NCBI RefSeq assembly: GCF_900176005.1
Contig: NZ_LT838272.1
Coordinates: forward strand, 2,375,587 to 2,439,586
DNA: 64,000 nt
Direction: 5' to 3'
Source: Thermanaeromonas toyohensis ToBE
Lineage (GTDB): Bacteria > Bacillota > DSM-521 > Neomoorellales > Neomoorellaceae
The notes under the pieces were generated by a model. The model had not been told where the DNA came from and made no database searches. It saw only the letters and a list, made by a program, of their open reading frames with translations. A program made the position numbers and the translations under genes. Shown here in pieces: positions 1-64,000 of this stretch (position 1 is its first letter; the number at the start of each line of letters is the position of its first letter).

Positions 1-1058
1 AACCGACAACCTCCTTCCTCTACTAAAGCCATATCTTCTATACGTATACCCCCCCATCCGGGGATGTAGACACCAGGCTCCACAGTAACTACCGCTTGAG
101 GAGGAAGAGGGGCTTCCTCGCGCCAGCTTAAGGTAGGGCTTTCATGGACGCTCAAACCCACCCCATGGCCCAGGCCATGATTGAAGTAACTCCCTAGACC
201 CTCTTCTTCTATATAACTTCTAGCTAAAGCATCCACTTCCCGGCCGGAAATCCCGGACTTAAGGGCCTCCAAAGCTTTTTCCTGGGCAGTTAAAACCGTT
301 CTATAAATCTTGTGCTGTTCGTCCGTGGCCGGGGCTATGACCACCGTACGGGTAAGGTCTGAGCAATAACCCTGATAAACTGCTCCAAAATCTAAAACTA
401 CCAGATCGCCAGGTTTAAGCTTTCGATCCCCAGCTTTACCATGGGGCCAGGCTGATCGAGGGCCAGAAGCCACAATTATGGGGAAGGCTGCTGCAGTTGC
501 CCCTTTCTTGCGCATAAAATATTCTAACTCCAGGGCTATATCCTTCTCGCGAATGCCAGGTTTAAGGTATTCTTGGATATGTTTCCACGCCGCCTCGGCT
601 ACTTCTATTGCTTGCTGGATATTTTTTACCTCTTCGGGCTCTTTTATAGCCCTTAACCTCTCCACCACTTTGGAAGCTGGTTTAAGGATGGGCTTTCGCG
701 GCCAATTCTCTATGGCTTCCTCCAGGCGGCGGTACGCGGCAAAGGTGAGATCTTCTTCCTCAAAATAGAGATCCTCTAGCCCCGCCTGGGCAACTACCTC
801 CCCTAATTTTTTAAGGGGTTCCTTGCCCAGGTCTACCACTTCAAACCCTGGGGCTTCTTCGCGAGCCTGCTCTATAAACCGGCCATCAGTTAAAAGCCAG
901 TTTTCTTGGGGTGTTAAGAGGAGATATCCGCTTTCACCTGTAAAACCGCTTAAGTAAAGGCGGTTAGTTGGATTGCTTACCAGGAAGCCAAGGCTATCTT
1001 GCTTATAGCAGCCCATCTCCTCTAAAGAAGCCCACAAGCGCTCAAGACGTTTTAGCAT
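1..1058 (-). CDS. pepP: Xaa-Pro aminopeptidase (M24B), 3' end cut by window edge
   Basis: This is a metallopeptidase of the M24B family that removes N-terminal residues preceding proline, in the cytosol. Translation from the ATG at 1058 gives a creatinase-like N-terminal domain and then the pita-bread catalytic domain. Metal ligands are visible as DFGAVYQGYCSDLTR, a GLGHGVGLSVHE histidine segment, EPGVYIPGW, and the glutamate of IRIED. The reading frame is still open at base 1 after about 352 codons, so only the extreme C-terminus is missing. The start lies 6 bp after the aroQ stop, so the two are cotranscribed; aroQ-pepP (yqhS-yqhT) followed by efp is a common Firmicute order, and efp may lie just outside the window. 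The family is certain, but the exact substrate range cannot be read from sequence. Confidence 0.9.
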   Translation of the reverse strand, partial: MLKRLERLWASLEEMGCYKQDSLGFLVSNPTNRLYLSGFTGESGYLLLTPQENWLLTDGRFIEQAREEAPGFEVVDLGKEPLKKLGEVVAQAGLEDLYFEEEDLTFAAYRRLEEAIENWPRKPILKPASKVVERLRAIKEPEEVKNIQQAIEVAEAAWKHIQEYLKPGIREKDIALELEYFMRKKGATAAAFPIIVASGPRSAWPHGKAGDRKLKPGDLVVLDFGAVYQGYCSDLTRTVVIAPATDEQHKIYRTVLTAQEKALEALKSGISGREVDALARSYIEEEGLGSYFNHGLGHGVGLSVHESPTLSWREEAPLPPQAVVTVEPGVYIPGWGGIRIEDMALVEEGGCR

Positions 1059-1064
1059 AAGTTT

Positions 1065-1508
1065 TTACCTTTCCTTCCCCCGGGCAAGCTCCAAGGCAGC
1101 CAGGAATCCTAATCGGTAGCTTAAAGGGCCAAACCCGCTGATCTGCCCCTTGACTACCGGTGCAGTCACCGTATACCGCCTAAATTCTTCCCGGCTATAT
1201 ATGTTAGAAAGATGCACCTCCACTACAGGATAATCCACCGCTGCCACAGCATCACGCAGCGCGTAGCTATAATGGCCTAGGGCACCCGGATTGAGGACAG
1301 CCGCATCGACCTTGCCGCAGGCCTGGTGCAACCGGTCAATAATAGCGCCCTCATGATTGGACTGGAAAAATTCCACCTCCGCTCCAGCCTGAAGGGCCAA
1401 CTCCTTAAGCTCCCTATTTATTTCCTCCAGGGTAACCCGGCCATAAACGTCTGGCTCCCGGCGACCTAAAAGATTAAGGTTGGGTCCATGGATCACCAAA
1501 ATCTTCAT
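1065..1508 (-). CDS. aroQ: 3-dehydroquinate dehydratase, type II
   Basis: AroQ converts 3-dehydroquinate to 3-dehydroshikimate, the third step of the shikimate pathway. The 147-residue length fits type II dehydroquinases, which form dodecamers. The N-terminal signature ILVIHGPNLNLLGRREPDVYG carries the active-site Asn and the lid Arg/Tyr. FFQSNHEG, LNPGALGHYS and VEVHLSNIYSREEFR are the other conserved blocks, including the catalytic His. It sits apart from the aroE-C-K-B cluster, downstream of the pilus and tldDE genes, and is followed 6 bp later by pepP. About 100 bp separate it from tldE, enough for its own promoter, although none is obvious. Confidence 0.95.
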   Translation of the reverse strand: MKILVIHGPNLNLLGRREPDVYGRVTLEEINRELKELALQAGAEVEFFQSNHEGAIIDRLHQACGKVDAAVLNPGALGHYSYALRDAVAAVDYPVVEVHLSNIYSREEFRRYTVTAPVVKGQISGFGPLSYRLGFLAALELARGKER

Positions 1509-1606
1509 GGCCGCATTGTATCATACTCCTTAAAATTTGACTAGGGGGACAAGCCAATACCACGAGGGAACAATATGTCTCGCCATCCGTGATAAACCCG
1601 CTAGTT

Positions 1607-2959
1607 CTACGTACCGCTGATGGTCATACTGCTTATGCGCACTGTAGGGGCACCGGTGGCCCCGAAGAAGGTTAAATCATTACCCACGGCCTCGATGGAG
1701 TTAAGGAGGTTTATAAGATTTCCAGCTATGGCCACGCCCCGGACCGGGGCCTTAAACTCACCTTGCTCGATCCACATCCCCATCACGCCTACAGAGAAAT
1801 CCCCTGATATAGGATTGGCCGTATGCATCCCTAGGACATCCGTCACGTAAAGACCGCGAGATACCTCCCTTATAAGCTCTTCTGGGGAACTTTCGCCTGC
1901 TACAAGGTAGAAGTTAGTAGTACCTACTTCAGGTGTAGCCTTGAAAGAGCCACGGGCCCCGTTTCCTGTGGAGCGTACCCCTTCCTTAGTCGCTGTGTAG
2001 GTATTATGGAGAAAGCCGCGCAAAATCCCTCCTTCTATTAGAACGGTCCTTTCCGTAGGTACGCCCTCACCATCAAAGGGAGCAGAGGCGATACCCCCAG
2101 GCATCCGCCCATCATCAATAATATGTACAACTGGTGAAGCCACCCTTTGCCCTACTTTGCCTCGGAACAGTGACTTCCCCTTTTGTACAGAATCAGCGGC
2201 TAGAGCTGGAGCGATAACTCCCAGGAAACTGGCCATCACATAAGGATCGAAAACAATTTGAGCCCTCTGGGTGGCCACCCTCCTGGCTCCCAGTAGGCGT
2301 ACCGCCCTGGTAGCTCCCTCTCGGCCTATTTTACCCGGGTCCAACTCAGCTAATTTCAAAGAAGTAGCCAAGCCAAATCCGGTCTGGCTCTCCTCTCCAT
2401 CCACAGCCACCACAAAGATACTGGCTCCGCAGTGGGCACCTTGATAGGTAGCAGCCACTCCTTGGGAATTGGCCAGGATAATTATATAGCGCCGGTCAGA
2501 GTAGGAACAGCTCTCCGTAATCTTCACCCGCGGATCGGCAGCCCGGGCTTGGCGTTCAATCTCTTTAGCCAGCTCTACTTTATATGTCAATGGACGGGAT
2601 TCAATCTCGGGGTCGAAGAGATCTAGATGGGGATATTCCTGGGGATTAGGTAAGCAGTTATAATCATCAGGGGTAGCCTTCCGGGCGTTGGCCAAAGCCC
2701 GCTCTACAGTCTCATTGAGGGCGGAAGGGCTAAAATCTGTAGTGTAGGCAAAACCTACCCGACCATCTAGCAATACCCGGAGTCCTAGGCCCCGTTCCTG
2801 GGCTAAAGTTAAAACCTCTACCTCCTGATCGCGTACCTCTATATTCAAGTTTTCCCCTGCACTGATAAAGGCTTCGGCCAAGGCCCCTTTACGCGTAGCC
2901 TTTTCTACCACCTGCTGGGCCAAATTTAAGTATTGGCGTGCCAAGCCTTCGTAGTCCAT
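1607..2959 (-). CDS. tldE: TldE/PmbA-family metalloprotease partner
   Basis: TldE is the partner of TldD in the heterodimeric TldD/TldE protease, which trims modified peptides and unfolded proteins. The 450-residue sequence shows the U62 fold signatures FDPYVMASFLGVIAP, DDGRMPGGIASAPFDGEG and TGNGARGSFKATPEVGTTN. It lacks the HExxxH zinc motif, as expected for the non-catalytic subunit. Its start overlaps the last base of tldD (2959), indicating translational coupling. In M. thermoacetica-type genomes this pair is not tied to a RiPP cluster, and no precursor peptide is visible here, so a housekeeping role is the simplest reading. Confidence 0.92.
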   Translation of the reverse strand: MDYEGLARQYLNLAQQVVEKATRKGALAEAFISAGENLNIEVRDQEVEVLTLAQERGLGLRVLLDGRVGFAYTTDFSPSALNETVERALANARKATPDDYNCLPNPQEYPHLDLFDPEIESRPLTYKVELAKEIERQARAADPRVKITESCSYSDRRYIIILANSQGVAATYQGAHCGASIFVVAVDGEESQTGFGLATSLKLAELDPGKIGREGATRAVRLLGARRVATQRAQIVFDPYVMASFLGVIAPALAADSVQKGKSLFRGKVGQRVASPVVHIIDDGRMPGGIASAPFDGEGVPTERTVLIEGGILRGFLHNTYTATKEGVRSTGNGARGSFKATPEVGTTNFYLVAGESSPEELIREVSRGLYVTDVLGMHTANPISGDFSVGVMGMWIEQGEFKAPVRGVAIAGNLINLLNSIEAVGNDLTFFGATGAPTVRISSMTISGT

Positions 2960-4368
2960 TAGTTCTGTTCCTCCTCGTCCAGGATACCACCTACTACCAT
3001 TTCTGGGATTCTAATAGTAGGTTGGGCGTCTCCTACAGGTACCCCTTGCCCGTCCTTACCGCAAGTGCCTAGGCTAAAACCCAGATCGTTTCCTACCCGG
3101 TCCACCATCTTAAGCACCTCCGGCCCGTTACCGGTCAAAGTAGCCCCTCTGACCAGGGGACCGATCTCCCCGTTTTCAATCAAATACCCTTCCGCTACGT
3201 CAAAGACAAAGTCCCCATTAGTGGTGTTGACCTGTCCGCCACCCATACGCTTAACCAATAAACCCTTTGATGTCTCCCGGATAATGGCCTGGGGGTCGTC
3301 TTTGCCGGGCGCGATAAAAGTATTGGTCATACGAGGAATGGGCCGATCCTGGTAAGATTCCCGCCGGCCATTGCCCGTAGACTTGCGCCCTTCCTTACGG
3401 GCCGTCAGGTAGTCGTACATATAGTCCTGCAAAATCCCGTCTTTGATGAGTACCGTCCTCTGCCCGGGCTGGCCCTCATCGTCAAACCTGAAGGAGCCGT
3501 ATTTCCCTGGCAAGGTTGCATCATCTATCACGGTAATTAAGGGCGAAGCCACCTGCTGGCCTTTCTTGCCCGCATACACCGAAAGCTTTTTCTGCACCAG
3601 GTCCGCTTCTAGGCCGTGGCCGCAGGCCTCATGGATCATGGTTCCGCCCGCCTCCCCAGCCATGACCACCGTCATCCTTCCGGCTGGAGCGGGCCTAGCT
3701 TCCAGCATGCGCACCGCCCTCTCTGCAGCTTTCCGGGCCAGTTCTACCGGGTCATTTTCTTCAAAGAGTTCAAAACCCATAAGTCCCCCAATGGATTCAT
3801 AACCTGTCTGGATAATCTTGCCGTCGCTGGCCACAGCATTCACCATAAAACGGCAGCGCACCCGCTCATCTTCCACCAGTATACCTTCGCTATTAGCGAT
3901 AGTTACCTCCTGGATAATATCACCGTAGGCCACACTTACCTGGACAATCCGTTTATCCACCGCCCGGGCTGCTTCGTTGGCCCGCTGGACCAGGGCCACC
4001 TTCTCTTCCACGGGTACTTCATCTGGGCGCATCTTAATTTGGAAATCCCAGTTGGGCTTAGGCCTTTGCCACTTAATCTCCGGTTTGTGGGGCCCCTTAC
4101 CGCCAGCAGCCTTTCCTACCGTCCGCGCCAATTCCAAAAGGCTATCTCTGGAGAGCTCATTGGTGTAACCGTAAATCGTATTCTCTCCTTTTAGGACCCG
4201 TATCCCGGCACCCTGATCCAGCCCCGAATGTACCCTCTCAATCTTGTTATCCTCGCACCCTATACCTGTCGTCCGTCGTCTTTCCAGAAAAATCTCGGCA
4301 AAATCGCCACCCTCCTCCAAGGCGGCCTCCAGTATAGCTTTCAAATCCTCAGGTGCTAGTAACATCAC
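2959..4368 (-). CDS. tldD: TldD-family zinc metalloprotease
   Basis: This is the catalytic subunit of the TldD/TldE protease. The 469-residue protein carries the zinc motif HEACGH (His246, Glu247, His251), followed by GLEADLVQK. It also has the conserved C-terminal segments TGNGRRESYQ, PRMTNTFIAPG, and GTCGKDGQG, whose Cys probably supplies a further zinc ligand. Family knowledge says the tunnel between TldD and TldE admits only extended or unfolded peptides. The gene directly precedes tldE with a 1-bp overlap. It follows pilO after a 90-bp gap and is probably a separate transcription unit, since the function is unrelated to pili. Confidence 0.94.
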   Translation of the reverse strand: MMLLAPEDLKAILEAALEEGGDFAEIFLERRRTTGIGCEDNKIERVHSGLDQGAGIRVLKGENTIYGYTNELSRDSLLELARTVGKAAGGKGPHKPEIKWQRPKPNWDFQIKMRPDEVPVEEKVALVQRANEAARAVDKRIVQVSVAYGDIIQEVTIANSEGILVEDERVRCRFMVNAVASDGKIIQTGYESIGGLMGFELFEENDPVELARKAAERAVRMLEARPAPAGRMTVVMAGEAGGTMIHEACGHGLEADLVQKKLSVYAGKKGQQVASPLITVIDDATLPGKYGSFRFDDEGQPGQRTVLIKDGILQDYMYDYLTARKEGRKSTGNGRRESYQDRPIPRMTNTFIAPGKDDPQAIIRETSKGLLVKRMGGGQVNTTNGDFVFDVAEGYLIENGEIGPLVRGATLTGNGPEVLKMVDRVGNDLGFSLGTCGKDGQGVPVGDAQPTIRIPEMVVGGILDEEEQN

Positions 4369-4458
4369 TCCACCCCTTACTTCTTCAAAGCCTTAAAGAT
4401 CAGTAAAAGTATACCAGAGTATTCCCTAGTATAATTCAAGATGTGGCCAAATATTCCT

Positions 4459-5700
4459 CTAAGTAGTCGATAAAAACATATCAGCCAGGGCTGCTTTAAG
4501 GTCACTATAGTCGCCGGGACCAGCCTCTTTCCATTCCACCTGTATCGTTAGCCGATTTACTCCCGTAACGTTTATCTCTACATACTGGGGATACCCGCCC
4601 GGCTTTAAAGGTGGGCTGGTAAAAAGTTCCCGTTCATCACCAATTATACGCAAGATAAAGCTGCCGCTGCTGTTCCTCGTTCCGTCCTCTACACCGATAA
4701 AGCCCCGAAGTTTTAAATACCCGGCCTGCAAGTCCAGTACCGCCTCTGCCTTAAGTCTACTTTTTCCTAGGTCCACCACTATACCGTGTTCAAATTGCCG
4801 CCCTCCTATAGCTATGGCCCGGTCAGCCGGGTAATAAAAAGGGCCTACATTCCGCAAAACCCTTATTCCCTCTAGCCAGGGCGCTCCTGCCCTGCTGCGG
4901 CCGTGGCCGCGGGCTGGAAAAGTATATTCCAGTGTTTCGCTTTGGTCCTTATCTTCCTTTCCCTTATTTTCTAGTCTTGTCCCTTCTCCAGTACCTCCAG
5001 AGCTTGAAACTACAGGAGAGGGGGTAGAAGAAGGTTTAGAAGAAGAGAAAAAATTATGGGAGCTCGGCTTATTAAAGTCGGCTGGAGGTAAAAAGATATC
5101 CGACCGGCCCAACGGTAAGAGGGTTACAGCCTTCCCTTCATTAGCAACCTTCTCCCCCAGCTCGTAAAAATCCAAGATAAAGCTCGCCTCTACCTCGCCA
5201 TGGCTCCCTGGCTTGGCCGTTAATTTAAGATCCCTAATCTGGATTAAAGCCGGTAAATTTTCCAACTGCTGTAGATAATTCTCTACTTGAGGATAGACTC
5301 CTTCAGCCGAAACCTGAAAGGGTTGCACATTAAAACCCCCCCGCTTTTCAGCTTCCAGAGGCCGGAACAACAAAATCCTCACTCCTTCGTTTTTCGGTTG
5401 AGCTGCGGCTAGAAAAGACTCTTTATCCCGCAGGGTCAAGCCCAGCCGGGCTTTAGCCATAGACATTTCAGCCTCGGCCTGGGCCAGTTCTTCTTTCAGC
5501 AAGGGTAACTTTAAAGCAGCCTCCTGGACGGCCGCAAGTCTTGCGCTCTCGGCCGTAAGCTCTTTTTTAACCTGCAAATAATGTGGCAGCTGATATCTCA
5601 AAACCACTCGATGAACAAAGGACAACCCTGCCACCACAAGAAGAAGGAGAAGCAAAAATTTTTCCCGGGTACTTAACTCTCGATGTTTCCTCCATATCAC
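4459..5700 (-). CDS. pilO: PilO-like pilus assembly protein fused to an NPCBM-like module
   Basis: PilO belongs to the PilM-N-O alignment complex of type IV pili. The first 200 residues are typical: a short cytoplasmic tail, one membrane helix (about 14-32), a coiled coil rich in Ala/Glu (about 38-95) and a ferredoxin-like fold. A Ser/Pro-rich linker (about 205-250) follows. Residues about 260-410 look like an NPCBM galactose-binding-like module: LRGFIGVEDGT, FILRIIGDERELF, VEINVTGVNRLTIQVEW, with a closing Asp/Ala-rich strand. Ordinary PilO proteins are about 200 residues and lack this part. The module would face outward, towards cell-wall glycans. It is the last gene of the pilus cluster, 19 bp after pilN. 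The PilO assignment rests on position and architecture; the NPCBM assignment rests on motif memory only. Confidence 0.8.
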   Translation of the reverse strand: MIWRKHRELSTREKFLLLLLLVVAGLSFVHRVVLRYQLPHYLQVKKELTAESARLAAVQEAALKLPLLKEELAQAEAEMSMAKARLGLTLRDKESFLAAAQPKNEGVRILLFRPLEAEKRGGFNVQPFQVSAEGVYPQVENYLQQLENLPALIQIRDLKLTAKPGSHGEVEASFILDFYELGEKVANEGKAVTLLPLGRSDIFLPPADFNKPSSHNFFSSSKPSSTPSPVVSSSGGTGEGTRLENKGKEDKDQSETLEYTFPARGHGRSRAGAPWLEGIRVLRNVGPFYYPADRAIAIGGRQFEHGIVVDLGKSRLKAEAVLDLQAGYLKLRGFIGVEDGTRNSSGSFILRIIGDERELFTSPPLKPGGYPQYVEINVTGVNRLTIQVEWKEAGPGDYSDLKAALADMFLSTT

Positions 5701-5719
5701 TAACGTAACTTCCCCCTAT

Positions 5720-6286
5720 TTAATGTGTATAGGGCTGCTTAAGTAACGCTTTTATGTTGAATTCTAGGAGCATTTTGTCCTCGGCAGCTGCCTGTACAGA
5801 TTGCAGTTTTACGTCTTGCAAGAAGGCTAGGCTCTGCAAAGCCACCAGACAATCGCCCACTGCGGCCAAGTTATAAGCCCTGCCCGTAAGAATTATTTCC
5901 CTGTTCGGGGTAACCTCTAGTTTAGTTATCCAAACTTCCCTGGGCAAGGCGGCACCTAAAGCCAGCAAAAATTCTGACCATTTTTGCCTACCCTGCATCA
6001 GCCTTTCCAGTTCCGCTTTTTGCTGGCGGAGGCTGTCTATCCTTTGTTGAACCTTTAAGGCCTCCTCTTCCTGAAGCTGATAAAAGTTTAGCTGAGCTCT
6101 CAAGGTTTCCAAGCGCTTAAGGATAAGCCAGGTATGCCCTAAAAGGAAAAAATATAAAAGCAAAAAAACTAATGCCAGGGATACGGCAACTACTAATTTG
6201 CGCTCCTTAAAGAAAAGGGAGGGGCGGTAAGGTTGTACCTCCGGAGGGAGCAAATTGATCTTTATCGTGTCTAGTTGTCTTCCCAT
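5720..6286 (-). CDS. pilN: PilN-like type IV pilus assembly protein
   Basis: PilN is a bitopic membrane protein. Its cytoplasmic N-terminus binds PilM, and its outer domain pairs with PilO. The 188-residue sequence starts with the PilM-binding signature INLLPPEV (about residues 10-17), has one membrane helix (about 30-52), a coiled coil (about 55-95), and the alpha-beta domain containing PREVWITKLEVTPNREIILTG. It lies between pilM (1 bp apart) and pilO, the usual order. The diagnostic N-terminal motif makes the call firm. Confidence 0.88.
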   Translation of the reverse strand: MGRQLDTIKINLLPPEVQPYRPSLFFKERKLVVAVSLALVFLLLYFFLLGHTWLILKRLETLRAQLNFYQLQEEEALKVQQRIDSLRQQKAELERLMQGRQKWSEFLLALGAALPREVWITKLEVTPNREIILTGRAYNLAAVGDCLVALQSLAFLQDVKLQSVQAAAEDKMLLEFNIKALLKQPYTH

Positions 6287-6287
6287 T

Positions 6288-7187
6288 CTACCCCCTGCTC
6301 TCCCTTAGCGCCAGACCCACAGCCACAGCAAATTCAGGCCCTAGGCCGTAAGGCCTGCTTATTTCTACGGGCAGATCAAGTTCCATATGTAAGAAATCCC
6401 TTAACCCCTCTTGGTATGAGCCTCCTCCAGTAAGATATAGCTTGGAGGGGTTGAATTCCCTGCCCACCTGGGAGCGGTAGAACTCCAGAGAGCGCCGGAC
6501 TTCCTGGGGCAGGTTAAACAGGGGATTAAAGCCCGGAGGAGTATTTCCCTGTTCTGGCATCAAAACACCTGTATTCATTCTCCGGCTGTAAAGGAGCTGG
6601 CCCCCTCTTACCAGCACTACCTGGCTGGAATTTGCTCCCAAATCCAAAATAATGGCTTCTTCTCCTGTTTCCACCGCCAAAGCCCGGCACAAGGCTGCCG
6701 GTACGATGTCCAGGGCGACCAAATCTAGGCCTGCCCCCTGAAATATACGATAATAGGAAAGGGCCAATTCCCGGGGAGCCGCGGCCAGCAAAACCAGCAT
6801 TTGTCCCGTAAGGCCTGTGGGTTCAGGATCTAAAATGGCGCAGTCCAGTACCATATCCTGCGTACCTACAGGTAAATATCTCTCCGCCTCGTACTTAAGG
6901 CCTGAGCGCAATTCTTTTTCCGTCATGCGGGGAAGCCGCAGGTAACGTATGATCACCCGCTCGCCGTCTATAGCGCTCACCGCTCTTCTCCCCCTAAAGC
7001 CGCTTGCCTCTACAACCTCGGCTAGAGCAGCTGCCATTTCGATCTCATCACCCATCCCGGCAGGCGGTACTTTGTTTACCCCTTGGGCTAACAGCCGTTT
7101 GCCCTTTACGGCCACCGTTTTGATCAGCCCAGTACCCAGATCTACCCCCAGTAAGCTCTTGCCTCTACTCCCCAGCAGCCGGATCAA
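6288..7187 (-). CDS. pilM: PilM-like actin-fold pilus assembly ATPase
   Basis: PilM is a cytoplasmic actin-like protein that binds ATP and the N-terminus of PilN, linking the pilus motor to the alignment complex. The 299-residue protein contains the phosphate-1 motif LLGVDLGTGLIKTVAV (about 13-28), SAIDGERVIIRYLRLP, the phosphate-2 loop IILDLGANSSQVVLVRGG, and the adenosine loop LYLTGGGSYQEGL. It is somewhat shorter than the typical 350 residues. It opens the pilMNO block, following the PilX-like gene after about 50 bp. Confidence 0.88.
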   Translation of the reverse strand: MIRLLGSRGKSLLGVDLGTGLIKTVAVKGKRLLAQGVNKVPPAGMGDEIEMAAALAEVVEASGFRGRRAVSAIDGERVIIRYLRLPRMTEKELRSGLKYEAERYLPVGTQDMVLDCAILDPEPTGLTGQMLVLLAAAPRELALSYYRIFQGAGLDLVALDIVPAALCRALAVETGEEAIILDLGANSSQVVLVRGGQLLYSRRMNTGVLMPEQGNTPPGFNPLFNLPQEVRRSLEFYRSQVGREFNPSKLYLTGGGSYQEGLRDFLHMELDLPVEISRPYGLGPEFAVAVGLALRESRG

Positions 7188-7239
7188 CTCTACCTTGCCC
7201 CCTGTCAGTCTTTATGGTAAAGGCTATTCAGGCCGCTAC

Positions 7240-8370
7240 TCAAAAAATTGGATAATTCTCTTTCCAAGATATTATTGTTAGCTGGGGCAACACTCCCGTA
7301 AGTAAATTGCTCTGGATGAGCTGGGGATTATATCTAATGGTGACACTCCCTCCGCCCCCCTGGCCTCTACCTGCCCCTCCGAAATTTAAACCCCGGGCAA
7401 CCAGCGCTCCTTCCAGCTCCCCATTTCCCTTGGCGGATAAAGACCCTCCGGTTATTATAACAGCTTTTACCGTACTGTTCTCCATATCCACATTACCTAG
7501 GCAAATAATAGTAACTGCATCATAGGAAGAACCCGGCAAAAGGTCCCTGGGAATGGAGACGTCCCCTTCTACCACCAGGGTAGCCTGTCCAGAATAAGTG
7601 CCCGAAAGGGTAAGATTTCCTTTAACGTAATATATTCCGCTATAAATACGCGTTCCGTTCAAAGTAAGATCATGGGGATAATATTGACCGGCCCGCCTGG
7701 CTTCCGCCTCATAAAACTTAAGATCGATCTCTGGAAACTTAGAAAGGCCCCTGAAATGGGCGTACACCTGACCCTCTATCTTATCCCGGCCCTCCACACT
7801 TCCCGAAGCATATACATCAGCCTCCACATGGGCAGAACCTGAAAGCTTAAGATTCCCGTTAAGAAGCAACCTGCCCCAATTCTGTCCGACATTTTCTAGA
7901 GAAAAATTACCTGTTATATCCAAATCAAGGGGCGAATCAGGCAGGAGGCTTAAACCCCCCATAAGAGTTTGAGCGTTGACGTAGTACAATGTAGCCCGTA
8001 AGGTCTTTTGAGCGCTAATAAACTTGCCCACGGAAGTAAGCTCTATTTTCCACCCCATACCTTCAGCGGTTTTACGCAAGGTCACCTGGTTAATTTCGCC
8101 TCCGGCATAAGGCACTTCTAATTCCGAAATCCTTTCCTCCCGGCCCAAGGCAAATTTATCCAGCCAACTTGGATCCTCCCTTATTCTGGCTATGGCCCTT
8201 TCTATGCCCGCTTCGGCTATGTAATAAGCTTGGATCTGCTGCTTCTGGTACTGAACATTCCGGCGATAAATACCGATTATTTCTAGAGCCCCCGTGGCCA
8301 GCACCAAAATAAGAGAAGTCATAAGTACAACAAATAATAAAGCCTGGCCTTTTTCACCCCGGCAGTCCAT
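7240..8370 (-). CDS. PilX-like pilus component with beta-helical C-terminal region
   Basis: The N-terminus, GEKGQALLFVVLMTSLILVL, resembles the prepilin-type hydrophobic helix of PilX/GspK-like minor components, with Gly-Gln replacing the usual Gly-Phe at the cleavage site. The remainder (about residues 130-345) is a run of short polar/hydrophobic strands rich in G, N, S and V (LNGNLKLSGSAHVEADVYASGSV, shortened here), resembling bactofilin-like or DUF7305-type beta-helices in Firmicute pilus clusters. The gene starts 4 bp before the preceding prepilin ends its spacing, within one operon. A tip or surface-exposed minor pilus subunit is inferred. No enzymatic motif is visible. Confidence 0.65.
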   Translation of the reverse strand: MDCRGEKGQALLFVVLMTSLILVLATGALEIIGIYRRNVQYQKQQIQAYYIAEAGIERAIARIREDPSWLDKFALGREERISELEVPYAGGEINQVTLRKTAEGMGWKIELTSVGKFISAQKTLRATLYYVNAQTLMGGLSLLPDSPLDLDITGNFSLENVGQNWGRLLLNGNLKLSGSAHVEADVYASGSVEGRDKIEGQVYAHFRGLSKFPEIDLKFYEAEARRAGQYYPHDLTLNGTRIYSGIYYVKGNLTLSGTYSGQATLVVEGDVSIPRDLLPGSSYDAVTIICLGNVDMENSTVKAVIITGGSLSAKGNGELEGALVARGLNFGGAGRGQGGGGSVTIRYNPQLIQSNLLTGVLPQLTIISWKENYPIF

Positions 8371-8374
8371 ATCA

Positions 8375-8836
8375 TCACCTTACAAACACATTGGTAGTAA
8401 AGGTAGAGCCCTCCCCGTCCCCTTCTCCCGCTACCAGAGTAATTCTTACCAAAACGTCGTGTGAGGCGTCTGGGGGCTCCCTTTCAAAACGCAAATCCTT
8501 TATAAAACTTGCTACCGGATTAACCCCGCCATTCTTCTCCCGCATAAGCTGCTGCCGGGAGATGTCATGATAATAACGTACCTTTGAACCGTCATCTAAA
8601 GTAAAGGTTATAGAAGTTGCTTTCACCTCATCAATTTCCCGCGCACTCCTTAGCTCCCGCACCAGCCTATCTAGAGCGATGCGGGCGTTCTCCTGGATCT
8701 CCACCCCGCTCTCCTCACGCTTATACATCAGCGTTCCCTGGACGTAAAGGGCTAGAGCTGCACTTAAGACTATGAATAAGATAGTAACCGCTACAACCAC
8801 TTCTACCAGGGTGAATCCGGCTACCTTAACCCTCAA
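8375..8836 (-). CDS. PilW-like minor prepilin
   Basis: This is a 153-residue protein with a class III/type IV prepilin leader. A short basic leader ends in Gly, followed by FTLVEVVVAVTILFIVLSA with Glu at mature position 5. That is the signal for cleavage and N-methylation by PilD. The C-terminal globular part contains ENARIALDRLVRELRSAREI, typical of PilW/GspJ-like minor pilins. It is 6 bp from the next prepilin gene. It probably forms part of a tip or priming complex with the neighbouring minor pilins. Confidence 0.8.
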   Translation of the reverse strand: MRVKVAGFTLVEVVVAVTILFIVLSAALALYVQGTLMYKREESGVEIQENARIALDRLVRELRSAREIDEVKATSITFTLDDGSKVRYYHDISRQQLMREKNGGVNPVASFIKDLRFEREPPDASHDVLVRITLVAGEGDGEGSTFTTNVFVR

Positions 8837-8842
8837 AGTTTT

Positions 8843-9223
8843 TTACCTCCAGCCTTTATCCGCCGTCAAGCTCATTTCTCTGGGGCCGCTTACATCTTCG
8901 TAAAATACAGTTACAGTAACAGTTTTAAGATAACGGCCAGCCTCCTGGACGGAGACCCGATAACTAAAAGAGGGGTTCTCTATAAAGGTTATGGGTGGAT
9001 CCTGGGGGTTGCCCGGTTCGTTCCGCACTTCTTCAAAGGGCTTCTTCTTAATTTCTTCTATTTTGCCTTGCGCTAGCATTAGAGCCGTTACGTCCTCCTG
9101 AGATGAAGCAGACCAACGTGTAGCCAAGACCAGATAATCTACTAGAGGCACTAGGGCCACCAGTAAAATGGCCACGCTTACCACCACTTCTAAAAGTGTA
9201 AACCCGCGCTCAAGTTTACTCAT
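8843..9223 (-). CDS. PilV/GspI-like minor prepilin
   Basis: This is a 126-residue prepilin with the leader MSKLERG followed by FTLLEVVVSVAILLVALVPL and Glu at mature position 5. The segment after it, EDVTALMLAQGKIEEIKKK, matches the PilV/GspI minor pilin pattern, in which an alanine/glutamine-rich helix precedes a small beta domain. It is sandwiched between other minor prepilins at 6-9 bp spacing, so translation is probably coupled. Assignment to PilV rather than another minor pilin is by the conserved QxKIEE segment only. Confidence 0.78.
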   Translation of the reverse strand: MSKLERGFTLLEVVVSVAILLVALVPLVDYLVLATRWSASSQEDVTALMLAQGKIEEIKKKPFEEVRNEPGNPQDPPITFIENPSFSYRVSVQEAGRYLKTVTVTVFYEDVSGPREMSLTADKGWR

Positions 9224-9231
9224 AAGACCGA

Positions 9232-9720
9232 TTACCGCACCTCCCAGCTATCTGGCGGTGAGCTGCTCACCCGGACCCTGCCTGTAACAGAAGCCACAAT
9301 AACGTAAAGAAACCGGCCAGAAACCATATCCTGTAAGGTGACCGTGCCTCCTGTAGGATAAGGCGTACCTTTGGCCGTGAAACTGAGGTAGTTATTATTA
9401 AAAGTGGTGGCCACGATCTGCACGGTGGGTGGTAATACCACCCGTTTTATAACCCTGGGGGAAACCCCCTCAGCTTTCCGCACTTCGTAATAGTTGCCAC
9501 CTGCGGCAAAAAACACGCCGTAGTAACTGCTCTCCTCATTAAGGGCCGTTTGCTGGGCTTCGCGTAGATCCTGGGCTAGCTGTTCGGCAGCTACCTTAAG
9601 GCGGTAATAAGCCAGGGGCTTGCTAAGAGAAGGAAGGCTTATGCTTAGCACTATGCCCATCAGGGCCACAACTAAAGCTATTTCCACTAGAGTAAAGCCT
9701 TCGCTCGCCTTTTTGGTCAA
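9232..9720 (-). CDS. GspH/FimT-like minor prepilin
   Basis: This is a 162-residue prepilin: leader MTKKASEG, then FTLVEIALVVALMGIVLSI with Glu5, then LAQDLREAQQTALNEESSYYGVFF. The last block is the FimT/GspH signature, a helix followed by strands beginning near a Tyr-Gly-Val. FimT-like pilins initiate pilus assembly, and in some species bind DNA during uptake. It follows prepilin peptidase after 43 bp and heads the minor-pilin block. Confidence 0.8.
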   Translation of the reverse strand: MTKKASEGFTLVEIALVVALMGIVLSISLPSLSKPLAYYRLKVAAEQLAQDLREAQQTALNEESSYYGVFFAAGGNYYEVRKAEGVSPRVIKRVVLPPTVQIVATTFNNNYLSFTAKGTPYPTGGTVTLQDMVSGRFLYVIVASVTGRVRVSSSPPDSWEVR

Positions 9721-9763
9721 GATAGCTGCCCCTGCCTTTCTAGTACCCTAAGAATACTGCCGT

Positions 9764-10513
9764 TCAGCCGATCCAAAAGCGGCTTAAATACCAGTACAGG
9801 ATGGAAGGACCCCCAAAAAAGGCTATGCAAGCGCCTGCACTTAAAAAAGGGGCTAAGGGCAAAGGATCTTTGCGCCCCTTTATCCGGGCTGCCAGCAAGA
9901 AAAATCCGACGGTCCCAGCCAGAAATAGTCCCAAAAGAACAGCCAAAAACCCCAGAGGCCAACCCAGAAACAGCCCCAGCACCGCGGCCAGCTTTATATC
10001 ACCACCACCCACATTGCCCCTGCTGACTATGTTTAGGAGTAACAACAGGCCGCCTGCCGAAAGGGCCCCCAGGAGCCCTGACCCAATTGTTATTTCAATA
10101 TTCGACAGCAAGAATCCTCCTCCGATAACCAGGGCAGTAAAAATAAGGCGATTGGGTATCAAATAATACTCCGTGTCGATAAAAGAGGCAGCGATCAGTA
10201 TAGAGGCCAGGCAAAGGTATTTGAACAATACTAGGCTAAACCCCAGGCGGAAAAAGAGCGCGGCAAAAACCGCGCCCGTCAAAAACTCCACCAGAGGATA
10301 TCTTAAAGAGATTCTCTCACGACAGTAGCGGCAGCGACCTCGTAGAATTACGTAGCTAAATAAAGGTATTAAATCGTACCAGGCCAGGACCGTTTTACAT
10401 TTTGGACAGTATGAGCGACCGAAAACTACTGTTTCTCCTCTTGGCAAGCGATGTATCACAACATTGAGGAAGCTGCCGATGAGGAGACCTGAAAAAAATC
10501 CCAGTACAAGCAC
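9764..10513 (-). CDS. pilD: Prepilin peptidase / N-methyltransferase
   Basis: This inner-membrane aspartic protease cleaves prepilin leaders and methylates the new N-terminus. The 249-residue sequence has the cytoplasmic zinc-binding tetracysteine domain (CPKCKTVLAWYD ... CRYCRERIS) between the first two membrane helices. The two catalytic aspartates lie in ASFIDTEYYLIPNRL and GGGDIKLAAVLGLFLGW. About eight membrane segments are visible. It is placed between the major pilin and the minor pilins, so all its substrates are encoded next to it. Confidence 0.95.
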   Translation of the reverse strand: MLVLGFFSGLLIGSFLNVVIHRLPRGETVVFGRSYCPKCKTVLAWYDLIPLFSYVILRGRCRYCRERISLRYPLVEFLTGAVFAALFFRLGFSLVLFKYLCLASILIAASFIDTEYYLIPNRLIFTALVIGGGFLLSNIEITIGSGLLGALSAGGLLLLLNIVSRGNVGGGDIKLAAVLGLFLGWPLGFLAVLLGLFLAGTVGFFLLAARIKGRKDPLPLAPFLSAGACIAFFGGPSILYWYLSRFWIG

Positions 10514-10581
10514 TTTTTAGCTCCTCTTGAAACTTTATCGGGTTCTCTTATTCGATTACCCTAGGTACACCCAAATTAACT

Positions 10582-11064
10582 TTATTGTGGTGGTAGGCTG
10601 TCATAAGAAGTATACCCAGTCGTAACATAAGTCCCCACAGACGGAGCAGAACTTTCCGTTACAAATATGTCATCATTAGTTCCTGCATTCCCATCAGGCC
10701 CATTGCTAGCAAGTATGAACTTTTTCTTGCCCGATGTATCAACATAATAACTATAAGCGTTACCCCACGGATCGCTCAGGTTAGTCCACTGAATTCCGCC
10801 GGCGTTAAGAGCAGCCTGCAGCTGAGCTTGAGTGTACGGATATTTAGCCTTGCCATTCTTATCATCCATAGCCCATGTTTCAATTAGAGTCTTCATTGCC
10901 TGTAGTTCAGCTTGCGCTCTACTTGTCCTTGCTCTATCAGTTTGTTTCATAAACTGGGGCAAAACAATAGCCACTAAAATACCGATTATCACTACAACGA
11001 CCATTAACTCAACTAAGGTGAAACCTTTTTCACTCTTTAAAGACTTTCTCAACCTACTTAGCAT
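10582..11064 (-). CDS. pilA: Major type IV pilin (GspG-like)
   Basis: This is the likely main pilus subunit. The 160-residue precursor has a short basic leader ending EKG, then FTLVELMVVVVIIGILVAIV with Glu5, followed by LPQFMKQTDRARTSRAQAELQAM. The C-terminal part contains DPWGNAYSYYVDTSGKKKFILASNGPDG and NDD, the calcium-loop-like arrangement of GspG pseudopilins and many Gram-positive pilins. The gene has larger spacers on both sides (68 and 83 bp) than its neighbours, compatible with higher expression. An SD AGGAGG lies shortly upstream of the ATG. Confidence 0.85.
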   Translation of the reverse strand: MLSRLRKSLKSEKGFTLVELMVVVVIIGILVAIVLPQFMKQTDRARTSRAQAELQAMKTLIETWAMDDKNGKAKYPYTQAQLQAALNAGGIQWTNLSDPWGNAYSYYVDTSGKKKFILASNGPDGNAGTNDDIFVTESSAPSVGTYVTTGYTSYDSLPPQ

Positions 11065-11147
11065 ACGATCGTATCCTCCTCCCCTTCTTTTTTAAGCTAA
11101 TCCATTTAGCGGGGGTCTATAAACCCTAATTATTTTGTTTTCCCCCA

Positions 11148-12389
11148 TCACCTCACGCTTCCTACCACCTGGAATACCGGCAGTAGGACGGATATTACAA
11201 TCAACCCCACCACAGCGCCCAGGCCAATAATTAAGAAGGGCTCGATAAGGGAAGAAAGACGGCTGGCCATCTCGCCTACTTCGCGGTCGTAGAAAGCGGC
11301 AAGCCTTGCCAGCAGGGCGTCTAGAGTACCTGTTTCTTCGCCTACGGTAACCATCTCTACTACCATAGGCGGGAAAACACCGCTTTCCGCCAGGGGCGAG
11401 GCTATACTCTTCCCATCCCTTACCTGCTCCTGGGCCAGGGCTAAAGCCTCAGCTACTATGCGATTCCCTACTGTCCGCTCTACCACCTCCAAAGCCTCTA
11501 AGATAGGTACTCCGCTGTACAGCAGGGTTCCCAGGGTACGGCTAAACTGGGAAAGTAAAGCTTGGTGTTTTAAGCGTCCGAATACTGGAAGGCGCAATAT
11601 AACTTTATCCAGGGCGTAGCGCACTTTCTCCCTTTTAGCCCACCACCAGATTAGATAGCCTAAAGCTATTCCTACTACCACAAACATAAACCACCAACGT
11701 CTTAAAAATTGGCTTAATCCTAATACCATTCTGGTGGGCCAGGGTAGGGGTACGCCCAGGTTACCGATTATATTGCTAAACATAGGCAAGACAAAAGTGA
11801 GCATAAAAGCTATGGAAGCTAAAGAAACCATAAAGACAATAAAGGGATAGGTCATAGCTGATTTAATCTTTTCTGCTATTTCGTGTTCCCGCTCAAAATG
11901 CTCGGCTAATCGTATTAGTGTTTCATCGAGGGCGCCGCTGATCTCTCCTGCCTCTACGGAGTAGACCATTATAGCTGGAAATACCTTGGGTGACTTGCTT
12001 AAAGCCTGGTGCAACATCTCCCCTTGCTGTAAATCTTCCAGTACCTTATCTATACTTTCTTTTAAAAAGCGGTTATCCGCCTGCCTGCTTAAGGTTCTTA
12101 AAGCATTGATAATGGGGATACCCGCCGACAGCATAGTGCCCAGCTGGCGGCAAAACAGGGCCAAATCCCTACGGCTAACTCGTTTTAGAAGGAAAAATCT
12201 CAAATAATCTAACCCTAAGTTGATCTCCAGCTCGCTTCTTACAGGCCGTAGTTCGGTTATAAAAAGACCCTGATTCCTTAACTGGCGGCCGGCCAGCTGC
12301 TCGCTCTCCGCTTCAATGATGCCTTTGATAAGGTTTCCGCTAGTATCCCTGGCTTTGTACCTGAACCTCATAATAAAAAGTGCCGGCAC
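11148..12389 (-). CDS. pilC: PilC-like inner-membrane platform protein
   Basis: PilC is the polytopic platform beneath the pilus, linking pilin to the PilB/PilT motors. The 413-residue sequence shows two repeated T2SSF domains: one around FCRQLGTMLSAGIPIINALRTL, a second around SQFSRTLGTLLYSGVPILEALE. Membrane helices lie near residues 175-205, 228-250 and 385-408. The first codon used here is GTG; the ATG six codons later (MRFRYKARD) is an equally plausible start, because the family begins at that point. It is transcribed after pilT with a 132-bp gap. Confidence 0.93.
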   Translation of the reverse strand: MPALFIMRFRYKARDTSGNLIKGIIEAESEQLAGRQLRNQGLFITELRPVRSELEINLGLDYLRFFLLKRVSRRDLALFCRQLGTMLSAGIPIINALRTLSRQADNRFLKESIDKVLEDLQQGEMLHQALSKSPKVFPAIMVYSVEAGEISGALDETLIRLAEHFEREHEIAEKIKSAMTYPFIVFMVSLASIAFMLTFVLPMFSNIIGNLGVPLPWPTRMVLGLSQFLRRWWFMFVVVGIALGYLIWWWAKREKVRYALDKVILRLPVFGRLKHQALLSQFSRTLGTLLYSGVPILEALEVVERTVGNRIVAEALALAQEQVRDGKSIASPLAESGVFPPMVVEMVTVGEETGTLDALLARLAAFYDREVGEMASRLSSLIEPFLIIGLGAVVGLIVISVLLPVFQVVGSVR

Positions 12390-12521
12390 TCCAGGAAAAG
12401 CTTAACTCTCCCGGCAGCCCGGCGACCATAGGCTTCTTACCACCCTTAGGCCCGTAGCTTTGCGCCCCCGGCTTTCGCCGGGTTTGCCCTTAAACAGGGA
12501 TATTCTTCTAATTCGCCAAAA

Positions 12522-13577
12522 TCACCCAAAATCCTGCTGATTTATATAATCAGGGCTAATTATTCCTCTGGCGGCCAGGTTCCTTAAAGCCATTTCCATG
12601 GTCTGCATACCGAAACGACCGCCTGTTTGCATCACGGAAATAATCTGGTGGGTCTTACCTTCGCGGATGAGATTGCGCACTGCAGGAGTAGCTATAAGTA
12701 TTTCTACTGCTACTACCCGTCCCTGGCCATCAGCCCGGGGCAAAAGTTGTTGGGTAATAACACCTACTAAGGTATCGGCTAGCTGGATCCTGATCTGACC
12801 CTGCTGATGGGGCGGGAAGACATCTATAATGCGGTCGATACTCTGGACCGCGCTACTGGTATGTAGGGTAGCCAGAACCAAGTGCCCTGTCTCTGCGGCT
12901 GTAATAGCCGTAGCCACTGTCTCCAAATCCCGCATCTCACCTACCAAAATAACATCCGGGTCCTGGCGCAGGGCAGCCCTTAAGGCGCTGGCAAAGGAAG
13001 GGGAATCGCTCCCTATCTCGCGCTGGTTCACTATGCTTTTCTTGTGCTGATGCAAATATTCTATAGGATCTTCTAAAGTAATGATATGACAACTCCGGCG
13101 CTGGTTTATACGATCGATCATGGCCGCCAGGGTAGTGCTCTTACCGCTCCCGGTAGGCCCGGTAACTAGGACTAATCCGTGGAGTTGGTCAGCTAGCTCC
13201 CCTACCACTGGAGGCAAGCCTAGCTCTTCTAAAGTGGGAATAATAGTATTCACCAACCGGATAGCGGCCCCTACACTTCCCCGCTGGTAGAATACGTTGA
13301 CTCGAAAGCGGCCCAGGCCAGGGAGCGAATAAGCCAAATCCAACTCCTTACGATTCTGGAATTCCTCCCACCTGGGCCCCAAAATTTGTTTAGCCAGCGC
13401 CTCTAAAACAGAAGCCGTAAGTATGGGCCATTGTTTCTGGGGTTCCAGCCTCCCTATCCGCCGGAACACAGGAGGTAGCCCCACTGTAAGATGTACGTCT
13501 GAGGCGCCCCTTTGGACTGCCTCTTTTAAAATTTCTTCTAGCTTCACCAGAATCACCTGGCTCATCTTAAAATCCAC
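12522..13577 (-). CDS. pilT: PilT retraction ATPase
   Basis: PilT is the hexameric ATPase that drives pilus retraction. The 351-residue protein has Walker A GPTGSGKSTTLAAMID, the Asp box/Walker B QDPDVILVGEMRDLET, the His box TLHTSSAVQ, and the PilT-specific AIRNLIRE-like motif (AVRNLIREGKTHQI). That last motif distinguishes it from PilB. Its start overlaps the end of pilB by 11 bp, so the extension and retraction motors are translationally coupled. Presence of PilT implies twitching or DNA uptake rather than a purely secretory system. Confidence 0.94.
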   Translation of the reverse strand: MDFKMSQVILVKLEEILKEAVQRGASDVHLTVGLPPVFRRIGRLEPQKQWPILTASVLEALAKQILGPRWEEFQNRKELDLAYSLPGLGRFRVNVFYQRGSVGAAIRLVNTIIPTLEELGLPPVVGELADQLHGLVLVTGPTGSGKSTTLAAMIDRINQRRSCHIITLEDPIEYLHQHKKSIVNQREIGSDSPSFASALRAALRQDPDVILVGEMRDLETVATAITAAETGHLVLATLHTSSAVQSIDRIIDVFPPHQQGQIRIQLADTLVGVITQQLLPRADGQGRVVAVEILIATPAVRNLIREGKTHQIISVMQTGGRFGMQTMEMALRNLAARGIISPDYINQQDFG

Positions 13578-15303
13578 CTAGGGAAACGCGGATAACTTCC
13601 TCTACCGTGGTCAAACCCTGGCTGGCTTTAAGGAGACCGTCTTCGCGTAAGGTGACCATGCCTCCAGCAACGGCCGCTTTCTTAATCTCTGTAGCTGGCG
13701 CCTTGGCGGCCACAAGGGTGCGTATCTCCTCGTTCATCACCAGGACCTCCTGGATGGCGGTCCGTCCCTGGTAACCTGTATAGTTGCAATCCTGGCACCC
13801 ACGCCCGCGGTAAAAAATGCGGCCCTCCCCTTCCTCTCCCAGAAAAGCATAAAGACTTGTGCTCTGTTCCGGCGCGTAAGGTTCCTTGCACCGTGGGCAA
13901 ATGAGGCGTACTAACCGCTGGGCCACCACCCCTATCAAGGAAGAATTCACAAGGAAGGGTTCAATACCCATATCTAATAGCCGTGTGACCGCACCAGCAG
14001 CATCATTAGTATGTAAAGTACTTAAGACTAAGTGACCGGTGGTGGCTGCCCGTACAGCTATATCAGCTGTCTCCTGATCCCGAATTTCCCCCACCATAAT
14101 CACATCGGGATCCTGCCTGAGGATAGCCCTTAAACCGGAAGCAAAATCGAGACCGGCTTTGGGATTGACCCCCACCTGGTTGATACCCGGAAGAAGATAT
14201 TCCACTGGATCTTCAATAGTAACGATATTTTTCTCGGGGGAGCTTAAAGCGTTAAGGGTGGCATATAGGGTGGTGGTCTTGCCGCTTCCCGTAGGGCCAG
14301 TAATAAGGATCATGCCGTAAGCGCTACGTATTAGGCTTTCGTAGCGTTCTCTAGTGCTGGGAAGGAATCCGAGGGCATCCAGGGGAAGGAGCATAGTAGC
14401 CTTATCCAGGATCCGAAGGACCACCTTTTCTCCATAAACAGTAGGCATACTAGAAACCCGCAGGTCTATGCTACGCTTTTCTAAGGTTACCTGGAAGCGG
14501 CCATCTTGGGGGAGGCGTTTTTCAGCTATATCCATACCCCCCATGATTTTGATGCGGGAGATCAAGCTGCTTAAGACTCCCAAAGGCAAGCGTAGCACCT
14601 CCCGCAGAAGGCCATCGATCCGGAAACGTACCCGCACATATCCTTCCTGGGGTTCGATATGGATGTCGCTCGCCCGGGAGCGTACAGCTTGGGCTATAAG
14701 TTTATTGACCAACTGGACAGCAGGAGCGCCTTCCATACCCGCCCGGGCCATCTCATCCAGGTCAAAGGATTCCCTAGTCCTTACCGCTCCTGCCGCTGCC
14801 ACCTCTTCTAACCCTGCAATGTTAGGGGGTTCCAGGGATGGCTGCCAGAAACGGGATAAGGTGGCCTCTATCTCTGCCTCGGAAGCTATAGCAGGCATAA
14901 TTTCTAACCCCGTGGCCAGACGGAGGTCATCCAGGGCAGTGAGATTCAAGGGATCGGCCATGGCTACTAATAATCTTTTGCCATCCTTACGTACTGGTAC
15001 AGCTAGATGGCGGCGGGCCAGGCCTTCAGGTATAAGCTTCACCACCTCAGGATCCAACCGATAATCGGCCAGGACCACTTTGGGTATCCCCAGCTGGAAT
15101 TCTAGCACCTCTAGAATATCCTTTTCGCTAACCAAACCGAGGCGCGCCAGTACCTTACCTAGCCGCTCTCCTGTGCGTTTCTGCTCTTTTAAAGCTTGCT
15201 CCAATTGTTCTGGGGTGAGCAAACCTGCTTCTACCAACAAGTCTCCCAGGCGCCTTCTGCCATCCATTTGGTTAACCGCCTTCCTTACCCCTAGGTACTC
15301 CAT
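13567..15303 (-). CDS. pilB: PilB extension ATPase
   Basis: PilB polymerises the pilus. The 578-residue sequence has an N-terminal GSPII_E/MshEN domain (RLGDLLVEAGLLTPEQLEQAL onward), Walker A GPTGSGKTTTLYATLN, the ATPase motif QDPDVIMVGEIRDQET, the His box TLHTNDAAGAV, and a tetracysteine zinc site CPRCKEPY ... CQDCNYTGYQG near the C-terminus. MshEN domains bind cyclic-di-GMP in some relatives; key residues were not checked. Start choice is uncertain: the ATG at 15303 has a weak SD, and an internal ATG 12 codons later (MDGRRRLGDLL) fits the family better. It follows aroB by 11 bp. Confidence 0.94.
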   Translation of the reverse strand: MEYLGVRKAVNQMDGRRRLGDLLVEAGLLTPEQLEQALKEQKRTGERLGKVLARLGLVSEKDILEVLEFQLGIPKVVLADYRLDPEVVKLIPEGLARRHLAVPVRKDGKRLLVAMADPLNLTALDDLRLATGLEIMPAIASEAEIEATLSRFWQPSLEPPNIAGLEEVAAAGAVRTRESFDLDEMARAGMEGAPAVQLVNKLIAQAVRSRASDIHIEPQEGYVRVRFRIDGLLREVLRLPLGVLSSLISRIKIMGGMDIAEKRLPQDGRFQVTLEKRSIDLRVSSMPTVYGEKVVLRILDKATMLLPLDALGFLPSTRERYESLIRSAYGMILITGPTGSGKTTTLYATLNALSSPEKNIVTIEDPVEYLLPGINQVGVNPKAGLDFASGLRAILRQDPDVIMVGEIRDQETADIAVRAATTGHLVLSTLHTNDAAGAVTRLLDMGIEPFLVNSSLIGVVAQRLVRLICPRCKEPYAPEQSTSLYAFLGEEGEGRIFYRGRGCQDCNYTGYQGRTAIQEVLVMNEEIRTLVAAKAPATEIKKAAVAGGMVTLREDGLLKASQGLTTVEEVIRVSLGGF

Positions 15304-15314
15304 CTCTGCCTACT

Positions 15315-16391
15315 TCACAGACCTGCTGCCTCCATTATTTCCTGGGTATCTACTTCCATTATCTCTACCTGCCCTAAGCTTACTGGTAGTACCATCCTTA
15401 CCCTGCCCTCCCGCACCTTCTTATCCCTTATCAAGGCCTCCAAGAAAGTATAGCGTTCCACATTAGGCATTTCTACAGGAAGGGAAGCTCGCCGAAGTAA
15501 CTTTTCTAGCCTTTCTATGATTTCAGGGCTGATAAGGCCGCGGCTCAAAGCGATCCTGGTAGCTACCATCATCCCTATGGCCACCGCTTCGCCATGGCGG
15601 TAAACATGGAATTTAGTCACCGCCTCTAGGGCATGGCCCACTGTGTGGCCAAAATTGAGGATAGCCCTTAAATCCCTCTCTCGCTCATCCTGGGCCACTA
15701 TCTGGGCTTTGATTTCGCATGAGCGAAGGACTATTCTTTCTAAAATCTCCTCTTCCCCAGCCAAAGCCTCTTCCAAGTGTTGCTCGAGGTACGTAAAAAA
15801 GAGAGCATCATAGATCATCCCATACTTGATAACTTCGGCCAGGCCCGAACATAATTCCCTTTTAGGGAGGCTTTTAAGGGTAGAAAGATCTGCTACTACA
15901 AGGCAGGGTTGGTAAAAGGCGCCAATTAAGTTTTTGCCCCGCGGGTGATTAACGGCTACTTTACCACCCACACTAGAATCTACCTGGGCCAGCAGAGTGG
16001 TCGGAAGCTGTATTAAAGGTACCCCCCGTAAAAGGGTAGCTGCCACAAAGCCGGCTAGGTCCCCTATAGTTCCCCCACCCAAGGCTAGTACTGGACAGCG
16101 TCGCTCCCAACCAGCCTCCAGAGCCATATCATAAAGCTCGGCAGCTACACTTAAGGATTTGGCTTCCTCGCCCGGAGGCACTTGCTTAACAAGGGGAAGG
16201 AAGCCTGCAGCTTCAAGGCTTTGGATAACTTGAGAAAGATATAAAGGGGCTATTATCTCATCAGTAACTATTAAGCACCGTTTAGCCAGGTCCAGGGGCT
16301 GCAAAAGTACACCTAATTTTTTCAGCAAACCCTGCCCGCAATAAATATTATAACTGCGGTCCCCCAGGTCTACCTGCAACTTTCCAACCAT
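15315..16391 (-). CDS. aroB: 3-dehydroquinate synthase
   Basis: AroB converts DAHP to 3-dehydroquinate, the second shikimate step, using NAD and a divalent metal. The 358-residue sequence shows VPPGEEAKS, the glycine-rich LALGGGTIGDLAGFVAAT, the PTTLLAQVDSSVGGKVAVNH block, and metal-ligand histidines in ILNFGHTVGHALE and YRHGEAVAIGM. It overlaps the end of aroK by 22 bp and is followed within 11 bp by pilB. The shikimate and pilus genes therefore share a transcript or are tightly packed. Confidence 0.96.
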   Translation of the reverse strand: MVGKLQVDLGDRSYNIYCGQGLLKKLGVLLQPLDLAKRCLIVTDEIIAPLYLSQVIQSLEAAGFLPLVKQVPPGEEAKSLSVAAELYDMALEAGWERRCPVLALGGGTIGDLAGFVAATLLRGVPLIQLPTTLLAQVDSSVGGKVAVNHPRGKNLIGAFYQPCLVVADLSTLKSLPKRELCSGLAEVIKYGMIYDALFFTYLEQHLEEALAGEEEILERIVLRSCEIKAQIVAQDERERDLRAILNFGHTVGHALEAVTKFHVYRHGEAVAIGMMVATRIALSRGLISPEIIERLEKLLRRASLPVEMPNVERYTFLEALIRDKKVREGRVRMVLPVSLGQVEIMEVDTQEIMEAAGL

Positions 16392-16891
16392 ACCTTTAGT
16401 CCCTCCAATATCTCCTGAGCTATTTGTCCCGGGCTTTTTCCCTCTACCTCCACATGTAGATGGGCTAAGGCGTAGTAGGGTTCCCGCTGCTTAAACAGGG
16501 CCTCTACTTGTTCCCTGGTGCTTCCCTTTAATAAGGGCCGGCTGTCATCTCCTGCCGTCCGTTGCCATACAGTATCTAAAGGTATTTTAAGCCAAACTAC
16601 CTTGTTATCCGCCCAAAGCCGCGCTCTGTTTTCCGGATCTAATATAGCTCCACCACCGGTAGCTATTACCTTTCTGCTAGCCATGGCCACCCGGGCAATA
16701 ATCTCTTTCTCCACCTGGCGAAAATAAGCTTCTCCCTTTTGGGCGAAAATAGCTGGTATAGGAGAGCTTACAAGCTTTTCTATTTCACCATCAGTGTCCA
16801 CAAATTCCCAAGTCAGATATGTAGCTAAAAGGCGGCCTACAGTAGTTTTACCGCTCGCCATAAAACCGATTAAAACGATATTACAGGGCAA
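16370..16891 (-). CDS. aroK: Shikimate kinase
   Basis: AroK phosphorylates shikimate at the 3-hydroxyl using ATP. The 173-residue length is standard. Walker A is GFMASGKTTVGR, the shikimate-binding Asp and Arg lie in FVDTDGEIE and YFRQVEKE, ATGGGAILDP follows, and the lid region is around SRPLLKG. It lies between aroC and aroB and overlaps the latter by 22 bp, a common arrangement in Firmicutes. Confidence 0.95.
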   Translation of the reverse strand: MPCNIVLIGFMASGKTTVGRLLATYLTWEFVDTDGEIEKLVSSPIPAIFAQKGEAYFRQVEKEIIARVAMASRKVIATGGGAILDPENRARLWADNKVVWLKIPLDTVWQRTAGDDSRPLLKGSTREQVEALFKQREPYYALAHLHVEVEGKSPGQIAQEILEGLKVWLESCR

Positions 16892-16942
16892 AGCAGCCCT
16901 CCTCCCTGGCCAGCATCACCAACGAGCCTCTTAAAAAGTGTG

Positions 16943-18094
16943 CTATAAATTACGTACATAATCCCAATACTCTTTTACTCGTTTCTTTATCTCTTCTAGG
17001 TGATCCCCGCCAAATTTCTCAAGATAAGCACAAGCCAGGACCCAGGCTACCATAGCCTCACCTACAACCGCTGCTGCCGGGACCGCGCAGACATCTGAAC
17101 GTTCTACGGCTGCTACAACTTCTTCTTTGGTTATCCAATCTACACTGCGGAGAGGCTGGCGTAAGGTAGGAATAGGCTTCATAGCCGCACGTACAATAAG
17201 GATCTCGCCATTAGTGATACCACCTTCTAAGCCTCCCGCCCGGTTAGAATAATGGAAAAAACCTTTACCTGGAGTAAAACCTATTTCGTCATGGGCTTCA
17301 GAGCCACGCTTGGCAGCCAGGGCAAAGCCCTCACCTATTTCTACCCCTTTAATGGCGGGAATGCTCATAAGGGCCTGGGCCAGGCGGCCATCTAGGCGTC
17401 TATCCCAATGGACGTGGCTGCCTAGCCCCGGAGGTAAGCCCCGGACTAAAATTTCAAAGATACCGCCTAAAGTATCGCCTTTTTCTCGCGCTTCATCGAT
17501 AGCTTCCAGCATGGACCGGCTAGCTTCCTCATCAGCACAGTAGACCGGGGAAGCTGTTGCACCCAGGGCTTCATCAAAGGGGATTTCCCGTTTAACCTGT
17601 ACTGGGCCTATACGTACTACATGGGTAGCCAATTCTACCCCTAGACACTCTAGAAAAGCTATAGCTATAGCTCCGGCTGCCACCCGTGCAGCCGTTTCCC
17701 GGGCGCTCGCCCTTTCGAGGACATTACGCAAATCTCCTTGAGCATATTTTATCCCCCCGGGTAGGTCAGCATGGCCTGGCCGTGGCCTTGTAACCCGGCG
17801 GTCCTCTTTAGCACCAGGAGCCGGAGACATTATCTCCCGCCAGTTAGCCCAATCCCGGTTAGCTATCCTAAGGGCAATGGGGCTACCTAAAGTAAAGCCG
17901 CCGCGCACGCCAGAAAGGATCTCTACTTCATCCTTCTCAATGGCCATACGCTCTCCCCGGCCATAGCCACCCTGCCGCCTAGCCAACCTCGCGTTAATAA
18001 ATTCAATATTTAGGGGGATACCGGCAGGCATCCCCTCCACGATGGTTACCAAACTAGGGCCATGGGATTCTCCAGCGGTTAAAAAGCGCAACAT
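16943..18094 (-). CDS. aroC: Chorismate synthase
   Basis: AroC performs the last common step of aromatic biosynthesis, EPSP to chorismate, requiring reduced FMN. The 383-residue sequence contains the signatures [18 protein letters not shown] near the N-terminus, [13 protein letters not shown], the flavin-binding [17 protein letters not shown], and [15 protein letters not shown]. It lies 34 bp after aroE and 51 bp before aroK. The cluster lacks aroA (EPSP synthase) and aroF, which must be elsewhere. Confidence 0.97.
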
Positions 18095-18128
18095 GGTTTC
18101 CCACCTGTCCGTAAAGCCATCCTAGCGT

Positions 18129-18980
18129 TTAAAGCAAACTATCTAGGACCTCCTTCATGACTTCTAAAGGAGCTTCCCGTCCAGTCCATAAAGTAAAAGC
18201 TTCAGCTCCCTGGTATAAAAGCATGCTCCGGCCAGAGATAGTTCGACACCCCCTGCTACTAGCCAATTCCAAAAGCTTAGTACGGGGAGGATTATATACT
18301 AAGTCATAAACAATATGGCGGGTTTCTAATTTTCTAGCTTCTAAAGGGAGCTCCCCTCCTTTAGACTCCATTCCCACGCTAGTAGTATTGATTATTAAAT
18401 CCACTTCCGGCAGGATAGAAGCCAAAGAGCTCTCTTCTAAGGGAAAGGCTTTTACTGGGATCGAACCCGCCTTTTCCAAAGTTTTGGCTAGTTCCTGGGC
18501 CCTGTGGTATGTCCGGTTAGCAAGGTATAAACTGCTACAACCCTGCTTAAGTAATGTAAAGGCCACAGCCCGGGCAGCACCACCTGCCCCTAAGATCAAG
18601 GCTTGCCGACCCTTAGGGTCTACTCCTTCTTCCTTAAGGGAACGCCAAAAACCGCTCGCGTCGGTATTATAGCCCACCAATTTTCCCTCTTTTACTACCA
18701 CTGTATTAACTGCGCCGATGAGCTCCGCTAGGGGATCTATCTCATCCAGAAGAGGTAGAATGGATTCCTTATAAGGGATAGTAACATTAACTCCCATAAA
18801 ACCTAAGGCTTTGATACCAGCTACAGCGGCCGGTAGCCACCGAGGTTCTACACTAAAAGCCAGATACACCCAGTCTAGCCCTAAAGCTTTAAAGGCAGCA
18901 TTATGCATGGGAGGGGAAAAGGAGTGGGCAACCGGGTAACCCAGTAGACCTACTACCTTAGTGCGAGCTGAAATAGGCAA
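18129..18980 (-). CDS. aroE: Shikimate dehydrogenase
   Basis: AroE reduces 3-dehydroshikimate to shikimate with NADPH. The 283-residue protein has the substrate-binding GYPVAHSFSPPMHNAAF, MGVNVTIPYKE with the catalytic Lys, GAVNT, YNTDASGF, the Rossmann loop LILGAGGAARAVAF, and the NADP-type ANRT segment. It is the first gene of the aroE-C-K-B run, beginning 47 bp after the YqeG-type phosphatase. Confidence 0.96.
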   Translation of the reverse strand: MPISARTKVVGLLGYPVAHSFSPPMHNAAFKALGLDWVYLAFSVEPRWLPAAVAGIKALGFMGVNVTIPYKESILPLLDEIDPLAELIGAVNTVVVKEGKLVGYNTDASGFWRSLKEEGVDPKGRQALILGAGGAARAVAFTLLKQGCSSLYLANRTYHRAQELAKTLEKAGSIPVKAFPLEESSLASILPEVDLIINTTSVGMESKGGELPLEARKLETRHIVYDLVYNPPRTKLLELASSRGCRTISGRSMLLYQGAEAFTLWTGREAPLEVMKEVLDSLL

Positions 18981-19027
18981 GAATAGCTACCCCCCACCTG
19001 GAAACAAAAGATAAGCTGGCAGAAATA

Positions 19028-19531
19028 CTACCCTGGTTCTTTTAAGTCTAACCATTTTAATACTAATCGTTCCACCAGGCGGATAAGCCTTGTCCCCATA
19101 AATTCCTTTTTATCTAAAGGGACTACTAAAATTGTATACAGATCTAAGAGGTTTCCACCCAATATATCGGTAAAAATCTGATCACCAATAACAGCCGTCT
19201 CCGCGGGTGAAGTCCCTAACAGTTCCATGGCCTGGCGGAAGGACCGTGCACGCGGCTTGCCAGCCCGAAAGATGGCAGGTATTCCTAAATTCTGGGCTAT
19301 AGCCTGGACCCTTTTCTGCCTATTGTTGGAAAGAAGGCACGCTCCCAAACCATAGGCCCTCAGGTTCTTAAACCAATCCTGGACCTGGCTATCGAGGGTA
19401 GCGCGCCCCCATTGAGTTACTGTATTATCCAGATCTATAATTAAACCCTTAATACCCCGTCTGACTAGGTCCTCCAGGGGCACATCTTGCAAGGATTTAA
19501 CATAGAGATCTGGGCGTAGGTATTTTAACAT
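19028..19531 (-). CDS. YqeG-family HAD phosphatase
   Basis: This is a 167-residue HAD-superfamily protein of the YqeG (HAD III-A) type. Motif I is IDLDNTVTQW, motif II is LLSNNRQKR, the Lys is in AGKPRARSF, and motif IV is VIGDQIFTDILGGN. Some relatives act on phosphatidylglycerophosphate (plant/Gep4-like); in Firmicutes the gene usually sits just upstream of aroE or yqeH. The place next to aroE matches that conserved Firmicute synteny. The substrate here is unknown. Confidence 0.85.
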   Translation of the reverse strand: MLKYLRPDLYVKSLQDVPLEDLVRRGIKGLIIDLDNTVTQWGRATLDSQVQDWFKNLRAYGLGACLLSNNRQKRVQAIAQNLGIPAIFRAGKPRARSFRQAMELLGTSPAETAVIGDQIFTDILGGNLLDLYTILVVPLDKKEFMGTRLIRLVERLVLKWLDLKEPG

Positions 19532-19595
19532 CCTCCACCCCTAAGTCGCTAACCTATCTTGTGTTGCTATTATACCACAAAATGTTTTCCTCACT

Positions 19596-21704
19596 TTAGG
19601 CGGCAGTAACTAAGTTACCTCTTACAACTTCCAGTCCGGAAGTATTACAGCCCAATTCCCACTGATACTGATGGCCTTCCCTTTTAATTAAGAGATCCAA
19701 GATCCCTTCCCCTACCCGGAGATTACGGATCTCTAAATGGGAGAGGCTTTCAGGAAGAACTGGATCCAAATAAAGTTGTCCCTGGGAGGCTCTAGGGAAA
19801 AGACCAAGGAGAGCCTGAATTAAAAGGAACACTGTACCAGCTGCCCAAGACTGGGGAGCACAGGCCGTTGGATAAGGAACCGGCCCCCCTTTGTCCCGAC
19901 TAAAACCACAGAAAAGTTCGGGAAGGCGATAGTTAAAATGCTTAGCAGCTTGTAAAAGTCCCTCGATCACTTGATTGGCTTCCTGCCGGAAACCATAGCG
20001 TGTAAATCCCATCACGATTAAAGAATTATCGTGGGGCCATACAGAACCGTTATGGTAGCTAAGAGGATTATAGGCTCGAGCTTTACTGCTCATAGTCCGG
20101 ATGCCATAACCCGAAAACATATCGGGTGCCAGTAACCGCCTTACCACTTGACTTGCATTTTTCTTATCCAAGAGCCCAGACCACAAGCAATGACCTGCAT
20201 TGGAGGCCACCGTCTCCACACGCTGTTTATCCTTATCTAGCGCCAAGGCTATAAATTGAGCATCTTCCATCCAAAAGGCCTGACGGAAAGCCTGTTTAAG
20301 CTGCCTTGCGCTTTCTCGCAATCTCCGAGATTGGGCTACCTCTCCCAGCTTCTCTAGGATAAAAGCCCACCGCACTTTAGCATCATAAACATACCCTTGC
20401 ACTTCTGCCAAAGCGATGGGAGCCCGGGCTAGCTCCCCAGAGCGGTGGACGATAGCTCCTTCCGAATCTTTCCATCCTTGGTTTTCAATTCCTAAAGGCG
20501 ATTCCTTTAAATATTCCACAAAGCCATCTCCATCTCGATCCCCATACTCATCGATCCACTCTAGGGCTTTAGAGGCCGCTGGCAAAAGTTCCCGCAGGAA
20601 AGAAGTATCCCCCGTCCAGTCATAATACTCGGAAAGCAAGATTAAAAAAAGAGGAGTAGCATCCACAGTTCCATAGTAGGGGGTATGGGGAATCTGCCCA
20701 GTATTAGCTAGTTCACCCCAGCGTATTTCGTGGGGTATCTTACCCGGCTGCTCATCCCGCCAGGGGTCTATCTTTTTACCCTGATACTTAGCTAGGGTTT
20801 TGAGAATAGAAAGGGCTATGGCCGGGTTAAGAATCAGGGTCTGTAGAGCTGTAATTAAACTGTCCCTTCCAAAAGGGACAGCAAACCAAGGCACCCCTGC
20901 TACCGGAAACAAGCCTTCCCCAAAATCAACCATCAGAGTCCCCAAATCCTGCAAACTTTGTTCAATCCATTGATTAAAATCTGGATTATCAGTAATGATT
21001 TCTGTACAAGGTTGTACCCATTGTTTAGAGGGGGAACGGAGGTCACGTAACGCTCGAGAGATATTCACCCTACAAGGCCTCTTTTCTCCCTCAATAACCG
21101 GGGTAATAAAAAGATGGACGGCAAAGGTTCCTCCTGAAGGCAAGGAGATCCTATAACTTGCTTTCCCTTCCGGCGATAAACTACTGGGAGCAGGTTCAAA
21201 ATTTATTTCCGTCTGCCGAAATAACCCATCTGCCCCGTGGTAGCGAAAAACCAATTCTCGCTCACTAGAACTTACTGTTAAGTTTCTTACTCTTTGGCTA
21301 GGGATATACCCCCGGACCTCAAAGAGGTCTTTAAAATCAGCACTTAAGTATAGATCTAAAGTAAAGGAGAGGCTATCCCTGTAATAATTGCGCAAAATTA
21401 CCTGCACATACAGGACACCTTGGCTAATAAATAGGCGCTTGCGGATAAGGAGAGACCCTTCCGGGAGCATACCCTGGGCAATACTTAATGGGCGGTTGGT
21501 CAATAAAGCATTTATAGCATTATTTTCATGTTTTAAAGTAAGAAGAAGGGGCTTTTGTCCGTTAATGTAGCATTCCATCCTGTCTAGAAACCGGGTGTCC
21601 CGGGTATACAACCCTAAAGTGGATCCATCTTCCTTGGGCACTTCTCCTGTAGGATCGGCTAGGAAAAAAAGTCCGTTATCTTTTACGACCAAATATTCCA
21701 CCAC
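19596..21704 (-). CDS. Bacterial-type glycogen debranching / amylo-alpha-1,6-glucosidase
   Basis: This 702-residue protein has an N-terminal bacterial GDE beta domain (LGLYTRDTRFLDRMECYING) and a C-terminal (alpha/alpha)6-barrel amylo-1,6-glucosidase-like domain: PWFAVPFGRDSLITALQTL, YYGTVDATPLFLIL, DRDGDGFVEYL, NPLSYHNGSVWPHDNSLI. The general acid/base pair is probably the Asp of FGRDS and the acidic residue near ENQGWKDSEGA, by analogy with GH63/GH15-like barrels. It would release glucose from branched alpha-glucans. No signal peptide is seen, so it is likely cytosolic. It lies between sigK and the yqeG-like gene; spore carbohydrate turnover is a possible but unproven context. Confidence 0.85.
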   Translation of the reverse strand: MVEYLVVKDNGLFFLADPTGEVPKEDGSTLGLYTRDTRFLDRMECYINGQKPLLLTLKHENNAINALLTNRPLSIAQGMLPEGSLLIRKRLFISQGVLYVQVILRNYYRDSLSFTLDLYLSADFKDLFEVRGYIPSQRVRNLTVSSSERELVFRYHGADGLFRQTEINFEPAPSSLSPEGKASYRISLPSGGTFAVHLFITPVIEGEKRPCRVNISRALRDLRSPSKQWVQPCTEIITDNPDFNQWIEQSLQDLGTLMVDFGEGLFPVAGVPWFAVPFGRDSLITALQTLILNPAIALSILKTLAKYQGKKIDPWRDEQPGKIPHEIRWGELANTGQIPHTPYYGTVDATPLFLILLSEYYDWTGDTSFLRELLPAASKALEWIDEYGDRDGDGFVEYLKESPLGIENQGWKDSEGAIVHRSGELARAPIALAEVQGYVYDAKVRWAFILEKLGEVAQSRRLRESARQLKQAFRQAFWMEDAQFIALALDKDKQRVETVASNAGHCLWSGLLDKKNASQVVRRLLAPDMFSGYGIRTMSSKARAYNPLSYHNGSVWPHDNSLIVMGFTRYGFRQEANQVIEGLLQAAKHFNYRLPELFCGFSRDKGGPVPYPTACAPQSWAAGTVFLLIQALLGLFPRASQGQLYLDPVLPESLSHLEIRNLRVGEGILDLLIKREGHQYQWELGCNTSGLEVVRGNLVTAA

Positions 21705-21799
21705 AGATCCCCCATATTAGCTACTTCTAGTTCGACTTCTGGTGGTGTTATAACATTAAAAAGAAAACCTGACAAGCCCCAAATTTTTAGATGGAAGGA

Positions 21800-22159
21800 T
21801 TATCTCCCTTCTACCTGTAACTCCTTAAGCAGCTTTTGCAGGGCTTTTTTTTCAATACGCGATACGTATGAGCGAGAAATCCCCATCCTTTTAGCTATCT
21901 CCCTCTGGGTTTTACCAAACCCCCCTAGAAGGCCATAACGCATCTGTAAGACCTTTATTTCCCTTTTACTTAAGGATTTAATCTTCTCCAGTACTCGTTT
22001 CCGTTCATATTTGCTCTCTATAGCCTCCGTTATATCCTGTTCGGTCCCCAGAACGTCTATGAGGGTAATTTCATTCCCCTCTTTATCTACCCCTACCGGA
22101 TCGTATAAGGAAACCTCACCCCGGCACTTCTTTAAAGCCCGCAGGTGCATGAGAATTTC
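21800..22159 (-). CDS. sigK: Sigma-K, C-terminal half (gene split by the intervening element)
   Basis: From the recombination core the frame reads EILMHLRALKKC, then SLYDPVGVDKEGNEITLIDV (region 3) and the region 4 helix-turn-helix TQREIAKRMGISRSYVSRIE, ending with QVEGR. This is the part of sigma-K that binds the -35 element. It has no start of its own. The open frame continues upstream into the element to an ATG at 22351 only by chance, and that ATG lies inside an inverted repeat. Joined to the half at 41615-41961 it gives a 233-residue protein, against 241 in B. subtilis. Sigma-K directs late mother-cell sporulation genes. The split means the active gene should exist only after excision in the mother cell. 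Confidence 0.95.
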   Translation of the reverse strand, partial: EILMHLRALKKCRGEVSLYDPVGVDKEGNEITLIDVLGTEQDITEAIESKYERKRVLEKIKSLSKREIKVLQMRYGLLGGFGKTQREIAKRMGISRSYVSRIEKKALQKLLKELQVEGR

Positions 22160-22181
22160 AGTGTCACTTACAAAGGCTAGC
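22144..22181. other. Recombination junction at sigK 3' half (attB half + attP half)
   Basis: The chromosomal half is GGTGCAT (22144-22150) followed by 7 nt and the core ATTTC (22155-22159). The element half is TTACAAAGGCTAGC (22168-22181), 8 nt from the TC dinucleotide at 22158-22159. The matching arms lie at 41596-41633. The arms are symmetric about TC (GA on the minus strand), which is therefore the predicted 2-bp crossover site. Confidence 0.85.
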
Positions 22182-22300
22182 GGTATATACTTCCAGTGTT
22201 GTAACCAAGTGGTATACATATTTGCTTCCATCAATGTCCAGAAATTCGTGTACATCTCATTCGGAAGGGTAATATTCATTCTAAGGTCCAACTCAAAGAA

Positions 22301-22351
22301 ATGAGCGGTGAACCTCCACCGAGTTTGCAGCGGTAGATGTTCACCGCTCAT
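22301..22351 (-). terminator. Strong inverted repeat after the hpd operon, probable terminator
   Basis: ATGAGCGGTGAAC (22301-22313) and GTTCACCGCTCAT (22339-22351) are perfectly complementary over 13 bp with a 25-nt loop. On the minus strand the distal arm is followed by TTCTTTGAGTT, a partly U-rich tail. It would end transcripts coming from hpdA before they reach the sigK 3' half. The core GCGGTGAAC is shared with the repeat at 23706-23765. Confidence 0.6.
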
Positions 22352-22720
22352 AAAGCACTTTCCCTTCTTCTAAGGCAACGTGACAAACCGTCCACCATGC
22401 GTCCTTACATTTCCTTATTTTCCCGATTAGCAACAATAATGTCTGTGGGAACCTTAAACTGTTTTCACCTCCCGGAGTCCCTTCCTGCCACCTAGTCCCG
22501 CACCCTGTACATAACAATTGTCGATACCACCTTCTTTTTAGGCCTTCGGCCTGTGCCCTCCGGCCTTCGTTACACATATACAGACACCTGTGCTGGCAGC
22601 AAGGGCCGCTCCAGGCGGGGCTGAACAACTAGGGAATAGGCGAAACGCAGCGGAGCCAAAGAGCATATACCACAGGCCGAACCCTTGCTGGGCGCCTTAC
22701 ACTTGCACTCCTCCATTATT
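22352..22720. other. Non-coding stretch between hpdA and the sigK junction
   Basis: No supported gene was found here. A 95-codon open frame exists on the minus strand but has no family signature or good ribosome site. The stretch holds short GC-rich palindromes around 22538-22575 (AGGCCTTCGGCCT and a following GGCCTTCG copy). These could be the decayed end of an insertion or a structured 3' UTR. Confidence 0.4.
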
Positions 22721-23680
22721 CTAAAATGGGGTTTCATGGCCTACATAACATACTAAATTATAGCTATTAAATATCTTTTTTATCTGAGCCAATCTTTCAT
22801 CCGGTGTCCATTCTTTATCCCGGTAAAGATAAGTCTTTCCTAATTGCCGCCACTTAGATTCTCCTAACCGGTGAAAGGGCAGAATATTTATTTCTTCCAA
22901 CCCTACCTTATTTAAAAACTCAGCCGTCGCCACAATATTTTCTTCCGAATCGTTAAAGCCCTCAATTACTGGCATACGTATAATCAACCGGCCTGGCCAG
23001 TCGGAAGCCGCTAAAGTAGCAATGTTTTGCAGAATAATCTCGTTGGAGACGCCTGTCTTCTCTCTATGCTTTTCAGGATCCATATGCTTTATGTCTATAA
23101 AGGCCCATTCCACGTAACGAATCGCTTCTAAGAATACTTCTTCCGGAGCATAAGCAGAAGTCTCAATAGCAGTATGGATAAATGCCTCTTGGCATTTTTC
23201 TAGCATACTTATTAGAAATTCTTTCTGTAAAAGCGGTTCGCCGCCGGTAAAAGTTACCCCCCCTTCTGCACCCCAGTACTGCCGATCTCTGTTTAATACA
23301 TTCATCAATTCTTCTACAGTCATCCACTTACCACAGACCTCCAAAGCTTCATATAAGCATACCGTTGTACAAACGAAAGTTTTACAGGAAGCGCAGAGCG
23401 ACCTATCGATTCGCACAGGAGGTTCCTCTTTATTATCTATCCGAATAGCCTCATACGGGCATGCTTCTACACACCGGGTGCAGCCCCATGCTTTGTACTT
23501 ACATTTGGTTTCTCTGTACAGCACCTTCTGACCAAATTCCATACCTTCTGGGTTGGCACACCATTCGCAGCGCAGAGGGCAACCAGTTAAAAACACTAGA
23601 GTCCGGCATCCTGGTCCATCGTGGACGGAATATCCTTGAATATCAAATATCAAGCCTTTAAGATTACTATTTGCTTTCAC
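22721..23680 (-). CDS. hpdA: 4-hydroxyphenylacetate decarboxylase activating enzyme
   Basis: This radical SAM activase installs the glycyl radical on HpdB. The 319-residue protein has the activase motif GCPLRCEWC (Cys34, Cys38, Cys41, the CxxxCxxC that holds the SAM-binding [4Fe-4S] cluster). A ferredoxin-like insert with two further cysteine sets follows: CTRCVEAC and the region containing Cys96, Cys99, Cys104 and Cys108. That insert is typical of HPAD, glycerol dehydratase and benzylsuccinate synthase activases and absent from PFL activase. TFTGGEPLLQ is the SAM-contacting GGE motif. It is the last gene of the operon, after the MFS carrier. The identity follows from the unambiguous HpdB and HpdC next to it. 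Confidence 0.9.
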   Translation of the reverse strand: MKANSNLKGLIFDIQGYSVHDGPGCRTLVFLTGCPLRCEWCANPEGMEFGQKVLYRETKCKYKAWGCTRCVEACPYEAIRIDNKEEPPVRIDRSLCASCKTFVCTTVCLYEALEVCGKWMTVEELMNVLNRDRQYWGAEGGVTFTGGEPLLQKEFLISMLEKCQEAFIHTAIETSAYAPEEVFLEAIRYVEWAFIDIKHMDPEKHREKTGVSNEIILQNIATLAASDWPGRLIIRMPVIEGFNDSEENIVATAEFLNKVGLEEINILPFHRLGESKWRQLGKTYLYRDKEWTPDERLAQIKKIFNSYNLVCYVGHETPF

Positions 23681-23705
23681 TCTTTAAGACCCCCTTCTAA
23701 GTACA

Positions 23706-23765
23706 AAGGGCGGTGAACAAGGTGGCTTTATAGACTCTGTCTCTGACACTCAGTTCACCGCCCTT
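23706..23765 (-). repeat. Intercistronic hairpin between the MFS gene and hpdA
   Basis: AAGGGCGGTGAAC (23706-23718) and GTTCACCGCCCTT (23753-23765) are perfectly complementary over 13 bp. The distal arm on the minus strand is followed by TGTACTTAG, which is not a U-tract, so this looks more like an mRNA-processing or stabilising hairpin than a terminator. It shares GCGGTGAAC/GTTCACCGC with the hairpin at 22301-22351, so the two flank hpdA. Confidence 0.6.
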
Positions 23766-23795
23766 CCCAAATATAGTCTACAATTATTTGCCCTA

Positions 23796-25127
23796 CTATG
23801 CCTTATGAGGGGTTCCCGTTTCAGAAGTTACCTGTAAGCTTTCCAACTCGTGGGCCAAATGGCTCGGTTCAGCTGCCAGGGGTAGACAAACAGCCACTAA
23901 GCAGGAAAGCGCATAAGCACCCAAGGCAAATAGGATAGAGTTGCGGTAGGAACCTGATATATCGTACAAATACCCCCCCATAAAGCTCCCAAAGGCTGGT
24001 CCAATACCCATAACGATCAGCGTTGCTAGACCCCAAATTTTTCCTAAACTTTTTCTACCGTAAATAGCCCCAGCATACCCTGCTACACCACCTGGTTCGA
24101 TGGCCCAATACACGGCAAAAAGGATGCAAGCTAATAACCCAAAAACCATAGAAATTTTGGTGGCCAATAGGAGTAAACAAGCCAAAACCCCTACTGCAGG
24201 GGCAAAAATCAACATGATTTTTCTTCCCAGGGGTTCGTTTTTAACTGCCCCCACAACTTTATCAGCTACCATACCCATCAAAGGCATGGTAAATATACCG
24301 GCTATGCCAATAGCCACATAAAGATTAGTTGCTGAAGCCAAAGATAGCTTCACATCTTTTACCCAAAACATTATAACCTGGGTCCAGATTAAAAACTCCG
24401 CCACCATGCTGGTTAGGAAAGCTAAAATAGCTCCCCAGATGGCGAAGCGTTTAAAGGCCTCTCCTAGTGGCCATACATATTCAGGTTTAGTTGGGTCGCC
24501 CGAACCTGGGGCCAACCCAAAAGGCTTCAAATTATATGCTTCAGGGCTCTTCTTAGCTATAAGAGCAGCTACCACTAGGGCTATTAAAACTACCACGGCT
24601 AGAGCTTGCATGGCCGCCCGCCAATCCATAGTCAACAATATTTTTTTCACTCCCAGGCTTAATACCACCTGGGCTACAGGAGCTCCGGCAAAAGCCAAAC
24701 CCCACATAGTTGCATAGGACTTACCTACAAACCACTTGCGTACTGAAACTGTAGAAGAAACCCAAAGCATACCAGTGCCTATACCAGCAAACAATGCATA
24801 ACATAATAAATATTGCCAATAGTTAGTGACCAAACTAGTAAGGTAGAAACCCAGAGCCCCACAAACGGCACCGATAAAGTAAGCAGGCCTAGTACCCCAT
24901 TTATCAATGATCATACCACTAAAGAAAGCGGTGATAGCATATATGCTCATCATCAAGGAATATCCCAGCGAGGTCTGGGAAACTGTCCAATTCATGCTAT
25001 CCCGCATGGGACCTAAAAGTACCGAAAATGTAGCGCGATACCCGAACAAACAGAAAACAGCTAGCCATGCGGCAGCTACTACCATGTTTCCCATTTTTCT
25101 TGCTTCTCTTTCTTTCATGACTTTCAT
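23796..25127 (-). CDS. MFS transporter of the hpd operon (OFA-like)
   Basis: This 443-residue, 12-helix major facilitator protein has YFIGAVCGALGFYLTSL-type early helices, a central polar loop (about 195-220) and a GIAGIFTMPLMGMVADKV block resembling the oxalate:formate antiporter (OFA) family. It lies between hpdC (60 bp) and hpdA, in the middle of the decarboxylase operon. The likely role is uptake of 4-hydroxyphenylacetate or exchange with a product, inferred from position only. It is a different gene from the OFA-like carrier at 51797-53092. The C-terminus ends in a short polar tail. Confidence 0.75.
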   Translation of the reverse strand: MKVMKEREARKMGNMVVAAAWLAVFCLFGYRATFSVLLGPMRDSMNWTVSQTSLGYSLMMSIYAITAFFSGMIIDKWGTRPAYFIGAVCGALGFYLTSLVTNYWQYLLCYALFAGIGTGMLWVSSTVSVRKWFVGKSYATMWGLAFAGAPVAQVVLSLGVKKILLTMDWRAAMQALAVVVLIALVVAALIAKKSPEAYNLKPFGLAPGSGDPTKPEYVWPLGEAFKRFAIWGAILAFLTSMVAEFLIWTQVIMFWVKDVKLSLASATNLYVAIGIAGIFTMPLMGMVADKVVGAVKNEPLGRKIMLIFAPAVGVLACLLLLATKISMVFGLLACILFAVYWAIEPGGVAGYAGAIYGRKSLGKIWGLATLIVMGIGPAFGSFMGGYLYDISGSYRNSILFALGAYALSCLVAVCLPLAAEPSHLAHELESLQVTSETGTPHKA

Positions 25128-25187
25128 CTCCTCTAAAGGGATTGGGATTGGAGGGTGCAGGAGCCTGCACCCTCCTTAAAAATTAGT

Positions 25188-25460
25188 CTATTTAGCCGCG
25201 TTATACATTTCGCAGGTAACCGCAATTAATTCGCTGTAGGTCCAGGGCTTGCTCTTTTCCGCTTCGCAGGTTCCTATAAATTCTTCTGTCTCGCTGGCAC
25301 TAAAGTGACTGCAATTTTTACACTTTGGTAGTGCTGTAAAATTAGGGCACACGGGACTATCGATAACTATCAGTTGTTCAGTACGTCTACAAATCCCTTT
25401 AGCTACGTCTACCGGGATAAAATTCCGGCAATCATTATGCTTAAGATCTATATTGGTCAT
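25188..25460 (-). CDS. hpdC: 4-hydroxyphenylacetate decarboxylase small subunit
   Basis: HpdC is the iron-sulfur small subunit found with HPAD and few other glycyl radical enzymes; it holds two [4Fe-4S] clusters and supports the hetero-octamer. The 90-residue protein shows the family pattern closely: HNDCRNF, VDVAKGICR, DSPVCP, PKCKNCSHF, a lone C, W-T-Y, TCE. Candidate ligands are His8, Cys11, Cys24 and Cys38 for one cluster, and Cys47, Cys50, Cys65 and Cys83 for the other. The His/3-Cys plus 4-Cys arrangement is the HpdC hallmark. It lies 14 bp after hpdB. Its presence argues strongly against pyruvate formate lyase or indoleacetate decarboxylase. Confidence 0.93.
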   Translation of the reverse strand: MTNIDLKHNDCRNFIPVDVAKGICRRTEQLIVIDSPVCPNFTALPKCKNCSHFSASETEEFIGTCEAEKSKPWTYSELIAVTCEMYNAAK

Positions 25461-25474
25461 AGATATTACACCCC

Positions 25475-28186
25475 TTATACAGCTTCATATTCAGTTCTTG
25501 CAATGACTTCATCTTGGATAGGCTTACCTAATTCAACCCAATACTGAGTGAAGCCTGCTACTCGCACCATGAGGGTTCGGTATTGTTCCGGATGGGCTTG
25601 GGCGTCTTTAAGCATCTTAGAATCGACAATATTGTATTGAATATGAAACCCACCTCTTCTCATATAAGCGCGGGTAAGCTCTAAAAGCTTCCTAGAACCC
25701 CCTAGCCCCCTAACGGCACTCGGATGGATCTTTAAGTTCAACTGGGAATTCTGGGACTTGGAGTGATCCCAGACCGTAGCTGAAGTAAATATAGCGTAAG
25801 GCCCGTTTCGATCTGTTCCCGGATAAGGTGACATAGAGGCATCAGCGAAGGTGGTACCTGCCAAGCGACCGTCTGCTGAGGCTAGGGTAGCCGCACCCAT
25901 GGGGCCATGGGTAGAAACTGAAATCTGGCAGGCGTAAAGAGGCTTGCCATATAGAGACTCGTACTTGCGGCACATAGAGCAGAACCACTCTTCGTATTCG
26001 GCCAGAATAGAATCTACATAGGGATCGGCATTTCCGTACTTAGGAGCTAACAAGCAATCACTGTGAATTTGATCGTACTTCTCACCGTCCTCTCTCTTTT
26101 CCTGCATAGCCAGGGAGTAGCTACCCACCTCTTCCGCCGTCTTAAATCCGAAGTTAGCTAATATAGCTTCTCTCAATTCGTCTAGGGTGTACTTTTTCTC
26201 ATCGTAGACTAGTTTTTTGATCGCAGCCAAAGAGTTGACCATGTTTATGGTCCCACAACTTTCCACATTGAAGGTAGCATTATATCGGTAGCCAAGATGG
26301 CCTATATGGTGCCCCTTCTCTAGACAGTCGGGTTTCAAGAGAGAGTTGAATATAGCCATATTGACTTTCCGCCATATATCGTGCTGGATATTGTTACACT
26401 TGGCCAGACAATTTACTGTCTGCTCGTAATAGTCTTTGAAAGCCTCCCAGAGTTCTTCAAAGGTTTCCAGTTTTTTATTGTGAGGTTCATACACCTGCGT
26501 ACCTGTTCTATGGTCATAACCGTTGAACAAGACTAACTCCAAAACCTTTGGATTGGATATGAAGTGTACACCCACGCTAGTTGGCTGGCCCGCGCCGCCG
26601 GGTATTACATATTTCCTGCCATTAAGAGTCAATTCATGCCAGGCACAAGGTGAAGTCTCCAGACAACCACCAATTGCAATGGCTCGAGCTTCTTCCACCG
26701 TCATTCCTTCGGGTCCATACTGGTCACATAAGAACTCTATAGCCACCCGGTTATTCATCCACGCCGGCATACCTAAGCCTGTCTTACAACATTCTATGGC
26801 TTTTAACAAGAAGTCTTCTGGTAGTTTCTCATCGTACAGCACCGATAAGGTTGGCTGCGGTGTCGGGCATCTTATAGCTGCTTCTAGGATGAGCATCTCC
26901 AGTTTGTTAGAAGCGGGCTGACCGTCCCTAGTCAGGCCCCCCAGGCTGACATTATTGAACGTGTTACCTGATAATACGCCGCCAACTACACCCATGGAGG
27001 CAAAACAGTCAATACAAGTAAATTTCACTCGGTGCAACTCCAGAAGTTCTATGGTCTTCTCCTCATCTATCCGGCCAGCCTCCATATCCTGTTCCCACCA
27101 AGGATAAAGAACCTGTCCCAACCTACCTGGAGACATGCCGGAAATAGCATCTTCATTAAGTACAGCGATGTGAATGAAATAAGTAAGCTGCAGGGCCTCA
27201 TAGAAAGTCCGCGGTTGCTTCGAGGAAATCCATTCGCAGCAATCAGCGATCTGGTCATATTCTGCTTTACGCTGCGGATCTGAAGTAATAGAAGCCAGCC
27301 GTCGAGCTTCTTTAGCGTAGTTTCGTATCCAGGCTTGAATGCCTTCTAGCACCAGGATCACGGCTTCATAGAAATATAACCGATCCATCCCTATAAGGCC
27401 GTCTCCATCGGCTTTACCTGCCACTTCGGCTTTCTTTTGCCTTGCCATTTCGATAAGCCCGTCGATACCGTATTGGAGCGGGTAATAATAGTTGATTACC
27501 TCGCGGCCTTGGGGAAGGGTATAGCCCGAGTCAAACATGCAAATTATACTGCGCATTATTTTTTCTTTTAGCGGATATTCTGGGACCATCTGCTCATATT
27601 TGTGGCCCAGATCCTCGACTGACTTGCCCACCCAGGCCCGGGCCAGTTTAAGTAACGCCGGGACCTCTTCTTTGCGAATACCAAACTTTCCAGCAATGGA
27701 GACTACATTTCCGAAGCTCTTGGTTACGTTACCGCCACCTGCGCCGAATTTAGTAACCTCGTCAGCACTGGCGCTACCCCGCTTTAAAGCATCCTGGTAA
27801 AGCTCATCCTCTTTAGCCACGAAGAAACTTTCCGACAACCAGGGCATAGGGAAAGAGCCTCTATAATAGTAGGCCTTTCCGCCCACTAGTAACTCTCCAG
27901 GAAAAATGGTGGGAGTAAGATGGGAAAAAGCATGCTTTAAAGCCGCTGCCCGGCGAACAACCGGAAGTTCGCCCTCTAATTCTTGGTATTTACGGGTATA
28001 CCAGTAAGGAAATTCAACGGTCACAGAAGACAACGTATTATAATATAATTCCAGTAATTTTTGCGCTCTCGGGCTTGGATTTTTCTTAATCTCACGATCT
28101 ACCATTTCTTCAGGTGCTTGACCACCGTACTGAAAACTTAAAGGTATTCCCTTCTCTTTCAAGATATCCGCAAGCTTCTTCGGCAT
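25475..28186 (-). CDS. hpdB: 4-hydroxyphenylacetate decarboxylase, glycyl radical subunit
   Basis: HpdB decarboxylates 4-hydroxyphenylacetate to p-cresol by glycyl/thiyl radical chemistry. The 903-residue protein has the cysteine loop IGGCLETSP with Cys508 and Glu510, and the glycyl loop [10 protein letters not shown] with Gly878. The residues recalled for the C. scatologenes enzyme (Ser344, Cys503, Glu505, His536, Glu637, Gly873) all recur here at a constant offset of +5: Ser349, Cys508, Glu510, His541, Glu642, Gly878. That separates it from PFL, glycerol dehydratase and indoleacetate decarboxylase. It is the first gene of hpdB-hpdC-MFS-hpdA, with SD AGGAGG 8 nt from the ATG. The enzyme is oxygen-sensitive and needs HpdA. 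p-Cresol is bacteriostatic to competitors. Confidence 0.93.
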
Positions 28187-28513
28187 TAAAAAATCCCTCC
28201 TGCCCTTGTTTACAAGGTTTTTCTCTCTAACAAAGATCGGGATATGCTTAGAAATATGGTCTTAAGGTTATCCCCTTACTTCACCTCCCCTATAACTTCT
28301 TGTGTTTAATTTCACTGTAACATGCCTCGGAAGCTAAGGAAATTGGCCATCAGTTTGAAAAAAGAAGGATAAATACCCTATATCCTGCCTTAGTACTAGT
28401 TCTAAAGATGTAATTTATAAACTCAAGGCAGGAAAAACAGGAGAGCAAACGAAATATAAAAATTAAAGCCCCAAAAACTCCGTAGACCCTTTAAAGGGAG
28501 AAGTGAGGTAAAA
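28187..28513. promoter_or_regulatory. Divergent control region between hpdB and the PocR-LuxR gene
   Basis: This 327-bp AT-rich region separates two divergent operons. TCCTGCCTT (28383-28391) and AAGGCAGGA (28425-28433) form a perfect 9-bp inverted repeat whose centres are 42 bp apart, about four helical turns. It is a candidate operator for the LuxR-type regulator. A plus-strand promoter can be proposed at TTGAAA (about 28355) and TATATC (about 28379) with 18-bp spacing. Nearer hpdB, CCTTGT-TT-ACAAGG (28204-28217) is a short palindrome directly upstream of the SD. None of these sites is proven. Confidence 0.5.
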
Positions 28514-29179
28514 GTGCCAGGCCTCTGGCCTTCAGAACCCCTACTACAACTACAAACACTACAGGATTTACTGTCTGAGGAGTTAGGCCTTTGCCTGGTT
28601 TTGGTGGACGAGGAAGGTAGAGAGGTTACGTTGCCTTCGGGTTTACCATTGACTTGTTATCACGCGGAAAGCCAAGGCGAGGATTGTCGTGCTGAGCTTT
28701 TAAACCTTATCGGACGGGCCAAGCTAAATAGTGAACCAGTCACCCGGCAGTGTCGCCAAGGGTTATATTGTATGGCATATCAAATTCGCTTAAATCATGA
28801 ACATAAAAAGTTATTTTTGGTAGCCGGTCGTACCCCATGTTTAGACATTTTACAAAAACACTCAAGGTTGCTAATTGCTATTTATTCTCTGCCACTCTGT
28901 TTTAGTATTCACGAAAATATTCCTGAAGGCTCCCGAGTAAAAAACGCTTCCGGTCGCGTTGGTTATGACCTGACCAGCCAGGAAAAAAGGATTTTGTCTC
29001 TTATCGGGGCTGGCTTGTCTAATAAAGACATCGCGGCCAAGCTTTATATAAGTGAAAGTACAGTCAAAACCCATGTAACCCATATCTTACAAAAATTGAA
29101 TCTCTCCAATCGTACAGAAGCAGCCATCTTTGCAGTGGAAAATGGGTTAGTGGTGAGGGAGCATCGTGAAAAGAATTAA
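28514..29179 (+). CDS. PocR-domain / LuxR-type transcription regulator
   Basis: This is a 221-residue protein starting at GTG with SD GAGG 7 nt upstream. Residues about 8-140 resemble a PocR ligand-binding domain: a small-molecule sensor fold with conserved Cys in LTCYH, GEDCRAEL and VTRQCRQGLYCMAYQI, and a glycine near VAGR. Residues about 155-215 are a LuxR/GerE helix-turn-helix (LTSQEKRILSLIGAGLSNKD, KLYISESTVKTHVTHILQKL). It has no receiver domain. It overlaps the kinase gene by 14 bp. Divergent orientation to hpdB suggests it controls the decarboxylase operon, perhaps sensing an aromatic acid directly. Confidence 0.82.
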   Translation: MPGLWPSEPLLQLQTLQDLLSEELGLCLVLVDEEGREVTLPSGLPLTCYHAESQGEDCRAELLNLIGRAKLNSEPVTRQCRQGLYCMAYQIRLNHEHKKLFLVAGRTPCLDILQKHSRLLIAIYSLPLCFSIHENIPEGSRVKNASGRVGYDLTSQEKRILSLIGAGLSNKDIAAKLYISESTVKTHVTHILQKLNLSNRTEAAIFAVENGLVVREHREKN

Positions 29180-31175
29180 AAATTGGCAATTGTTTCCTAC
29201 TATTTATAGTTACTTGTTGTCTTCCATCGGGTTGGTACTGCTCTTATCCTTACTTTTATTTACAGCCTCCTCTTTAAGTATCTTTTTTGCCCGTAACCAA
29301 AATAACATCAATAACCTTCTGGACCGCTCCCTAGCTGTGGCCTGGCAAGAATATAACCTCTTTTACGAAAAGGCTTTAACTTTATTATCACCTCTGGGCT
29401 CCCTAATTGGCGATGAAAAAAAATCCTCTCCCTATATGGAGTACATCTCTAAACTATTAGATAGCCAGGAAGAAATTGATTTTTGGCTTATTGTCGACCA
29501 TCAATCCCATCTACCGGCCCAACTTTCTAAGCTTGTCTATAACAGTTGGCAGCAAAAGGATATAATTACCTGTTCTGAGGTTATATCTCTCTCTGAATTG
29601 AGCCTAATAGATTCCTCTCTAGTTAAAAAAGCGCTAGTTGAAGTAAAAGATACTTCTGGGCAAGGTTTACATTATTTTGCTCCTGTCCTGGTACAAGTCA
29701 TTGTCATGCCACTTACTACTAAGAATTCTAGCTTACAAAGGGCTTTAGTAGTTGGACATATATTAAATAATGATCATGGTACAGCTGATCGCTATTCAAC
29801 CAAAATCCCAGGTTCCTATCTGTCTATCGGTGTAAACGGTATACGTGTATCAGCTAATATTCAAAGCCCTTCCGGTTCTGATTTTGTAGGAGGTATTCAA
29901 AGCGGAATTCTTTTAAAAACGGTTCAAGAAGGTAAAAGATATATAGGCCAAGCGAAGATAGAGCCCAACGAGATACATTTTGTAGCCTCGGATCCTATCA
30001 GGGATTTTGAAGGTAATATAATAGGAGCTTTAAGTGTAGGGGTTCCCTCCCAGGGACTGGCCAATCTAAAACGGGATACTTTACTATCCATTTTTATATC
30101 TGCCTTCGTCTGCCTGAGCGTCGCCATGGGCGTAGCTTCCTTTGTCGCCAGGAAAGTGGCCACTCCTCTAGTAGTTCTAAGTCACTTGGCTAAGGAAATT
30201 TCCCAAACGGAGAGCATTATTTCTGACCATATTGACAAACTAGAAGCTCAACCGGTGGCCAGAATACGAGAGCTTTGGTATTTACAGCGCTGTTTTACGC
30301 GGATGGCCAAAACTCTTTACCAAAAATGTCAAGAAAATCAAGCTTATTTAGCTGAATTGGAAAAAGACAGAGAGGAACTGCAGCGTCTGACCAGTGAGTT
30401 ACAACAAGTAAACCTTTCCCTTGAAAAAAAAGTTGAGGAACAAACTCTCGAATTACGGCAGCTAATAGCAGAGCTTAAAACCCTTAACACACTTAAGTCC
30501 CAATTCCTAGCTAATATGAGCCATGAACTCCGTACACCTTTAAATTCTATCATCGGCTTTTCTGAAATGTTATATGACGAACTGTATGGACCACTCAACA
30601 CAACCCAAAAGGAGTACTTGGAAATAATTCTTAGTAGTGCCCGCCACCTCTTGCAGATTATAAGCGATATCCTGGACCTATCACGGATAGAGCAAGGTAA
30701 GATCGCCCTGAGCAGACAAAAGGTCAGCTTGGAAGAACTCGTCCGTTCAGTAGAAAGTATAATCCGTCCCCAGGCTGAAAACCGTCATCTCTCTTTATTT
30801 GTCCTTCTACCAGATAAGCTACCTATGATTTATGTTGATCCTACTCGAATTAAGCAGGTACTCTATAATCTCCTCTCCAATGCAGTAAAATTTACACCCT
30901 CCGGAGGAACCATTACTATCACAGCTCATTATAACAACCAAGAAATAGCCGTATCCGTGGAAGATACAGGTATTGGAATTAAGGAAGAGGACCAAGCCCG
31001 CGTATTCGATGAGTTTTATCAAGCAGAAAGCTTATATGAAAAAAAATTCGACGGGGTGGGCCTAGGACTACCTTTATCCAAACGTTTAGTTGAGCTTCAC
31101 GGCGGTCGTATTGAATTGCAAAGCAAGTTAGGGAAAGGCACTAAAGTAACCTTCTATTTACCTCTCCACTCTTAA
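29166..31175 (+). CDS. Membrane sensor histidine kinase with Cache-type sensor
   Basis: This is a 669-residue kinase with a GTG start inside the end of the upstream regulator gene. The first membrane helix is about 18-40, the extracytoplasmic region about 42-302 with a Cache-like closing motif (ASDPIRDFEGNIIGALSVG), and the second helix about 306-328. A HAMP-like segment, a long coiled coil (about 385-440) and HisKA (NMSHELRTPLNSIIGF, His453) follow. The ATPase domain has N-box NLLSNAVKF, G1 DTGIGI and G2 GVGLGLPLSKRL. It probably reads an extracellular cue for the hpd locus, with the two receivers that follow as partners. No HPt or attached receiver is present. Confidence 0.88.
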   Translation: MKRIKNWQLFPTIYSYLLSSIGLVLLLSLLLFTASSLSIFFARNQNNINNLLDRSLAVAWQEYNLFYEKALTLLSPLGSLIGDEKKSSPYMEYISKLLDSQEEIDFWLIVDHQSHLPAQLSKLVYNSWQQKDIITCSEVISLSELSLIDSSLVKKALVEVKDTSGQGLHYFAPVLVQVIVMPLTTKNSSLQRALVVGHILNNDHGTADRYSTKIPGSYLSIGVNGIRVSANIQSPSGSDFVGGIQSGILLKTVQEGKRYIGQAKIEPNEIHFVASDPIRDFEGNIIGALSVGVPSQGLANLKRDTLLSIFISAFVCLSVAMGVASFVARKVATPLVVLSHLAKEISQTESIISDHIDKLEAQPVARIRELWYLQRCFTRMAKTLYQKCQENQAYLAELEKDREELQRLTSELQQVNLSLEKKVEEQTLELRQLIAELKTLNTLKSQFLANMSHELRTPLNSIIGFSEMLYDELYGPLNTTQKEYLEIILSSARHLLQIISDILDLSRIEQGKIALSRQKVSLEELVRSVESIIRPQAENRHLSLFVLLPDKLPMIYVDPTRIKQVLYNLLSNAVKFTPSGGTITITAHYNNQEIAVSVEDTGIGIKEEDQARVFDEFYQAESLYEKKFDGVGLGLPLSKRLVELHGGRIELQSKLGKGTKVTFYLPLHS

Positions 31176-31205
31176 AGCCCTAGAATAAAGAGGAGGAAAC
31201 CTTGT

Positions 31206-31604
31206 ATGGAAAACCCAGAACAAAATGCGCCACTGGTACTTATTGTGGAAGACAATCCTGCTAACATGCGTTTAGTATGCGATCTTTTGCACGTCCATGG
31301 TTTCCGGATTTTAAGAGCCTTTAATGCACTAGAAGCCCTAAAAATTATTCGCCACAACCCCCCCGACTTAATTTTGATAGATATTTCCCTTAAGGGTATG
31401 GATGGTTTATCTCTTGTTAAATTATTAAAAACTAATCCAGCTACTAAAAATATCCCCATTATAGCCCTTACTGCACACGCCATGAAACAAACTGAAGAAG
31501 ATGCTTATGCTGCCGGCTGTCAAGGTTTTATTGTTAAACCCATTAATACCCGTTCCTTCCCCTCTCAACTCCGTGAATTTCTGTCGGGGAAACATTCAAA
31601 GTGA
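31206..31604 (+). CDS. Single-domain response regulator (CheY/DivK type)
   Basis: This is a 132-residue protein consisting of one receiver domain: the acidic pocket VEDNPANMRL, the phospho-acceptor Asp in LILIDISLKGMDGL, Thr in IIALTAHAMK and Lys in GFIVKPINT. It has no output domain. The SD GAGGAGG lies 9 nt upstream of the ATG. It follows the kinase by 30 bp and precedes a second receiver by 15 bp. Two stand-alone receivers suggest a phosphorelay, or that one acts as a phosphate sink. Confidence 0.88.
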   Translation: MENPEQNAPLVLIVEDNPANMRLVCDLLHVHGFRILRAFNALEALKIIRHNPPDLILIDISLKGMDGLSLVKLLKTNPATKNIPIIALTAHAMKQTEEDAYAAGCQGFIVKPINTRSFPSQLREFLSGKHSK

Positions 31605-31619
31605 GGAGAGGAATAAACC

Positions 31620-32030
31620 TTGCTAAGACCTGGCATAAAGATATTAGTTATTGAAGACGATCCAAACAGCGCAAGGCTTTTGCACGACCTCCTTACAAGG
31701 CAGGGCGCCATAGTTGTCTGCGAAAATAACGGTCCCGCCGCTATGGCGCGGATCGAAAAAGAAAATTTTGATTTAATCCTCTTAGACCTCCGCCTACCAG
31801 GACAGAACGGCTTTGTGGTAGCAGAACATTTAAGACGACACCCAGCTTCCGCCAATCTTCCGATAATCGTTATTAGCGCCTTTGCCGATCGTCAAAATCG
31901 CTTGCGAGCTTACGAGGCAGGAGCCGATATTTTTTTAAGTAAGCCCATCGATGTTCAAGAGCTCTTGCTTATTATAAAAAACCAGGTAGACCGTAAATTT
32001 TTTAAAGGGTCGGTAAACTGGGCTCCCTGA
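31620..32030 (+). CDS. Second single-domain response regulator, C-terminus in IS remnant
   Basis: This is a 136-residue receiver starting at TTG, with SD GAGGAG upstream. The pocket is VIEDDPNSARL, the phospho-acceptor Asp is in LILLDLRLPGQNGF, and Ser/Ala in VISAFAD and Lys in IFLSKPIDV complete the site. The receiver domain is whole. The last few codons (after about KFFKG) are supplied by sequence that, on the opposite strand, is the broken end of an IS3 transposase. An insertion probably clipped the original C-terminus or any output domain. Confidence 0.85.
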   Translation: MLRPGIKILVIEDDPNSARLLHDLLTRQGAIVVCENNGPAAMARIEKENFDLILLDLRLPGQNGFVVAEHLRRHPASANLPIIVISAFADRQNRLRAYEAGADIFLSKPIDVQELLLIIKNQVDRKFFKGSVNWAP

Positions 32031-32515
32031 TCGCTATTCATTATCTCGGGCTTAGCTTTAGCAATTGCTTCTTTTACTGCTATTAGCACAAAGGCTGTCT
32101 CTAAGCACTGGTCCAGGGCCCAGCTTACTACAAAGCGGGTGTACCAGTCCGTGATGCCCACCAGGTACATCCATCCCCAGACTAGCCGGATGTAGGTGAT
32201 GTCTATACCCCAGACCTGGTTGGGGTAAGTAATAGGAAGGCCCCGCAGCAAGTAGGGGTATACTCGATGCTCGTGGTTTCTCTTGTTTAAGTTAGACTTG
32301 GGATAGAGATGACAGGTATACCCATTTCTCGCATGTGGCACTGGACGCCTTTGCGTTAACCGGAGATCCCTTCCGTCGAAGCTGGGCCGTAATGCGCCTG
32401 GAACCGTAAAAGGGAAACTCGGTAATATACTTCGTCGATATGGTGTTTTATGGCTATTTCTTCTGGGGAAGGGAGCACTGGGTGGCGTAGCTAATTGCAA
32501 AAACGACCAGAAATT
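32004..32515 (-). pseudogene. Decayed IS3-family transposase (OrfB) fragment
   Basis: The integrase core of an IS3-type OrfB is recognisable: NQVWGIDITYIRL, YLVGITDWYTRFVVSWAL, AKPEIMNSDQGAQFT with the first two catalytic Asp residues. It stops right after QFT, before the catalytic Glu. Upstream the frame is broken: pieces such as FPFYGSRRITAQLRR and HMREMG appear in other frames. At least two frameshifts and a 3' truncation are visible, so the gene is dead. It abuts the second receiver gene, and the rest of the IS is missing. Confidence 0.85.
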
Positions 32516-32593
32516 CATGATCTAAATGACCTTCGCAAACTGCTGTTCGAATTTGCTAAGATACTAAGAAGGGACAACTTATAGGACCCACAC

Positions 32594-34129
32594 TCACTGA
32601 TCGTACCTGTCCATCGAAGCCGCCGGGATGATGATCCGCCTGCAAAGGCTATTATCAGTCTCCGGCCGAGGTATTTTAGCCAGAACTGTAATGTTTACTT
32701 CCGACAGGTTATACCTTCCGGAGCTGACACGTCCTGAAATGATAACCTGTGTCACCAGTGCCCTGATTAGCGATTTCTTGGACGTAAAATCCAGGTCATT
32801 TAGCCTACTTAATACCTCCTGGGCCAATCTGCGTAACTCCTCTGTCCTTTGTTCTAGGGTTCCAGCCCCTTGGAAGACAGCCATAAGCTCCCTATGGCGC
32901 TGCTCCAAACTTTCCTTTCGCCGTTTTAACTCAGCCAATTTATTTTTTGTTTGATCATCCAATTCTAGGAGGCCAGAAGCCAGTGCATCCAGGATGGCCA
33001 CCTTTCCCTTCTCAACTTCTTTTAAATGCTTCTCAATGCGCTCTATCTCCTTACTTATCTCTTCCACCTGGGGGGAAGATTCTAAGGCAGCTTTAACCAG
33101 CCTCTCAGGGTCCTTAAGCCAAGAACAAACCTGTTCCCACACCACGTTCTCCAGGGGTTCTGCCAAAAGCATCTTGAGAGGCCTGCACCCCGGATTTTTT
33201 GTGCCTTGGCTGTTTTTCCTGCAAGTATATCGCCGTTCCCTAACCCCCCACCATTTAGAGGATACCCCGGTCATGCTGTTGCCGCAATCAGCGCAGGTAA
33301 TCAACCCACTTAAGAGATAATTGTGTCGACCTCGACCTGCCCATAAGCGCCGGGCCTCCTTCAATTTCTTTTGGGCTTTCTCCCAAAGGTTAGGGTCAAT
33401 GATGGGAGGAACTGAAATATCTATATCTTTATATCTCCACCTTCCCGTATATACCGGATTAGTTAATATCTGTCTTACTACCATCCGGTGCCATAAACCT
33501 TGTCGTTTACGGGTCGGTATTCCTAAATCATTTAACCGCTTAGCCACACCATTAACCCCTATATCTTCCTGAACAAACCACTGGAAAATATTCTTCACCA
33601 CCGCTGCTTCTTCTTCCAATATCGACACTTTGCCCCTCTCCGGGTCGTAGTTGTAGCCATAGTTGTAAAAACCTATGGGAATACCACCCTGCCTGGCCTT
33701 CTGGGTCTTCCCCCTGATCATACGCTCACGGATCTTCTCTTTTTCAAACTCAGCAATAGCCCCTCTGATGGCATAAAACATGCGGCCTTCCGGGGTATCC
33801 TGCCAGGTGAAGTCCAGGAAATCAAGCCGTACTCCAGCCTTCTCAAATTCCTCCGTGAGAAGTAGCTGGTGCGCCAATCTCCTGGATAAGCGGTCCGGGT
33901 CGCGCACGATTATAACGTCTATACGGCCTTCTTGAACTGCTTCACGTAAAGCGTTCAACCCCGGCCTGTCCAGGGTGGCCCCACTCACACCTTCATCAGC
34001 AAATTCTAATATCACCGCGGCACCTAACGAAATAGCCCGACGGTAGCAAGCCTCACGCTGCTCCGCCAGGCTATAACCATGCTTTACCTGCTCCTCTGTG
34101 CTAACTCTTAGGTAGATTGCTGCCTGCAC
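32594..34129 (-). CDS. SpoIVCA-like large serine recombinase
   Basis: This 511-residue recombinase starts at GTG 34129. The catalytic domain has IYLRVSTEEQ with nucleophile Ser10, VRDPDRLSRR, and EFEKEKIRERMIRGK. A recombinase domain follows (GYNYD, RKRQGLWHRMVVRQILTN), then a zinc ribbon (CADCGNSMTG and distal Cys residues), a coiled coil (about 345-420) and a basic C-terminus. The N-terminal half strongly recalls B. subtilis SpoIVCA, which excises skin from sigK. It is the only intact site-specific recombinase in the element and therefore the likely excisionase. It sits 7.5 kb and 10.4 kb from the two junctions, which is unusually internal. A 54-residue ORF overlaps its start. Confidence 0.92.
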   Translation of the reverse strand: MQAAIYLRVSTEEQVKHGYSLAEQREACYRRAISLGAAVILEFADEGVSGATLDRPGLNALREAVQEGRIDVIIVRDPDRLSRRLAHQLLLTEEFEKAGVRLDFLDFTWQDTPEGRMFYAIRGAIAEFEKEKIRERMIRGKTQKARQGGIPIGFYNYGYNYDPERGKVSILEEEAAVVKNIFQWFVQEDIGVNGVAKRLNDLGIPTRKRQGLWHRMVVRQILTNPVYTGRWRYKDIDISVPPIIDPNLWEKAQKKLKEARRLWAGRGRHNYLLSGLITCADCGNSMTGVSSKWWGVRERRYTCRKNSQGTKNPGCRPLKMLLAEPLENVVWEQVCSWLKDPERLVKAALESSPQVEEISKEIERIEKHLKEVEKGKVAILDALASGLLELDDQTKNKLAELKRRKESLEQRHRELMAVFQGAGTLEQRTEELRRLAQEVLSRLNDLDFTSKKSLIRALVTQVIISGRVSSGRYNLSEVNITVLAKIPRPETDNSLCRRIIIPAASMDRYDQ

Positions 34130-34272
34130 TTTGATCTACAGGCCTCCAATACCTTCTGGGCTAGTAGTCGGTACGCATCCCGCAGTCCTGTACTGTCTTC
34201 TGAGGAATAAATAACCTTCAGGTTAACAGGAAAATTCCCCGAAGCCTTCAATTTACGGTTTTTACTTGGCAC
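34108..34272 (-). CDS. Small ORF (54 aa) overlapping the recombinase start
   Basis: It starts at GTG 34272 with SD GGGGAG 7 nt upstream, begins PSKNRKLKASGNF, contains the central stretch KVIYSSEDSTGLRDAYRLLA, and ends at TAA 34108, overlapping the recombinase start by 22 bp. The spacing and overlap imply translational coupling. Function is unknown. The basic N-terminus, size and position make it a candidate recombination directionality factor or regulator; that is inference only. Confidence 0.6.
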   Translation of the reverse strand: MPSKNRKLKASGNFPVNLKVIYSSEDSTGLRDAYRLLAQKVLEACRSKCRQQST

Positions 34273-34329
34273 CGGTCATCTCCCCTTCCCCTATTATTTT
34301 ACGAAGGTTCTAGATTGTCCTACTACAGG

Positions 34330-34358
34330 AAAAGGACTCCAGATAAAGGAGCCCTTTT
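34330..34358. terminator. Bidirectional terminator-like hairpin upstream of the recombinase operon
   Basis: AAAAGGACTCC (34330-34340) pairs with GGAGCCCTTTT (34348-34358) with one mismatch and a 7-nt loop. T-runs flank both sides (TTTTAGTCTT on plus, TTTTCC on minus). It would insulate the recombinase unit from read-through out of the HEPN/MNT and group II intron side. Confidence 0.6.
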
Positions 34359-34487
34359 AGTCTTAATAAAACGCTTTGAACCTCCAGCCTCTTTCAGTTT
34401 TTTCCTCGCCGTCAAGGACGTTATCCCTCACCAGTAGTCTGAAGCTCAGGAAGGCCTGCATGGGCAGACTCTCCGAATGGTCCCTAT

Positions 34488-34560
34488 ATCGAGTAGGAGG
34501 GGGCGGCTAGCCCCCGTCCTCTCACACCACCGGACATGCGGGTCCGCATCCGGCGGTTCA
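34488..34560 (-). ncRNA. Group II intron ribozyme domains V and VI
   Basis: Just after the reverse-transcriptase stop, the minus strand folds into a 34-nt-class domain V hairpin (GAACCGCCGGATGCGG / CCCGCATGTCCGGTGGTG). A domain VI helix follows with GGACGGGGGC pairing to GCCCCCTCC, ending in CGAT. These are the catalytic core and the branch-point helix of the intron RNA. Confidence 0.85.
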
Positions 34561-35979
34561 CCAAGCTTGACGAAGACAAGAATAGCGTTCGGTTAAGCTC
34601 ATGAGGCCCTGGGACTGCCAATAGGCATTACCCAGGGCTCTATTCATTGGACCATGAGCCATCCACCATGGCCCTTTGCGAGCATTAGCAAATTGATGTA
34701 CCACCCATTCCGGCAGTCCCAATGCGCGTAGCTCCCGATATCTGGTCCGTACTCGCTTCCACTGCTTCCAGAGGCACATGCGCAGCCTCCTCCGCATCCA
34801 GCCTTCTATCTCCTCAAAAACGCTGGGCGTTTCGGCCAGGGCAAAGTATCCTATCCACCCGCCCAAATAGGCGTTGAGACGCTCTATGCGTTCGGCCATA
34901 CTCACGGGTTTATTCCGGGCAGTTATCTCCCGAATTTTCCCTTTCACCCGCTCGATGGTCTGAGGCGCCAGGCGGATAAGAATTTCTCCTGTCTTGCGCT
35001 TGTGCATGCTAAACCCCAGGAATTTCAGTTTCCACGGCCGGTCTACCGCACTTTTCTGCTCGTTAATTTTGAGCTTCAACCGTTCCTGCAGGAACTTACG
35101 GATACTTGCCATGACCCTCTCCCCCGCCCGCTTGCTCTTGACGTAAATGTTGCAGTCATCAGCATAGCGGACAAACTTGTGGCCCCTCTTCTCCAGTTCT
35201 TTGTCCAGGTCGTCCAGGAGTATGTTGGCCAAAAGTGGACTTAAAGGCCCGCCCTGCGGCGTCCCTTCCACCGTCTCTACGACCACCCCGTTTACCATGA
35301 CACCTGCCTGGAGATAGCGACGGATAAGGGTAAGCACTCTCTTATCTGTCACTTTTCGGGCCACTCGGGCCATGAGTATGTCGTGGTTGACCCGGTCAAA
35401 GAATTTCTCTATGTCCAGGTCCACGACCCATTCGTATCCTTCTTCCACGTATTGACGCGCTCTCCTTACCGCATCATGGGCTCTCCTCCCAGGCCGAAAC
35501 CCGTAACTGGCCTCCGAAAACTGCGGGTCGAAAATGGGCGTCAATACTTGCAGGAGAGCCTGCTGGATCAGGCGGTCCATTGCGGTAGGTATCCCTAATA
35601 GCCGCTTGCCTCCCCCGGGTTTCGGGATTTCGACCCGGCGCACGGGCTTAGGCCTATAGGTACCTGTAAGCAATTCCTCCCGGATGCGCGGCCATTCGGC
35701 ACGAATTTGGTCCCGAAGCCGTTCGGTCGGGATGCCATCTACGCCGGGCGCGCCTCCGTTCCGCTCTACCCGCCTCAAAGCGGCCAGCATGTTGCTTCTT
35801 TCCACCACCTGCTCCATCAGGCCGCTACCTTGGCCTCCGCGAGGTGACGTCCCGCCTTGTGCCGGAGAAGAACTCGGCCCTCCCCCAGTCCCCCGTGGCT
35901 TCACCACTTCCTCCTGTGGGCAGGCCCCTTCCGGGGTTTTCTGCTTTCTTCGCCCTTCTCGCGAACGCACCAGTCCCAC
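34558..35979 (-). CDS. ltrA: Group IIC intron-encoded reverse transcriptase/maturase
   Basis: This 473-residue protein has NGGAPGVDGIPTERLRD (RT0/1), RRVEIPKPGGGKRLLGIPT, the catalytic FVRYADDCNIYVKS with YADD, and TPQGGPLSPLLANILLDDLD. The maturase X domain follows (IERLNAYLGGWIGYF) and the basic C-terminus around WKQWKRVRTRYRELRALGLPEW. It has no endonuclease domain, as expected for class C. Similarity in wording to the thermostable GsI-IIC enzyme is high. The first roughly 55 residues are low-complexity and Gly/Pro-rich; the true start is more likely at the ATG near residue 55 (MEQVVERSNM). Confidence 0.93.
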   Translation of the reverse strand: MGLVRSREGRRKQKTPEGACPQEEVVKPRGTGGGPSSSPAQGGTSPRGGQGSGLMEQVVERSNMLAALRRVERNGGAPGVDGIPTERLRDQIRAEWPRIREELLTGTYRPKPVRRVEIPKPGGGKRLLGIPTAMDRLIQQALLQVLTPIFDPQFSEASYGFRPGRRAHDAVRRARQYVEEGYEWVVDLDIEKFFDRVNHDILMARVARKVTDKRVLTLIRRYLQAGVMVNGVVVETVEGTPQGGPLSPLLANILLDDLDKELEKRGHKFVRYADDCNIYVKSKRAGERVMASIRKFLQERLKLKINEQKSAVDRPWKLKFLGFSMHKRKTGEILIRLAPQTIERVKGKIREITARNKPVSMAERIERLNAYLGGWIGYFALAETPSVFEEIEGWMRRRLRMCLWKQWKRVRTRYRELRALGLPEWVVHQFANARKGPWWMAHGPMNRALGNAYWQSQGLMSLTERYSCLRQAW

Positions 35980-36389
35980 CTCTGACTTGATGTTCGGGCC
36001 TTCCCCTGGAGTTCATGACCCCCAGGGTACTATGCCCAAAGCTTCCTCCTGCCAGTTCAGCCGTGCCTTCCGACACGGGTTACCAGCTCTACCTGGCTTA
36101 TCCGGCAGGCCTCCCCGGGTAAGAGCGTTAACCTTCACCCCGCGCCCGCCCCATATACTCCGCCGTCCTTATGTCTGCCTGGGATTTCGCTGTGTTATGC
36201 CAGCTCATCCGAACGGCTTAGCCTCTTATGGGGTTCTTGTTCATCGGGCCGTGGCTTTGCCTCCGGCTTCCTTCGGATTCCACCTCACGATGGACACCCT
36301 TGCCTTCGGCTAGCAGGCTCGTGCTGCCTCGCCTGCAGTGGACTCTCACCACCAAGTTAACGCCCATGCCGGGCGCACATAAACAGAGT

Positions 36390-36408
36390 GCCCGGCAAAA
36401 CGCCGGGC
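36390..36408 (-). terminator. Terminator of the HEPN/MNT operon, intron insertion site
   Basis: GCCCGGC (36390-36396) and GCCGGGC (36402-36408) form a 7-bp GC-rich stem with a 5-nt loop, starting 12 bp after the HEPN stop. On the minus strand it is followed by ACTCTGTTTAT and then the intron start. The normal U-tract is interrupted by the intron. Confidence 0.75.
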
Positions 36409-36419
36409 TGGACAGATGG

Positions 36420-36809
36420 CTATTCTGATATATTAGATAAGAACGTGCTAACTTCGTCTATCAGGGACCTTACGGCGTCTTTCGCTTTCTCTGTCTCCTC
36501 CAGGGTAAAGCTCTTAAAGTCATCATAATCGGCCTCGGTCCTCAGATTAAAAAGTATTGATAGAGTTGTGCTGGCCTCTTTGCTTATTAGGCCAGGCTTC
36601 ACAAACTCACGGTTAAACAGAGAAATAACACCGCTATGCTTAGCTGAATCCAACCTCTTAATCGCCAGCAATGCCCTTGCCGCATGAAAGGCCGCATAGT
36701 AAAAGCGGTTGATAGCCCCATTATAAGACCCTACTTCTAGTAACTGCTCTCCCTCCCGAAAGGTTCGTTCCGCTTTTTCCAGGCGCCACCGGCTTAACTC
36801 TATGCTCAT
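36420..36809 (-). CDS. HEPN-domain (UPF0332) protein, toxin partner
   Basis: This 129-residue all-helical HEPN protein of the UPF0332 type shows YNGAINRFYYAAFHAARALL, SAKHSGVISLFNREFVK and the late NLRTEADYDDF segment containing the conserved Arg and the Tyr/Asp pair. HEPN partners in such pairs are usually RNA-cleaving toxins, neutralised when the MNT partner adds AMP to a tyrosine. It overlaps the nucleotidyltransferase gene by 4 bp. On a mobile element it probably serves as a stabilising toxin-antitoxin module. The classic R-x4-6-H motif is not clear, so RNase activity is uncertain. Confidence 0.82.
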   Translation of the reverse strand: MSIELSRWRLEKAERTFREGEQLLEVGSYNGAINRFYYAAFHAARALLAIKRLDSAKHSGVISLFNREFVKPGLISKEASTTLSILFNLRTEADYDDFKSFTLEETEKAKDAVRSLIDEVSTFLSNISE

Positions 36810-37180
36810 AGAGGAATTCCTTCTTCCTGGAGGGACTTATAGAAATGCGTCTCCTTAAATAAGGGCGCTGAATAGCGATCAGCGGACATAATTACTGGCG
36901 ATACTACAACATCATGCTTTAAATTTACCTCTACGGCTGCCTCGATTATGGCCTCTCTGGCAGCGCTGTCTTCCCTTTGCACGAGTACGAGTATATCAAT
37001 ATCCGACTCTGGAGTAGCGGTGCCGCGGGCTACCGAGCCAAATAAGCGAATCCCCAAAAGGTTCGCACCTAGCTCTCGCCTGAGAAATTCACAGAACTCC
37101 TTGATAGCTTTGTCGGCTCTATCTGGTATAATATTTTGGGTCACGGTGACAATCCCTCCTAAACCCTGATTATATACCAT
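36806..37180 (-). CDS. MNT-type minimal nucleotidyltransferase, antitoxin partner
   Basis: This 124-residue nucleotidyltransferase contains the diagnostic LFGSVARGTATPESDIDILV motif (GSxARG and DxD). A third acidic residue is possible in LKHDVVV. MNT proteins of HEPN pairs AMPylate and silence the toxin. The start is uncertain: the listed ATG is 37180, but internal starts about 10 residues later are possible. It precedes and overlaps the HEPN gene by 4 bp, the usual order for translational coupling. It lies 144 bp downstream of the agr-type kinase gene. Confidence 0.85.
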   Translation of the reverse strand: MVYNQGLGGIVTVTQNIIPDRADKAIKEFCEFLRRELGANLLGIRLFGSVARGTATPESDIDILVLVQREDSAAREAIIEAAVEVNLKHDVVVSPVIMSADRYSAPLFKETHFYKSLQEEGIPL

Positions 37181-37324
37181 CTGCCCTGCACTTACCAGTA
37201 TTTACAAACTAAGGGAGCCTCACAAGATCCAGCCTCCCCCAAAACATCCCGGATTGTGTACTCAACTTCTGAGGGTGTACTCGCTACTGTTCACCTTCTG
37301 GACCTCAACTTCCCTGGGCTGCGC

Positions 37325-38194
37325 TTATCTAGTTTTTTGAATTGTATTAAGAGTTAATACCTGTCTACATGGGCTCTTAGGTAGCCTTACCGTAAATACT
37401 GTTATTCCTTCCTCAACTCGCGAGTCAAAAGAAATGATTCCACCGCATTCAATCACCAAATTCTTAACAATAAACAAACCCATGCCAGACCCTTTCTCTC
37501 TCTTGGTCGTAAATCCAGGTTCAAAGATCCTTTCTTGAATTTCAGGCGCAATAGTACCGGGATTGGTTATTTCAAATACAAACCAATCAGCTTCTTCGTC
37601 AATTCTTATTTTAAGCCATTTCTCAGCATAAAAGCTCGTCTCATAAATAGCATTATCAAGCAAATTGCCCAGAATACTTACCAGCTTTTCTGGAGATATA
37701 GAAAGCCCGGCTAAGTTAGTAGTTATTTCTAACGAAGCTTGTAGATAACTAATGGTTGCCAGCTTGCTGCTAATAAGAGCAGCAACCTCCGGTCTTTCCA
37801 AACAGACAAGCTTTTCTATTTGAATCAAGTCCTTAGATAGTCGCTTAATATAATCAACCGCCTCATTATCTCGCTTCATTTGGATAAGTCCTAATATTAC
37901 TTGTAAGTGGTTTATAAAATCATGATGCTTAGACCTCAAGGTAGTGATCAATCTCTCGGCTTCTTCCAATCTTACCATTATCTTTTCGGCTTCCCTTTCC
38001 TTATCGGCTAACCTTAGCATTTCCTGGACTACCCAAAGACTTGAAATCATCGAAGCAATGATGATACACAAAACAACGAAAATGGGTATTCTAAAACTCG
38101 TAAAAACATCAAAAACATAATTATAAGCTAATAAAAGGAACAAGAATAACTGCAGTAGGAGCAGGTCTACAAACAATAGCCACCTTTTCTTCAT
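37325..38194 (-). CDS. AgrC-like (Spo0B/GHKL-type) histidine kinase
   Basis: This 289-residue kinase has two N-terminal membrane helices (about 5-28 and 36-57), a coiled coil, and the Spo0B/AgrC-type phospho-acceptor SKHHDFINHLQVILGLIQM (His91). The GHKL ATPase follows with N-box ILGNLLDNAIYET and glycine loop GSGMGLFIVKNL. It overlaps the stop of a 162-residue membrane protein gene. Together the two equal one AgrC (about 450 residues, 7-8 helices), suggesting a split peptide receptor. No LytTR or other response regulator follows, so its output must be encoded elsewhere or use the sporulation phosphorelay. Role in sensing the AgrD peptide is inferred from gene order. Confidence 0.82.
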   Translation of the reverse strand: MKKRWLLFVDLLLLQLFLFLLLAYNYVFDVFTSFRIPIFVVLCIIIASMISSLWVVQEMLRLADKEREAEKIMVRLEEAERLITTLRSKHHDFINHLQVILGLIQMKRDNEAVDYIKRLSKDLIQIEKLVCLERPEVAALISSKLATISYLQASLEITTNLAGLSISPEKLVSILGNLLDNAIYETSFYAEKWLKIRIDEEADWFVFEITNPGTIAPEIQERIFEPGFTTKREKGSGMGLFIVKNLVIECGGIISFDSRVEEGITVFTVRLPKSPCRQVLTLNTIQKTR

Positions 38195-38682
38195 TAATTA
38201 TCCCTGCTTACCTGTTTTTCGAGAGGTTTAGTCAACGTAAACCCAAACCTACTATTAACTATTAACATTATTACCAGAAAAACATTTTCTGTATGTCCTA
38301 TTAATACGTGTAACCAAGGGTTGCTTAAGACATCCGTTACACTTAGTTGGAAAAACTGTATTATTAGTATGGATATACCTCCACCAAGCATTCCCAGGCT
38401 CGAGCTAACCAGAGCAGCCCCCAGAGCAATCCCCCAATTCACTTTACCGATCGTTCTTATTAAAAGGGAAAAAATCAAAGTAAGAATAATTGTATGAGTG
38501 CCAAGGGGAATATGGTAATGACCATATATTCCCCGAACTATCCATACCGCAACCCCATAAGTAATACTAAGGGTTATAAGAGTCCTTAAGCTGCTTCTAT
38601 AACCGAATAAACGCAAACCAGTCATAGACAATAAGAATGCATTTATTATATGTAAAAAAAGTAGGACTCGAAGGTCCTCCAA
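38194..38682 (-). CDS. Integral membrane protein, probable split AgrC sensor domain
   Basis: This 162-residue protein has about five membrane helices and no catalytic motif. Hydrophobic blocks include VLLFLHIINAFLLSMTGLRLF, GTHTIILTLIFSLLI and VFLVIMLIVNS. It lies between agrD (about 95 bp) and the kinase gene, whose start overlaps its end. The position and hydropathy match the N-terminal sensor half of AgrC, here on a separate polypeptide. A transporter role cannot be excluded. Family name unknown. Confidence 0.65.
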   Translation of the reverse strand: MEDLRVLLFLHIINAFLLSMTGLRLFGYRSSLRTLITLSITYGVAVWIVRGIYGHYHIPLGTHTIILTLIFSLLIRTIGKVNWGIALGAALVSSSLGMLGGGISILIIQFFQLSVTDVLSNPWLHVLIGHTENVFLVIMLIVNSRFGFTLTKPLEKQVSRDN

Positions 38683-38777
38683 AATAGCCCATCCTCCCTA
38701 AAAAGAGGATCTCAAATTTTTTTTTATAATTCTCAAGTTCTTATCCTTTCACTTCAAAGCTACTTCGTCCACACTGC

Positions 38778-38900
38778 CTACTTAAGTAACTTGTTAGGCA
38801 CTTCAGGTTGGTAGGACCACGGACCGGTAGCAGCAGCGACATTGGCAAAAGCCAGTAAACTGAGCAAAGTCGCCGCTAAAATAATTAGAACCCGCCTCAT
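38778..38900 (-). CDS. agrD: AgrD-like cyclic autoinducer precursor, Thr in place of ring Cys
   Basis: This 40-residue peptide was read directly from the sequence (ATG 38900, TAG 38778). A basic start MRRVLII leads an amphipathic/hydrophobic helix up to about residue 24. The signature TGPWSYQPEVPNKLLK follows. QPEVP plus LLK is the hallmark of clostridial cyclic-lactone autoinducers. The ring nucleophile normally lies six residues before that Gln and is Cys; here it is Thr25. If processed, the ring TGPWS would close as an ester (lactone) rather than a thiolactone. SD AGGAGGGG lies 6-7 nt upstream. The downstream membrane protein and kinase, and agrB beyond the IS, complete the locus. Confidence 0.85.
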   Translation of the reverse strand: MRRVLIILAATLLSLLAFANVAAATGPWSYQPEVPNKLLK

Positions 38901-38945
38901 TCTTATCCCCTCCTATCTCAATTTTTTGCTTAAATCTCCCTCTAT

Positions 38946-38998
38946 CTCTCGCTCTCTTAGATTTTCAAGTTTTTCATCCTCCATCTAAGAAACGAGAG
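38946..38998 (-). promoter_or_regulatory. Hairpin in the agrD leader
   Basis: CTCTCG...TCTTAGAT (38946-38962) pairs with ATCTAAGA..CGAGAG (38983-38998) as 8 bp plus 6 bp around a small internal loop. It lies about 50 nt upstream of agrD and is not followed by a U-tract, so it is not an obvious terminator. It also overlaps a 23-codon ORF without an SD. It may structure the agrD leader or mark old DNA left after the IS insertion. Confidence 0.35.
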
Positions 38999-39046
38999 AG
39001 AAGGGTTAAAAATTACCATGGGTATTTTTGAGTATTTTTTATCCTA

Positions 39047-39222
39047 AGGTTTTGGGTGGACCCTCACCTTAAAATTCGCCCCCAGGCTACCCTATCATTT
39101 CTCGCAGGGTCTTGCCCTTTCATTCCTTCGTCCTGCCTTAAGGGGGCGGGTGGGGCCTGCCTTTACTTAATTACAGGGTCTATGCCCTTATGGAGGGATT
39201 TGGCTTCCCCCACCCAAAACCT
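39047..39222 (-). ncRNA. Structured non-coding end of the IS110 element, bridge-RNA candidate
   Basis: AGGTTTTGGGTGG (39047-39059) and CCACCCAAAACCT (39210-39222) are a perfect 13-bp inverted repeat closing a GC-rich 176-nt segment that begins 10 bp after the transposase stop. Internal G-rich and C-rich runs (AAGGGGGCGGGTGGGG and complements) allow further stems. IS110-family transposases use a bridge RNA from one non-coding end. Placement downstream fits the IS1111 branch. Loop-to-target matching was not done. Confidence 0.4.
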
Positions 39223-39232
39223 CCCTAGCTCT

Positions 39233-40513
39233 TTAAGCTACTTTCTTTAGTTGTTCTTCCCGGTATTTCCCTAATACTTTGCTGGCATCATATTCCTTCT
39301 TCTGGGTAATAAGGGTAAACATCACCCGCACTAGCTTTAAAGCCACAGCTACTAGAGCCTGCTTCCTCGTTAAAGGATTTTCCGGCCTCTTTAGGAAATA
39401 GTGATATAGCGCTTTAAATTCTTTGTTCTTAGCCACTAGAATAAGGCTCACCTGGTAAAGTAGATTCCTTAGCCCCGGCCGACCCCTCTTGGATATGGTG
39501 GTCTTGGCCTTCTGTTTCTTCCCCGATTTCTGGGCCGTTAGGTTATAACCAGCTAGTTTCCGTATCTGTCTCCAGTGCTGGTATTTCGCTGGGTCACCTA
39601 TCTCCCCTAAAAAGCCTGCCGCTGTTACTACCCCTACCCCAGGAATGCTTAAAAGATAATTCGCTAAACCTGTCTCCTCTAGGTATCGCCCCATGGCTTC
39701 CTCTGTCTTCCTTATTTGACCTTGGTAAAACTCGATTTCTTCCAAGCAGGCTTGAAGTTTGACTTTAGCCCCTTCTAGCCCTTCTTTAACACCTATGCTC
39801 TTTTCTGCTGCTTGCCTTAGAGCAAGAGCCCTCTTTATCCCTACTCTACTGTTCGAGGCCTGTTTTAGCCCTTCTTCTAGTTCTTCTAACTTTAGGCTTA
39901 ATATGTCCTTAGGAAAGGGACAGTTCCTTAAGACCCACTGGGCTGCCTTGCCTAAAAGACTCTTAAATACTTCCATTAGCTCGGGAAAATATTCATCTAC
40001 TATGGCTTTAAGCTGGCAGAGGGCAGCGTTAAGTTTTTTGTGTTCCTGCTGCCGGGTAATATAAAGGGTCCTCAGTTCTGCATATATCCCTTCCGGTAAG
40101 ATGCAGTGCAAGAATTTGCCCTCTTTTACCAGTTGGGCTATAAGGCCTGCATCCTTGCGGTCGTTCTTGTCTTGGCTATTGTCTTCCATCTCTTTGCTGT
40201 TTTTAACGTGATAAGGATTTACAATTACTACAGTGTAACCTGCCTCTTTTAGGAAATAGGCTAGAGGTTTCCAGTAGTGTCCTGTGGGTTCCATGCCTAT
40301 AATGATACGTTCCGCCTTCTCTTTCTCCTTGGCTTCGCTTATTTTCCCTAGTAGACGGCAGAAACCTTCTCTGCTATTATGAAAGTAGAACGGTTTTACT
40401 ACGTCGATACCCATGCTGTTATATATCCGGGCGTAATGGTTTTTCTTAGCTACATCCACTCCCACGATCAGCACGTTGCCATAAACTAAGGCTTTCTTTT
40501 CGGCCTTTTGCAT
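39233..40513 (-). CDS. IS110-family DEDD transposase
   Basis: This 426-residue protein has the N-terminal RuvC-like DEDD domain: VGVDVAKKNHYARIY, IIGMEPTGHYWKPLAYFL and NDRKDAGLIAQL supply the acidic residues. A central coiled-coil follows, and the C-terminal Transposase_20 domain contains LLSIPGVGVVTAAGFLGEIGD and the conserved Ser region around AQKSGKKQKAKTTISKRGRP. It is intact and full length. Its SD lies in a hairpin (40523-40572). The element interrupts the agr locus; expression on the same strand as agr may also drive agrD. Confidence 0.93.
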   Translation of the reverse strand: MQKAEKKALVYGNVLIVGVDVAKKNHYARIYNSMGIDVVKPFYFHNSREGFCRLLGKISEAKEKEKAERIIIGMEPTGHYWKPLAYFLKEAGYTVVIVNPYHVKNSKEMEDNSQDKNDRKDAGLIAQLVKEGKFLHCILPEGIYAELRTLYITRQQEHKKLNAALCQLKAIVDEYFPELMEVFKSLLGKAAQWVLRNCPFPKDILSLKLEELEEGLKQASNSRVGIKRALALRQAAEKSIGVKEGLEGAKVKLQACLEEIEFYQGQIRKTEEAMGRYLEETGLANYLLSIPGVGVVTAAGFLGEIGDPAKYQHWRQIRKLAGYNLTAQKSGKKQKAKTTISKRGRPGLRNLLYQVSLILVAKNKEFKALYHYFLKRPENPLTRKQALVAVALKLVRVMFTLITQKKEYDASKVLGKYREEQLKKVA

Positions 40514-40522
40514 CGCTTGCTC

Positions 40523-40572
40523 GCCTCCTGGTATCTGAGGTTTTGTCGTTCAATTTCTTTCTACCAGGAGGC
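40523..40572 (-). promoter_or_regulatory. RBS-sequestering hairpin before the IS110 transposase
   Basis: GCCTCCTGGTA (40523-40533) and TACCAGGAGGC (40562-40572) are a perfect 11-bp inverted repeat. On the mRNA, the arm proximal to the start contains the SD AGGAGGC 9 nt before the ATG. Read-through transcripts from agrB would fold and hide the SD, whereas a transcript starting inside the loop would not. This is a known protective strategy in other insertion sequences. Confidence 0.65.
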
Positions 40573-40797
40573 TTTCTTATTGGCAACGGCTATCCTAAAT
40601 CATTACAGGAATGCTTTTTATAAAGTGCAAGTGTATAAAGTCAATAATAGGAACACCTCTAAAGGCACAAATCATACCGTGAAAGTATCTCTCTCGCAGC
40701 CTGTTCTCAGAACTTAGCTTTAGCAGCTTAGACCATATACCCGCTTCTTCTTAAATATGTTGCAGTTTAATTATCGCTCCATAGATATATCAGGTCT

Positions 40798-41427
40798 TTA
40801 TGTAAAATGTTTAAGCAAGGCATCCATTTTCCCTACTACCCTGTAGCCTAATGGTGTAAGGGTGAACAATTGCCATGCCATGCCCAAACAGCTAGATAGT
40901 ATCATCTTTCTTCCAATAATCTCTACAACAAAACTCAGTTCCCAAAGACTTACGATACCCCAAACGGTTAACAAGGAAAAAGAGATAATTCTTAAGTACC
41001 TTCTTTGCAGCTGAGAGGAAATTGGTTTTCCTGGGGTTTCTGCTGGAACGTATCTATAAATAATATAGAATCCGACAAGAAACATAATAATGGGTATAGA
41101 TATGAGTAGCGTATAATTGTAATTGGGATGGAAGTACATTTTTACTAGATATCCAAATACTGAAAAAACGCTCACTCCAATTAAATTACATCGTAATGGC
41201 GAGGAAGCATGGGCACCGCCAGAAAAAATCCTAAACACAGAAGCAGTAATGGCTGCGGCCAATACATAGGGGAGTATTCGTAACAATAAAGCTATAATAA
41301 TTAACGCAATATAACCAGAAATGCTCGTTAAAAACAAGCGCAGACCAAATAAAATTATCTCCACATCTCGTCCGGATTCATTAGCCAAATAATGTGCCGC
41401 TCGGTTTAATAAACTGCTGCCGCCCAT
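40798..41427 (-). CDS. agrB: AgrB-like autoinducer peptide protease/cyclase
   Basis: AgrB is a membrane cysteine endopeptidase that cleaves AgrD and closes the ring. The 209-residue protein has the active site FRIFSGGAHASSPLRC with His73 and Cys80, the seven-residue spacing of the family, and about five membrane helices. The sequence before the ATG at 41427 has no clear SD; a start a few codons later is possible. It is the first agr gene, 168 bp inside the sigK junction. Its natural partner agrD lies 1.9 kb downstream beyond the IS110 element. The catalytic pair is intact, so peptide maturation remains plausible if both genes are transcribed. Confidence 0.9.
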   Translation of the reverse strand: MGGSSLLNRAAHYLANESGRDVEIILFGLRLFLTSISGYIALIIIALLLRILPYVLAAAITASVFRIFSGGAHASSPLRCNLIGVSVFSVFGYLVKMYFHPNYNYTLLISIPIIMFLVGFYIIYRYVPAETPGKPISSQLQRRYLRIISFSLLTVWGIVSLWELSFVVEIIGRKMILSSCLGMAWQLFTLTPLGYRVVGKMDALLKHFT

Positions 41428-41595
41428 GATAAGATTATATTCGCCATAATTTGCCTGTATCCTTCATCTTCTATTAATTAATTTGGGTGAGTAATAGATT
41501 GCTCATATCATCAGGGACAGAGGCAAATACCGGATACGCTATTACAACAACCTGCAGGATGTGTTGCGGAGGAAGACGGGCCATTACAATCTCAT

Positions 41596-41633
41596 GCTAC
41601 CCTTTGTAATTCAGATTTCATTTTCAATACACC
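41596..41633. other. Recombination junction at sigK 5' half (attP half + attB half)
   Basis: The element arm is GCTACCCTTTGTAA (41596-41609), followed by 8 nt before the TC dinucleotide at 41618-41619 inside the core ATTTC (41615-41619). The chromosomal arm is ATACACC (41627-41633), 7 nt beyond. These mirror the arms at 22144-22181 at identical distances. The rejoined attB keeps GGTGTAT...ATGCACC (minus strand) as a dyad. Confidence 0.85.
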
Positions 41634-41961
41634 GGGCAGCATAGGTAGCCAGTTTAGTTCCCTTTTCGGAATTAAAAGTATTGATGGCTTTAATTAAACC
41701 TATGGTACCGATGGAGATAAGATCGTCCATGTCCTCGCCCGTTCCTTCAAACTTTTTAGTAATATGGGCCACGAGCCGCAAATTACGTTCAATTAAAATA
41801 TCCCTGGCTTCCCGGTCACCTTTTTTAAACTTCTCTAGGTAATATTGTTCTTCCTCCTCGCTTAAGGGCTGTGGGAAGGCATTGTTGGATAGATAAGATA
41901 AAAGCAAGGCCAAACCCTTAAGGACAGAAAGAGCCACCAGCGCCAGGATAGTAGGCACCAT
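41611..41961 (-). CDS. sigK: Pro-sigma-K, N-terminal half (gene split by the intervening element)
   Basis: This is the N-terminal 116 residues of pro-sigma-K. A hydrophobic pro-sequence ([20 protein letters not shown]) is removed by SpoIVFB during sporulation. [17 protein letters not shown] follows, then region 2 with [20 protein letters not shown] and [17 protein letters not shown], ending [11 protein letters not shown]. The frame then hits TGA at 41611-41613, one codon after the core. Region 2 binds the -10 element and core polymerase. Without the C-terminal half (21800-22159) the product cannot recognise promoters, so excision is needed. SD GGGAGGGG lies upstream of the ATG. Confidence 0.95.
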
Positions 41962-42033
41962 CTAAATCTTTTCCCCTCCCTTAAGGTAACTCACGGTTTT
42001 ATAATATGGGCCCCTGGCGTTAGTGGTGCTTGT

Positions 42034-42621
42034 TCAATTCAAAAATTCTATCTTTCCTCCTGAGAGGCTACCTATCCGTACTAGGGACTCTAACCGGATA
42101 CCTTGCTTCCGCAAATATTCACCACCGCTCTGGAACACTTTTTCTATTACGGTGCCTACGCCCACCAGCTCTGCGCCCGCCTGTTGTATAATTTTAATAA
42201 GCCCTCTAACTGCTTCACCTGAAGCTAAAAAATCATCAATAATAAGCACGCGATCCCCTGGGCCAAGATAGCTGCCTGCTACCACTATATCTACCACTTC
42301 TTCCCTCGTAAAAGAGCGCACCTTTCCGCAGTAAGCATCTGAACCAATGGTGGAGGGTTGCTTCTTTTTGGCAAATACTACAGGCACCCGCAAGGCCAAG
42401 CCGGTCATAAGGGCTACCGCTATTCCCGAAGCTTCCACCGTAAGCACTTTAGTTACTTTATCTTGAGCAAAGCGTCGGGCAAACTCTTCCCCTACTTTAA
42501 GCATTAAGACGGGATCTATCTGGTGATTTAAAAAGGAATCCACTTTAAGTATATCTTCAGATATTACTTTGCCTTCCTGGCTTATCTTCTCCTTCAGCAG
42601 TTCCACAACATCCCCATTCAA
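42034..42621 (-). CDS. xpt: Xanthine phosphoribosyltransferase
   Basis: Xpt converts xanthine and PRPP to XMP in purine salvage. The 195-residue protein has VELLKEKISQEGK, DSFLNHQIDPVLM, VLTVEASGIAVALMTG, the PRPP loop VLIIDDFLASGEAV and VIEKVFQSGG. The start chosen is TTG 42621 with SD GAGGTGA, which gives the family length (about 194). A longer frame starting at 42768 would include a hairpin and the upstream gene's end, and is rejected. No purine riboswitch is evident. It lies 72 bp upstream of sigK on the same strand. Confidence 0.92.
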   Translation of the reverse strand: MNGDVVELLKEKISQEGKVISEDILKVDSFLNHQIDPVLMLKVGEEFARRFAQDKVTKVLTVEASGIAVALMTGLALRVPVVFAKKKQPSTIGSDAYCGKVRSFTREEVVDIVVAGSYLGPGDRVLIIDDFLASGEAVRGLIKIIQQAGAELVGVGTVIEKVFQSGGEYLRKQGIRLESLVRIGSLSGGKIEFLN

Positions 42622-42681
42622 GGCCTTCACCTCATATGGTCTTAAAGTTTCAAACGGAAAATTCGACCTAAAAAGAACCGC

Positions 42682-42716
42682 AGCGCCAGGATGGTAGGCA
42701 CTAGGTCCCTGGCGCT
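42682..42716 (-). terminator. Terminator/attenuator between the globin sensor and xpt
   Basis: AGCGCCAGG (42682-42690) pairs with CCTGGCGCT (42708-42716) over 9 bp with a 17-nt loop. On the minus strand it is followed by GCGGTTCTTTTTAGG. It either ends the globin-sensor transcript or attenuates xpt, whose start is 61 nt downstream. Confidence 0.75.
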
Positions 42717-42733
42717 CACGGTACTTGAATTCT

Positions 42734-43489
42734 TTACCTAGATTCCCGCATCCCTTCAAGGAGAGCAAAATTCTCCCTGACCTTCTGGGCTATATCTTGG
42801 GCCGACTTGGAGGTACGCGCAGCTAGCTCACGCACAGCCTGTGCCACCACTGCAAAGGTTCGCCCATGTTCTCCCGCCCGCGCCGCTTCAATAGAAGCGT
42901 TCAAAGACAAAATTTTAGTTTGATCGGCGATATCACTGATTATGGAGGCTACAGCAGCTATCTCTTGATGGAAGTGAGTAAGTTTATCGAGCTGATCTAC
43001 TATGTAGCTCTCAATAGCCAACTCCATATCAAAAACAATACGCTTAATAAAGGCTTCCATCAGGCGAAGGCATAATTCTGGGTCCTCACGGTTATATTCC
43101 CATATAATCCGTTGAATGCTCTGGATATACAAGCGGTAAGCTCCTAAGTACCACTTGGGATAAAGCCCAATCTCCTGGTGCTTTTTCCCGATGCTCAGCC
43201 GCCAACGGATATAGTTATCATCGATCTTTTCATCAGTTAGGCTTATGAAATATTCCTTCTGGGTTTTAGATAGCCTTTCTACAGTGCTGTGCTTATTGAT
43301 GAGGGAATTAAGATAGGGATATTTTAAAAGATAATCATAAAACTCCTTTACTACCCGGTCAGCTTCTCGGATAAAATTTTCCCGTTGGCTATGCATCAAC
43401 TTCAAATCTTCTTCTGTTATTTGAAGAAAATTTAGCTGTTCGTGATAACTCTCTAACAAACGTTTATCCGTTAATATATCAACAGCCAT
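42734..43489 (-). CDS. Globin-coupled (HemAT-like) sensor with short methyl-accepting domain
   Basis: This 251-residue protein has an N-terminal protoglobin domain (about 1-165) with the heme-ligand region [20 protein letters not shown] (proximal His in KKHQ). A truncated methyl-accepting signalling tip follows: [39 protein letters not shown]. HemAT proteins of Bacillus (about 430 residues) sense oxygen for aerotaxis. The signalling part here is only the hairpin tip, so it may dimerise with longer receptors. In an anaerobe, oxygen avoidance or NO sensing is plausible. It ends 113 bp before the xpt start. Confidence 0.88.
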
Positions 43490-43633
43490 TGTCCTGCCCC
43501 CTAGTTTTTAGTAATTAGAACATATTTCGCTCTGAAGATGGATTTTCCCTTTCAAAAATTTTTTAGAAACCTTCCATCTTGAGAGGGCATATCTTACTCA
43601 TGTAAGAAATCTCACTGGTGGAGAATCCTGGCT

Positions 43634-44467
43634 ATGCGTTTCGGTCTCGCCCTGGGAGGTGGGGGGCTTAAGGGGGTAGCCCACCTCGGAGTCCTTCAAG
43701 TGCTGGTAGAACACCACCTTTATCCCGACCTGGTCGTGGGTACCAGCGCCGGCTCCATCGCCGCTGCCCTCTTCTGTAGCGGAAAAATATCTAATCTTAA
43801 GGCCCTCGAGGAACTGGCTCAATTTGTTAATTCTGGTAAAAATTTTCTAAAGGGCTGGCCATCGGGTCTATGGGAAGGAAAACTCCTTGAACAAATACTA
43901 AGAAAAACTTTAGGCACCCTAAAGTTTAGTGAACTAAGAATACCCATGGCCGCAGTCGCTTGCGACCTTTATAGTGGTAGCACAGTAGTTTATACTTCTT
44001 TAACCCCTCCTCGTCCTCTTCCAGCCGGAATAGTGTTGGGCGGTAATATCGCTGTTTGGCAGGCGGTTAGGGCTAGCATCTCTTTACCAGGTCTTTTTTC
44101 CCCTGTCCCTATAGGACCTCACCTACTAGTAGATGGGGGTGTAACCAGCAACGTCCCTGCTGATATTGCGCGCTTCCTAGGTACCTCCGTTGTAATTGCG
44201 GTAGACCTTACTACCAAACAGACACCGCGTTCCTTTACCCATGTTGGGGAAATTCTATGGCGAAGTCTAGAGATAATGGGCAGCCGTTTGACAACGACAA
44301 CCCTAGCTCTTTATGCCGACTTGGTTCTCTCCCCCCTTAAAGACCTAAAGGATCCCCCAAGTTTCTGGGAAGTTCGCCGTATTAAGGAGTTAGTGGAGGC
44401 AGGAATAACCTCTACCCGCACAGCCTTGCCTAAGATTAAGGAATTGTTAGGAAAACATACTCTCTAA
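43634..44467 (+). CDS. Patatin-like phospholipase (RssA type)
   Basis: This 277-residue Ser/Asp-dyad hydrolase has the oxyanion loop LALGGGGLKGVAHLGVLQVL, nucleophile elbow VGTSAGSIAAALF and catalytic Asp in LLVDGGVTSNVP. It belongs to the RssA/YlbK-like group, about 250-300 residues, with uncertain lipid substrate. It is one of the few plus-strand genes here and runs convergently into the SLH protein gene, overlapping its end by 21 bp. No signal peptide is seen. Confidence 0.9.
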   Translation: MRFGLALGGGGLKGVAHLGVLQVLVEHHLYPDLVVGTSAGSIAAALFCSGKISNLKALEELAQFVNSGKNFLKGWPSGLWEGKLLEQILRKTLGTLKFSELRIPMAAVACDLYSGSTVVYTSLTPPRPLPAGIVLGGNIAVWQAVRASISLPGLFSPVPIGPHLLVDGGVTSNVPADIARFLGTSVVIAVDLTTKQTPRSFTHVGEILWRSLEIMGSRLTTTTLALYADLVLSPLKDLKDPPSFWEVRRIKELVEAGITSTRTALPKIKELLGKHTL

Positions 44468-47400
44468 TAGTCCCCAAAACCGGTGGATAAGCGCTGCAGC
44501 CTCTGCACGGGTAAGAAGGGCTTTAGGCCTAAGAAGCCCTCCCGGGTAACCGCGAAGCAAGCCTTGTACTACTGCCCATTGCACTCCCTTTACCGCCCAA
44601 GGTGATACAGATTGTCCATCGATAAAAACTTTTAAGCTATAAATATCACCTTGCTGTTCCTTATCTTGTCCCCCCTCTGTAAGGTTTCCCTCTGTACGGG
44701 AAACCTCGCTGTGGGCGACAACCCGCTCTCCTTCACCAGCGCCCCCCAGGCTTCTAAATAAGATTAGAGCAGCTTCTTCCCGTGTCACACCGTTTAGAGG
44801 ACGAAAGGTGCCATCCTGGTACCCACCCATTATTCCTACCTTTGTAAGGTGTCCAATGGGACCTGCATACCAGACTCCTGGAGGCACATCCGGCCATCGA
44901 ATTTGGCCTTCTCCCGGAAGCTTCAGTACCCTATCGAGAAGGGCAGCGAATTCTGCCCTCGTGATTACCTCCTCAGGGGCAAAAAGACCCTCTCCCCTCC
45001 CATAGATCAATCCCCTTTGGAACAAGACGGTTATAGCTGGATAAGCCCAGTGGGTAGAAGGGACATCTTTAAAATCATCTCCTCTTTTTTTAGGAAGCGG
45101 TCTGTTATTATCTTTGTTTTCATTCTTAAGGCTATAATTGGTAGTACCATTCCCTGATTCGCTACTCTCTGTAAGGCCTTGCTGTCCCTCGTTCGGCTTA
45201 TAAACAATAGTCGCCTTGGCCTCGGCCTCCCAGCCGGCCCCATCACGGAAGATAACTATTACCCTCCGTTCACCCGGGGGGCCAGGTAGAAGCTCCCACG
45301 TTTTAACTTTGGAAAAAGGTTCCCATGGCCCCACAGGGCCACCCTCGTTAGATATAGATATCTCCTTTATACCGCTCGTGTCCTCACCCTGGAATCTTAG
45401 TTCTACTGTTAGCTGGGAGGTCTCTATAGCACCTCCATTAATTAATACTTGCAAGTTAGATGGTGGCTGTCGGTCTAGAAGTAACCGTCCTTCAAGCCGA
45501 TTAGTATTACCTTTCCCATCCTTAGCTTCTAAGACCAATATATACCAGCCATCGGGCATTTCTGCCGTCTCCCAAACTAAGTTTTCTTGTAAATGGCGCC
45601 CTTCTTTCCCCCACCATATCCTCTCCATTACCTTTTCCTCTGAAGGACCGTAGACAGCCAAGGTGGCTTTATCCAACCAGGTTTCTTCATATACAGCTAC
45701 CTGCAATGTTAAGGGATCCCTAGTAAGCCATTTTTCCGCTGGGTAAGTGAGGGTAAGTTGAGGAGGCCTACCATCTAAATAATAGGCATAAACCGCCCAT
45801 GGTGAAAAAAATATTTTACCAATTATAGGTTCTCCATGTCCTTCAGGATTTAAGTCTGGGTGATAAGGTCCATTACTGCTTCCCCAAAAATTTAGGGGAG
45901 CAGTGAGTTCCAATTCTGACTGAGCCTTCACTCCTGTGGTATTGTTAAAAATATCATTGCGGCTTAAATCTACTTGAGCCTGGGTTATACCTTCTAAATC
46001 TAAGCTGGTATTGTTGGCGGTGAGAAGGCCACCTGTAATCACCCCTTCTATTTCTCCCGCCATACGGACTCCAGTATCATTCTCCTGCCAAGCACAGCGT
46101 GAAAAAAGAAATTCCAAAGTTGCATTGATATCGGCACCTATGGTGTTCCGAGTAAAAATATTATCCTCCAGGTTTACTTGGGTGGACTGGGTAACAAGCA
46201 ATCCTGTACCATTGTTTTCCCACAAGGACCCCGAAAGGGTACTTCCCCTGCTCCCGGTTAATAAAACTCCCGTTGTATTATTACGGAAAGCAGAAGTTGT
46301 GATATTTACTCCTTCGCTTTCACTCACCTTAAGGCCTATCGGCCATCCTTCCACCATAAGGCCTTCTATATTCAGGCTCTGACTCCTTAAAATAAGGACA
46401 CCTGAGGCAACTCCGCCTGTAATTTCTAACGGCCGTCGGATTGTATTGTTCCTTAAGTTTCCGCTAGAAACAGATTCCACAACAATACCCTGGCTGGTAG
46501 ATACCACGCTATTTTGTTCAGCCGTTATCCTTTGAGCTTGATTTACATGTATCCCTGTAGCAAACCCTTCTAAGATGTTATTCTGCATCACTACGTCTCC
46601 GGTTGAAATAAAAGATAAACCTAGGTCTCCAGGACCTTTTATCTGGTTATTTTTAAGTTCTATATAGACTGGGGTACTTAAAGGAAAGGTTTTTATGGTT
46701 ATAGCAGGAATGTTAGGAGAGGGTGAACCTGTATAAGCTCCGCGGCTGATAAAATTTTCCCTTAACTTTACTGTTCCAGTCTGGACATCCAGGGCTGTCC
46801 TATCGCCACGATGGAAAGAAGTGGTATTTATATTTACCTCACCATTAGCACTTATTTTGATAAGGGGTAAACCTTCTTGACTAGCCTCGATAGAACCACC
46901 TTGGATGCTTACAAAAGTAGTCCCTGCCTCTATCCATAAGGCGGGACCAGAAAGGGGGTTATCAGGTTTACCCCACTGGCAGCTGTGAAACTCAAAGTAA
47001 GTAGAAGGATGGTTACTGCTTAGGCCGCTAAAATAAATTCCCCCCTTCGTGTGGCGCTCAAAGGTAACCGAAGAGAAAACACCAGTAAAATCTTGAACCG
47101 TATAGGCTACTAATACCCCATAATTTAATCCTCGAGCCTCTCCACTGTGCCATTCTAACTTGCCGTCGCGTTCAAACTTTACCGAAGCGTTCCCCTCAAT
47201 TACCATGTTCTCTAAGCGGAGTTGTAAAGGGTAAGAGGCACCAACCCCGGGAGCATAGATACCGCTGGCATTTACACTGCTCACTGATAAACTACCGTTA
47301 CGGATAGTAGCATTATAGACTTGGCTTGTGACCGTAAGGGCATTTTGGTTCCACGGAGCCCTAACTCGAGCTCCGTTTAAATCTAGGATAAGATTAACCT

Positions 47401-47632
47401 TTAACTCCAAGATTTCATCCCTAAACTCTCGACCTGGCTCAACTACTTTAATAAAATCTCCTGACTGCGCGGTATCTAAGGCTTCTTGTAAGGTGTTAAA
47501 GTATCTCCCTTGAGTTTCGTTATAAACTGCATAAGTAACCTCCGCAACAGCCTGAGTTCCCGTCCCTCCTACTATAAGGGCTAAACTCCATCCGACTAGA
47601 ACTGCTAAAATGCCTTGGAATAGCTTCTGCAA
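44447..47632 (-). CDS. Secreted beta-helix (NosD-like) protein with three SLH domains
   Basis: This 1061-residue surface protein has a signal peptide at 1-30 (LVGWSLALIVGGTGTQAVAE). A right-handed parallel beta-helix follows (about 35-620) with many NosD/PbH1 repeats such as NNTTGVLLTGSRGS and ENNGTGLLVTQSTQV. Ig-like/Y_Y_Y segments (about 630-830) and a Gly/Asn linker come next, then three S-layer-homology domains (about 855-1058) starting FKDVPSTHWAY, DVPPGVWYAG and VSPWAVKGV, with TRAE-type motifs. The SLH domains anchor it to pyruvylated wall polymer. The beta-helix may bind or cleave polysaccharide, but no catalytic residues were identified. It overlaps the patatin gene tail-to-tail. Confidence 0.88.
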   Translation of the reverse strand: MQKLFQGILAVLVGWSLALIVGGTGTQAVAEVTYAVYNETQGRYFNTLQEALDTAQSGDFIKVVEPGREFRDEILELKVNLILDLNGARVRAPWNQNALTVTSQVYNATIRNGSLSVSSVNASGIYAPGVGASYPLQLRLENMVIEGNASVKFERDGKLEWHSGEARGLNYGVLVAYTVQDFTGVFSSVTFERHTKGGIYFSGLSSNHPSTYFEFHSCQWGKPDNPLSGPALWIEAGTTFVSIQGGSIEASQEGLPLIKISANGEVNINTTSFHRGDRTALDVQTGTVKLRENFISRGAYTGSPSPNIPAITIKTFPLSTPVYIELKNNQIKGPGDLGLSFISTGDVVMQNNILEGFATGIHVNQAQRITAEQNSVVSTSQGIVVESVSSGNLRNNTIRRPLEITGGVASGVLILRSQSLNIEGLMVEGWPIGLKVSESEGVNITTSAFRNNTTGVLLTGSRGSTLSGSLWENNGTGLLVTQSTQVNLEDNIFTRNTIGADINATLEFLFSRCAWQENDTGVRMAGEIEGVITGGLLTANNTSLDLEGITQAQVDLSRNDIFNNTTGVKAQSELELTAPLNFWGSSNGPYHPDLNPEGHGEPIIGKIFFSPWAVYAYYLDGRPPQLTLTYPAEKWLTRDPLTLQVAVYEETWLDKATLAVYGPSEEKVMERIWWGKEGRHLQENLVWETAEMPDGWYILVLEAKDGKGNTNRLEGRLLLDRQPPSNLQVLINGGAIETSQLTVELRFQGEDTSGIKEISISNEGGPVGPWEPFSKVKTWELLPGPPGERRVIVIFRDGAGWEAEAKATIVYKPNEGQQGLTESSESGNGTTNYSLKNENKDNNRPLPKKRGDDFKDVPSTHWAYPAITVLFQRGLIYGRGEGLFAPEEVITRAEFAALLDRVLKLPGEGQIRWPDVPPGVWYAGPIGHLTKVGIMGGYQDGTFRPLNGVTREEAALILFRSLGGAGEGERVVAHSEVSRTEGNLTEGGQDKEQQGDIYSLKVFIDGQSVSPWAVKGVQWAVVQGLLRGYPGGLLRPKALLTRAEAAALIHRFWGLLESMFS

Positions 47633-47670
47633 CTTCCCGTCACCTCATTACCCTTATTCGCCCTTTTCCC

Positions 47671-48093
47671 CTATTTTTCCTCCTTTGGAACATTTTTCGA
47701 CAAAATATGTGATTTTCTTCTAGGGCGGGGTTTCCAGGGTTGTTCCTCCCAAGGGATAGCTGTTTCCCGGTGTACCGGTCGCAACCAAAAGTAGAGCCAT
47801 GCAGTCATTTTTTCTCCGGTTTCTGCCAACACTACTGGCCACAAGCGGCGGCGGTAAAGCTTACCATTGTCCTCCAGCTTATCGATGCATAGAAGAAGCT
47901 CTAAAGATACTTCGTATAATTCCCCCCGTACTACTTTACCCTTTTCAGGTATAGCACCGGGAAAATAAGGGGTTACTGCATATAGCCCTACCTCGTAGGC
48001 CATAGCTTCTCCTAGGAAACGAGCTTGTTCCAAAAGCCAATGGTTTCGCCTACCTCTAAGGAGAGAACCATACACAAAAAGGTTCTCCGGCAT
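47671..48093 (-). CDS. Gamma-glutamylcyclotransferase-like (AIG2) protein
   Basis: This 140-residue protein of the GGCT/AIG2 fold has FVYGSLLRGRRNHWLL (the YGSL substrate loop), YAVTPYFPGAIPEKGKVVRG, and the likely catalytic Glu in CIDKLEDN. The fold removes 5-oxoproline from gamma-glutamyl-amine compounds in known members. The substrate here is unknown. The C-terminus is short and basic (PRPRRKSHILSKN). It lies 38 bp upstream of the SLH protein gene on the same strand, but functional linkage is not apparent. Confidence 0.8.
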   Translation of the reverse strand: MPENLFVYGSLLRGRRNHWLLEQARFLGEAMAYEVGLYAVTPYFPGAIPEKGKVVRGELYEVSLELLLCIDKLEDNGKLYRRRLWPVVLAETGEKMTAWLYFWLRPVHRETAIPWEEQPWKPRPRRKSHILSKNVPKEEK

Positions 48094-48309
48094 CCTAAAG
48101 CTCCCTTTCGGTCTTCTTATGCTTCCTTAAGCCCTTTCTAAACTTCCTAAAACCCGTTAGACGCATATCCCAGGTTTTCACTGGAAAAAGCCCAGTCCAG
48201 CTTGAAATAAAAAGGTATATTGCTCATGCTCTTCTACAGCTAGTATACTAAAAAAGTGAATATCATGTAGCTTACTGTCAAGATAGATTCGAATTAAGAT
48301 AAATCCGAG

Positions 48310-48984
48310 GTGAAAACGCTGATGCCAGACACATTACGAATTGCCTGGAGCAGCACCCATCAGGAATTTTTGATAACGGATAGTTATTATTTCTCTATCC
48401 TAGCTAAAGAAAGTCAAAAACAGGGGCTTATCATCGAGGAAGTATCCGAGTTCCCCAGCCTTTTCTTATATGATGTAATTGTTTTCAATTACCCGGAGCA
48501 ACCCTTCTCTGAGGAAGAGATTAGCCAAATAAAAAGGGCAGTTATCGAGGGACACAAGAGGGTAATATTTGCTGCCCATTTCCAAAATAAAGACAATGTC
48601 GCCTACATATGCTCTCAAGTTGCCCAACATTTCGGGATGCGGGCTTCCCCCGGTGAGGTGATGGACCGGGAAAATTGTCTCATAGATGATCCTTATATAA
48701 TAGTAACTTCCAACGTATTAACTTATAATCAAGGCGTACAGAAGGTAGTCTTTCCTTATACCGCCCCGATAGAAATATATGGCCCTGCCCGGATCGTCCT
48801 TAAAGGAATGGCCACTACCTATACAAAAGAAGGACAAGCCTCTCCTATCTTAATGGCAGAAAGGGTTTTAGCTGGAGGGGGAAGCTTCCTGCTTTCGGGA
48901 AGCTGTGTTTTCTGGGATAATTTCTCTATAGGGCAACTAGATAATCTTAAGTTTATACTCAACTTATTAAAAGGCCCCTTTTAA
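48310..48984 (+). CDS. Uncharacterised protein with glutamine-amidotransferase-like fold
   Basis: This 224-residue plus-strand gene was not firmly recognised. The pattern LRIAWSSTHQEFLITDSYYFSIL, YDVIVFNYPEQPFSEEEISQI and GHKRVIFAAHF, and a C-terminal GGGSFLLSGSCVFWDNFS, resembles the class I amidotransferase-like/DUF4350 fold used by many surface and carbohydrate-related proteins, without a clear Cys-His-Glu triad. It has no signal peptide. The more likely start is the second ATG (48322). It stands alone between two minus-strand genes. Confidence 0.6.
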   Translation: MKTLMPDTLRIAWSSTHQEFLITDSYYFSILAKESQKQGLIIEEVSEFPSLFLYDVIVFNYPEQPFSEEEISQIKRAVIEGHKRVIFAAHFQNKDNVAYICSQVAQHFGMRASPGEVMDRENCLIDDPYIIVTSNVLTYNQGVQKVVFPYTAPIEIYGPARIVLKGMATTYTKEGQASPILMAERVLAGGGSFLLSGSCVFWDNFSIGQLDNLKFILNLLKGPF

Positions 48985-49037
48985 AGCTTTTTTATCCTCG
49001 CCTCCTGGTTTAATTTAAGGTCCCCCGCAATCTCTGC

Positions 49038-50678
49038 CTAGCTAGAACTTACACGATTTCTTACACGGCAGCGAGTTAGCTTGTCAAACTCTTCTATAAC
49101 CTTTCCAGCTTTTCCCTCAGGAACAATAACTTTTAAATGGTCCCCTTCTAGAAGTTTAGTAGAACCGCGGGGAATTATCTCTCTGGTACCCCTGTTAACA
49201 GACACCAAAAGGCACTCGGAGGGAAGCTTTAGATCTTTTACTCGACATCCGCTGGCAGGAGAGCCGCTTTCCACCACAACTTCTATAACCGTTGTTTTAT
49301 CTTCGCAAGACAGCGAAGCTTCCCCATCACTTCTACCTTTCATTAAATCCCTCTCTAAAAGCATCTCATAAATAGGTAAAGTGCCTAAAGCCTCTGCTAC
49401 TATATAGGCTACCACACAGGTAAGTAAAAGAGGTAACATGTGCTGGTAGTGACCAGTCATCTCGATTATTAATACAATCCCTGTAAGGGGAGCGCGCACG
49501 ATAGCCACAAAATAAGCTGCCATACTTACTATGGCAAAGCTCGGTGCCATACCTTGGAGACTGGGAAAAAGATAACCGCTAATTTGGCCTATAAAAGAAC
49601 CTATCAAAGTTCCCAAAACCAAGAGAGGCAAAAAGATGCCTCCTGGTACTCCTGCGCTATAGCTCATGATTGTTAAAAGAAATTTAGCTATAAAGAGGAG
49701 AGGAATAACCTGTAAGGCCACTTTGTTGGCCAACACACTCTCTACCAAAAAGTGCCCGCCTCCCAAAACCTCCGGTAAAAAATAGCCCACTACGCCTGCC
49801 AAAACAGCCACCAGCGCTGCCCGGAGCCAACGGGGCACTTTTGTTAACTTATCTGCTAACTCTAAGCCTCCTTGTAGGGCGCGGTTGAAGCTTGCTCCCA
49901 AAACACCAGTGGCTACTCCCAAAATTACAAATAAAGGTAACGTAGTTAGGGGCAAGGGCAATAAATTTTTTACCTGGAAGGTAGGGAGCGGCCCCAGGAT
50001 TTTCTGGGATATAAGATCCGCAGCAATGCTGGCTGTAAGAGCTCCTCCCAGAACGTAAGGAGAAAAATTACGCCGGAGCTCTTCTAAGACAAAAACTACA
50101 CCAGCTAAAGGAGCATTAAAGGCAGCAGCTAGCCCTGCTCCAGCTCCACAGGCTATCAACTGCAGCTCTTCTGCTTTAGTTCGCATAAGACTTTTACTTA
50201 CCGCCTGACCTGCAGCAGCCCCCATTTGCACTGTAGGACCTTCCCGGCCTAAGGATAATCCTGCCCCAATAGCGAGAGCTCCGGCTATAAACTTGACAGG
50301 AATTATTCGCCACCAGACCAGCCTCTGTTGTCTCATCAAGACTGCTTCCACATGGGGAATACCGCTACCAGCAGTTTCCGGAGCAAAAGTGGTCAACCAA
50401 CCGGCAAGTCCTCCGGCTAAGACACCCAAAAAAGGTAGTATCAGCCATCCCCAAGCAGGTATACTATGCGCCCATATTAAAATATTATTGCGGTATATCT
50501 CTATCTCTGTTAATACTAAGCGAAAGGCTATACCTACTGTTCCCGCAACAATTCCTGCTAAGCTCCCCTCCAGCAAAAAACGGAGGAAAAAGTTATACCT
50601 GTTCAGCCACAGAATAGCAGGATTAGAGGTGCCTTTAGATAAAACAGCTTCGTTTTTCACCGGTCTTCCTGCTCCCAT
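49038..50678 (-). CDS. ClC-family chloride channel/transporter with TrkA-C domain
   Basis: This 546-residue protein has the ClC signatures GSGIPHVEAVL, GREGPTVQMG (gating glutamate in GREGP) and PGGIFLPLLVLG. Ten or more membrane helices cover about 30-430. A C-terminal RCK/TrkA-C regulatory domain (about 465-540) contains ASGCRVKDLKLPSECLLVSV. The proton glutamate on the cytoplasmic side was not identified, so channel versus Cl-/H+ antiporter is open. It has no obvious operon partner; the epimerase start is upstream on the same strand. Confidence 0.9.
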   Translation of the reverse strand: MGAGRPVKNEAVLSKGTSNPAILWLNRYNFFLRFLLEGSLAGIVAGTVGIAFRLVLTEIEIYRNNILIWAHSIPAWGWLILPFLGVLAGGLAGWLTTFAPETAGSGIPHVEAVLMRQQRLVWWRIIPVKFIAGALAIGAGLSLGREGPTVQMGAAAGQAVSKSLMRTKAEELQLIACGAGAGLAAAFNAPLAGVVFVLEELRRNFSPYVLGGALTASIAADLISQKILGPLPTFQVKNLLPLPLTTLPLFVILGVATGVLGASFNRALQGGLELADKLTKVPRWLRAALVAVLAGVVGYFLPEVLGGGHFLVESVLANKVALQVIPLLFIAKFLLTIMSYSAGVPGGIFLPLLVLGTLIGSFIGQISGYLFPSLQGMAPSFAIVSMAAYFVAIVRAPLTGIVLIIEMTGHYQHMLPLLLTCVVAYIVAEALGTLPIYEMLLERDLMKGRSDGEASLSCEDKTTVIEVVVESGSPASGCRVKDLKLPSECLLVSVNRGTREIIPRGSTKLLEGDHLKVIVPEGKAGKVIEEFDKLTRCRVRNRVSSS

Positions 50679-50771
50679 ATATATCTTTTTATACTCAGTT
50701 CTCCCTAATTATTATAACATTTTCCTTTTTATTGTTGTTAAACTCCCCAAAACGCTGGTTACTATTATATT

Positions 50772-51722
50772 TCAGCTAGGCTTCTCTTCCGTCTTAACTT
50801 GAGCAATACAATTTTTTAAAGCCTTAGTAAACATGGCCCGCATCTCTGGAATTTTAACTTGTGGCCGGTAACCGAGCTCCCGAGCCAACTTATCCCAGCT
50901 TAAATCCCATACTTCATTTAAAAAGGTAGGACCCCTCCAACGAGCGCTGGGTATTAGATTTAGTGTGGAATTAGAACCAGTGAGATCTATTATCATAGCA
51001 CCTATCTCTTCCCACGTTAAAAACAAGCTCCCCACGTTGTAGACCTGCCCGGCTGCAGCCGGATTCTCTACGGCTAAACGGATAGCCTCGGCCAGATCAA
51101 GCATGGTTACAAAAGTACCCCCCGCTCCTGGTACCATCTCTAAAGGTTTATTTTCTAAAGCTGTATGGATTAAATTGCGCAAGTGCCGGCCACCAATGGT
51201 ATCTCCAAAGGCCCACCAGAAGCGAAAGATGGTGACAGGGAGTCCCCGTTCTCGCTGATACATTAGGCATAATTTCTCCGCCGTAAATTTACCCAAAGCA
51301 TACAGGGGTTTGCGGGCCTCCTCCAGGAGGCAAGGGTGGTCCTCGGAAACCGGATGAGTTACAGCCCGGCCATATACAGTAGCTGTGCTGGTATAAACGA
51401 AACGCTTTACCCCTAATTTACAAGCTGTTTCCAGTAAATTTAGATGACCCTTTATATCTCTCTCAAAAATTATATAAGGATCCTCGGCAAAGCTCCAAGC
51501 CAGGTTGATTACAATATCTACATCCTTGAGAGCTTCCTCCACCTTTTTTCTATCCACCAAATCTCCCCTAAAATAACCCGATAAGTTTTTCCCCCAAGCC
51601 TCCGGCATCTTATCTTTCAAGTCATAAACCTTTACCCCGAACCCGCGGTCAAGGAGATATCTAGATAGATAGCCCCCTACATCTCCTGCTCCCCCAGCAA
51701 TAAGAACCTCCATCGCTTCCAT
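50772..51722 (-). CDS. NAD-dependent epimerase/dehydratase (extended SDR)
   Basis: This 316-residue extended SDR has the Rossmann motif VLIAGGAGDVGGYLSRYLL, VVINLAWSFAEDP, and the catalytic YALGKFTAEK with Tyr and Lys. Motifs typical of sugar-nucleotide epimerases follow: FRFWWAFGDTIGGRHLRNLI, MLDLAEAI and YNVGS. The substrate is unknown. It follows the oxalate-carrier gene by 74 bp and may be cotranscribed with it. A sugar-linked role for the oxalate unit is unlikely; shared transcription may be incidental. Confidence 0.85.
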   Translation of the reverse strand: MEAMEVLIAGGAGDVGGYLSRYLLDRGFGVKVYDLKDKMPEAWGKNLSGYFRGDLVDRKKVEEALKDVDIVINLAWSFAEDPYIIFERDIKGHLNLLETACKLGVKRFVYTSTATVYGRAVTHPVSEDHPCLLEEARKPLYALGKFTAEKLCLMYQRERGLPVTIFRFWWAFGDTIGGRHLRNLIHTALENKPLEMVPGAGGTFVTMLDLAEAIRLAVENPAAAGQVYNVGSLFLTWEEIGAMIIDLTGSNSTLNLIPSARWRGPTFLNEVWDLSWDKLARELGYRPQVKIPEMRAMFTKALKNCIAQVKTEEKPS

Positions 51723-51796
51723 CCTCCTTTAAAAACAGGGCGAACGGCAACCATGGCGATTGCCGCCCGCCCAGCTCTTCCAAAATATCTTTTCCT

Positions 51797-53092
51797 TCAA
51801 GCGCCTTTAGAGAGTTCGGTGGGAGTAATCTTGGCGCCCGGTAACACGGGTTTGGGCATAGTACGGAGTATTAAAGCACCTAAAGCAGCCAAGAAGGATA
51901 AGGAGGCGGCGGTAAAGAACACTGGAGTCCATCCTTTTAGGGTAGCTAGCCAAGCGGCCACGACACCACCTAAGATACCACCTACTCCTTTAGCGCTGTA
52001 CACAACTCCATAGTTGCTAGCAGCATAGGTGGTACCAAAACGGTCTGCCGTAGCTGCAGGGAACAAGGCGAAAATCTCACCCCAGGTAAGCATAAGGAAA
52101 AACGCCAGAGCAACAAAAACCCACGGGTTATGGCCTATAATAGGTACTAAAGCTACAACCACAGCATTAAGTAGAAAAGCAATAAACATTGTTATCTCGC
52201 GCCCAATTTTGTCAGATATCCATCCCCACATTATGCGACTCAGTCCATTAGAAATGCGGTCAAAGGTAACAGCTAATATAACAAATTCCGAACCTATACC
52301 TACTGCTTTAGCAAAAGGTTTAGTCTGGGCAGTAAATAACAGGCCACTAGTAGCCATAAATACGAACATAATGTAAATGAGCCAGAAATGAGGTGTTAGA
52401 ATCATCTCCCACGGAGCAAACCCCCGTTGCCCTGTGGTAGCACCTGTAGCAGTTTTAGTCTTGTGAACATCATGTCTTTGTTCCCACGGTGGGTAGCGTA
52501 AAACTTGAGCTACTATTAATATAATTAGCCCCTGCAATACACCCGTGTAGAGGAAGGCTGCTACATACCCTTGGCTCTTAAGAATAGCTCCGATAACAGG
52601 TATAAAAGGCGCCGAACCTGCACCGAATCCAGCAGCGATAAGTCCCGAGGCCAAACCACGTCTATCAGGAAACCAGCGTACGGCCACCGCTATACTACCA
52701 CCATAGACAAATCCTGCTCCCAGGCCGGCCATAGCATAGAAGAAGTAGAGAGCAGGTAACGATTTAACAAAACCTAGTGCAGTCCAACCTATACCCACCA
52801 TAAGTCCAGATATAGTAAAGAATAACTTGGGTCCGAACCGATCTAAGAGGTAACCTTCGAAGGGCTGTGGCCAACTCTCAAAAGCTATAAATAGCGTAAA
52901 CCCCAATTGCACTGCAGCCAGAGACCATCCGAAGGCCTTTTGTAACTCTGGCACGAATAACGTCCAGGCATACTGCAAATTAGCGATCATAATCATACCA
53001 ACGATGGCTGCCACAAGCTGAAACCACCTATTGCCTAAAAGCGGCCCATAGGCCTCGCGGGCATCATAACTTTTTACAACCTGAGGTTCCAC
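51797..53092 (-). CDS. OFA-family MFS carrier, probable oxalate/formate transporter
   Basis: This 431-residue MFS protein of the oxalate:formate antiporter family has the early WTLFVPELQKAFGWSLAAVQLGF helix, GYLLDRFGPKLFFTISG loop, MAGLGAGFVYGGSIAVAVRWFPDRRGLASG, and AFFLMLTWGEIFALFPAATADRFG. It lies directly downstream of oxalate oxidoreductase, separated by a 304-bp spacer with a strong hairpin. Position and family point to oxalate uptake or oxalate/formate exchange. Transport itself is inferred, and the hpd-operon MFS belongs to the same broad family. Confidence 0.85.
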   Translation of the reverse strand: MEPQVVKSYDAREAYGPLLGNRWFQLVAAIVGMIMIANLQYAWTLFVPELQKAFGWSLAAVQLGFTLFIAFESWPQPFEGYLLDRFGPKLFFTISGLMVGIGWTALGFVKSLPALYFFYAMAGLGAGFVYGGSIAVAVRWFPDRRGLASGLIAAGFGAGSAPFIPVIGAILKSQGYVAAFLYTGVLQGLIILIVAQVLRYPPWEQRHDVHKTKTATGATTGQRGFAPWEMILTPHFWLIYIMFVFMATSGLLFTAQTKPFAKAVGIGSEFVILAVTFDRISNGLSRIMWGWISDKIGREITMFIAFLLNAVVVALVPIIGHNPWVFVALAFFLMLTWGEIFALFPAATADRFGTTYAASNYGVVYSAKGVGGILGGVVAAWLATLKGWTPVFFTAASLSFLAALGALILRTMPKPVLPGAKITPTELSKGA

Positions 53093-53340
53093 CTCTTAGT
53101 CCCTCCCTAAATTTTTTAATTTTTTATTTTGACCAATATCTAATACCCATAAGTGACTATAAAGATCAAAAGAGATCGAACCATGTCAAAACATCGAATA
53201 ATAAGGGGACTTAAAGGTGGAGCCACTGCTTCTGCAAAAGTACCACTGAGAAGGATTAATCGGTAGGTCCAAATTCTGTTGCAATTTTCATCTATAAGGA
53301 CTTAAGTGTTAAGACGGTTAGCAATTTAGGAGATAGGGGG
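53093..53340. promoter_or_regulatory. Spacer between the OFA carrier and the oxalate oxidoreductase terminator
   Basis: This stretch holds no gene. A minus-strand TTGACA at 53184-53189 could be a -35 for the carrier, but no well-spaced -10 was found. GGTATTAGATATTGG near 53132-53147 matches one half of the GGTRT-N5-ATACC motif seen near gntR. The carrier SD GGGAGGG lies close to its start. Confidence 0.35.
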
Positions 53341-53374
53341 TTTTGCTCCGGACGATTCTTCGTCCGGAGCAAAA
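53341..53374 (-). terminator. Intrinsic hairpin after oxalate oxidoreductase beta
   Basis: TTTTGCTCCGGACG (53341-53354) and CGTCCGGAGCAAAA (53361-53374) form a perfect 14-bp stem with a 6-nt loop, 23 bp after the beta-subunit stop. The A/T ends of the stem act as the slippery part in either direction. It should end the oxalate oxidoreductase transcript or reduce read-through to the carrier gene. Confidence 0.8.
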
Positions 53375-53396
53375 ACGTCAAATCAATATAGCTCTC

Positions 53397-54356
<960 letters not shown>

Positions 54357-54361
54357 TTAGG

Positions 54362-55549
54362 TTACAGCTCAAAGGGAAGCCAATAGGCTGTCTTTTCTAC
54401 TTTGCCGGTCTTGGCGATCTCTTTAAGCTTCTGGAACATGAGATAAAATTCTTCGCGGGTAACTACTTCGCCACCTAAGCCGGCCACAAATCCAACGGTC
54501 TTTACCTTATCGCCGTAATCATAAAGGGCTGCCCGGAGTTCGCTGAGCAATACACCACCGCTACAGGCTATACCAAAGTTGACGGAGTTATCCAGGACAC
54601 CGATGGCCTTAAACCTGGACATGCGCTGGCGTATCTCTTCCGTGGGGAAGGGACGGAAGGTACGGAGCCTCACCACGCCCACCTTCTCCCCCAGGTTCCG
54701 GAGCCGCGCCGCCACAGCCTTAGCGGTGACCATATGGGCGCCCTGCCCGAAGATGACCACTTCCGCATCGTCTGTCAGATATTCCTCCAGGAAGGGATCA
54801 TACCGCCGACCGAATATGCGGGCGAACTCTTCATGGGCTTCTTTCAGGACCTGGTAAGCTGCTTGCATGGCCTGGTAACGCTGGTACTGCAAGGGCGGAC
54901 CCATAGCCGGCTCAATCTGGGCACCGATGATCATAGGATTCTTGGGATCTAGTACATGATGGTTTTTATAAGGCGGTAAGAACTCCTTTACTTGAGCAGG
55001 ATCCGGAATATCCACTTCCCCTAGAATATGGGTTATATAGTACCCGTCCTGGCACACATACTGGGGAAGCATTACCCGCGGATCTTCGCCTACCCGATAA
55101 TAAATGAGGTGCATATCTAGAACTTCTTGCTGGGTGGAGGCCCAACCCTGGATCCAGCCTTGATCCCGGCAGCATTCAGCATCAGTGTGCTCGGAACCGA
55201 AATCTCCAGGCGGGTCCAAGGTACGATCGCCTATAGCCATCTGTACTGGCAAGCGGGCTCCCGAAATAGGAGAGTAAACCTCAAAGGCATAAGTCACACC
55301 CACACCAGAGCTTCCGGTGAAGGTCCTCGCGCCAGCTGCAGAAGCACCATAAACTACGCTCAGCTGGGCGTGTTCACCCTCACCGTGAATAAATTCAGCA
55401 TCCAGCTCCCCGTCGGCCACCATACGGGCCAGTTCGGACATAATCCCCGTATAGGGACGGATAGGATAGGATACAATCACATCTACATCCGCTAACTTTA
55501 CCGCATTAGCCGCTGCTACGCAGCCGGAAATACGTCTAACTTGACCCAT
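54362..55549 (-). CDS. Oxalate oxidoreductase, alpha subunit
   Basis: With the ATG at 55549 (SD GGGAGGTGA) the subunit has 395 residues, the length recalled for Moorella OOR alpha. Pyruvate enzymes have an ITP-type motif with Thr31; here it reads VSYPIRPYTG, giving Tyr28 and Arg31. GDRTLDPPGDFGS gives Arg109, Asp116 and Phe117. These five residues fall exactly at the positions reported for the oxalate pocket of M. thermoacetica OOR. The GTG three codons earlier lies inside the SD and is rejected. The protein carries domains I, II and the plug-type region of the family. It is 20 bp after gamma-delta. Confidence 0.92.
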   Translation of the reverse strand: MGQVRRISGCVAAANAVKLADVDVIVSYPIRPYTGIMSELARMVADGELDAEFIHGEGEHAQLSVVYGASAAGARTFTGSSGVGVTYAFEVYSPISGARLPVQMAIGDRTLDPPGDFGSEHTDAECCRDQGWIQGWASTQQEVLDMHLIYYRVGEDPRVMLPQYVCQDGYYITHILGEVDIPDPAQVKEFLPPYKNHHVLDPKNPMIIGAQIEPAMGPPLQYQRYQAMQAAYQVLKEAHEEFARIFGRRYDPFLEEYLTDDAEVVIFGQGAHMVTAKAVAARLRNLGEKVGVVRLRTFRPFPTEEIRQRMSRFKAIGVLDNSVNFGIACSGGVLLSELRAALYDYGDKVKTVGFVAGLGGEVVTREEFYLMFQKLKEIAKTGKVEKTAYWLPFEL

Positions 55550-55569
55550 AATTTTCACCTCCCAAAATT

Positions 55570-56529
55570 TTAATCTTTAAAATCTAATTCTGGCACATTG
55601 GTTAAGGCCCCACTTGGGCATACATCTACGCAGATGCCACAGCCCTTACAGTATTTAAAATTAAACACGGGTCCCTCATCAGTACGGGTGATACAAGAAT
55701 CTGGGCAGTAAATCCAGCAAGTATAGCATTCTGTACACATTTCCCGGTCGATAACGGGCCGCTTCATCCGCCAATTCCCGGTAACCATACCTTCGTTTTC
55801 GGATACCGGGGAAGGCACCGTACCAGCAAAGGGTAACTGCTTTAGCCTCTCGGCAGCCGTAACTGCTACTTCCTCTACCGCCTCTTTGGCTTCAAGTTTA
55901 GTGATTTTAGCTAATTCGTACCCCCGGCGCATAGCCTCCGGGTTCTTAACTACCTTGGCCAAGTTATCCAAGTTCACAATACCGGTCGCTTTTACTACAG
56001 CACCCACCAGGGGAGCGGAGATACCTCCACCAATACCTGTAGCATCTGTAGCTCCTTCTGCGCCCGATAAAGTAGTCACCGCCGTAGATAGGCTAGAGGC
56101 ATCTACAGTGACTAAGGTTTCGAGATTACCTGTATCACCTAGGAAACTCAAGATTTCTTCCGGGCTCCGGCTGGTGTTGACCACCAGCACTCCGCCCCGC
56201 CTTAAACCTTTAAGCACTGGTACACCTTTAACTAGGGTTTCCTCTACCAGTACCACAATGTCCGGAGTTTCATTTTCATAAATATACTTGCTTTCGATGG
56301 GGTCAGTGCTTATGCGGGCATAGGCGCGTACGGGAACGTACACACGGTCAGGGAGATCCACATAGTTTTCCCATGCCTGGACATACTTTCCCTCCCGCGC
56401 AGCCGCTTCTGCCAAGGCTACAACGATATCTCTAGCATCTTTGTTCATTACCACACCCCGGGCCCATACAGTAATCTGTTTTAGCCCAGGTTCTGCGAAC
56501 AAATCCTTAGGAACAGATGTAACAGACAA
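55570..56529 (-). CDS. Oxalate oxidoreductase, fused gamma-delta subunit
   Basis: This 319-residue subunit has residues 1-about 215 as the gamma domain (ITVWARGVVMNKDARDIVVA, TLVKGVPVLKGLRRGGVLVVN, GIGGGISAPLVGAVVKA). A linker is followed by a two-cluster ferredoxin delta domain with CTECYTCWIYCPDSC and CKGCGICVDVCPSGAL. Fusion of gamma and delta is typical of OOR in Moorella. It is the first of the three OOR genes; the upstream AAA ATPase gene ends 105 bp before it. Electrons pass from TPP through these clusters to ferredoxin. Confidence 0.92.
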   Translation of the reverse strand: MSVTSVPKDLFAEPGLKQITVWARGVVMNKDARDIVVALAEAAAREGKYVQAWENYVDLPDRVYVPVRAYARISTDPIESKYIYENETPDIVVLVEETLVKGVPVLKGLRRGGVLVVNTSRSPEEILSFLGDTGNLETLVTVDASSLSTAVTTLSGAEGATDATGIGGGISAPLVGAVVKATGIVNLDNLAKVVKNPEAMRRGYELAKITKLEAKEAVEEVAVTAAERLKQLPFAGTVPSPVSENEGMVTGNWRMKRPVIDREMCTECYTCWIYCPDSCITRTDEGPVFNFKYCKGCGICVDVCPSGALTNVPELDFKD

Positions 56530-56634
56530 TTTTAGATGCCTCCTTTCTCTTAAGGTTATAAAGTGTTGAGAAAATGGAAACTTGCTACATATTTACTCTT
56601 GTTGAGCAGCTATACACCCTTTTTAACTAACACA

Positions 56635-58839
56635 TCACCTCCCTATCTTGGTCCATTCCCGGCCGCTTCCAGAAGCAGGCCAAAGGGTACGCAAGGTACG
56701 AGCTTCAGGTTTAGAAGTTTCACCACCCTTTTCCTCCAGCACCTCCCGCAGGGCCTGTTCTAGATGCCGGGAAGAGATACGCCAGGTTGCCTTATCCTCT
56801 GGTGAGACCCTACCACTATGAACAGCCTCACTTAAGGCTAAAAGCGCAGCTCGTTTGCAGATAGCCTCAAGTTCTGAACCCACCATTCCTTCTGTCATGT
56901 TAGCTAAGGCTTCCAGATTGACATCCTCGGCTAGAGGTTTCCGTCGGAGGTGAACCTTAAGGATGGCCAGCCTTTCTTTAGGGCCAGGAGGGGAAAACTC
57001 CAAAATAATGTCAAAGCGACCTGGCCGCAAGATAGCAGGATCCACTAAATCTATCCGGTTAGTGGCGGCCAGAACTATAACTTCCCGGAGCTCTTCCAAC
57101 CCATCCAGTTCCATCAAGAACTGGCTCACCAGACGGCTCGTCATACTACCTTCGCTTCCTCTGCGGGTAGGAACCAAGGCATCGATCTCATCAAAGAAGA
57201 GGATACAGGGGGAAGCCTGCCGGGCCTTCCGGAAGACCTCGTGCAACGTTTTCTCCGCTTCCCCCCACCAATGGGAAAAGAGGAGGGAACTATTTACCGG
57301 TATAAAGTTCACCTGGCTCTCCCGGGCCAAGGCCTTGGCTACTAAGGTTTTGCCTGTCCCCGGAGGTCCAGAAAGGAGAATCCCTTTAGGCGCTTGCAAG
57401 TCGAAATACTGGAAAAGATCAGGATACTTCAAGGGCCACTCCACTAAAGCTTGCAGACGAAGCTTAATAGAATCTAAGCCTCCCACATCTTCCCAAGAGA
57501 CGGTGGGGATTTCCGTAGCAAATTCTCTTGTAGCAGAAGGCTCAATTTCCGCCAAGGCATCCAGAAAATCGCGCATAGTTACTTTAAGCTCTAAGTTAGC
57601 TGCCGCGTCGCTACCCAGGGGTATATCTTTGAGAACGCGGCGCAGGGCGTACATACCTGCTTCCCGGCATAAGGCTGCTAAGTCCGCACCCACAAACCCA
57701 TGGGTCATGGCTGCTAAGCGGGGAATAGAAACATCAGGCGCCAGGGACATTCCCCGAGTATGTATCCTTAAAATCTCTTCCCTGCCCCGCTGGTCAGGTA
57801 CGTTTATAGCGATCTCCCGGTCGAACCGGCCAGGTCGCCGGAGGGCAGGATCTACTAGATCAGGAATATTAGTAGCTCCAATTACTACTACATTACCCCG
57901 GGATTCTAAGCCATCCATCAAGGCCAATAGCTGAGCTACCACCCGTTTCTCCACATCGCCATGGACATCGGCCCGCCGGGGAGCTATGGCATCGATTTCG
58001 TCCAGGAAAATAATGCTCGGCGCTTTCTTCCGGGCTTCTTCAAAAACCTGGCGTAACCTGGCCTCGCTCTCACCGTAATACTTATGCATTATCTCTGGCC
58101 CATTAACATGTATAAAATGGGCCTCTGTTTCGCTGGCCACCGCCCGGGCAATTAAGGTCTTACCCGTACCAGGGGGGCCATACAAGAGTATTCCTTTGGG
58201 CGGGTCCACTCCCAACATCTTAAAAAGCTGGGGATACTTCAAAGGAAGCTCTATTATCTCACGTACCCGCTGGACTTCCCTGGCGAGCCCGCCTATATCC
58301 TCATAGGTTACCCGTTGCCTTTTAATTTCCCCAGCTTCCCCGCCCTTAAAGCGAACAGTTGTATCTTTATTAATAACTACTGGCCCCCGCGGGGTAACTC
58401 CCTCCACCGTAAAGGCTTCTTCCCGGCCGCTGAATAACGTAATGCTTACCTGGTCTCCAGGTACCACCGCCAGACCTAAAAGGCGAGTCTTGATATGGGT
58501 TATCTCATGTTCCCCTTCTAGGGTCCACCCAGGCAATACGGGCGCCAAAACCACTACCTTAGCCCGCTGCCATTCTGCCCGTTCCAAAATTACTTCTTCC
58601 CCTAACCCTACCCGGGCGTTTTGGCGGATGGTCCCGTCCATCTGGATGGAACCGGAGGGACACCGGTCAGGAAAAGCAGGCATCACCCGTGCTACAGTGC
58701 TGCGTTTACCAGTAATAGCTACCACGTCTCCAGTATTTAAGCCGAGACGTCCCATCACTTCATTTACTACCCGGACAATACCCTTCCTGGCATCTTCAAC
58801 CATACCTTCAATTACTTTTAAGCTTACTTTATCTTCCAT
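56635..58839 (-). CDS. Cdc48/VAT-type AAA+ ATPase
   Basis: This 734-residue protein has an N-terminal Cdc48 double-psi barrel and second N subdomain (about 1-180, [28 protein letters not shown]). Two AAA domains follow: D1 with Walker [18 protein letters not shown] and Walker [16 protein letters not shown]2 with [17 protein letters not shown] and [16 protein letters not shown]. Arg-finger regions ([28 protein letters not shown]) are present. Such archaeal-like unfoldases are scattered in thermophilic Firmicutes. It lies upstream of the OOR operon, with a GntR-type site motif 46 bp before it, and could share transcription with OOR. Its role there is unknown. Confidence 0.92.
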
Positions 58840-58884
58840 TTCCCGGCCTCCGGCCTCCTAATCCAAGGGCTATCTAGTTAATAC

Positions 58885-58899
58885 GGTGTACGGGATACC
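58885..58899. promoter_or_regulatory. Candidate GntR operator upstream of the AAA ATPase gene
   Basis: GGTGT-ACGGG-ATACC is an imperfect palindrome 46 bp upstream of the ATPase start. It matches GGTAT-TTGGG-ATACC upstream of gntR (59941-59955). GntR/FCD regulators often bind such GGT..ACC sites. Confidence 0.5.
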
Positions 58900-59190
58900 A
58901 AGATATAAGGAATGTCAAAAATTAGCCGTTAACCAGCTTGCATATTAAATACAATTTAGAAAACGGTTTACATGTAATTTAGCTTAAATTAGCAGAGATG
59001 AGTTAGTGGAGACAAGTTAGTGTAGAGAAGAGAATATGTACAAGAACCCATTTTTGTGTACCATTTGAAGCGCTACAGGGAATTTTGGTATACCGAATTT
59101 ACTGATATAATAATTCGCCGCGCAGGCTAAAATTCCTGCTGGTTATTAAAAAAATCTTGGGGAAGTTATTAAAAAAATTTTGAGGAAAAT
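58900..59190. promoter_or_regulatory. AT-rich spacer upstream of the AAA ATPase gene
   Basis: No gene is seen. A palindrome TTTGGTATACCGAA (about 59084-59097) resembles the GGT..ACC motif, with a contiguous GGTATACC centre. Repeated AAAAAAT/TTGG runs near 59147-59180 lie just after the gntR stop and may aid termination. Confidence 0.35.
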
Positions 59191-59883
59191 TTAATCTACA
59201 GTTCTCTCCTCCTCAAGGGCCAGCTGAGCAAAGTAGGCCTGCCGGGAATTTTCAATATGCTGACGCGCCAACCTTTCAGCTCTATCCGCATCCCCTGCCT
59301 TCAATGCTTCCAATAGCTCCCGGTGTTCCCTAGTAGCGGCATGGGTACGCCCCGGAACAGCATAGCCCACTTTAGTAAAGCCTACAATGTAATCCACCAG
59401 GCTGCTTATCATCTGGTGCAACCGCGGGCTTTCAGCCGCCTGATAAATCAATTCGTTATATTCCATGTGCAATCTTTCCAATTCCTTAAGATCTCTTCTC
59501 ATCCGGGCTTCTTCCATACCCCGCACCAGTTCTTCTAGCTTTTCTAATTGTTTAGGAGTGATTTTTTCTGCAGCGAGCCTCGCAGCCAACCCCTCTAGGA
59601 CAGCACGAATACTGTAAATTTCCCAGGCTTCTCGCTTAGATATACGGGCCACGACTACTCCCCGCCGGGGTACATGTTCCACCAAACCTTCTAATTCTAG
59701 CTTGCGTATAGCCTCCCGTACCGGAGTTCGACTAACTCCTAGTTGACGGGCTAAATTCCTTTCCACCATTCTCTGCCCCGGTTGTAGTTTACCTGTAAGA
59801 ATAGCCTCTCGTAAAACGCGGTAAACCTCGCGCCGTACAGGTTGATAGGTATCCAAATCTATAGGCTTAAGTAAGCTTTCCAT
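59191..59883 (-). CDS. GntR-family (FCD subgroup) transcription regulator
   Basis: This 230-residue protein has a winged-helix domain (about 15-85: AILTGKLQPGQRMVERNLAR, LGVSRTPVREAIRKLELEGL, PRRGVVVARI) and an all-helical FCD ligand-binding domain (about 95-220). The FCD part has acidic/His positions expected for metal-assisted carboxylate binding (LERLHMEYNELIY, HRELLEALKAGD, RLARQHIENS). FCD members usually sense organic acids, so oxalate or a related acid is a reasonable ligand. A GGTAT-TTGGG-ATACC site lies 58 bp upstream, suggesting autoregulation. Confidence 0.88.
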   Translation of the reverse strand: MESLLKPIDLDTYQPVRREVYRVLREAILTGKLQPGQRMVERNLARQLGVSRTPVREAIRKLELEGLVEHVPRRGVVVARISKREAWEIYSIRAVLEGLAARLAAEKITPKQLEKLEELVRGMEEARMRRDLKELERLHMEYNELIYQAAESPRLHQMISSLVDYIVGFTKVGYAVPGRTHAATREHRELLEALKAGDADRAERLARQHIENSRQAYFAQLALEEERTVD

Positions 59884-59940
59884 CTTCTCCCTCCTTTGAT
59901 TTACAAAGCTTTGAGAGTTGGAATCTAAGACGAGGGGTTT

Positions 59941-59955
59941 GGTATTTGGGATACC
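59941..59955. promoter_or_regulatory. Candidate GntR operator upstream of gntR
   Basis: GGTAT-TTGGG-ATACC is an inverted repeat of 5-bp arms with a 5-bp centre, 58 bp upstream of the gntR start. A close variant precedes the AAA ATPase gene at 58885-58899. Both share GGTRT-N2-GGG-ATACC. Confidence 0.5.
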
Positions 59956-60025
59956 TTAACAATTTATTTATCACACTCTCTCCATATAGGCAAGCCATTA
60001 CGTCTCCATTTAATTAAAAACTCCT

Positions 60026-61075
60026 TTAGTATACATGGATATACCCGCTGCCCTCAGTAACCTCACCGATCACCCGGGCTGCTTCTACTCCCCGGTTGTG
60101 TAACTGTGTAAGTAACTCGGTAACCTTATTAGGAGGCACAGCGATTAGAAGGCCACCTGAAGTCTGGGGATCAAAGAGGATGTCTTGCCAGGTTTCGCTC
60201 ACTCCAGGGGCAAACTGTACCTTCCCCTTCGCGTGGTTCCGGTTACGGTAGGCACCAGCTGGTACTAGCCCCATGGCAGCAAAATCCAGCACCTGGGGAA
60301 ACACGGGTATCTCTTTGGTGTGCAATATTATATCTACATGGCTACCCTGTGCCAATTCCAGGCAATGTCCTAGAAGTCCAAAACCAGTTATATCAGTACA
60401 GGCATGGGCTTCCACTTCTACCATGACCTCGGCAGCATTTCGGTTAAGTAAAGCCATCCAGCGGCCCATGACCTGTTCTGTCTCTTTATCTGCTAGCTCG
60501 GCCTTGAGGGCCGTAGCTAAGATCCCTGTACCCAAGGGCTTAGTCAGGACAAGTTTATCTCCTGGGCGAGCACCACAATTAGTAATTATCCTTTCCGGGT
60601 GCACGATCCCAGTTACGGCCAGACCATACTTGGGCTCCTCATCGTCAATGCTATGCCCCCCTACAAGCACAGCACCGGCCTCCAAAAGCTTATCTGCTCC
60701 ACCCCGCAATATCTCCCCCAGAATAGCGATGTCTAGCTTTGCGCTGGGAAAACATACAATGTTCATAGCTGTCAGGGGACGGCCGCCCATGGCATAGATA
60801 TCACTTAGGGCATTGGCTGCGGCCACTTGGCCAAAAAGGTAAGGGTCGTCCACAATGGGGGTAAAGAAATCCACCGTCTGGATCAAAGCCAGTTCGGGTG
60901 TTAAGCGGTAGACTCCGGCATCATCTAGGCTTTGGATACCCACCAGAAGCTCGGGATGGTGTAAGACCTGGGTTGGTAAAAGGCTTAGGACTTGGTTGAG
61001 GGTCCCCGGACCCATCTTGGCAGCTCAACCAGAACTGCAGGAAAGGTGAGTGAGTTTTATCTCTTCTCTGCTCAA
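60026..61075 (-). CDS. selD: Selenophosphate synthase with selenocysteine (UGA at 61025-61027)
   Basis: SelD makes selenophosphate from selenide and ATP. Reading upstream of the internal ATG at 61015 gives REEIKLTHLSCSSG, then an in-frame TGA, then AAKMGPGTLNQVL. This is the SelD active-site loop, with UGA exactly where Cys or Sec lies. The proposed start is TTG 61075, with SD GAGGG-like 7 nt upstream, giving 349 residues. Other motifs: QTVDFFTPIVDDPYLFG, ANALSDIYAMGG, GGHSIDDEEPKYG, DITGFGLLGH and DPQTSGGLL. A hairpin 11 nt after the UGA could be the SECIS. An annotation starting at 61015 would lose the catalytic residue. The organism must therefore have selA/selB/selC elsewhere. Confidence 0.93.
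61000..61013 (-). promoter_or_regulatory. SECIS-like hairpin in selD
   Basis: On the mRNA, GGGUC-CGGG-GACCC begins 11 nt after the UGA (61025-61027): a 5-bp stem with a G-rich tetraloop that can be lengthened slightly. Bacterial SECIS elements are short hairpins at this distance that bind SelB. No strict consensus exists, so this is a positional call. Confidence 0.55.
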
Positions 61076-61153
61076 AGGGGTTCACCCTCTCTTTACTTTA
61101 TCTCCAGCCTATTTTAACACAAAAAGGTTAGATTAATTATAACTTTTGGTTAT

Positions 61154-62020
61154 CTATTGTCTATTGCTAGCCAGAACTCGCGCCAGCTCCACCAGTAACT
61201 CTCTCTCCCTGGTAGTACACCTTTCTAGGAAGGAAAGGATCTCTTGTTTTTCATCGCCCCCCAGTTCAGGCGGTCGCCGATAACGGTTAAGTATCTTTAT
61301 AAAAGATACCAGGCCTCCTATCTCCTCGTCTGTCCAAGAATATAGGAGGTTTACTAACTCCTGTACAGCCGGCCGTTCTAACCCTGGGGGAAGGGCAGGT
61401 TCTTCTTCTTCCATAAGAAAATAACAGCTGGAGACACCTAAAGCTTCGGCCAAGCGGCTTAAGGTGGCTAGGGAAGGTTGAATGCGACCTGTTTCAATCT
61501 GACCAATAAGGCTATGGGAGATACCTACTTGGTCAGCTAATTCTTTCTGAGTAAGTCCCATTTTTTCTCGCAACCGCCTTACCTTACTGCCTAAAGTTTC
61601 ACTCCGTCTTTCTTGTAAAAGGTAGCTGGTGCTAACCTCTAAAGCTGAAGCCAGTTTCTCTAGTGTCTTTAAGGAAGCCGTGGAACGTCCTCTCTCAATT
61701 TCGCTAATATGAGCTAAAGAGACTCCCGACCGACGGCTTAATTCATGTAAGGTAAGACCCTTTTGCTCCCGTAACCGCCGTAACTTACTACCTATACGGG
61801 AGGTCTCCCGTGGGGAAAGGGCATCGTCTTTCTCTTCAAAGTAGCTTACATCTACCCCTAGGATAGAAGCTAACTCAGCCAAGGTAGCCGCAGAAAGGCG
61901 CCGTTTCCCCTCCTCCACCTCTCTCATACAATCCAGGGGAATATCCAGGAGGTCAGCTAATGTCTCCAAAGGCATCCCTCGTTCCTCACGTAGTTGCTTA
62001 AGTTTAGCTCCTACGGACAT
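61154..62020 (-). CDS. Regulator with three tandem XRE helix-turn-helix domains
   Basis: This 288-residue protein has three consecutive XRE/HTH_3 domains at about 5-62 (LKQLREERGMPLETLADLLD), 76-133 (LRRLREQKGLTLHELSRRSG, SLAHISEIERGR) and 143-200 (VRRLREKMGLTQKELADQVG, SHSLIGQIETGR). An acidic linker and a helical C-terminal tail (about 210-285) follow. Tandem tripling of XRE domains on one chain is uncommon. The tail carries no known ligand-binding fold. It lies 25 bp after cbiA in transcription order and may belong to the dsr-cbiA transcript. Confidence 0.85.
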   Translation of the reverse strand: MSVGAKLKQLREERGMPLETLADLLDIPLDCMREVEEGKRRLSAATLAELASILGVDVSYFEEKDDALSPRETSRIGSKLRRLREQKGLTLHELSRRSGVSLAHISEIERGRSTASLKTLEKLASALEVSTSYLLQERRSETLGSKVRRLREKMGLTQKELADQVGISHSLIGQIETGRIQPSLATLSRLAEALGVSSCYFLMEEEEPALPPGLERPAVQELVNLLYSWTDEEIGGLVSFIKILNRYRRPPELGGDEKQEILSFLERCTTRERELLVELARVLASNRQ

Positions 62021-62045
62021 CTCGTTCCTCCTCTTGGAGTTTCCT

Positions 62046-63452
62046 TCACTTTAAAGAGGATATCCCCGACTGTACAGCTACCCAGGATACTAATTTTTCA
62101 GCCCACCCTAGGTGGGCAGGAGCGAAGAGATGGGTATAACTGGCTAGGATCCCTTTATAGAGGAGGCCATCGAATTGGCCATCTATCCCCCAACCCCGCA
62201 CCACCCTATAGGCGAAGTTGACCTTCTCCCTCCGGAGATTGACTACCCGTGAATGGTGAAACTCGTGCCCCTTAACCCCTGCTCCTTCAGCAAAGAAAGG
62301 ATTACCTGGACAGGCTTTTAAGAAAGTGTACCCATGTCCCTGAGGTGTATCTTCCATTTGTACATCTAGAGGCAAGGCTCCCACCATCTCATACCATCGC
62401 TCACCATATTTAATTCGCCTAGCTAGGTACATTAATCCACCACATTCAGCGTAAATAGGCAAACCTTCTTGGGCCGCCCGGCGAATATCCCGTCTTAAGG
62501 AAGAATTTTCTTCCAAGTCACCTGCAAAAATTTCCGGAAACCCTCCTCCGATATATAGCCCGTCCACAGGGGGTAAATTAGCTTCTTTAAGGCTATCGAT
62601 GAAAATCAATTCTGCGCCCGCTTGGGTTAAAGCCTCCAGGTTTTCAGGATAGTAAAAATGAAACACACGATCCCGCACTACTCCTAAACGTACTTTACCC
62701 ACAGGAGCAATGCGCTTAGGTACTTCCTCACAGGTAATGGGCGGGGCTGTCCGGGCAATATCCAAGAGGTGGTCCAGGTCCACGTTAGCCTCTATCGCCG
62801 CCCGGGTAGCTTCCAAAGCCCCATGCAACCTTTCGTTTTCCGCCGCAGGTACCAGCCCCAGATGGCGATCGGGTATCACATAACGCTCGTCTTTAGGCAA
62901 AGCACCTATCACAGGTAAACCTGTGTACTCTTTAATAGCACATCTCAACATCTCTTCATGGCGGGGTCGCGCCACCCGGTTTAAGAGGATACCCGCCAGC
63001 TTAATTCGTGGGTCAAACTGCTTAAAACCCTGAACCAGCGCTGCTGCACTACGGGTCATTCGGGTAGCATCCAAAACTAATACCACCGGAGCTTCCAGAG
63101 CTAGAGCAATCTCGGCCGTACTCCCAGTACCTTTTAAATCCAAACCATCGAATAAACCCATGGCCCCTTCCACTATGGCTAGATCTGCTCCCTGACAACC
63201 TAGGAGAAAGGAATAACGCAACTGTTGAGGAGACATAAAGTATAAATCCAAGTTACGGCACGGTCTCCCAGCAGCCAGGGTTAACCAGCTCGGGTCGATA
63301 TAATCAGGACCCTTCTTGAAGGGTTGTATAGTAAATCCCCTTTTGCCCAGGGCGGCAATCAATCCTAAGGCTACAGTGGTCTTGCCGGATCGGCCATGGG
63401 GGGCGGCCAAAACCACCCGCGGGATAGTAATAGGTATTGTTGGGCTCCTCAA
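62046..63452 (-). CDS. cbiA: Cobyrinate a,c-diamide synthase (CbiA/DsrN type)
   Basis: This glutamine-dependent amidase acts on cobyrinic acid or, in sulfite-reducing bacteria, on siroheme (DsrN). It has the P-loop-like APHGRSGKTTVALGLIAAL, EGAMGLFDGLD, GILLNRVARPRH, PDRHLGLVPA, and the amidotransferase domain with DGLYIGGGFPE, the nucleophile Cys in YAECGGLMYL, and a His in GHEFHHSR. It follows the dsrB-like gene directly. An SD GAGGAG at 63445-63450 points to a start near 63430-63437 at a non-standard codon; TTG 63452 is used here as a conservative start. The upstream extension to 63524 overlaps dsrB. Confidence 0.88.
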   Translation of the reverse strand: MRSPTIPITIPRVVLAAPHGRSGKTTVALGLIAALGKRGFTIQPFKKGPDYIDPSWLTLAAGRPCRNLDLYFMSPQQLRYSFLLGCQGADLAIVEGAMGLFDGLDLKGTGSTAEIALALEAPVVLVLDATRMTRSAAALVQGFKQFDPRIKLAGILLNRVARPRHEEMLRCAIKEYTGLPVIGALPKDERYVIPDRHLGLVPAAENERLHGALEATRAAIEANVDLDHLLDIARTAPPITCEEVPKRIAPVGKVRLGVVRDRVFHFYYPENLEALTQAGAELIFIDSLKEANLPPVDGLYIGGGFPEIFAGDLEENSSLRRDIRRAAQEGLPIYAECGGLMYLARRIKYGERWYEMVGALPLDVQMEDTPQGHGYTFLKACPGNPFFAEGAGVKGHEFHHSRVVNLRREKVNFAYRVVRGWGIDGQFDGLLYKGILASYTHLFAPAHLGWAEKLVSWVAVQSGISSLK

Positions 63453-63453
63453 A

Positions 63454-64000
63454 TTAAAATTTGAAGCGCAGGTTCTGTTTAAAATAGACACCGTTAATAG
63501 AATACTCTCCTTCCTCCAGGGCACTACCTCCTACTGCCTTAAGAAAACGGCCCCATCCTAATCGTTCGACAAAGGCCCCTAACCTTTCTCCCGGGCGTGC
63601 CCCCTTTATCCAGACTTCCAAAATACGGGTTATTTTCTCCTTGATTTCCGTGTAATCAAGGGATTTAATAGGCAAGAAAGGGAAGACCATACCAGCTAAA
63701 GAAGGTGTGGAACCCCCCCGGCCCCCGACCAAGATAGCTGCTCCCCGTTCTCCCTTTAGCTTTATCCCGGTGAGCACTGCCTGCATACATGAGCTGCAGC
63801 GCACACAGCGTTCCAGGTTTATAGTTACTGAAGTTCCTCTAGAAGTAGCTTTAGGCCGGATAGCTTTAGTGGGGCACCAGGAGACAAGTAACCCTATATC
63901 TTCATTAGCTCCTGCCAAAGCCTCATCATCTACCTCAGGAAAGCCCTGATATACCCCGATAATACCGATATCAGCTTCCACTCCTCCCCCACATCCATTG
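63454..64000 (-). CDS. dsrB: Dissimilatory-type sulfite reductase beta subunit, 5' end off window
   Basis: The visible 182 codons match the C-terminal half of DsrB. NGCGGGVEADIGIIGVYQGF and VSWCPTKAIRPK are followed by a ferredoxin insert with ERCVRCSSC, then AILVGGRGG, VFPFLP, GERLGAFVERLGWGRFL and the closing QNLRFKF. The insert lacks the usual fourth Cys-Pro after CxxCxxC. The Cys of WCPT could still complete one cluster. Sulfite is reduced to sulfide or trithionate by DsrAB with siroheme. The downstream cbiA/dsrN neighbour supports this. The frame is open at 64000, so the start and dsrA lie beyond the window. Confidence 0.78.
   Translation of the reverse strand, partial: NGCGGGVEADIGIIGVYQGFPEVDDEALAGANEDIGLLVSWCPTKAIRPKATSRGTSVTINLERCVRCSSCMQAVLTGIKLKGERGAAILVGGRGGSTPSLAGMVFPFLPIKSLDYTEIKEKITRILEVWIKGARPGERLGAFVERLGWGRFLKAVGGSALEEGEYSINGVYFKQNLRFKF

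Follow-up and report, generated by a model that had tools for sequence, protein, structure and literature searches.

Whether AgrB peptidases may close the rings of their signal peptides through threonine, in addition to cysteine or serine, is the question raised by a short reading frame in the window (the whole stretch of 64,000 nucleotides of Thermanaeromonas toyohensis ToBE that was analysed). The nucleophilic side chain at the ring position of its product is the hydroxyl of Thr25, as opposed to the Cys or Ser described for AgrD precursors. It appears probable, with a fair degree of confidence, that this is an agr quorum-sensing locus whose precursor closes its ring via the threonine hydroxyl. 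The gene order, the intact AgrB, the orthology, the purifying selection, the restriction of the ring position to Cys, Ser and Thr, and the recurrence of Thr are read from the sequence, and the cleavage sites, the ester bond and the sensing role are the parts of the explanation that we infer.

The precursor and its neighbouring genes

The agrD gene (38778-38900, minus strand, stop codon included) encodes the 40-residue precursor MRRVLIILAATLLSLLAFANVAAATGPWSYQPEVPNKLLK, in which Gln31-Pro32 is preceded six residues earlier by Thr25 (codon ACC, 38826-38828, minus strand). Both the reading frame and this spacing had been reported in the initial annotation and are borne out by translation, and the threonine is indeed at the ring-nucleophile position, as judged from the sequence and from the census described below. 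That the peptide is an AgrD is likewise upheld, as it scores 24.0 bits with the NCBIfam AgrD model TIGR04223 (curated cutoff, 19), compared with 23.6-39.8 bits for Thr-type orthologs. The initial annotation had proposed such a model search; once run, it revealed that the standard AgrD model does not miss the peptide. The possibility of a chance reading frame was rejected on the basis of this above-cutoff match, together with the ortholog alignment.

Three segments, all on the minus strand, can be delimited within the precursor. The leader (residues 1-24, 38829-38900) ends in ANVAAA according to the AgrD alignment, and its boundary is placed by analogy with cleavage between A24 and S25 in Clostridium thermocellum. 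The predicted ring, Thr25-Gly-Pro-Trp-Ser29 (38814-38828), is assigned from the sequence and from the presence of Cys, Ser or Thr six residues before QP (position -6) in 121 of 122 AgrDs, and it is followed by the C-terminal recognition tail YQPEVPNKLLK (residues 30-40, 38781-38813), identified by the conserved Y/H-Q/E-P motif. Between the window and Moorella stamsii, 14 of the 40 agrD codons differ, nine of them silently (dN 0.046, dS 0.51), which argues that the threonine peptide is kept by purifying selection.

Upstream of agrD on the same strand is agrB (209 aa; 40798-41427, minus strand; PF04647, 127 bits), which is 1.9 kb away owing to an IS110 element; in M. stamsii, no insertion sequence intervenes between the two genes. 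The catalytic columns of the AgrB alignment are conserved (His in 124 of 125 sequences, Cys in all 125), and the window protein has His73 (codon 41209-41211, minus strand) and Cys80 (codon 41188-41190, minus strand) in these columns; the catalytic pair is thus intact, as the initial annotation had stated. Downstream, a 162-aa multi-helix membrane protein of family A4 (38194-38682, minus strand) precedes a sensor histidine kinase with SPOB_a and HATPase_c domains identified by Pfam (37325-38194, minus strand), an order that is kept in relatives. Because some genomes join the A4-family protein and the SpoOB-type kinase in a single frame of approx. 460 aa, the two window proteins can be read as a split AgrC-like receptor, the former probably being the peptide-sensing half and the latter the catalytic half. 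No AgrA (LytTR) response regulator was found among the open reading frames around the agr locus, and such a regulator may be encoded elsewhere in the genome. A HEPN-nucleotidyltransferase gene pair, possibly a toxin-antitoxin system, adjoins the operon (36420-37180); a HEPN gene 77% identical to that of the window occurs in a comparable element of another genome of the host family (G013).

Ring position among relatives and AgrB partners

Relatives were sought with AgrB in the 18 genomes of the host family, and across the phylum with AgrB and an AgrD profile. AgrB was found in 15 of the 18 genomes, and the host genome itself (3.33 Mb, one contig) has four AgrB genes, whose AgrDs are of the Thr (window), Ser, Cys and Cys types. 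The closest relatives of the window AgrB, at 71% and 66% identity, come from two members of the host family, M. stamsii (G011, NZ_PVXL01000027.1) and G013. The M. stamsii AgrD (...AAATGPWSYQPEVP) is 90% identical to that of the window, with the ring region TGPWSY, and is also of the Thr type, whereas the G013 AgrD (...AAASGPWGYQPEVP) is 70% identical and of the Ser type; in G002, also of this family, the ring region reads SGSWGY. A Thermincola metagenome-assembled genome encodes another Thr-type AgrD (...AAATGSNGYQPEVP, TGSNGY), and the relatives read, Thermincola included, share the gene order agrB-agrD-membrane protein-kinase. The phylum-wide search added the Thr members TGFWSY (G019) and TGNWSY (G090), and in the same group Ser and Cys members such as SGPFSY, SGNCGY, CSTWGY and CAIFGY. 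An AgrD-like Thr peptide (TTIAAY) is also present beside receptor genes in G136, where no AgrB is encoded within about 2 kb. At family and class level, searches centred on G019, G090, G223 and G054, groups with few genomes, yielded no new Thr members. Plasmids gave no match to AgrD; for AgrB, nothing matched in phage records, and IMG/VR contigs contained no relative.

Since several related lineages show the same change to threonine, with intact processing enzymes alongside, the Thr type looks like a real variant and not a broken gene. The initial annotation had raised the concern that Cys in close relatives might mark this copy as a dead mutant. This explanation was rejected, as the nearest AgrD orthologs, with Thr or Ser, are each accompanied by an intact AgrB, and Cys is confined to more distant members of the clade.

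The census of the ring position covered peptides adjoining AgrB, with the motif defined solely by the downstream [YHFC]-[QE]-P-x-x-P; the window AgrD is outside this count because the insertion sequence puts agrD too far from agrB. Among 122 distinct AgrDs, position -6 is occupied by Cys in 73, Ser in 44 (36% of distinct AgrDs in the phylum sample), Thr in four and Lys in one, and its entropy is 1.19 bits, compared with 3.2-3.5 bits at the four positions that follow it in the ring. Given that the AgrD profile used in the phylum search included Ser and Thr, the distribution was also checked in the subset obtained through AgrB only, without any AgrD profile; these 29 AgrDs comprise 17 with Ser, 11 with Cys and one with Thr. 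Position -6 is thus essentially limited to three nucleophilic side chains beside a conserved cysteine peptidase, as would be expected of a ring-closing residue. The lone exception, L165 (G249; ...ATKVFILYEPDTP), has Lys at -6 and Thr at -7 and possibly forms a six-residue threonine ring.

In a tree of 124 AgrB rows, the Cys/Ser/Thr label takes 15 changes, versus an average of 41 with shuffled labels, and the Thr rows are not monophyletic. A smaller tree, with moderate internal support and some long branches, includes the window; there, Thr is again mixed with Ser around the window and the Thermincola Thr is placed elsewhere. Members with Ser and with Cys occur within the AgrB clade of the window. 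AgrB columns that separate partners of the Cys type from those of the Ser/Thr type were listed; no claim is attached to them, as they are confounded by phylogeny.

The insertion sequence and the sigK-intervening element

Two features of the surroundings had been overlooked in the initial annotation, namely an insertion sequence between agrB and agrD and an element that splits sigK around the agr locus. The former, of the IS110 family (38908-40616, minus strand), was delimited by its junctions and by comparison of its eight genome copies, and encodes a transposase (39233-40513; NF033542, 221.6 bits). As all eight copies in the host genome, that of the window included, are near-identical, the insertion appears to be recent, and it makes the transcription of the window agrD uncertain. 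It is therefore conceivable, albeit rather doubtful, that the agr locus of this strain is in decay, with IS110 uncoupling agrD from agrB so that the peptide is not expressed; the threonine peptide would then work in relatives, and this reading is compatible with a threonine-closed ring. The recency of the insertion is in keeping with decay, as is the promoter scan, which gave no clear promoter upstream of agrD (chance level). Nonetheless, the insertion sequence has the orientation of the agr genes, its right end abuts AGGAGGGGATAAGAATG, the Shine-Dalgarno region of agrD, so that the ribosome-binding site and start codon are retained, the junction preserves AGGAGGGG directly upstream of the agrD ATG, and every reading frame is intact.

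A similar arrangement is seen at other copies. The right junctions (window copy; L192-L199) read TAGGAGGG in six of the eight copies and a close variant in the other two, and an open reading frame starts 13-16 nt past five of the copies (agrD and frames of 71, 238, 427 and 494 aa), as if ribosome-binding sites were targeted and restored.

The agr locus is carried on a sigK-intervening, skin-like element of about 19.5 kb (22155-41620), which was delimited by the split sigK and by its equivalent in G013. Comparison with sigK places the interrupted 5' part (residues 1-116) at 41611-41961 and the interrupted 3' part at 21800-22168, both on the minus strand; residues 5-123 and 112-220 match at two separate places, and TGAAAT is common to both junctions. 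No intact sigK was found elsewhere in the host genome, where the best full-length match (49% identical) is another sigma factor. The element encodes a large serine recombinase with Resolvase, Recombinase and zinc ribbon domains (32594-34129, minus strand), and the two complementary parts of sigK thus flank a recombinase-bearing segment, as in the skin elements of Bacillus subtilis and Clostridioides difficile. What sets the window element apart from these is its cargo, an agr operon and a gene cluster for 4-hydroxyphenylacetate decarboxylase (22721-31175; large subunit NF033715, 1675 bits). The cluster also comprises an activase, an MFS transporter, a PocR/LuxR regulator and a cache-domain histidine kinase. 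The element further contains a group II intron with a reverse transcriptase/maturase at 34488-36294 (RF02001, RF01998 and RF00029; RVT_1 and GIIM), as well as the HEPN-nucleotidyltransferase pair. Outside the element, a c-di-GMP-I riboswitch (12410-12498, 78.8 bits) precedes a cluster of genes that resemble those of type II secretion/type IV pili.

The agr operon of G013 likewise follows an interrupted sigK (G013:C1, about 1498540-1511868; L033/L048), although in this case the gene is broken close to its 3' end. The missing tail, IEKKAIQKLLKEL, is found at a distance of about 12.6 kb, immediately beyond another serine recombinase (34% identical). Split sigK genes also occur in two other genomes of the host family (G003 and G017), where AgrB is encoded on different contigs.

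The predicted product and known lactone signals

According to the explanation that we favour, Cys80 of AgrB would cut AgrD after Ser29 to form an acyl-enzyme, and the hydroxyl of Thr25 would attack this intermediate to yield a TGPWS macrolactone, in which an ester joins the Thr25 hydroxyl to the Ser29 carboxyl. With the leader removed between A24 and T25, the pentapeptide would be exported and then sensed by the downstream split AgrC (the 162-aa protein and the kinase). The Thr25-Ser29 lactone is the most likely product by analogy with C. thermocellum, which makes a Ser25-Phe29 lactone pentapeptide confirmed by LC-MS/MS, with cleavage after A24 and before Y30 (PMC5322536); on account of this layout, the TGPWS ester ring proposed in the initial annotation stands as the best prediction. 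The calculated [M+H]+ is 529.2405 for the cyclic form and 547.2511 for the linear form. Several points can be raised against a threonine ester. Thr is a bulkier nucleophile, a secondary alcohol, and the predicted rings do not have the usual bulky residues (Pro inside and Ser at the end in the window, GSNG in Thermincola); the TGPWS ring is unusually polar. In addition, S. aureus AgrB1 and AgrB2 could not process a Ser-containing AgrD (PMC10482373), so that nucleophile compatibility is specific to each AgrB.

A tail-less lactone would have a free threonine amine, and an O-to-N acyl shift might therefore convert it to homodetic cyclo(TGPWS), comparable to the tail-less Listeria peptides. That this head-to-tail ring is the mature signal, with the threonine lactone being transient and Thr serving as the N-terminal residue that undergoes the shift, is unlikely, though worth keeping in mind. 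The leader here ends in AAA directly before Thr, and tail-less pentapeptide autoinducers do rearrange; a half-life of 1.3 min has been reported for a tail-less thiolactone, and after 22 h at 37 C a lactone analogue had undergone 48% rearrangement and 36% hydrolysis, in an article that also cites work on S-to-N shifts in Ruminiclostridium (PMC11297923). However, such shifts are far slower for esters than for thioesters (PMC11297923), and in C. thermocellum it is the Ser lactone pentapeptide itself that was reported in the supernatant (PMC5322536).

The two remaining readings both appear improbable. If Thr25 were no nucleophile, signal peptidase might free a linear signal between AAA and T, with AgrB acting as a simple protease or not being involved; the leader resembles an ordinary Sec signal ending in AAA, the ring is without the usual hydrophobic residues, and the Thr peptide of G136 has receptor genes in the absence of a nearby AgrB. 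Such a reading is nonetheless difficult to reconcile with the near-complete restriction of position -6, with the exchange of Cys, Ser and Thr within a single AgrB clade, and with the conserved AgrB catalytic residues. A six-residue ring, TGPWSY, cut between Tyr30 and Gln31 (calculated [M+H]+, 692.30), would account for the near-invariant Tyr or His at -1 (120 of 122 AgrDs) as a part of the product, although an invariant residue suits recognition by the enzyme more than a species-specific signal, and the C. thermocellum product of the same layout stops at residue 29, before Tyr30 (PMC5322536).

The threonine-closed TGPWS lactone would resemble several known signals. The C. thermocellum peptide (Clo1313_2818) shares the leader up to A24, the ring at residues 25-29, Tyr30 before a conserved tail and, as predicted here, an oxygen-ester ring; it differs in its Ser25 nucleophile and in that its gene was reported to lie away from any apparent agr operon (PMC5322536). 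The lactone signal of Staphylococcus intermedius/pseudintermedius also stems from an AgrD with a hydroxyl residue in place of Cys and is closed by AgrB, as predicted here, but it is a Ser-containing nonamer with an N-terminal tail from an agrBDCA operon with a response regulator, whereas the window has Thr, a predicted tail-less ring, a split receptor and no adjacent response regulator. Enterococcus faecalis GBAP, made by the FsrB/FsrD system, is likewise a lactone signal from an AgrB-type enzyme (PMC3673130); its ring is larger, fsrD is within fsrB, and there is no Thr nucleophile. The Cys-type clostridial QPE-motif peptides of TIGR04223 share the leader, the ring position six residues before QP, the QPEVP tail and the AgrB partner, with the Cys thiolactone being the reported norm. 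Thus, the initial view that lactones are known only with Ser in a few staphylococcal agr systems does not hold, given GBAP, C. thermocellum and the share of Ser in the phylum sample. No report of a Thr-ring AgrD was found in the open-access literature searched, and it is threonine at the ring position, as opposed to lactone signals or Ser, that appears to be new.

The recurrent threonine at the ring position is real, and the ester chemistry, by analogy, is probable. More tentatively, and only as a plausible broader picture, an AgrB clade might close rings with threonine, with Cys, Ser and Thr being evolutionarily interchangeable within it; the host would use all three chemistries at once, and its threonine operon would be on an element that is cut from sigK in the mother cell during sporulation, where the signal genes would be lost. 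Reported AgrD-derived rings are closed by Cys or, less often, by Ser, and a recurrent Thr beside an intact AgrB would widen the chemistry of this family of peptidase-cyclases. The natural sets of Cys, Ser and Thr orthologs offer material for studying how the nucleophile affects cyclisation and signal stability. Searches keyed to Cys, in turn, would miss many signals, as Cys is absent from this position in about 40% of the distinct AgrDs in the census.
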